IMG/VR virus record: IMGVR_UViG_3300005939_000055
Location: 1 to 23,032 of that record
From: a virus
Length of the DNA: 23,032 nt
Strand: one strand, 5' to 3'
Under the pieces are notes generated by a model, which was not told the DNA's origin, did not search any database, and saw only the letters and a program-made list of their open reading frames with translations. Positions 1-23,032 of this stretch are shown here, one piece after another. How positions within the stretch are numbered: the first letter of the stretch is position 1; each line of letters begins with the position of its first letter. Both the position numbers and the translations under genes were made by a program.

Positions 1-123
1 AAAAAGACTTCTGACGTAGTGCCGCCCAGTAGTCCTTTGTCTGCTGATTCCGATGTTGTTACAGGTACAACTAAAAGAACAAGTTTGCAAAAAGTTTTTG
101 ATTTTTTTAAGAAAAATTTTTGA
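1..123 (+). CDS. C-terminal end of an upstream gene (partial)
   Basis: Frame 1 is open from the first base to TGA at 121-123, giving the last 40 residues of a protein. The visible part is Ser/Thr/Pro-rich and then basic, ending in FDFFKKNF. There is no domain to recognise. Its position directly before the baseplate plug and hub genes suggests a tail gene such as a tape-measure or tail-lysozyme protein, but that is inference from gene order only. Confidence 0.6.
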   Translation, partial: KKTSDVVPPSSPLSADSDVVTGTTKRTSLQKVFDFFKKNF

Positions 124-137
124 TTGGTTCAAATAAT

Positions 138-458
138 ATGGATATAAGACAAATACCGATAGACAATAAAAATTATGCTTCAAAATTAAGAACTGATTTG
201 GAGGATAGCACTTATGTTTTTGAGTTCACTTACAATGAACGTCTTGAACGTTGGCATGTTAATGTAATGGATGCTGATGAAGTCCCAATAGTAATGGGTG
301 TGCCTTTAAATATAAATTTTGCTATGCTTAAAAGATTTAAGATGTTGAATTTACCACCCGGATTATTATTGCTTTTTGATGCTACTGAAAACGAATTAGA
401 AGCAACTAAAGAATCATTTGGTGACCAATCTTTGTTATTATATGAGGAATCTGAATAA
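138..458 (+). CDS. Baseplate plug-like protein (Pam3 gp18-type)
   Basis: A 106-residue protein resembling the small plug protein of simple contractile baseplates (cyanophage Pam3 gp18 type), which sits near the hub and tube. Seen in the sequence: a start MDIRQIPI, a central segment with YNERLERWHV and VMDAD, then PIVMGVPL and LPPGLLLLFD, the conserved pattern I associate with this family. A TTG at 120 could extend the protein by six residues and would overlap the upstream stop, but the ATG at 138 fits the family N-terminus better; neither start has a strong ribosome binding site. The stop overlaps the next ATG by one base (TAATG), suggesting translational coupling with the hub gene. Confidence 0.75.
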   Translation: MDIRQIPIDNKNYASKLRTDLEDSTYVFEFTYNERLERWHVNVMDADEVPIVMGVPLNINFAMLKRFKMLNLPPGLLLLFDATENELEATKESFGDQSLLLYEESE

Positions 459-1276
459 TGGCAGACATATTAACAACTGATGTAAATAATTTATATCTTC
501 GCAAAGTGTCATTGACGATAATTCAAGGCGAAGGTGAATCGAAATTATTAGATGGGTTGCGTATAAGTTTTGATGCTAAAAAAAATAGCGAATCAAATAC
601 AAATCAATTAGAAATAAAAGTCTATAATTTATCAGCTACAACACGAGGATTACTTGAAGATAAAAAAACTAGGATAATATTGCAAGCTGGATATGAGAAC
701 ACAACAGCAACTATTTTTCAAGGAAATATTACAAAAACAATTCATAAGAAAAATAATGTTGATATTATATCAACGCTTGAAATTGGGGATGGTGATAATG
801 CTTACAGACACGCCAAACTTGATAAAGGCTATCCTCCCGGAATTAGTATAAAACAAGCAATAGACGATTTAGGTTCTGCAATGAAATTACCTTTTTCAAG
901 CAAATTAGGAATTACTGATTTTAAATTTAGCAATGGTTTGTCATTAGAAGGTAATGTCAGGGATAATCTCGATATGTTAACTAAAAAACTTGATTTAAAA
1001 TGGTCTATACAAGATGAAACTGTTCAAATAACACCTCAAGCATCTGGTACTACAGATTCAATCGTAGAATTAAGCGAAAAAACTGGATTAATTAATATTC
1101 CTGAAAAGACAGAAGAAGGAGTTGAATTTGAAACACTTTTATATCCTACATTAAGACCCGGACGCAGAGTTAAAATAGTTAGCAAGTTTGTAAATGGAAT
1201 TTATACTATAAGCACAGTTAAACACAAAGGCGATTCACATGGAAATGTTTTTAAAACGAAATGTGAGGCCGCATAA
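458..1276 (+). CDS. Baseplate hub protein (gp27/gp44-like)
   Basis: A 272-residue protein placed between the plug and spike genes, the usual place of the trimeric hub that joins tail tube to spike (T4 gp27, Mu gp44, P2 D family). The N-terminal half is beta-rich and reads like the tube-like hub domains: LRISFDAKK, LEIKVYNLSATTRGLL, ILQAGYE, IFQGNITKTIH. The middle has an alpha segment (ISIKQAIDDLGSAM) and the C-terminus a beta domain with LYPTLRPGRRVKI and FVNGIYTISTVKHKGDSHG, typical of the end of these proteins. The assignment rests on these motifs and gene order. Start and stop overlap both neighbours by one base, and GAGG lies before the following spike gene. Confidence 0.8.
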   Translation: MADILTTDVNNLYLRKVSLTIIQGEGESKLLDGLRISFDAKKNSESNTNQLEIKVYNLSATTRGLLEDKKTRIILQAGYENTTATIFQGNITKTIHKKNNVDIISTLEIGDGDNAYRHAKLDKGYPPGISIKQAIDDLGSAMKLPFSSKLGITDFKFSNGLSLEGNVRDNLDMLTKKLDLKWSIQDETVQITPQASGTTDSIVELSEKTGLINIPEKTEEGVEFETLLYPTLRPGRRVKIVSKFVNGIYTISTVKHKGDSHGNVFKTKCEAA

Positions 1277-1950
1277 TGTCAGATTTTATAAATGATGTAA
1301 AAAAAACAAGTTCCGCTACTCCTTCGTGGGCGGAAGTAATAAAGCAATCATGCGAAAAATCAGCTTATGATCTTAGAGTTTGTGTTCCTGCTATTATTAT
1401 AAAATATGATAAAGATAAAATGTTGGCAGATGTAAGACCTCAATTTAAAAAGAAATATTCTGATGGTAGCGTAGTTTCAGCACCTATTATTTATAACGTA
1501 CCTGTGGCGCATCCTAGAGCCGGTAAAGCATATATTCATTTACCACTTAAAAAAGACGACCAAGTAACTTTATGGATTGCTGACAGGTCGCTTGAAAAAT
1601 GGCTTACATCAGGCGGTGAAGTTGACCCAGAAGATGTAAGAAAGCATCAGATATCAGATGCAATAGCTTATCCGGGTTGTTATCCGTTCAACGATACTGT
1701 GCCTGTTGATAATGGTGACGATATTATTATACGAAATGGCAATGATGGCGGTGGTAGAACAGAATTTAGAATAAAACCAAACGGACATATTCAAGTGCAA
1801 AATAGCACGAATGAATTAATAAAAGTTTTAAATGATATTTTAACACACATACAAGAAGCGAAAACAGTTACAGGAATTGGATTACAACCTTTGCAACATC
1901 CGTTGTTTCCAAGTGACCAAACTAATTTAAAAAGTTTCTTGGAGTCGTAA
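1276..1950 (+). CDS. Baseplate central spike (Gp138 N-terminal-like)
   Basis: A 224-residue protein with the features of the gp138/gpV spike family: a short N-terminal helix, an OB-fold-like region around residues 38-115 (RVCVPAIIIKYD, MLADVRPQFKKKY, VPVAHPRAG, LPLKKDDQVTLWIADRSLEKWL), a family-typical HQISDAIAYPGCYPF at about 124-138, then short beta repeats (DDIIIRNGNDGGG, RIKPNGHIQVQN) and a C-terminal helix. These proteins form the trimeric membrane-piercing needle below the hub. No metal-binding HxH tip is visible here; the C-terminus is short, so a separate tip protein may be used. The hub gene stop overlaps its ATG. Confidence 0.85.
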   Translation: MSDFINDVKKTSSATPSWAEVIKQSCEKSAYDLRVCVPAIIIKYDKDKMLADVRPQFKKKYSDGSVVSAPIIYNVPVAHPRAGKAYIHLPLKKDDQVTLWIADRSLEKWLTSGGEVDPEDVRKHQISDAIAYPGCYPFNDTVPVDNGDDIIIRNGNDGGGRTEFRIKPNGHIQVQNSTNELIKVLNDILTHIQEAKTVTGIGLQPLQHPLFPSDQTNLKSFLES

Positions 1951-1985
1951 CTTCGATAGTGTAAAATAGATATGAGGTATTAATT

Positions 1986-2225
1986 ATGGCAATGAGTTCA
2001 GCAACATTAAAAACAGCAATGAAAGCGGCCATTATAGCGAATTTAGGAACATGGGAAAGTGTTACTTTAACCGACTTGAATGACCCAAATTATGCGCTTG
2101 AAAAATGGGCTGATGAGATAGCAGAAGCTATATCATCAACTGTGGTTGCTCATATAACAGGTTTTGCAAAATGTAGTGGTGCAGATACTCATGGCGATGG
2201 ACATGATGCCGTAGGAATAGTTTAA
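1986..2225 (+). CDS. Small baseplate-region protein, unknown
   Basis: A 79-residue protein with a clear GAGG ribosome binding site 8-12 bases before the ATG. Residues 1-55 look alpha-helical (MSSATLKTAMKAAIIANL, ALEKWADEIAEAI), and the C-terminus is rich in Gly, His and Asp (CSGADTHGDGHDAVGIV). Small proteins with the pattern 'helix, WADxIAxAI, V-rich, glycine tail' often sit between spike and gp25-like genes in myophages, but I know no firm function for them. The His residues 56, 69 and 73 make a spike-associated or metal-binding role possible; that is speculation from position and composition. Confidence 0.6.
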   Translation: MAMSSATLKTAMKAAIIANLGTWESVTLTDLNDPNYALEKWADEIAEAISSTVVAHITGFAKCSGADTHGDGHDAVGIV

Positions 2226-2226
2226 T

Positions 2227-2583
2227 ATGGATTTAAAACTTGATGAAACAACAGGAGATATTGAGATTGTAGATAATGAGGTTTCTTTAACTTCTGGTTT
2301 AGAATCTAAAAGACAATCTTTATTGATACGTCTATCAACGTTTTTAGGCGAATGGTTTTTAGATGAAACGGTTGGATTGCCTTATTATCAAGATGTCTTA
2401 GTTAAAAACCCTGATTTTCAGGCTGTATCTGCTGCATTTAAGACAATAATTTTAGACACACCAGGGATATTAGAATTGTTAGAATTTAATTTAGAATTTA
2501 CTGGAACTAGAGAATTAACTTTTGAATTTCGATGTCGTTCAGAAGATGGCGACATTGATTTTAATAAAATTATAGAGGTCTAA
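2227..2583 (+). CDS. Baseplate wedge protein, gp25/W-like
   Basis: A 118-residue protein matching the gp25/GPW/gp46 wedge family that links the sheath and J-like wedge subunits. Visible family pattern: D..TGDIEIVDNE near residues 7-18, GLESKRQSLLIRLSTFLGEWFLDETVGLPYY at about 24-53 (the arginine-rich helix and the GEWxLD...G.PY turn), then a helix and a strand FEFRCRSEDGDI. The length is typical. It begins two bases after the preceding stop and ends two bases before the J-like gene, as expected for a stoichiometric wedge operon. Its own ribosome binding site is weak, so coupling to the upstream gene is likely. Confidence 0.87.
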   Translation: MDLKLDETTGDIEIVDNEVSLTSGLESKRQSLLIRLSTFLGEWFLDETVGLPYYQDVLVKNPDFQAVSAAFKTIILDTPGILELLEFNLEFTGTRELTFEFRCRSEDGDIDFNKIIEV

Positions 2584-2584
2584 T

Positions 2585-4360
2585 ATGGCTTATGGCGTAA
2601 CAGATGCTGGATTTGTTATAAAACGATTGGAAGATGTTAAACTTGAAAAAGAAACTTCTCTCAAGGCTGCTTTTGGTAATGGTATTAATTTACAACCTGA
2701 AAGCGTACTTGGTCAAGAAGTTGGAATAAATGCAGAACGAGAAGCTTTGTTATGGGAACTTGGACAGGCTCTTTATGACGCTATGTATCCTGAAACAGCA
2801 TCAGGCGTTAGTTTAGATTGGGTTGTTAGTCTTACAGGCATTGAAAGATTGGCCGCTACATATTCAACTGGTAGTGTTAATGCAAAAGGTACGTTGGCAA
2901 CTGTGATTCCGATTGCTTCTGTGATTTCAGTAAGTGGAAATTCTGATTTAACATTTGAAACAGTAGCCGCTGGCACAATAGGTGCTGGAACGGATGAAAT
3001 TCAAGATATAACATTTAGCTTTGTTCCTGACGCTGGGTCTTTCACTTTAATTTTTGATGGTGAAGAAACTGGTGTCATAGCATGGAACGCTGCGGCCATT
3101 GCGGTACAAAACGCTTTAAATGCTTTGAGTGTGTTATCTGCTGTAACAGTAGCAGGAACTTTTGCGGCTGGTTTTACAGTTACTTTTGCTGGCGCAGATG
3201 GTTCACAACCACAAGTTGCTATTTTGGAAGGTAATACAAATTCATTAGAAATTGTAGGAACACCGATAACAATATCGGTTGCAGAAACAACAGCCGGATT
3301 ATTGCCAAACATAGATATTGAAGTTATTGCTCAAACGCCTGGTGCTGTAGCTGCATTATCTGGTTCGTTAACAGTAATAGAAACCATAGTTGTTGGATGG
3401 GACAGCGTTTCAAATCCTTTAGATATAGATACAGGAAACGATATTGAAACAGATGCGGCATTAAGAATAAGAAGGATGCAAACTTTGGCCGCTCCGGGTT
3501 CTGCTACTGTTGATGGTATAAGAGCAGAAATACTCGATATTGATGATGTTACTGCTGCGCTGGTGTATGAAAATGATACAATGGTAGTTGATGGAGCAGG
3601 TAGACCTGCTAAATCTATTGAATGTGTTGTTTTGGATGGCGTTGATGCGGATATAGCGGAGGCTATTTGGGACACTAAGGCTGCGGGAATACAAACTTAT
3701 GGAAGTTCGTCAGAAGTAATTACAGATTCGCAGGATTTTGACCATACAATTTATTTTTCAAGGCCAACGCCAATCACAATTTGGCTTGAAGTTGATATTG
3801 TTGTAAATTCAACTTTTCCAACAGGCGGTGAAACTTCAATAAAAACTAATGTTGTTGCTTTCGCAGAAAATACAACAACCGGTTTTAGTATTGGTGATGA
3901 TGTTATCGTTACAGAATTATACGAAGCTGTACATGAAGTTATTGGAATTGATGATATTGATTTCAGGATTGCAGTTGCAAATATAGCACTTGTTCAGACT
4001 TTAACTATGGACGCTGATTTTGTGGCCTTAAATACGATAGACCTTGATGTTGCAGGAGTAGCGATTGCTCAAGTGCCTTTTAATGCAACTCACAACCAGA
4101 CAATGACAGATTTAGCAACAGCTATACAAGCCCTAGCAACAGTTGCAACTGCGTCAGTTACGGCGGCAAGAGAAATCACAGTTACGGCAGCAGCAGCAGG
4201 AACACCGACACCAATGTCAAATTATGTTTGTGCTAGTGGCCTTTCACAACCAGACGCAGAAATTGATACAACTTCACATGATGACGCTAATATAGCAGTT
4301 GCAGTTAATGAAATATCAACTTGGGACACTTCAAGAATAATTGTCACCAATATAACATAA
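2585..4360 (+). CDS. Baseplate J/gp47-like wedge with inserted domains
   Basis: A 591-residue baseplate J-like protein, much longer than the roughly 350-400 residues usual for the family. The family core is seen in TGIERLAATYSTGSV (about 84-98), DIDTGNDIETDAALRIRRMQ (about 280-299), GSATVDGIRAEI and the C-terminal AVNEISTWDTSRIIVTN. Two stretches are not core: residues about 141-240 (GSFTLIFDGEETGVIAW...AIAVQNALNAL...FTVTFAGADG), a beta-sandwich module common in phage surface proteins, and residues about 468-566 (ALNTIDLDVAGVAIAQVPF...TMTDLATAIQAL), a second such module. The ribosome binding site is GAGGTC. It pairs with the gp25-like wedge gene just upstream. Confidence 0.87.
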   Translation: MAYGVTDAGFVIKRLEDVKLEKETSLKAAFGNGINLQPESVLGQEVGINAEREALLWELGQALYDAMYPETASGVSLDWVVSLTGIERLAATYSTGSVNAKGTLATVIPIASVISVSGNSDLTFETVAAGTIGAGTDEIQDITFSFVPDAGSFTLIFDGEETGVIAWNAAAIAVQNALNALSVLSAVTVAGTFAAGFTVTFAGADGSQPQVAILEGNTNSLEIVGTPITISVAETTAGLLPNIDIEVIAQTPGAVAALSGSLTVIETIVVGWDSVSNPLDIDTGNDIETDAALRIRRMQTLAAPGSATVDGIRAEILDIDDVTAALVYENDTMVVDGAGRPAKSIECVVLDGVDADIAEAIWDTKAAGIQTYGSSSEVITDSQDFDHTIYFSRPTPITIWLEVDIVVNSTFPTGGETSIKTNVVAFAENTTTGFSIGDDVIVTELYEAVHEVIGIDDIDFRIAVANIALVQTLTMDADFVALNTIDLDVAGVAIAQVPFNATHNQTMTDLATAIQALATVATASVTAAREITVTAAAAGTPTPMSNYVCASGLSQPDAEIDTTSHDDANIAVAVNEISTWDTSRIIVTNIT

Positions 4361-4368
4361 GGTATTAG

Positions 4369-5367
4369 ATGGCTTTATTACCAACAAAAATAACAACGCA
4401 CGTTGAAGATGGCCTAGCAAGATTATTAAGTCAATTCAAAGATAAAACTTTGGTAATGGGTTTCATACAGGCGTTTTTGTATGGTCATCAAGAAGTTGAA
4501 AATGCTTTTTATGATTTATTAACTTTAAGAAATATAGATGCAGCATCAGGAAAACAATTAGACGGAATAGGTGAAATTGTCGGTAAAGATAGAGGCGGTC
4601 AAAACGATACATCTTATAGAATTTCATTATATGGTAAAATTGGTCAAAATGTTTCACAAGGCAGAGCGCAAGACGTAATAAGTGTTTTCAATCTTATAAG
4701 TGAGGTCAGCGTTTCATATATGACAGAACATTGGCCAGCAGAAATAGCTATATTTGCTGGTTCTGCTCCAATAACAGGTTCACAATTGCTTGATGATAAT
4801 GACATGGAAATCGCAGGTCTTGGATTTTGGACTGTAGTTAATGGTGCGACATTAACAAAAAGTTTAGTTACTCCATATGAAGGATTACAATCTTTGAGAG
4901 TTACTTACAATGCAATCAATAATCCTGCTGCACAGCAGACTAAATTAACTATTGGAAATTGGTATAAGGTCAACGGCAGAGTGATGATGCAGAACGCTTT
5001 AGGAAATTTGCCTATTGTAACAAATGGTGCTGTGATAATTTATACAGGTTTTCCTTATGCAAGTTGGTATGAATTTGATATAATATTCCAAGCTACTGCT
5101 ACAACAATTGATTTTGGTTCAGACCATATTGCAGCAGGTTGGGTTGAGTATGATGACATTGAAATTTACGAATTAAATTATGATGACCAAGTTGGAATTT
5201 TTAATGTAATGGAATTAGTAGCCGCCGGCGGTGTTGAAGTGATAGGCATTGGATGGTATGAGGACGGCGATGCTTTTGTTTTTGATGGCAATCCAGATGG
5301 ATTAGGCTTTAGCGATGCACTTGATCCAACATTAGGCGGAAAATTCGCTGCTTTAACAGCGACTTAA
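4369..5367 (+). CDS. DUF2612 / gp48-like tail protein with CBM-like insert
   Basis: A 332-residue protein. Residues 1-132 carry the DUF2612/gp48-like core: LTLRNIDAASGKQLDGIGEIVG, then DTSYRISLYGKIGQNVSQG. The C-terminus (about 284-330) returns to it with VAAGGVEVIGIGWYED and NPDGLGF...LGGKFAAL. Between them, about 134-270, is a carbohydrate-binding-module-like insert: FWTVVNGATLTKS, YEGLQSLRVTY, WYKVNGRVMM, WYEFDIIFQATA, WVEYDDIEIYEL. Such proteins lie at the outer baseplate and connect J to the tail fibres, consistent with the fibre gene directly downstream. The insert may give this baseplate protein a glycan- or surface-binding role (inference). Confidence 0.8.
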   Translation: MALLPTKITTHVEDGLARLLSQFKDKTLVMGFIQAFLYGHQEVENAFYDLLTLRNIDAASGKQLDGIGEIVGKDRGGQNDTSYRISLYGKIGQNVSQGRAQDVISVFNLISEVSVSYMTEHWPAEIAIFAGSAPITGSQLLDDNDMEIAGLGFWTVVNGATLTKSLVTPYEGLQSLRVTYNAINNPAAQQTKLTIGNWYKVNGRVMMQNALGNLPIVTNGAVIIYTGFPYASWYEFDIIFQATATTIDFGSDHIAAGWVEYDDIEIYELNYDDQVGIFNVMELVAAGGVEVIGIGWYEDGDAFVFDGNPDGLGFSDALDPTLGGKFAALTAT

Positions 5368-5382
5368 CTAGGAGATTAAATT

Positions 5383-6600
5383 ATGGCAGGAAATTTAGGC
5401 AAACCGATAAAACCAAAATGGGCTGACGGTGCCGCTTCTTATACAATAGAACCAAGTGCAGCTAAGAAATTATTAGGCTGGCTTGCTAGTGAAAAACCAC
5501 CTTTTCAATGGATGAACTGGTTATTTTTGAAGATTAAAGAATGGATTGATTTCGGTGAATATTACAGAGATGTTATTTATTCAATTTTATTTCGTTCTGA
5601 TGCTGCAATTGGTTGGGATGGTGCAGATATAACATTTACACAAGATATAGAAATTATATTCAAAGTTGGTGGTGATGTTTTTACAAATACTATTGCGCTT
5701 GCAGACAGTCCTTTGTCTTTGGCAGATGGCGATGTCGTTGTTGCTATATTAGATAATGCAGATGCTGCATTAGCATTGCAAGGTGTGTATGCAAATATAG
5801 TTGTTAGAGAATATTGCATTGAGCCAGAAGCAAACTTAACAACAAATACTGACGAACATGAAATTATACTTTTTAGACGTAGAGGCACAAACCTTGAAAT
5901 TCCTGTGTTGGGACAAATAATTTCAACTGGTTCAAGTTTTACTTTGGGCCAATCATCAGGAAACCCCAGTTTAGTTCCTGTTGGTTCTATAATTCCATTT
6001 TATGATTTTAATGCTACTGCAACCTTTGATACAGACCATTGGCAATATTGCGATGGTCAGAATGTTTCCAATGCGTTGAGTGCCTTGAATGGGCAAGCTA
6101 CTCCTGATATGTCAAATCGTTATTTAGTTGGTTTTGGTACAGAAGGCGGTGGGGATATTGATGTTGCCGCTTGGAATGCGGCGGCTATTGGAAATGCTAG
6201 TCATCAAATTAATATTCAACATGCACATACAATGACTGGGCATATTCACACAATGCCCACTCATATTCACACAATGCCTAGTCATATACATAATTATGGT
6301 ACTTTATATGCGTTAATAGGTGATAGTAATGTCGACCCCGATATGCTTTATGTCCCTACTGCCGATACTTTTACTTCAGGCTATCACATTGCTGCGGCTG
6401 TTGCAGGTGGAAACGTAGTTAGCTCTCTTGCTTCAACTGATATTCTTGGTAACACAGGATCAACCGATCCAGGTGACACTAATTCAACTGATCCTGGCGA
6501 TGCCAACACTACAACAGACACAATGAACAACCAACTTTCAGCAACTGAATCAATACAGCCTAGATCAATTAGGGTTAGATTTATAATGAGAATTTTATAA
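5383..6600 (+). CDS. Tail fibre protein, collar type with HxH ladder
   Basis: A 405-residue receptor-binding fibre candidate. The N-terminus (about 1-50, PFQWMNWLFLKIKEWIDF) is probably the baseplate attachment. From about residue 203 (VPVGSIIPFYDFNATATF...YCDGQNVS...TPDMSNRYLVGFG) it has a tail-collar-like domain. Residues 280-303 contain four HxH motifs spaced seven residues apart (HAH, HIH, HIH, HIH), like the iron-binding ladder of trimeric T4 gp37 tips. A Thr/Asp/Pro/Gly repeat (TGSTDPGD, NSTDPGD) precedes the typical C-terminal end ESIQPRSIRVRFIMRIL. The ribosome binding site is AGGAG. It acts after assembly, at the outer surface of the virion. Confidence 0.85.
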   Translation: MAGNLGKPIKPKWADGAASYTIEPSAAKKLLGWLASEKPPFQWMNWLFLKIKEWIDFGEYYRDVIYSILFRSDAAIGWDGADITFTQDIEIIFKVGGDVFTNTIALADSPLSLADGDVVVAILDNADAALALQGVYANIVVREYCIEPEANLTTNTDEHEIILFRRRGTNLEIPVLGQIISTGSSFTLGQSSGNPSLVPVGSIIPFYDFNATATFDTDHWQYCDGQNVSNALSALNGQATPDMSNRYLVGFGTEGGGDIDVAAWNAAAIGNASHQINIQHAHTMTGHIHTMPTHIHTMPSHIHNYGTLYALIGDSNVDPDMLYVPTADTFTSGYHIAAAVAGGNVVSSLASTDILGNTGSTDPGDTNSTDPGDANTTTDTMNNQLSATESIQPRSIRVRFIMRIL

Positions 6601-6612
6601 GGAGATTACAAA

Positions 6613-6951
6613 ATGAATAAAGTCCATGTATTAAAAGATAATCAAGAAATTCCAGATAGTTATAAAGTTGAGATAACTTTCATTAATGGCAAAACAGAAG
6701 AATTTGAAATAGCAGAACATAACTATCTTAAAAATATTACAAGGGAAATGGTGTCTGCTCAAAACAAAGAAAAACCTGATTTGATGAATATAACTAAAAT
6801 TATTGAAGCAGAATCTGGAAGATTAGAAATTTGCACTACCGATGATATATGGATGACATTTGAAATAGCTAATATTATGTATATGAAATTTGATAGGAAT
6901 TTTTCTAAAATTGTTGGTCTTAGGAAAAAACAAAATGATAGCAAATTATAG
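6613..6951 (+). CDS. Unknown protein downstream of tail fibre
   Basis: A 112-residue protein with a good AGGAG ribosome binding site. I do not recognise it. It is mixed alpha/beta and charged, with a strand-turn motif YKVEITFINGKTEEFEI near residues 17-33, a helix about 38-58, and a second beta pair RLEICTTDDIWMTFEIANIMYMKF. There is no signal peptide or membrane helix. Its position right after the fibre gene would fit a fibre assembly chaperone, but no family motif supports this. It overlaps the next gene by 17 bases. Confidence 0.65.
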   Translation: MNKVHVLKDNQEIPDSYKVEITFINGKTEEFEIAEHNYLKNITREMVSAQNKEKPDLMNITKIIEAESGRLEICTTDDIWMTFEIANIMYMKFDRNFSKIVGLRKKQNDSKL

Positions 6952-7231
6952 AATAAGAACAGGTTTAATAGCTAGATTTATAGTTGGCATAGCCGATAAA
7001 TTTAACAAGGGCGTTAATATTGTCGGTGTTACTATTTGGCCTTTTATATTTATCTATCCGCCTGAGTATAAAGAGAACGAGAGATTGATAAAACATGAAT
7101 CGAAGCATTTACAACAATGGCTTAGATACTGGATTATAGGGTTCTTGCCAGTATATATTTATTATAACATTAAATATGGATATTGGAATAATCCACTTGA
7201 AATATCAGCTAGGGTAGCAGAACAAAAATAA
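6935..7231 (+). CDS. Mini HEXXH zincin-like membrane protein
   Basis: A 98-residue protein (MIANYRIRTG...) with an HEXXH zinc-metallopeptidase-type motif: H54-E55-S-K-H58 inside LIKHESKHLQQW, followed by hydrophobic, aromatic segments (WIIGFLPVYIYY) and E89 in NPLEISARVAEQ, which could be the third zinc ligand of a gluzincin. A hydrophobic stretch at about 28-41 (NIVGVTIWPFIFIY) suggests membrane association. Phage and bacterial proteins with this 'HExxHxxQ ... NPxExxA' layout are common, but a proven function is not known to me. A TTG at 6890 would add 15 residues; the ATG at 6935 is preferred. It could also be an inactive structural relative. Confidence 0.65.
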   Translation: MIANYRIRTGLIARFIVGIADKFNKGVNIVGVTIWPFIFIYPPEYKENERLIKHESKHLQQWLRYWIIGFLPVYIYYNIKYGYWNNPLEISARVAEQK

Positions 7232-7243
7232 AGGAGTTTAAAT

Positions 7244-7723
7244 ATGAAAAAGATAATAATATTTTTAGCGTTATTAATGTTTGTAGCAAGTGTAGCATAT
7301 GCCAAAAAAGGTTTCGTGCCATTGCAAAATCAAACTTCAAATCTGATGGGTTGTGCCGATGGTTCTAACTCTAACGAACTTGAATTATTGAATTGTGATG
7401 GTTCTGGTAATTTATTGGTAAGTGTAGCGCCTATTTTCAAAGGTGCTTATGATAGCGGCGTTGAAGATATACCAGACGCAGGGATTCTTTATAGTTTACA
7501 AATGCCAGCTTTAGTGCTTACAGGCACTTGCGTATTTCAAGCGTCTTATAAGAATGTTGGGGCAATTTACATTGGTGGTTCAACAGTTACTAATTCAAGT
7601 GGAATTAATGAGGGCATAAGATTAAATCAAAATGCAAGCATCGAGTTAAGTACATCAAATTTAGACGAAGTTTATGTATCTACAGATAATGCTGGTGATG
7701 ACATTAAATGGCTTTGTAATTAA
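7244..7723 (+). CDS. Small fibre-like protein with signal peptide
   Basis: A 159-residue protein with a textbook Sec signal peptide: KK, a hydrophobic core (IIIFLALLMFVASV) and an AYA cleavage site before Lys21. The mature part has four Cys, including one next to the C-terminus, and a C-terminal beta domain (AIYIGGSTVTNSSGINEGIRLNQNASIELS..LDEVYVSTDNAG) resembling the small decoration/fibre domains found on phage particles. So a virion-type fold is paired with an export signal, which is unusual for a phage. The Cys pairs could form disulfides after export. The ribosome binding site is AGGAG, and the next gene, also with a signal peptide, starts 11 bases after the stop. Confidence 0.75.
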   Translation: MKKIIIFLALLMFVASVAYAKKGFVPLQNQTSNLMGCADGSNSNELELLNCDGSGNLLVSVAPIFKGAYDSGVEDIPDAGILYSLQMPALVLTGTCVFQASYKNVGAIYIGGSTVTNSSGINEGIRLNQNASIELSTSNLDEVYVSTDNAGDDIKWLCN

Positions 7724-7734
7724 GGAGAACAAAT

Positions 7735-10700
7735 ATGAAATTTAAAAAAATATTATTATCATTTATTTTAGCTTCATTTGCTTTTACATCTACGGCATTT
7801 GCAAGTCCTGTAATTGACAATTTCATGTATAATGACAGCGTTTCAACGAGGCTTCAATCACCCACAGGAGATTATTTTTCGATAGGCGATTGTTTAACGG
7901 CAGAAGGATTAGATTCTGAACTTGATGAATTGATTTGTGGTGATGCTGAAATTCAGGGGTTTTTATTTGCCCCAAATATGGTTGACAAAACAATAGCAGA
8001 TATGGACATTTATATAGCAACCACCGGTACTGATAACGATACTTGCGGTATTGTTGCTTCTCCATGTAAAACAAGACAGTATGTTTATGATAATATTTTG
8101 CCATCCTTTATAGACCATAAGGTTGTTATATACCTTGCCGCTGGTACTTATTACGATAATGCAATATTGAAGGGTAAAATTATTGGTGAAGGCTCATTGA
8201 AAATCATGGGTCATGTTATTGCTATCGATGATAATGGTGGCGCTCATTTTACTGCAACAGGCGGTGATGATGAAAACGCAGATGGTCGTGGTGAGTTTGT
8301 AGTAGCCGCAGCAGGTTGGACACCATCTGATTTCGCAGGTAAGTGGTTAAGAGTTATAGAATCAAATAGTGCAACTGCCGCTATTCATGAAAAATATTAT
8401 CCAATTAAAGATAACACGGCAGATACAATAACAACTACTATTGTAGCGTTTACTCCTACTGCTACAGTAACTAAATTTGATGTTGTGGATTTCGACACGT
8501 TCATTCTAGGGTCAACACCAGACAAGCCAATTAGTCCGAAAAATATAGTTGAAATAGTAGATAATATTATTACATCTATAACATCGGATAGTCTTGATGG
8601 GTTATATTATATACAGCCTCTTATGTACGAAGCATTAAATATAGGAGAATCTCATGGTAGTGGGATTTCAATAAATAATAGTAATATTTTGTTGTCTGGC
8701 ATTGGTTTCAATAAAGACACTACAGAATTATCGACAGTAGTTGGCGACCAAGCTGGAGTAACTCAAATAGTAGTAGATGATACTTCTAATTTAAGAACAG
8801 GAATGTTGACTACTATAGGAACAAACCTATATCAATCTATCCAGACCATAGATGATGCTACTCATTTCACTATTTCTGGCGGAGCTATATCTGTTTTAAA
8901 TGGAGACAAAATTACTTACTATGCGACGAAGGGTATTTATTCTAGCAGTAGTAATGTTTTAGCGTATGGTATTAAAACAAGTGGTCATGTCAACGGCATA
9001 GCCACATCTGCCAATTTTTCTTCGGTGACTATTGCTGGTGTCAATGCTGATTTTACAGACCAATATTATGATGAAAAAGTTTATGCTGCTCAAGCATTAA
9101 CTAATTCAGTAATATACCTACAAAATTATGATGTGTATGGTGATGGTGGCGATTATATAAACAGTTTAATGTACGCTTACGGTGCAGGAACTTACGCTTA
9201 TTTGTGGAAGGGTCGAGTTGATTACGTCAATAGGCTTACATTAGCAGGTGGGACAGGATACGCAGCACAGGTAGCTACTAACGCAGTTTACGGAAGTAAT
9301 ATAAATTATTTTGCAAAAGGCATAGCTGGCGGATTTACACTACTGACAGACCAAGCTAACATAACATCTGCGGTTTCAGATTATGACATAGATGATACTT
9401 CTCATGCCACGATATATGATTCTGGTGATTATGTTGATATAAACGGGAAGATAGACGATGATGCTCTAGCTGCTGCTAGTGCTACAATACTTTCTAACTT
9501 TAGAAGCAAAAGACTTACTTCGACTGCTCCTTATACTATGACTTCAACTCCAACTGTAGTAGCTGGTTTGTTTGAAGGCCAATCGCTTACTTTGATTGGA
9601 ACGTCTAATGAAATAACATTACAAGACAATGCTAAACTCGCAGGAAGTTTGCTTAGTTTAAAGTCTGATAAAGATGCAGTTTTAGGCAAAGGTCATTGGA
9701 TTGAATTTGTTTGGCTTGATATTGACGGAACTTATATGTGGTCTGAACAAAGTAGGTTTACAAACGATATTCCATTCGATGCCAATATAAGTGCTAAAAA
9801 TATAACTTCGACAGCAAGCGGCGAAGCAACAGCGGTAACTCCAGAATATAGCTCTGGTAATGTGCAACTTAATGTTTCAGCTTGGGATACAGATGAGGCA
9901 GTAGCAAAGACAACAGGCAGGGGCATTAGAGCAGATGGCATATCAGGCGATTCAATATCAAGTTATTTTATGATGTATAATGATGTTGGAGATACTTTAA
10001 AGATAGAAGAAACATCCAGCGGAGCAGAAAGCTGGATTACTTTTGAAGGTCAGAGTTATGGCATAAACCTAACATCAGGTGGTAATTCAACGCCAAGCCC
10101 TATGCTGGTACATTCGGGTGATGCGTTTGGTGGCGACTTCGCAGGCGGAGATACTTATCTTTGGGGAAGTGCGGGAAGCGGAACAGGCGCAGATGGTAAT
10201 GTTCATTTAGGATATGACTACGAAAACTCTGTAGCTCAGGGTAGTACATACGTTCACGGATTATTCGATGTAACAGACGAGACAGCAAGAACTACAAGTC
10301 TCGTTAATGTTCAAGCAGGTTCAGTAGCAACTCCTGTCGTTACAGACCAAGTAGCAGCACATCAATCAACTTTATATAGTTCTGGATATGGTGCGCCATA
10401 TCTATCTAATATGTATTCTGTCGGAACTGCGGCTTATAGCGGAGTAGCAGGGTATTTAGCTGTAATTACTCCCCATGCTTCTGACGCTGCGGATTCTATG
10501 ATTGCAGGATTCCAACCATTTTTGACGAGTGATGTCGGTTCAGCAACTAAAAGTGCTGTTTCTTTATTAGAATATTCCTTCGGATTAGGTATCATGTGGG
10601 ATTATGTTATTTCTAGTGAAGTTGGTGCAAACATGAGATTGCTCGAACCAGTAGACGATGCAAATCCTAATCAGATATACGGTGCTAGTGAAGCAGAAAG

Positions 10701-11172
10701 TCTAATAATTACTGAAAATTATAAATCAGGAACTCAAAGTCTTGAGAACGTAACCTTAGAAACTAAAACAGATTTAGTAGATGCTGACGCAGGACAGTAT
10801 ATATTCAAGGTTAATGAAGCTGAGAAACTTCGTATAAAAGATAGTGGCATCAAAGTAGTTGGTGGGTTTACAGCCAATATAACAGAAGTTACAAGTGCTA
10901 CTTATAATATCTTGTCTACTGATTACTTCATCTCAAATCAATATACTGACACAGGGGCAGCAGCAGTAACACTACCTGCGATTAGTACATCAAACCATGG
11001 ACAAGTATATATTATCAAAGATTCAGACTACAACGCTAGTGGCAACACTCTCACTATAAACAAAACTGGCGCAGATACTATTGACGAAGCTGCAACAGCT
11101 ACGGTTACTAGTGATGGTGCAAGCCTATCGTTCATGGCAAATAACACTACTAAAAACTGGGAGATATTCTAA
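7735..11172 (+). CDS. Giant secreted beta-helix/fibre-like protein
   Basis: A 1145-residue protein. Residues 1-24 form a clear Sec signal peptide (MKFKKILL..., hydrophobic core, AFA cleavage before Ser25). Residues about 90-140 (DIYIATTGTDNDTCG, SPCKTRQYVYDNI, VVIYLAAGTYYDNAIL) look like the start of a pectate-lyase-type right-handed beta helix, as in phage tailspikes; the helix may run to about residue 600. The last 90 residues (AVTLPAIS..GQVYIIKDSD, NTLTINKTGADTIDEAATATV) are the beta-sandwich end seen in many tail fibres. It thus looks like a tailspike or fibre that is exported to the periplasm or cell surface. No catalytic residues can be assigned by eye. The stop overlaps the next ATG. 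Confidence 0.75.
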   Translation: MKFKKILLSFILASFAFTSTAFASPVIDNFMYNDSVSTRLQSPTGDYFSIGDCLTAEGLDSELDELICGDAEIQGFLFAPNMVDKTIADMDIYIATTGTDNDTCGIVASPCKTRQYVYDNILPSFIDHKVVIYLAAGTYYDNAILKGKIIGEGSLKIMGHVIAIDDNGGAHFTATGGDDENADGRGEFVVAAAGWTPSDFAGKWLRVIESNSATAAIHEKYYPIKDNTADTITTTIVAFTPTATVTKFDVVDFDTFILGSTPDKPISPKNIVEIVDNIITSITSDSLDGLYYIQPLMYEALNIGESHGSGISINNSNILLSGIGFNKDTTELSTVVGDQAGVTQIVVDDTSNLRTGMLTTIGTNLYQSIQTIDDATHFTISGGAISVLNGDKITYYATKGIYSSSSNVLAYGIKTSGHVNGIATSANFSSVTIAGVNADFTDQYYDEKVYAAQALTNSVIYLQNYDVYGDGGDYINSLMYAYGAGTYAYLWKGRVDYVNRLTLAGGTGYAAQVATNAVYGSNINYFAKGIAGGFTLLTDQANITSAVSDYDIDDTSHATIYDSGDYVDINGKIDDDALAAASATILSNFRSKRLTSTAPYTMTSTPTVVAGLFEGQSLTLIGTSNEITLQDNAKLAGSLLSLKSDKDAVLGKGHWIEFVWLDIDGTYMWSEQSRFTNDIPFDANISAKNITSTASGEATAVTPEYSSGNVQLNVSAWDTDEAVAKTTGRGIRADGISGDSISSYFMMYNDVGDTLKIEETSSGAESWITFEGQSYGINLTSGGNSTPSPMLVHSGDAFGGDFAGGDTYLWGSAGSGTGADGNVHLGYDYENSVAQGSTYVHGLFDVTDETARTTSLVNVQAGSVATPVVTDQVAAHQSTLYSSGYGAPYLSNMYSVGTAAYSGVAGYLAVITPHASDAADSMIAGFQPFLTSDVGSATKSAVSLLEYSFGLGIMWDYVISSEVGANMRLLEPVDDANPNQIYGASEAESLIITENYKSGTQSLENVTLETKTDLVDADAGQYIFKVNEAEKLRIKDSGIKVVGGFTANITEVTSATYNILSTDYFISNQYTDTGAAAVTLPAISTSNHGQVYIIKDSDYNASGNTLTINKTGADTIDEAATATVTSDGASLSFMANNTTKNWEIF

Positions 11173-12845
11173 TGGCGTATTCTAATCTATTTAAAAAAAT
11201 AAATGGCAATATAACTCCTAATGATGATGCTCCTATAGATATTAGCAGTGGGTTATATGCTGACTTTACTGGACCAAAACAACAATTAGACAACAAAGAT
11301 TTTAATGTCTGGAGCATTACAGATTACACTCCAGACGGTTTTGAAGTAATGCTCATGGGTTCTGGAAGTGTTGAACGCTCAACAGACTCTCATGCAGGGA
11401 CTTATGCTTTACAACTAAATATTGAAGACGACTTTGCAGGTTCAAAAATATCACCTGTTTTATTTAATAGTGGAACTCCAGCAGTAGGAGATGAAACTTT
11501 ACAGCTTACTGTTTACGCAAAACGATTAACTGGTGTAGCGAATATTGGTGTTATTTATCAATGTGCAAATGGTGGAGACGAATATACTTATAATTTTAGT
11601 ACTACTTCTTGGGAAATATTGGGTGGTGAGCCAGGGGTAAATAATGTAGAAATACTAACAGCAACTACGTCTTACACACAGCTTACATCAACTCAAGCAA
11701 CAGTACCTAGCGGATATACAGATGGCGCAGCAGTTATATCTGGCATATCTGCAAGTGCAGGAACTTCTATCGTAATTGATGATTTGGAAATGTTAGTTGC
11801 TGGAACAGACACTGCAGTTAATGGAGATTTTGAAGCGTGGACAGCAATTAATACTCCTGACAGCTGGGATATTAGCTCACTAAAAGGAGAGAGTTACACA
11901 ATAACAGAAGAAACAATAATAATTAATTCAGGAACTTCCGCTGTTAAAATGACGGATTCTGGTGGTAATAATTCTATGCCTTATGCAGCACAAGCACATA
12001 CTGGAACTGAAAATGATGAGTTTGAATTTTCTTATTACGCTCGTGGTGCTTCTGGAAATTCAGGAACAGTAACAACTGTTGCGTTTTTACTTAACGGACC
12101 TTTAGCTTCTGCAACTAAAATGTATAACTTTGCAGATGAAGATTGGGCAGATGATTTTAGTGATTATGAGTCTTTGGCTGAAAATAATAAAAAGCAATTA
12201 GTTGTATCAACTTCTGAAACATATACACAAGATGATGGAGAGTCAACTGTTCCAGCAAGCGGTACAGCTTATCTGTATGTTTATGTTGAAACAGATGGTA
12301 TTGAGGGAGAGATAGCATATATTGATACAGCTTCGTTAGTAGCAGAGGGTTCAGGTGTTAGTGATGTTATGGCAGTTGGTGCTGACGGAGTAACGACTTT
12401 TACAGGTGTAGTGAAAGCAGCGGCAACTGATTCAGACGGTGGTCTAATAACGTATGGTCAGTTCAAAGAGGGCAGTATAACCCTACTAGATTATAATGAA
12501 TTGAATATGAAGGTAACTGGAACTGAAACACTATATGTAAATGATACAGGTAAAACAGTATTACCAATGTATATAGTTCAGGTATGTAACGATTCAGTAG
12601 ATTATACTGTTGCACCAATTTGGCAAATTGGATTTAATGATGCAGACTATAATAATTACATAAATTCTGGTTCAGTATCTTCTCCATCTTCTGAGAACAC
12701 ATTTCAAGAAGACTCTTTCTCTAATGGTTCTCCAGCTTATACTTTAGATTCTGGTGAAAACTTAAAGATAAAGATAACTACTGCTTCAACAGCAACAACT
12801 CATATAGTTACATTTTATGTTTACGGAATAATACTAGGAGATTAA
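11172..12845 (+). CDS. Adhesin-like protein with two CBM-like modules
   Basis: A 557-residue protein with no signal peptide. Two similar carbohydrate-binding-like beta-sandwich modules are visible: about 40-212 (NVWSITDYTPDGFEVM, HAGTYALQLNI, IVIDDLEMLVAG) and about 218-395 (NGDFEAWTAINTPDSWDI, SGTSAVKMTD, AYIDTASLVAEG). Both have the 'W...P..W', 'G..al.l' and 'iDd..l' landmarks of CBM4/9-type modules. The C-terminal 150 residues form another beta domain (YNELNMKVTGTETLYV, MYIVQVCNDSVDYT). It is probably a surface-binding accessory fibre of the virion, or a partner of the secreted proteins around it. Its ATG overlaps the preceding stop, so it is translationally coupled to the giant fibre-like gene. 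Confidence 0.7.
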   Translation: MAYSNLFKKINGNITPNDDAPIDISSGLYADFTGPKQQLDNKDFNVWSITDYTPDGFEVMLMGSGSVERSTDSHAGTYALQLNIEDDFAGSKISPVLFNSGTPAVGDETLQLTVYAKRLTGVANIGVIYQCANGGDEYTYNFSTTSWEILGGEPGVNNVEILTATTSYTQLTSTQATVPSGYTDGAAVISGISASAGTSIVIDDLEMLVAGTDTAVNGDFEAWTAINTPDSWDISSLKGESYTITEETIIINSGTSAVKMTDSGGNNSMPYAAQAHTGTENDEFEFSYYARGASGNSGTVTTVAFLLNGPLASATKMYNFADEDWADDFSDYESLAENNKKQLVVSTSETYTQDDGESTVPASGTAYLYVYVETDGIEGEIAYIDTASLVAEGSGVSDVMAVGADGVTTFTGVVKAAATDSDGGLITYGQFKEGSITLLDYNELNMKVTGTETLYVNDTGKTVLPMYIVQVCNDSVDYTVAPIWQIGFNDADYNNYINSGSVSSPSSENTFQEDSFSNGSPAYTLDSGENLKIKITTASTATTHIVTFYVYGIILGD

Positions 12846-12944
12846 ATGGCTTATATACCATTACAAGAAGATTTATTAGGGATGCCTACAATAGGCAGGG
12901 CAGTTAAAACAATTAAAGTTTGGTTAGAAATCCAAGAAATATAA
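12846..12944 (+). CDS. Short ORF, 32 residues
   Basis: The ATG follows the previous stop without a gap and has a good ribosome binding site (AGGAG, about 6 bases upstream, inside the preceding gene). The product MAYIPLQEDLLGMPTIG... is 32 residues with an amphipathic C-terminal helix (AVKTIKVWLEIQEI). Its first residues MAY match the start of the upstream gene and the J-like gene, which may be chance. There is no known function. The same 15-base sequence ACTAGGAGATTAAAT precedes the tail-fibre gene at about 5368-5382. It could be a real small virion protein or a leftover of a longer gene. Confidence 0.45.
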   Translation: MAYIPLQEDLLGMPTIGRAVKTIKVWLEIQEI

Positions 12945-12978
12945 GAGGCAACAATGGAAGATAGAACAAGGAGAGAAG

Positions 12979-13272
12979 ATGGCCATTGATTACACACCAA
13001 TTGTTTCAGGAGTAGGCACTTTAAGTTCAATAGGTTTCATATTCTTTTATATGAAAGCAATTAGAAAAGATACTAAAGAAGATAATTCAATTGTTTCAGG
13101 AGCTATTAAAGAAGTGGCAAAAGATTTAGCTGCTTTTAAAAACGGCCATTTCAAAGAACACATGGAAGAAGCTGAAAAACGTGGATTAGAGCAAGGTCGC
13201 AGAGAAGGTACTGAAAACTTATTAAAGACATTGCACGATAGATTAGACAAAGTTGAAGTAAATAAGGTATAA
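12979..13272 (+). CDS. Small membrane protein with coiled coil
   Basis: A 97-residue protein with one membrane helix at about 9-26 (SGVGTLSSIGFIFFYMKA) and a long charged helical tail (HFKEHMEEAEKRGLEQGRR..LLKTLHDRLDKVEVNKV) likely to form a coiled coil. The ribosome binding site is AAGGAG. This layout resembles XhlA/hemolysin-type phage membrane proteins that assist holins, although the membrane helix is N-terminal here instead of C-terminal. It lies ahead of the lysis region but is separated from it by a large gene and a terminator, so a lysis role is only possible. Confidence 0.6.
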   Translation: MAIDYTPIVSGVGTLSSIGFIFFYMKAIRKDTKEDNSIVSGAIKEVAKDLAAFKNGHFKEHMEEAEKRGLEQGRREGTENLLKTLHDRLDKVEVNKV

Positions 13273-13273
13273 T
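13243..13273 (+). promoter_or_regulatory. Possible promoter before the 778-residue protein
   Basis: A perfect TATAAT lies at 13268-13273, 30 bases before the next ATG. The best -35 candidate is TTAGAC at 13243-13248 with a long 19-base spacer, so the match is weak. It is listed because the next gene is closed by a terminator and could be its own transcription unit. Confidence 0.25.
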
Positions 13274-13302
13274 AGATAATAAATATAAACAGGAGGATTG
13301 AA

Positions 13303-15639
13303 ATGAAATTATTTAAGGGATTTAAAAAGTCAATTTTGACTTTAGGGGTGATTGCATTAGTTACCCTGACAGGCTTTTCAGCTTGGTCGTATGTCAATGC
13401 AAATCGTTTAGGAACTAACAATTGGTTTCTTGATGAAATAGGTCTTTGGTTTGGTAATTTGCCAGATGCCAAAATGTATTACAATGTTGCACAAACACCA
13501 GACACACTTACTTTAGGTGTTAGCGCACAATCCAATGCTATATTAGTAACAGAAATGGCGGATATGGGTACAGATGTTGCCCATGCAGTGCAGACAAACC
13601 CAACTCTTTTTATTCATTCGGAAGATATTACAACATCAACAGAATGGATTAGTATTACTCACGATGGCACAAATGGTGTTGTAGATGTTGGCACAGGAGT
13701 TGTTTCATTTCCAGATGGCGTTGCTTTGGGTAGTATTACAATGACTGGTGATCTTGATATGGATGGTAATTCTATTATTTTAGATGCTGGTGCCACTTCA
13801 TCAATTACAGCAGATACAGATAATCAAATTGATTTTGAAATAAATAGTGCTGATGATTTTCAGATGACAGCTAATTTATTTGCTGCACTTTCTGGCAGTG
13901 CGATGAGTTCAGCAACTTACAATACATTGTCGGCCGGTGGAACTATTACACTAGCTGGATTAGGTGGAGCCGCAAATGACGAAGATTTAGTTTTAGACTT
14001 TGAAACTGTTGCTGATGCAGTTGGTGTAAGTTCATCAACTGGTGTATTAGATATAAATTTTGGGACTATTGATATCAATCCTCAAGATATAAGTTTAACA
14101 GGTAAAATTGATGGTGGTACATTAATTGCTCCAATCGATGTTACTGCAGTTCGTGAATATGGTGTTGAATTATATTATGGTGGTAATAACTATAATGTAA
14201 CTGGCTTACGTTCCAGGGGTATTCTACAAACAACAGATACTACTGCAACAGCACAAGGTGCTGTTATTCAGGCATCAAATAGTGACGATGTTGATGTTGG
14301 TGTTTTGAATGGCGCATTAATTGAAGCCATTGGAAAATCAGATGCCAATGCTTCAACTATCACTGCGATGAGAGGTTTGTTGGTTGGTTCAGAGTGGAGC
14401 GCTTTTGATACTATAACCGATTTAAAAACATTGCATGTAAGAACACATACAAGAAATTCTGCTGCAGCAGGTTATTTTTCAAATAGCGGTTATTTAGCTT
14501 ATCTTGAAAATGAAGCAGTTGGTGGAAATGGTCAAATGTTAGATGCTGGTATCTATCTAAAAGCGACTAACGTAACTGTTCCCATGGCTTTTAATTATGG
14601 AATAGATTTTACTGGTGCAGTTGGCGAAATCAACACAGCAGAATTAAGATTGTCTAACGGTGAAACAATCGACAACGTGACAGACGGAACTATTGCAATG
14701 AATATTGCAGCTGATGGAGCAGTTGGTATAAATCTTGATTTGTATCAGCTATCAACAACACCTGCCGCTTTAGATGTATTGGGTTCAGTTACAGGTAGAG
14801 GTCAAAATGACGCTGCCGCAGATGTTGATTATGGTGTGCTTGGATTCGGGATTGTTGATCCTTCAAATGGCGCAGAAATTGGCGGTCTTGCTGTTTCATT
14901 ACAGAATGGTAGCGGAGCGCTTCCGACTAATCCACAATTTGAAATTAATGGTGGGTCAGGTTCAATAGGAGTTACAAGAGAAGCAGACGGAGCAGAAGGT
15001 GCTGCTTTAACATTTACTCAAGTTTCAGTTTCACCAGTTGCAGATGATGCGCTTGGTATGTTGAAGTTTGTCGGTTATGATGATGGTGCGAATGTTACAG
15101 AATACGCACAAATCAGAGGTGTGATCGTTGATCCAACTGATGCCGCAGAAATTGGTGGAATTGGCCTTTTTACTCAAAACGGTACAGGAACATTAGCTTT
15201 GTCCGGTGTTTTTGGACATACTGGTTCTTATGGTATTTTTCAAGCCGGTGATGGCGCTGGTTCTGGTATTTTTGCCTCAAACGGTGACTTTGATTTAATT
15301 TTAGAAACAGGTAATGCAACATCTTCAAGTCTTACTATTACAGACGGAGCAGACGGAAATATTACACTTGACGTTAATGGTGCTGGTGTTTTTACTGATG
15401 GAACATTTTCGGTTGACGATGGTGCTTTCACAGGAGTTGCTTCAATAGTTGCAACAGGTGATATTACCTCAAGTGATGCTGGCGATATAGGCTGGTCTAT
15501 TGTTGCGGCAGGTAATCAGGCTTGCAATACTACTTGCACATTCGCTTGTGTAGCTGGTCAGGATGATGATGCAGCGGGTATATTGGTAAATTGTGCCAGT
15601 GCTAATGCTGACAGATGTATTTGTGCAGGAGCTAACTAA
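13303..15639 (+). CDS. Large secreted fibre-like protein with Cys-rich end
   Basis: A 778-residue protein with an N-terminal signal or anchor (MKLFKGFKKSILTLGVIALVTLTGFSAW), an AGGAGG ribosome binding site, and a long beta-rich, Gly/Asp/Thr-rich body of the type seen in phage fibre and tail-associated proteins (for example GVIVDPTDAAEIGGIGLFTQNG). It holds an internal duplication: VDYGVLGFGIVDPSNGAEIGG and, about 110 residues later, TEYAQIRGVIVDPTDAAEIGG. The last 40 residues contain six Cys (CNTTCTFAC ... CASANADRCIC), suggesting disulfides and hence an oxidising compartment. It is followed at once by an intrinsic terminator. Function is unknown; it could be a virion fibre or a protein displayed on the infected cell. 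Confidence 0.72.
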   Translation: MKLFKGFKKSILTLGVIALVTLTGFSAWSYVNANRLGTNNWFLDEIGLWFGNLPDAKMYYNVAQTPDTLTLGVSAQSNAILVTEMADMGTDVAHAVQTNPTLFIHSEDITTSTEWISITHDGTNGVVDVGTGVVSFPDGVALGSITMTGDLDMDGNSIILDAGATSSITADTDNQIDFEINSADDFQMTANLFAALSGSAMSSATYNTLSAGGTITLAGLGGAANDEDLVLDFETVADAVGVSSSTGVLDINFGTIDINPQDISLTGKIDGGTLIAPIDVTAVREYGVELYYGGNNYNVTGLRSRGILQTTDTTATAQGAVIQASNSDDVDVGVLNGALIEAIGKSDANASTITAMRGLLVGSEWSAFDTITDLKTLHVRTHTRNSAAAGYFSNSGYLAYLENEAVGGNGQMLDAGIYLKATNVTVPMAFNYGIDFTGAVGEINTAELRLSNGETIDNVTDGTIAMNIAADGAVGINLDLYQLSTTPAALDVLGSVTGRGQNDAAADVDYGVLGFGIVDPSNGAEIGGLAVSLQNGSGALPTNPQFEINGGSGSIGVTREADGAEGAALTFTQVSVSPVADDALGMLKFVGYDDGANVTEYAQIRGVIVDPTDAAEIGGIGLFTQNGTGTLALSGVFGHTGSYGIFQAGDGAGSGIFASNGDFDLILETGNATSSSLTITDGADGNITLDVNGAGVFTDGTFSVDDGAFTGVASIVATGDITSSDAGDIGWSIVAAGNQACNTTCTFACVAGQDDDAAGILVNCASANADRCICAGAN

Positions 15640-15655
15640 TAATTAATTTAGGATA

Positions 15656-15685
15656 GGGTGCGCATTAATTTGCGTACCCTTTTTT
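15656..15685 (+). terminator. Rho-independent terminator
   Basis: A nine-base-pair stem, GGGTGCGCA at 15656-15664 and TGCGTACCC at 15671-15679, with one G-T wobble pair, a six-base TTAATT loop and a run of six T. It lies 17 bases after the stop of the 778-residue protein and only four bases before the ATG of the transglycosylase gene. It should end late structural transcripts, at least in part. Confidence 0.88.
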
Positions 15686-15689
15686 ATTT

Positions 15690-16169
15690 ATGAAATGGGA
15701 AACGTTCTATAATTTGTATAGTGAATATATCTTAAAAGCTTCTAAAGCCTATGATATAGATGAATCATTGTTAGCAGGATTGATTATGCAAGAATCTTTA
15801 GGATCTCCAACCGCCACTTCACATTGTGGGGCGTACGGGTTAACACAGATTATGCCAGCTACAGCAAAAGATAGAGGATATGATTTATCAACTCCTGAAA
15901 AGCAAATATACGCTGGTGCAGATTATCTGCATTGGATAGATAAATATTTTGCATTTGGTGATATTGAAAAAATATTAGTAGGCTATAACGCTGGCGTAGG
16001 TCGTATTAAAAATGATGCTTGGAAACAATTTAAAGAAACAGTTGATTACATACCAAGGGTTTTAAGATATGCTGATCAGTATAGAGAATATAAAAAAAAG
16101 TGTAAATCTAACGGAGGTCAAAATGGCAGAAGAAAACAAGGGTTGGAAAACAGTGACAACAGCAATTAG
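15690..16169 (+). CDS. SLT-type lytic transglycosylase (endolysin)
   Basis: A 159-residue peptidoglycan-cleaving enzyme of the soluble lytic transglycosylase fold. Landmarks: the catalytic Glu at residue 35 in LIMQESLGSP, GAYGLTQIMPATA at about 47-59 (the GLMQ-type motif), AGADYLHWIDKYF and YNAGVGRI at about 97-104. There is no signal peptide, as expected for a holin-dependent endolysin. The ATG has no visible ribosome binding site: the bases before it are the terminator's T tract, and no other start codon is open upstream because TAA at 15666 is in frame. A basic C-terminal tail overlaps the next gene by 47 bases. It could instead be a virion-associated enzyme, but the neighbours point to lysis. 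Confidence 0.88.
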   Translation: MKWETFYNLYSEYILKASKAYDIDESLLAGLIMQESLGSPTATSHCGAYGLTQIMPATAKDRGYDLSTPEKQIYAGADYLHWIDKYFAFGDIEKILVGYNAGVGRIKNDAWKQFKETVDYIPRVLRYADQYREYKKKCKSNGGQNGRRKQGLENSDNSN

Positions 16170-16332
16170 TGGTATGCTTTTGAGTTTAGGAGCTATTGCC
16201 GGTGGAGTAGCATCAGATCCAATGCAAATGCCTATGATTTGGGGTGGCGTATCTGGTTTTATTGCTGCATTAGGTTTGCTTGGTGTTGGTCATAAGCTTC
16301 AGAAATTAATTGACGCTATCAATAATAAATAA
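16123..16332 (+). CDS. Holin candidate, two membrane helices
   Basis: A 69-residue protein with a strong GGAGG ribosome binding site eight bases before the ATG, which fixes this start inside the end of the transglycosylase gene. After a short charged N-terminus there are two hydrophobic segments, about 15-31 (AISGMLLSLGAIAGGVA) and 39-57 (MIWGGVSGFIAALGLLGVG), then a polar tail ending in KLIDAINNK. Size, topology and position beside an endolysin gene fit a class II-like holin that permeabilises the inner membrane. No family-level match is claimed. Confidence 0.68.
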   Translation: MAEENKGWKTVTTAISGMLLSLGAIAGGVASDPMQMPMIWGGVSGFIAALGLLGVGHKLQKLIDAINNK

Positions 16333-16333
16333 A

Positions 16334-16540
16334 ATGTGGAAAACTATTTTAACCATATTTGTAAGTATCCTTTCGCTTGTTTTAAAACGGATGTTAAGTG
16401 GTAAGAAACGAGCGAAGTCATCTTATAGAAAGTTGAGAAATGGATATGAAGCTCGCAGGAATGCTCGCATTAATCGTGTTGCTTTGCGTAAGTCTGTGGA
16501 TAAGCTCGTGCGGAAAGAAAAGCACAACGATAAAAACTGA
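16334..16540 (+). CDS. Small membrane protein with basic tail; i-spanin candidate
   Basis: A 68-residue protein starting two bases after the holin-candidate stop, without its own clear ribosome binding site. It has an N-terminal membrane helix (about 3-19, KTILTIFVSILSLVLKR) and then a very basic region (GKKRAKSSYRKL, YEARRNARINRVALRKS). Its last 95 bases overlap the following lipoprotein gene in the +1 frame, the arrangement of lambda Rz and Rz1. However, true inner-membrane spanins have a periplasmic coiled coil and this positive tail favours a cytoplasmic location, so the spanin call is weak; a nucleic-acid- or membrane-binding peptide is an alternative. Confidence 0.45.
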   Translation: MWKTILTIFVSILSLVLKRMLSGKKRAKSSYRKLRNGYEARRNARINRVALRKSVDKLVRKEKHNDKN

Positions 16541-16694
16541 CGTACAGGCAATTCCAGAAGTGCAAGATTTGTCAGATGAAACTTTTAATAACCCGATTGA
16601 ATGTAAAATTTATTTCGAGAATTGGACATCAACCGAATATGAATTGCAAAAGTGCTATGAAAAAAGCGACAAATTATACAATGAGTGTGACTAA
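16446..16694 (+). CDS. Lipoprotein; Rz1-like o-spanin candidate
   Basis: An 82-residue protein with a lipoprotein signal: KLAGMLALIVLLCVSLWISSC, the lipobox ISSC placing the lipidated Cys at residue 22. Gly at +2 would send it to the outer membrane. The mature part is about 61 residues, acidic, with three further Cys. A second ATG at 16440 is two codons upstream; 16446 has GAG at a better distance. It overlaps the preceding basic membrane protein in another frame, follows endolysin and holin-candidate genes, and so fits the outer-membrane subunit of a two-component spanin. Unlike Rz1 it is not proline-rich. The stop overlaps the next ATG (TAATG). Confidence 0.55.
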   Translation: MKLAGMLALIVLLCVSLWISSCGKKSTTIKTDVQAIPEVQDLSDETFNNPIECKIYFENWTSTEYELQKCYEKSDKLYNECD

Positions 16695-16888
16695 TGGAAT
16701 GTTTGTTACAAAATCCGCATAATGATTTTGAACGCAAATCGAATGAATTAATAGTAATTATGATTGAAAACATTTGCGAGAATACAGAAGCGCAGATTGC
16801 ATTGATAGACTTAGTTAATCATTATAGACTTGAACTCCAAAAATCTCGAATCAGAGAGCTAGAAATCATCAAAAAACTTCAAAGTTAG
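16694..16888 (+). CDS. Unknown 64-residue helical protein
   Basis: The ATG overlaps the lipoprotein stop by one base. The product is mostly alpha-helical, ending in a likely coiled coil (LVNHYRLELQKSRIRELEIIKKLQS). There is no membrane helix or signal peptide. I do not recognise it. As the last gene before the control region, it may be a lysis-cassette accessory or unrelated. Confidence 0.5.
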   Translation: MECLLQNPHNDFERKSNELIVIMIENICENTEAQIALIDLVNHYRLELQKSRIRELEIIKKLQS

Positions 16889-17033
16889 AAACCAACAAAT
16901 AACTACCCTGACAACCGAGATTATCCTTTAAATTTGGGCCACTGTGCTATTTTAATGCCTTAGTCTATACCAAGCTATGCGTTTTATAATAATGGCTTAT
17001 ATGGCTAATTTTGGGCTAAAATAGGGATATTGA

Positions 17034-17061
17034 CCTCTCCACTTTTGCAAAACTTGAGAGG
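17034..17061. promoter_or_regulatory. 28-base palindrome, terminator or operator
   Basis: CCTCTC at 17034-17039 pairs with GAGAGG at 17056-17061 around a central TTTTGCAAAA; 12 of 14 half-site positions are complementary. A separate TGAGCTCA at 17066-17073 and seven T (17074-17080) follow. It could be a terminator for the lysis transcript, although the T tract is 12 bases from the stem, or a dimeric repressor site. Confidence 0.5.
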
Positions 17062-17118
17062 GAACTGAGCTCATTTTTTTACCACAGGTACCTACTTGAA
17101 ATCATTGATGTTTATTAA

Positions 17119-17160
17119 AATAGGAACATTTGATCTAAAAATAAATCAAATTTGCCTATT
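17119..17160. repeat. 42-base inverted repeat upstream of promoter
   Basis: AATAGGAACATTTGAT at 17119-17134 and ATCAAATTTGCCTATT at 17145-17160 are complementary at 14 of 16 positions, separated by 10 bases. It is centred about 64 bases before the -35 of the promoter at 17201. The stem is AT-rich with no T tract, so a protein-binding site is more likely than a terminator. Confidence 0.6.
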
Positions 17161-17200
17161 CACACCCCATAAATTATTTTAAAAAAGGTTGCAAAAGAGG

Positions 17201-17229
17201 TTGACAAAGTGGAAGCACTTGTATATATT
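17201..17229 (+). promoter_or_regulatory. Sigma70-type promoter, likely early
   Basis: TTGACA at 17201-17206 is a perfect -35; TATATT at 17224-17229 differs from the -10 consensus at one base; the spacer is 17 bases. Transcription would begin near 17236, about 33 bases before the first ATG with a strong ribosome binding site (17269). It is the best promoter in the window and probably drives the long right-hand gene run. Confidence 0.85.
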
Positions 17230-17268
17230 GTGATCATGACACAGACAATAAACAAAATGGAGGACAAA

Positions 17269-17463
17269 ATGAAAATCATCAAGTCAAAAAACAAGTGGAC
17301 ACAAAAAGGCAAAAACACTTTTTATCGCATATGGACTTCACCAAAAAAAGGGATTGACTCTGATGTAATTTTTAGAAAAGAAATAGACCCACTTTATTTT
17401 TGTGGGTACAGTATAACATTCGTAGACGTTGACACTTTAACCGCCAAGGAATGGCGAAACTAA
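17269..17463 (+). CDS. First early gene, unknown 64-residue protein
   Basis: Starts at an ATG preceded by GGAGG (GGAGGACAAAATG). Longer upstream reading to a GTG at 17209 is rejected because it would begin before the predicted transcription start. The product is basic at its N-terminus (MKIIKSKNKWTQKGKN), then beta-rich (TFYRIWTSP, DPLYFCGYSITFVDVDTL). It is not recognised. First position behind a strong promoter is typical of host-takeover or anti-defence proteins; that is inference only. Confidence 0.65.
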   Translation: MKIIKSKNKWTQKGKNTFYRIWTSPKKGIDSDVIFRKEIDPLYFCGYSITFVDVDTLTAKEWRN

Positions 17464-17481
17464 CTAACAAAGGGGAACAAA

Positions 17482-17838
17482 ATGAAAAAGGGAAAAAGAG
17501 CAAATCAAAAATGGGAAGTAACAAGCATTCTTTTTTTTGACTACACACACGAAAATCAAGTTGGTGAAAATGAATTTGAAACAATCGTTGAATATTCTGC
17601 AAACATTACAATCAATGACAATTTTATCTTACAAATTTCAGGAAAGAGCAATGAAGCTTTCGATCCTGAAATCCCTGAGTCTCACATGAATTTATGCAAG
17701 CTCGCAAAACAAGATTTTGCGTGTGATAATTATGATGCGAATGAAATTTGGAACTACTTACAAGACCATTGCGATTTTGAGAACAATTTTGACTTTTTAA
17801 AAGACCACTCTTTATCTGTGACTTTTGACGAATTATAA
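17482..17838 (+). CDS. Acidic early protein, unknown
   Basis: A 118-residue protein with an AAGGGG ribosome binding site. The first 15 residues are basic (KKGKRANQK); the rest is markedly acidic, with clusters such as HENQVGENEFE, DYDANEIW-like aromatic-acidic segments and DHCDFENNFDFLKDH near the end. It has beta strands at about 13-50 and helices later. Not recognised. A compact, strongly negative early protein could be a DNA mimic, but nothing in the sequence proves this. It sits between two other small early genes and shares their promoter. Confidence 0.65.
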   Translation: MKKGKRANQKWEVTSILFFDYTHENQVGENEFETIVEYSANITINDNFILQISGKSNEAFDPEIPESHMNLCKLAKQDFACDNYDANEIWNYLQDHCDFENNFDFLKDHSLSVTFDEL

Positions 17839-17862
17839 ACAATAACAAAAAAGGGGGATAAA

Positions 17863-18042
17863 ATGAACATGGCAAACGAAAGATTAGAACCGATTGATTA
17901 TTGGGGACTTACATACTGCGAATTTTGCGATAACGAAATCGAAGATGACGCTAAACTTATTGAAGAACCATTAATCAATAATCTCACACAGAAATATATC
18001 GTTTGTGATGATTGTTATAACAAGGAGTTAGCGAAAGGATAA
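17863..18042 (+). CDS. Small zinc-ribbon protein
   Basis: A 59-residue protein (MNMANERLEPIDYW...) with a strong ribosome binding site (AAGGGGGATAAAATG). It has two CxxC pairs, CEFC at 19-22 and CDDC at 48-51, separated by an acidic segment (DNEIEDDAKLIEE), which is the pattern of a treble-clef or zinc-ribbon knuckle. Such proteins in phage early regions often bind nucleic acid or protein partners. There is no recognisable family. Stop TAA is four bases before the next ATG. Confidence 0.65.
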   Translation: MNMANERLEPIDYWGLTYCEFCDNEIEDDAKLIEEPLINNLTQKYIVCDDCYNKELAKG

Positions 18043-18046
18043 TCTG

Positions 18047-18322
18047 ATGGATATATATGAAGTAAATAAACAAATATGGGTAAATAGTCCAGAAATGAGA
18101 AAATCAATAGATTATTTATTTAAAGGTGAAAAAATAGGATGGAAGTTCGGGCATTTGAAGCTACGGGCAAGAATGTGGTGGTGCAAAAAAAGAGGTCACA
18201 AATGGAGTTCAGGAAAAGTTTATAAGACTGGAGTTCCTGACATTAATGGAAGTCCCGACGCATGTAACCGATGCGGCTTGATGGTTGGTTGTGGTGGTAG
18301 AATGAGACTTTGGAATGCGTAA
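18047..18322 (+). CDS. DUF1660-like small zinc-binding protein
   Basis: A 91-residue protein. The C-terminal half has the layout of small prophage proteins of the DUF1660 type: C46-KKRGH51-KW, then C73-NRC76-GL. These four residues could hold one zinc ion. The N-terminal 40 residues are helical and unmatched (MDIYEVNKQIWVNSPEMRK). There is no strong ribosome binding site of its own; GGAG of the previous gene end (AAGGAGTTAGCGAAAGGATAATCTG) lies upstream. The function of the family is not known. Confidence 0.6.
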   Translation: MDIYEVNKQIWVNSPEMRKSIDYLFKGEKIGWKFGHLKLRARMWWCKKRGHKWSSGKVYKTGVPDINGSPDACNRCGLMVGCGGRMRLWNA

Positions 18323-18354
18323 ATTAATAAAGGATTATTATTAGGAGGAGACAA

Positions 18355-18918
18355 ATGAAAGAACGACCGATAAGAATGGACAGTAGATTTATTCCGGCGC
18401 TGCTTAATGGAACTAAGACGCAGACTCGAAGGTTGATGAATAAATGGGATTTCCTTTGCGCTTGCACAAAAAATAAAAATAAAGACACATGGACTGGAAC
18501 ATATGAAGCCGCTGGAGGTGGATTTGATTCATATGACAAAATTAAATGCCCTTATAAAATAGGCGATAGGCTTTTTGTTAAAGAATCGTTTTGGCTTGGA
18601 AAAGGTGCTTTTCATGGATTTGGTACTGAACCAAGACCATACAAATATGATAAAAAAATCAATTCATATTTTATGATGGAAGGAGATTCCCGCATCACCT
18701 TAGAAATCACAAATATTCGTGTTGAAAGGTTGTGGAATTTAACTTTTCATGATTGCCATGCAGAAGCGATGTTTGATAAACCAAAAAATAAAAAATATCC
18801 CTTTTCTGCCGTTGAATCGTTTAAATTAGTAAAAAAAGTCCTTGATTTAGAAATAGGTAATTGCGCAAAAGAAAATCCATGGGTTTGGGTGTATGAATTT
18901 AAGAGGGTAAAACCATGA
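18355..18918 (+). CDS. ASCH-domain-like phage protein
   Basis: A 187-residue protein with a strong AGGAGGAG ribosome binding site. It matches the widespread phage ASCH-like family: ERPIRMDSRFIPALLNGTKTQTRR at residues 3-26 (the GxKTxTRR hallmark), CPYKIGDRLFVKESFW in the middle, ITLEITNIRVERLWNLTFHDC, and the C-terminal NPWVWVYEFKRV. ASCH domains are a PUA-like fold thought to bind RNA or modified nucleotides; these phage members have no settled function, and some are labelled 'morphogenetic protein' without strong support. The stop overlaps the next ATG (ATGA). Confidence 0.82.
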   Translation: MKERPIRMDSRFIPALLNGTKTQTRRLMNKWDFLCACTKNKNKDTWTGTYEAAGGGFDSYDKIKCPYKIGDRLFVKESFWLGKGAFHGFGTEPRPYKYDKKINSYFMMEGDSRITLEITNIRVERLWNLTFHDCHAEAMFDKPKNKKYPFSAVESFKLVKKVLDLEIGNCAKENPWVWVYEFKRVKP

Positions 18919-19079
18919 AAACTACATTATCACCAAGCAAAATATTTCCTTATAAAACTATTATAAACGAGGACGGATCGTTTGAATTTATTTCAGAAAA
19001 AAGTGAAGAAAAAGGTTGCAATCAAGGTTGCGATAGTGTAACTATAAAAGATAGAAAGGAGGTTGAAAATGACAATTAA
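18915..19079 (+). CDS. Unknown 54-residue protein
   Basis: Starts with an ATGA overlap on the preceding stop and overlaps the following RHH gene by 11 bases, so it sits in a coupled chain. The product begins MKTTLSPSKIFPYKTIINED and has a CNQGC pair at about 35-39. The last codons contain the ribosome binding site (AAGGAGG) of the next gene. No family is recognised; it may exist partly to couple translation. Confidence 0.5.
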   Translation: MKTTLSPSKIFPYKTIINEDGSFEFISEKSEEKGCNQGCDSVTIKDRKEVENDN

Positions 19080-19230
19080 AAAAGAAAACATTCACACACG
19101 ATTACCAGCACAAGAGAAAAAGAATATCACTAAAGCCGCTAAATTAGAACAGAAGAAACGGAACGAGTATTATTCTATTAACAGGTTTATGCGTGATGCA
19201 GCAAAAGAAAAAATCAAAGGGGGAAAATAA
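19069..19230 (+). CDS. Ribbon-helix-helix (Arc/CopG-like) regulator candidate
   Basis: A 53-residue protein with AAGGAGG placed well before the ATG. The pattern IHTRLPAQEKKNITKAAKLEQKK, then YYSINRFMRDAAKEKIKGG, is that of a ribbon-helix-helix DNA-binding protein: a short strand carrying the alternating H-T-R-L residues, helix 1, a Ser/Asn-capped helix 2. These act as dimers or tetramers on palindromic operators. It may control this operon, with the inverted repeats at 17034 or 17119 as possible targets (inference). It ends with a one-base overlap on the next ATG (TAATG). Confidence 0.68.
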   Translation: MTIKKENIHTRLPAQEKKNITKAAKLEQKKRNEYYSINRFMRDAAKEKIKGGK

Positions 19231-19436
19231 TGTTAGCTTATTTAAAAACTAGAATAAATGGCGAAGTAAATGTTGATAACAAATTAAAAGAAACTAAAGA
19301 TTGGCAAGAAGCATATAATTATGATGATGTATCATATTTATTGAGCCGAGCAGTTGCAGAAGAAAAGGCTTTAGATATACGAATAGCAAGACTTAAAGGA
19401 CAAAAGGCAGATTTAAAAAACGTAATCAAACACTAA
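19230..19436 (+). CDS. Unknown 68-residue helical protein
   Basis: Coupled to the RHH gene by a TAATG overlap and preceded by GGGGG. The product has a short N-terminal segment (MLAYLKTRINGEVNV) and a long helix rich in Ala, Lys and Glu (YLLSRAVAEEKALDIRIARLKGQKADLKNVIKH) that could form a coiled coil. Not recognised. Confidence 0.55.
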   Translation: MLAYLKTRINGEVNVDNKLKETKDWQEAYNYDDVSYLLSRAVAEEKALDIRIARLKGQKADLKNVIKH

Positions 19437-19444
19437 TGACAGAA

Positions 19445-19466
19445 AGCCCCGACTGGAATCGAGGCT
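19445..19466 (+). promoter_or_regulatory. RNA hairpin before the ERF gene
   Basis: AGCC-C-CGA at 19445-19452 pairs with TCG-A-GGCT at 19459-19466 (seven pairs, one C-A mismatch, six-base loop CTGGAA). No T run follows, so it is not a typical terminator; it may be an RNA-processing, stability or translational control element in the 54-base gap before the annealing protein. Confidence 0.4.
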
Positions 19467-19490
19467 CTCTAAACAAGAAAGGGAAAACTA

Positions 19491-20198
19491 ATGATAAGCG
19501 ATAATGATATCAAAGACAGCACAAAATTACCAGAAAAAATTAATGAAATAGAAATAAAGGAAAAAAATCAATCAACGGAAATAGGAAAGCTAGTTCTAGC
19601 TTTATCTAAAGCGCAAGGTGGAATTGAAGGAGCTAAAGAAGATTCTTTAAATCCTTTCTTTAAGAAAAAATATGCAGACCTCAGTTCGGTTTGGAAAGCT
19701 TGCAGAAATCAATTATCTAAAAACGAATTAGCAGTTATTCAAACGACAGAAAGCAACAATGGCGAAATTATTGTAACAACAACACTTGCTCATTCATCAG
19801 GTCAATGGATAAGAGGACATATTGCAATTAAGCCAGACAAAAACACCGCTCAAGGATTGGGTTCTGCGTTAACTTACGGCAGACGTTATGGATTAAGTGC
19901 GATTGTTGGCATAGCTCCTGATGATGATGATGATGGTAATGAAGCGAGCGGTAAAACGTCTAAAAAAGAAACAAGTCAAAAAACAAGTGAACCTGCAAGA
20001 GTATCAAATTCCAATGTTATAACAGATCCGCAAAGAAAAAGATTGTTTGCTTTGTCTAAAGAAAGAGATGTTACAAACGGACAAATCAAAGACCATCTTG
20101 CATTGACTTATGAAATAGACTCCACAACTAAAATTCTAAAATCAGATTATGAAGATGTTTGTGATTGGGTGTTATCTCAAAACACAGAGGATAAATAA
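19491..20198 (+). CDS. erf: ERF-family single-strand annealing protein
   Basis: A 235-residue recombinase of the ERF family, which anneals complementary single strands in phage recombination and genome circularisation. Seen: LSKAQGGIEGAKEDSLNPFFKKKYADLSSVW at about 39-68 and the hallmark SALTYGRRYGLSAIVGIAPDDDDDGN at about 125-150. The rest is a Lys/Ser-rich linker and a C-terminal domain (TDPQRKRLFALSKERDVTNGQI...) like those in other ERF/RecT-type proteins. The ribosome binding site is AAAGGGAAAACTA. The stop overlaps the nuclease gene start (TAATG), fitting a two-component annealing-plus-exonuclease system. Confidence 0.92.
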   Translation: MISDNDIKDSTKLPEKINEIEIKEKNQSTEIGKLVLALSKAQGGIEGAKEDSLNPFFKKKYADLSSVWKACRNQLSKNELAVIQTTESNNGEIIVTTTLAHSSGQWIRGHIAIKPDKNTAQGLGSALTYGRRYGLSAIVGIAPDDDDDGNEASGKTSKKETSQKTSEPARVSNSNVITDPQRKRLFALSKERDVTNGQIKDHLALTYEIDSTTKILKSDYEDVCDWVLSQNTEDK

Positions 20199-20758
20199 TG
20201 GCTCTTGAATTTAACGAATCAAAACACGAATATTCAGAAGATGGAATTATTATTCCAAGCGTTACGCAGATATTAAACGAGGTTGGCATAACTGACAATC
20301 GTTGGTACGCTGATGGTTCGGCAGAACGTGGAACTCGTGTTCACAAAATAAGCCATTACCTTGACGATGGCGACTTGAATTGGAACACAGTTGATGAAGA
20401 AGCCGGACCTTATGTTAAAGCGTATGAATTATTTCTAAAAGAAGTTGCTCCGATATGGCGTTTAATTGAATACAGATTCCATAATAAAATTTATGGATAT
20501 ACTGGCACGTTAGATAGAGAAGGTTTGATATTCGGACATGACGCTATTCTTGATATTAAAACAGGTGGTATGCCGAAATGGACAGCAATCCAAACAGCAG
20601 CTTACAATGGTGGCATCAACGATAACAAACACAGAATAAGATACGGATTGCAATTAAAGAAAAATGGACTTTACAAACTACACGAATTTACTAACCCAAA
20701 CGATTTTAAAATCTTCACTTCTGCAACAGCGGTCGTGAACTACAAAAGGAGTTTATAA
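20198..20758 (+). CDS. PD-(D/E)XK nuclease, ERF partner
   Basis: A 186-residue nuclease of the RecB/Cas4-like PD-(D/E)XK fold. Motifs: GTRVHKISHYL at about 45-55 (a His-containing helix), GYTGTLDRE with D106, AILDIKTGG with D119-x-K121, and WTAIQTAAY with Q132, the order expected of the family. No iron-sulfur Cys cluster is present, so it is not a full Cas4. It probably resects DNA ends to give single strands for the ERF protein encoded next to it. Start and stop abut its neighbours (one base overlap, then directly adjacent ATG), so the three genes are translationally linked. Confidence 0.88.
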   Translation: MALEFNESKHEYSEDGIIIPSVTQILNEVGITDNRWYADGSAERGTRVHKISHYLDDGDLNWNTVDEEAGPYVKAYELFLKEVAPIWRLIEYRFHNKIYGYTGTLDREGLIFGHDAILDIKTGGMPKWTAIQTAAYNGGINDNKHRIRYGLQLKKNGLYKLHEFTNPNDFKIFTSATAVVNYKRSL

Positions 20759-21418
20759 ATGGAAAACCAAATTGAAGTAATTGAAAATAAGGCGTTAACA
20801 ATTACAGAACAAGCTGATGAAATGTCGATTATTAATGACGAAACAAATACAATAGCAGATGAATTTTTAGTGCAGATTAAAACATTAGGTAAAGCTATTA
20901 AAGAACATCATGATCCTATCGTTTCAGCGGCGCACAACGCTCATAAGGTTGCAAATGCAGCTAAAAAGAAATTCATGGAGCCGCTTGATAAAGCTGAAAA
21001 AATAATCAAACGCAAAATGGGCGTATATATATTAGAACAAGAACGGAAACAAAGAGTAGAGCAAGCAAGGCTTGAAGCGGAGGCAAAAAAACAGGCAGAG
21101 GCAGAAGCCCTTGAGCTTGCAAAACAAGCAGAAGAACTAGGGGATAATGAACGTGCAGAAGAAATAATTGAGGAAAGCATTGAAGCAAAGCCTGTTGTTG
21201 TAGCTCCACCAATACATAAAACAAAAAACTCGTCACATTCTAAAAAATGGAAATGGAGAATTAAGGATGTAAGCAAAATTAAACCATCATTTTTGATACC
21301 AAATGAAAAAGCTATCGGGGATATTGTTAGATCGATGGGGAAAAATGCTGTGAACGTAATTGGTGAAGGTGCGATTGAATGTTATCAAGAAGTAATTATG
21401 TCAACGAGGACTAGATAA
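20759..21418 (+). CDS. Coiled-coil recombination-cassette protein
   Basis: A 219-residue protein found beside ERF/RecT genes in many phages. Residues about 20-75 form helices; about 85-135 is a long Ala/Glu/Lys/Gln coiled coil (VEQARLEAEAKKQAEAEALEL); the C-terminus has the conserved block KKWKWRIKDVSKIKPSFLIPNEKAIGDIVRSMG at about 161-193. I know no proven activity; an accessory to the annealing protein or nuclease is inferred from context. It begins immediately after the nuclease stop and overlaps the next ATG by one base. Confidence 0.72.
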   Translation: MENQIEVIENKALTITEQADEMSIINDETNTIADEFLVQIKTLGKAIKEHHDPIVSAAHNAHKVANAAKKKFMEPLDKAEKIIKRKMGVYILEQERKQRVEQARLEAEAKKQAEAEALELAKQAEELGDNERAEEIIEESIEAKPVVVAPPIHKTKNSSHSKKWKWRIKDVSKIKPSFLIPNEKAIGDIVRSMGKNAVNVIGEGAIECYQEVIMSTRTR

Positions 21419-21720
21419 TGTTAACGAATTTCAAACCGAAATATTTTAAATCGGCTAAGTATAGAAAATATGTGGCTTCGTTTCCTTGTATGAGGTGTGG
21501 CAGTTTCGCATCCGTTCCTCATCACTTGCCTAGACCTGATGGGGCGAGAAGACGAAGCGGGGACGATTGGTGTGTGCCGCTATGTTATGTATGTCATATT
21601 TTACATTATCATGCGAAGCCAGTAGAAGAAAAAAAAGATTTAGCTAAAATGTATGAGAAAGCTACACAACTTTTTGAAGATTGGAATAATCAAGAAAGGG
21701 GAAAATATAATGGAACTTAA
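21418..21720 (+). CDS. HNH-like zinc nuclease (DUF968/Ref type)
   Basis: A 100-residue protein with a zinc-bound HNH-type fold: C24-MRC27-G, the HH pair at 35-36 (VPHHLPRPDG), DDWCVPLC at 49-56 and C59-H60 with further His at 63 and 65. This matches small phage recombination nucleases of the DUF968/Ref-like type. With ERF and the PD-(D/E)XK nuclease upstream it completes a recombination module, perhaps resolving branches or nicking DNA. Its start overlaps the previous stop and its end overlaps the next gene by 11 bases. Confidence 0.75.
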   Translation: MLTNFKPKYFKSAKYRKYVASFPCMRCGSFASVPHHLPRPDGARRRSGDDWCVPLCYVCHILHYHAKPVEEKKDLAKMYEKATQLFEDWNNQERGKYNGT

Positions 21721-22006
21721 TACAAATATGAGTTTTAGGTTCAATGGTTCTGATTATAATGCAAAGCTAGATAAAAAAAGACTAACTGGACAAATTTTAA
21801 GAGTTTATAATTTAATGAAAGACAATACATGGAGAACACTATCAGAAATAACTGATGCTATAGGAGATCCTCCAGCTAGTGTTTCAGCTCAATTAAGACA
21901 TTTAAGAAAAAAAAGGTTTGGCGAACATACAGTAAATAAAAACCGGAGAGGAACAAGAGAAAGTGGTTTGTTTGAATATCAACTTATAATAAATAAAGAA
22001 AATTAA
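21710..22006 (+). CDS. Winged-helix DNA-binding protein
   Basis: A 98-residue protein; the ATG at 21710 has AAGGGG upstream, so the longer reading from 21653 is rejected. Residues about 25-92 form a winged helix-turn-helix: LTGQILRVYNLMKDNTWRTLSEITDAIGDPPASVSAQLRHLRKKRFG with helix 3 at PASVSAQLRHLRKK, then a wing (HTVNKNRRGTRESGLFEYQL). Such phage proteins are common near replication and recombination genes and probably regulate transcription or assist replication. Exact role not known. Confidence 0.72.
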   Translation: MELNTNMSFRFNGSDYNAKLDKKRLTGQILRVYNLMKDNTWRTLSEITDAIGDPPASVSAQLRHLRKKRFGEHTVNKNRRGTRESGLFEYQLIINKEN

Positions 22007-22017
22007 ATAGACCACGC

Positions 22018-22047
22018 TGTTAAAGCGATTAAGGGGGACAAGTGAAA
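22018..22047 (+). repeat. 30-base direct repeat with RBS and GTG, copy 1
   Basis: Identical to 22404-22433, 386 bases downstream. It includes AAGGGGGACAA and the GTG start at 22042, so both copies drive a GTG-started gene. Confidence 0.9.
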
Positions 22048-22431
22048 GAAATCGACAAAATGACGGTTAAAGAATTTAAGGAATTACCTTCAAGACAATG
22101 GGGCGATGACATTGGTTATTTTGATTGTCTTGTTATTTTACCAACTAGAAGAAAACATGATTCAGGCTATAGATGTATGGATTTCGTTGCAGTTAAAGAA
22201 AATAAACCTATTTGCCGTTTGAGCGGATGTAGTGATGTTGTTAATTTGTGCGGTATAGGCGGAGATAACGGATTTCCGATGAAGGGAACATATCCCAAAC
22301 AAAATTGGAATATGGATTGTTTGTTTAAAAGTGGTTTGTTGCGAATTTGGTGTGGCGGTCACAAACTAGAAGCGGGCGCAGCTCTTTCTAGTTTTGAATT
22401 ATTTGTTAAAGCGATTAAGGGGGACAAGTGA
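22042..22431 (+). CDS. Unknown 129-residue protein
   Basis: Starts at GTG (22042) with a strong ribosome binding site (AAGGGGGACAAGTG); no ATG lies nearby. The product MKEIDKMTVKEFKELPSR... has a beta-rich centre (IGYFDCLVILPTR, YRCMDFVAVKENK) and Cys residues (CRLSGCSDVVNLCGIGG) and ends GALSSFELFVKAIKGDK-like. I do not recognise a proven function. Its last codons lie inside the second copy of the 30-base repeat, and its stop overlaps the next GTG start (GTGA). Confidence 0.65.
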   Translation: MKEIDKMTVKEFKELPSRQWGDDIGYFDCLVILPTRRKHDSGYRCMDFVAVKENKPICRLSGCSDVVNLCGIGGDNGFPMKGTYPKQNWNMDCLFKSGLLRIWCGGHKLEAGAALSSFELFVKAIKGDK

Positions 22432-22433
22432 AA
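22404..22433 (+). repeat. 30-base direct repeat with RBS and GTG, copy 2
   Basis: Second identical copy of 22018-22047. Here it encodes the end of the upstream protein (VKAIKGDK) and holds the ribosome binding site and GTG of the next gene. Confidence 0.9.
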
Positions 22434-22667
22434 AACACTATAACTTTAACTATCGAGCAACTTGCTGAAGAAATAAATCAAGCTCTTCACAAACAGGCGC
22501 AGGATATAGTTGAGATGATAAAAAGTAAATATAGAGAGTTTGACAATGACTTAATAGTCCAGAAATATAAAGAGGACACTTTGACAAACAAAGAATCTTT
22601 TGACTTAGGGTTTGATAAAGCATTGGAAGTGGTAGAGCAATCAATCAAAGACAAGTATCTAAACTAA
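22428..22667 (+). CDS. Unknown 79-residue acidic helical protein
   Basis: GTG start in the second repeat copy, overlapping the preceding stop by four bases. The product is largely helical (TIEQLAEEINQALHKQAQDIVEMIKSKYREF, FDLGFDKALEVVEQSIKDKYLN). No family recognised. A 13-base stretch near its end (22639-22651) recurs just inside the start of the next gene (22686-22698), so both proteins carry the tetrapeptide SIKD. Confidence 0.6.
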   Translation: MKNTITLTIEQLAEEINQALHKQAQDIVEMIKSKYREFDNDLIVQKYKEDTLTNKESFDLGFDKALEVVEQSIKDKYLN

Positions 22668-22678
22668 CGGAGGATAAG

Positions 22679-23032
22679 ATGACAGAATCAATCAAAGATA
22701 GTAGTGGCGTAAACGAGTCGGATGGCGTGAACGAGTCGTATGGCGTGAACTTGTCGGATGGCGTGAACTTGTCGGATGGCGTGAACTTGTCGGATGGCGT
22801 GAACTTGTCGGATGGCGTGAACTGGTCGCATGGCGTGAACTGGTCGGATGGCGTGAACTTGTCGGATGGCGTGCACGAGTCGTATGGCGTGAACTGGTCG
22901 CATGGCGTGAACTTGTCGGATGGCGTGAACTTGTCGGATGGCGTATGTAATTGTTTATTCATCACAAAACAGCGAGGCGTTGCGGATATGATATTTAATA
23001 AGCAAACAACACAGGAGCGAGCGGGCGAAATA
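22679..23032 (+). CDS. Hexapeptide-repeat (GVNxSx) beta-solenoid candidate, partial
   Basis: Begins at ATG 22679 with CGGAGG upstream and stays open to the window end (118 residues seen). After MTESIKDSS come 13 hexads of consensus G-V-N-[L/W/E]-S-[D/H/Y], then GVCNCLFITKQ and an unrepeated helix-like part (GVADMIFNKQTTQERAGEI). The first three positions and Ser5 are almost fixed; variation falls at positions 4 and 6. Six-residue periodicity suggests a left-handed beta helix or similar solenoid. I recall phage proteins with comparable repeats followed by an aromatic/hydrophobic cap and an 'iFnk...R' segment, of unknown function. Repeat DNA is near 56% GC, unlike its AT-rich neighbours. Confidence 0.8.
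   Translation, partial: MTESIKDSSGVNESDGVNESYGVNLSDGVNLSDGVNLSDGVNLSDGVNWSHGVNWSDGVNLSDGVHESYGVNWSHGVNLSDGVNLSDGVCNCLFITKQRGVADMIFNKQTTQERAGEI
22706..22939 (+). repeat. Tandem 18-base repeat, 13 units
   Basis: Thirteen in-frame 18-base units of type GGCGTGAACTTGTCGGAT. Differences are mostly one or two bases, in codon 4 (TTG, TGG, GAG) and in the first base of codon 6 (GAT, CAT, TAT); one unit has CAC for AAC and the first has GTA for GTG. Four units in a row (3-6) are identical, a sign of recent expansion. Confidence 0.95.

What the first reader, a model, noticed from the sequence alone, without database searches (positions are those of the whole stretch)
22679..23032. Hexapeptide-repeat gene with variation confined to two positions
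Seen: 13 tandem hexads G-V-N-x-S-x; position 4 is only L, W or E and position 6 only D, H or Y, while the frame is perfectly kept. The changed codons differ by single or double bases (GAT/CAT/TAT; TTG/TGG/GAG). The DNA is GC-richer than its surroundings. This fits a repeat solenoid that presents two variable side-chain columns on one face, able to evolve by unit gain, loss and exchange. It could be a modular binding surface (DNA mimic, receptor or inhibitor). Its place in the early/recombination region, not with tail genes, argues against a simple fibre.
Basis: partly seen in the sequence, partly recalled or inferred. Interest (0 to 1): 0.85.

Follow-up and report, generated by a model that had tools for sequence, protein, structure and literature searches.

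The report
Fast-changing phage repeat protein gene
A phage gene encodes a chain of six-residue repeats in which almost only two positions change; those positions seem to be pushed to change by selection, which suggests an evolving binding surface whose target and fold are still unknown.

Summary
Window 22706-22939 encodes 13 in-frame hexads G-V-N-x-S-x, x4 = L/W/E and x6 = D/H/Y, with one exception (N to H, unit 10). The ORF starts at 22679 behind a GGAGG and is cut by the contig end. Complete relatives have 3-24 hexads and a conserved C-terminal domain that no curated family claims; 8 of 22 scanned also carry DUF7666. In 447 hexads of 34 proteins Ser5 is kept in 445, while x4 (W/G/R/E/L/Y) and x6 (D/N/Y/K/H) vary. 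Within 26 arrays, x4+x6 gained 127 extra residues against 4 extra synonymous codons (dN/dS 5-6): diversifying selection is the likeliest reading. Unit number changes: another contig equals the whole window except for a 36-bp, two-unit insertion. Some pentapeptide cousins share DUF7666, the end of the C-terminal domain and two-column variation. AlphaFold gave no confident solenoid (repeats mostly pLDDT 28-47), so fold, 'one face' and function stay open. Best reading: a rapidly evolving binding protein from the early/recombination region, a hexad variant of known phage short-repeat proteins.

The parts
22669..22673 (+). Shine-Dalgarno-like GGAGG, 5 nt before the ATG
   Evidence: sequence
22679..23032 (+). 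repeat-protein gene, ATG start, 3' end cut by the contig end
   Evidence: 118 codons in the window
22679..22705 (+). 9-codon leader MTESIKDSS
22706..22939 (+). array of 13 hexads GVNxSx (18-bp units)
22874..22876 (+). CAC codon: the one exception (N to H) at column 3, unit 10
22940..23032 (+). first 31 codons of the C-terminal domain
   Evidence: 74% identity to L004 in the best segment, query residues 73-118; L004 continues into the full domain
19491..20198 (+). neighbour: Erf-like single-strand annealing protein
   Evidence: phrog_2324, E=1e-44
20198..20758 (+). neighbour: exonuclease
   Evidence: phrog_298, E=1.5e-12
20759..21418 (+). neighbour: protein of a PHROG annotated exonuclease
   Evidence: phrog_10477, E=2.2e-19
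21418..21720 (+). neighbour: HNH endonuclease-like protein
   Evidence: phrog_96, E=4.9e-8

Best explanation
The gene makes an intracellular phage protein with a hexad-repeat domain, probably a narrow beta-solenoid with one short strand per hexad, followed by a conserved C-terminal domain. Columns 1, 2, 3 and 5 (G, V, N, S) are mainly structural. Columns 4 and 6 point outwards and form a tunable interaction surface. Recombination between the 18-bp units changes their number and order, and point changes in x4 (mostly codon bases 1 and 2) and x6 (mostly codon base 1) are kept by diversifying selection. The protein would be made with the recombination/replication genes and bind a changing host or competitor factor. 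Shown: anatomy, conservation pattern, unit-number differences between contigs, excess of amino-acid over synonymous change, neighbourhood. Inferred: solenoid fold, exposure of x4/x6, binding, target, time of expression.
For: 447 hexads in 34 proteins, first to last unit, all in one register per protein: S5 in 445, G/A at column 1 in 443, V/I at column 2 in 420, x4/x6 variable (430 in the stricter count). 26 arrays: x4 70 extra residues vs 1 extra synonymous codon, x6 57 vs 3; columns 1, 2, 5 together 7 vs 17. dN(x4,x6)/dS(all columns) 4.9, 5.5 and 5.3, P between 4e-13 and 2e-16; against the synonymous sites of x4/x6 alone P 2e-6 to 9e-6. Another contig equals the whole window with 0 substitutions and one 36-bp insertion in the array; L042/L043 are nearly identical with 5 vs 12 units. 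C-terminal domain: 14 invariant columns in 14 sequences, 10-residue pLDDT means 67-94. ERF or RecT in 11 of 33 relatives' records; L002 neighbours are replication initiation, DNA methyltransferase and NinG/Rap. The in-register model has a 4-residue strand in each of hexads 5-9; the 50 Foldseek rows shown are by title mostly gamma-carbonic anhydrases and acyltransferases, which are left-handed beta-helices (fold recalled).
Against: Repeats mostly at pLDDT 28-47 in both models. Foldseek E 0.1-0.7 and VIA Z at most 7.0 with rmsd 7-10 lie in the range that the tool calls common. dN/dS was counted on distinct codons, ignores relatedness between arrays, and the synonymous count at x4/x6 alone is only 4. 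Column 3 also has a ratio of 1.7, so the excess is not strictly limited to two columns. Some arrays are stable: L044/L045 identical through the array; 5 of 5 further barba18A records identical to L071 in a cousin gene. No partner, expression or phenotype data.
Confidence: 0.5

Rival explanations
1. The repeats are an intrinsically disordered, low-complexity chain (G/S/N spacers, W/R/Y/D stickers) that tethers or condenses the C-terminal domain; no solenoid exists.
For: pLDDT about 30 over most of the repeats of L002; residue make-up rich in G, N, S, W, R, Y, D.
Against: In 34 of 34 proteins all units found lie in one register, and S5 is kept in 445 of 447 hexads; dN/dS at columns 1, 2, 5 is 0.20. 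A spacer-sticker chain should tolerate drift in spacing and spacers.
Confidence: 0.2
2. DNA-mimic solenoid that inhibits gyrase or another DNA-binding host enzyme, in the manner of the MfpA pentapeptide protein.
For: The window array has net charge -12 over 13 hexads; pentapeptide cousins exist; MfpA is described as binding GyrB and mimicking DNA (PMC10886550, passages seen).
Against: Array charge in the 29 arrays runs from -1.00 to +0.24 per unit, so acidity is not a family trait.
Confidence: 0.12
3. Virion fibre or collagen-like spacer.
For: Weak tail/collagen PHROG matches, a Pfam collagen match above cut-off in L016 (38.9 bits against 27.2), where many x4 are Gly, and weak tblastn matches to tail proteins.
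Against: Gly is not at every third residue in the window; the gene lies with recombination genes while tail genes are at window 458-6600; the tail PHROG matches of L002 and L003 cover the repeats, and their C-terminal domain matched no tail family.
Confidence: 0.07
4. Assembly artefact or neutral repeat expansion without selected function.
For: The array is within 150 bp of a contig end in 8 of 28 contigs, 0.34 expected; short-read assembly of repeats is error-prone (own knowledge), so some unit-number differences may be assembly effects.
Against: L044 and L045, from two records, have the same array; the pattern recurs in many contigs with different codons; excess of nonsynonymous change at two columns is not expected of neutral expansion or collapse.
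Confidence: 0.06
5. Targeted mutagenesis (diversity-generating retroelement or the like) writes x4 and x6.
For: Changes sit mostly at codon bases 1-2 (x4) and 1 (x6), with the third base a single letter in 18 (x4) and 16 (x6) of 24 arrays.
Against: RVT_1 matched 0 of 33 relatives' records, though many are fragments; all four bases occur at the changing sites; arrays are multi-copy.
Confidence: 0.02

Closest known systems
Phage DUF7666 + pentapeptide proteins (e.g. Clostridioides phage AR1086-1, L069; Rheinheimera phage Barba1A, L071)
   Same: short tandem repeats with variable columns of similar residues; C-terminal end PxFDxxxFxEITGI shared by profile comparison (97.4%, E=1.3e-11, 36 columns); DUF7666 also in 8 of 22 hexad members scanned
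   Different: period 5 (NTGxx, Pfam Pentapeptide_2) instead of 6; only the last 36 columns of the C-terminal domain align; the window gene has no DUF7666
Left-handed beta-helix hexapeptide proteins (gamma carbonic anhydrases, acyltransferases)
   Same: period of six; a low-confidence model resembles them
   Different: consensus [LIV]-[GAED]-x2-[STAV]-x (recalled) is not met; no Pfam Hexapep match
MfpA/Qnr pentapeptide solenoids
   Same: would be a regular solenoid presenting side-chain columns to a protein target
   Different: different period and sequence; no evidence for gyrase; charge not conserved
TALE repeat arrays (analogy, recalled)
   Same: modular repeats with two hypervariable residues per unit and recombination of units
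   Different: no sequence relation known to me; no evidence of nucleic-acid reading

Membership tests
Pfam DUF7666 (PF24703) | N-terminal domain match over 27 bits | tested here: not met
   Not in the window protein. Met in 8 of 22 hexad members scanned, fragments included: L015, L007, L041, L051, L062, L064, L054, L060; the others were scanned.
Pentapeptide repeats (PF00805/PF01469) | period of five residues and Pfam match | tested here: not met
   Window period is six, no match; cousins L069, L071, L082, L083 match PF01469.
Left-handed beta-helix, Hexapep | [LIV]-[GAED]-x2-[STAV]-x consensus | tested here: not met
   V2 and S5 are three apart, not four (sequence; consensus recalled); no Pfam match.
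Left-handed beta-helix, Hexapep | triangular beta-helix fold | tested here: inconclusive
   Model mean pLDDT 48; Foldseek E at best 0.1; VIA Z at most 7.0.
HTH_73 (PF24718) | Pfam match over cut-off | tested here: not met
   21.4 bits against 27, only profile end 46-70 of 71.
Collagen-like protein | Gly at every third residue | tested here: not met
   Window hexads carry L, W or E at column 4; collagen not listed for the window. L016 is over the Pfam cut-off.
Diversity-generating retroelement target | reverse transcriptase in the element | tested here: inconclusive
   0 of 33 records match RVT_1, but many are fragments.
Anti-phage defence proteins (PADLOC-DB 2.0.0) | profile match | tested here: not met
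   0 matches for 5 proteins, the window's among them.

The most novel reading that the evidence does not exclude
Phages carry a general, self-renewing recognition scaffold: short-period repeat proteins of several periods (5, 6, 9, 10 residues) that present hypervariable side-chain columns, two per unit in the hexads, pentads and decads, drawn from two small alphabets (about {W,R,G,L,E,Q,C} and {D,N,Y,H}), with units shuffled by recombination, so that each phage lineage carries its own coded binding surface against a changing host or competitor target.
Probability: 0.25. Interest if true: 0.85.

Novelty: new variant of a known kind. Interest (0 to 1): 0.6.

Why it matters
If the two-column surface is confirmed, it would be a rapidly diversifying intracellular recognition protein in phages, with a natural library of over 400 units for reading residue-to-target rules. 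It would also give a testable function to phage short-repeat proteins now called pentapeptide or hypothetical, and a simple hexad scaffold for protein design.

Tried and rejected
Curated families: for the window protein Pfam's and NCBIfam's best were below cut-off, PADLOC had none, PHROGs (no cut-off printed) at best E 0.00033, a collagen-like tail family matched by the repeats. NCBIfam 'serine-rich protein' and HxsA4 were far below cut-off. PDB by sequence: L002 best E 0.13; C-terminal profile best E 0.53; array profile 9e5c_0q at E 1.9e-11 for the whole chain but no single stretch passing, a low-complexity chain, and 7pkq_m at 0.22, both rejected. L002 model by fold: no PDB match at E<=0.001, one viral relative, A0A8S5UXY4; the C-terminal domain was not searched alone. 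The idea that L058 and L063 carry HTH_73 was my recall; Pfam did not list it for them.

Periodicity along the array: lag 3 z -1.0 (x4), -1.2 (x6), +0.8 (pair); lag 2 z 2.4, 1.7, 1.8; lag 7 z -2.2 for x4 and -2.5 for the pair; no face pattern claimed. The link of x4 with x6 inside a unit (z 7.3) is expected if units are copied whole.

Sampling: 1 of 398 genomes of the phylum of L063 matched, that one being the centre itself; 3 loci in genome contigs, scanned with one peptide pattern only, so hosts are undersampled. Viral loci: 5, 3, 16 of which 3 are unrelated GTSG proteins (L013, L022, L026), 29; many are the same contigs.

Rows dropped: one search left out L001, L012, L042, L034, L060, L007, L039 (near-duplicates or too short); L053, L056, L059 had too few or no hexads; the last unit of each array was left out. 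The 430 hexads were found by a rule that fixed small residue sets at columns 1, 2, 3 and 5 and kept one unbroken chain per protein; one search recounted every hexad between the first and last unit (447). One search left out L011, L015, L018 (no contig coordinates), L007, L056, L059, L063, L064. Pentad counts include related records (L069, L074, L076, L082).

Papers: nine searches of the held library; no listed title or abstract start named this hexad family; DUF7666 had 0 papers. Passages seen: PMC10886550, PMC9305737; PMC6715854 held none of the four terms asked. All others: search listing only.

Full report
WHAT IS THERE. The window is a 23,032-bp virus record. Its last ORF (22679-23032, ATG, GGAGG five bases upstream) holds a 9-residue leader, 13 hexads G-V-N-x-S-x at 22706-22939, and 31 residues of a further domain before the contig ends. 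The repeats have no indel. Columns 1, 2 and 5 never vary, column 3 once, columns 4 and 6 often. The array is richer in G+C (0.573 against 0.360).

THE FAMILY. Searches with the window protein, the C-terminal domain of a relative, a DNA pattern for the repeats and a C-terminal profile found relatives in viral contigs and in three bacterial assemblies: Lachnospiraceae MD329, a Tenericutes MAG and a Bacteroidetes MAG (the last holds only a C-terminal piece). Complete members have a repeat domain followed by a C-terminal domain with 14 invariant columns among 14 sequences and an end like LPEFDAxxFxxITGI. 8 of 22 hexad members scanned match DUF7666 at the N-terminus. L056 and L059 have Gly/Cys-rich triads instead of hexads before the same kind of C-terminal domain. 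Pfam, NCBIfam and PADLOC have no model that claims the window protein, and PHROGs only weak matches.

COLUMN STATISTICS. Every hexad between the first and last unit of 34 proteins, near-duplicates included: 447 hexads, and in 34 of 34 proteins all units found lie in one register. Column 1 G407 A36 S4; column 2 V395 I25 N24 T2 A1; column 3 N318 S44 A31 and others; column 4 W97 G85 R84 E42 L31 Y28 and others; column 5 S445 T1 G1; column 6 D139 N122 Y89 K22 H21 and others.

SELECTION. Codons were compared inside each array, so that codon preferences of different phages do not matter. In 26 arrays column 4 had 70 extra residues and 1 extra synonymous codon, column 6 57 and 3, column 3 20 and 2, columns 1, 2 and 5 together 7 and 17. 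Normalised by sites, dN at x4+x6 over dS at all six columns is 4.9, and 6.1 over dS at x4+x6 alone; the pooled ratio is 5.5 in 24 arrays and 5.3 in a stricter 20. Column 3 gives 1.7, columns 1, 2 and 5 give 0.20. On the sites of x4/x6 alone the excess is also significant (P 2e-6 to 9e-6). Among one-base codon pairs at x6, 57 of 70 differ at codon base 1; at x4, 49 of 74 at base 1 and 22 at base 2. The third base is a single letter in 18 (x4) and 16 (x6) of 24 arrays. Relaxed constraint would give a ratio near 1, so I read this as diversifying selection. The counts treat each distinct residue as one event and ignore relatedness; a codon model would be better.

UNIT GAIN AND LOSS. The contig behind L001 matches window 1-16776 without a difference and 16679-23032 with no substitution and one 36-bp insertion, two units, at the start of the array. 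L042 and L043 are 99.8-99.98% identical around arrays of 5 and 12 units; L047 and L048 (the same contigs as L020 and L012) are 99.9% identical over 6.5 kb with at least 19 and 11 units. Against this, L044 and L045 are identical through the array. Arrays lie within 150 bp of a contig end in 8 of 28 contigs against 0.34 expected, as expected for repeats that break assemblies; some differences may therefore be assembly effects.

COUSINS. Other DUF7666 proteins carry other short repeats: NTGxx pentapeptides in the cultivated phages of L069 and L071, a GASSNTGxx decapeptide in Blautia phage Montmirail (L072), and NASSGxxSx in L018, a metagenomic phage that also carries a hexad gene. Their variable columns use similar residues. 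Pentads show the same bias: columns 4 and 5 have 66 extra residues and 8 extra synonymous codons in 9 arrays, column 2 19 and 5, columns 1 and 3 none and 13 (some arrays are related). The end of the C-terminal domain is homologous between hexad and pentad groups (hhalign 97.4%, E=1.3e-11, 36 columns). In records related to L069, arrays of 15, 20, 26 and 31 pentads follow closely similar DUF7666 domains; in Rheinheimera phages the array was identical in 5 of 5 further barba18A records and one unit longer in the one record of another species. So lability is common but not universal.

STRUCTURE. AlphaFold with 21 aligned sequences, some truncated (first: L002), gave a C-terminal domain at 10-residue means of 67-94 and most of the repeats at 28-47. 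With 19 sequences in register (first: the window array) it gave a strand of four residues (V-N-x-S) in each of hexads 5-9, at pLDDT 40-47. Of the 50 Foldseek rows shown for that model most are, by title, gamma-carbonic anhydrases or acyltransferases, left-handed beta-helices as I recall, at E 0.1-0.7; the second look gave Z up to 7.0 with rmsd above 7 A, ice-binding proteins and YadA heads among the rows. This hints at a beta-solenoid but proves nothing. If the strand is V-N-x-S, x4 shares its side with V2. No positive lag-3 pattern was found.

PLACE AND FUNCTION. In the window the gene follows Erf, exonuclease and HNH genes; tail genes lie at 458-6600 and an endolysin/transglycosylase-like gene at 15690-16169. 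Of 33 relatives' records 8 hold ERF and 3 others RecT, two of these three being the near-identical L042 and L043. In L002 the neighbours are replication initiation, DNA methyltransferase and NinG/Rap. I infer early or middle expression; I found no expression data, and a transcriptome paper on a Rheinheimera phage has no 'pentapeptide' in its text. The window array is strongly acidic (-12), but the family ranges to slightly basic, so a DNA mimic is not a family trait. The best-supported mechanism is a rapidly evolving interaction surface on a repeat scaffold, next to a conserved C-terminal domain, against a variable host or competitor factor. The target is unknown.

VERDICT. A real, conserved gene family with a plausible ribosome-binding site in the window; a hexad variant of known phage short-repeat/DUF7666 proteins; the strong and interesting result is the codon-level diversification of two columns together with unit turnover. 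Fold and function remain open.

Noticed in passing
window 22020-22047 and 22406-22433: Exact 28-bp direct repeat (30 bp in the match) covering the ribosome-binding site and GTG start of two consecutive small genes (22042-22431 and 22428-22667); 0 expected by chance.
   Followed up: partly
L057:2954-3589: Same phage record as a GVS hexad gene carries a G-[ND]-A-x-V-x repeat protein (phrog_5070, unknown function; Pfam YdcK beta-solenoid repeat, 87.1 bits), also with two variable columns by eye.
   Followed up: partly
L002:1134-1706: Seven-residue repeat protein (LRAEGDKLWAEGSK...) in a phage that also has the hexad gene; coiled-coil-like Pfam matches.
   Followed up: no
L018:1399-2319: DUF7666 protein (Pfam E=1.1e-33) with nonapeptide repeats NASSGxxSx in the same phage as a hexad gene; phrog_4433, unknown function.
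   Followed up: partly
L059:5767-6327 and L056:5857-6357: Relatives in which the hexads are replaced by Gly-Cys-x triads (x mostly Tyr, Asp or Cys in L059) before a related C-terminal domain.
   Followed up: no
window 7735-11172, 11172-12845, 13303-15639: Three large ORFs between tail and lysis genes without a PHROG match at E<=0.001.
   Followed up: no
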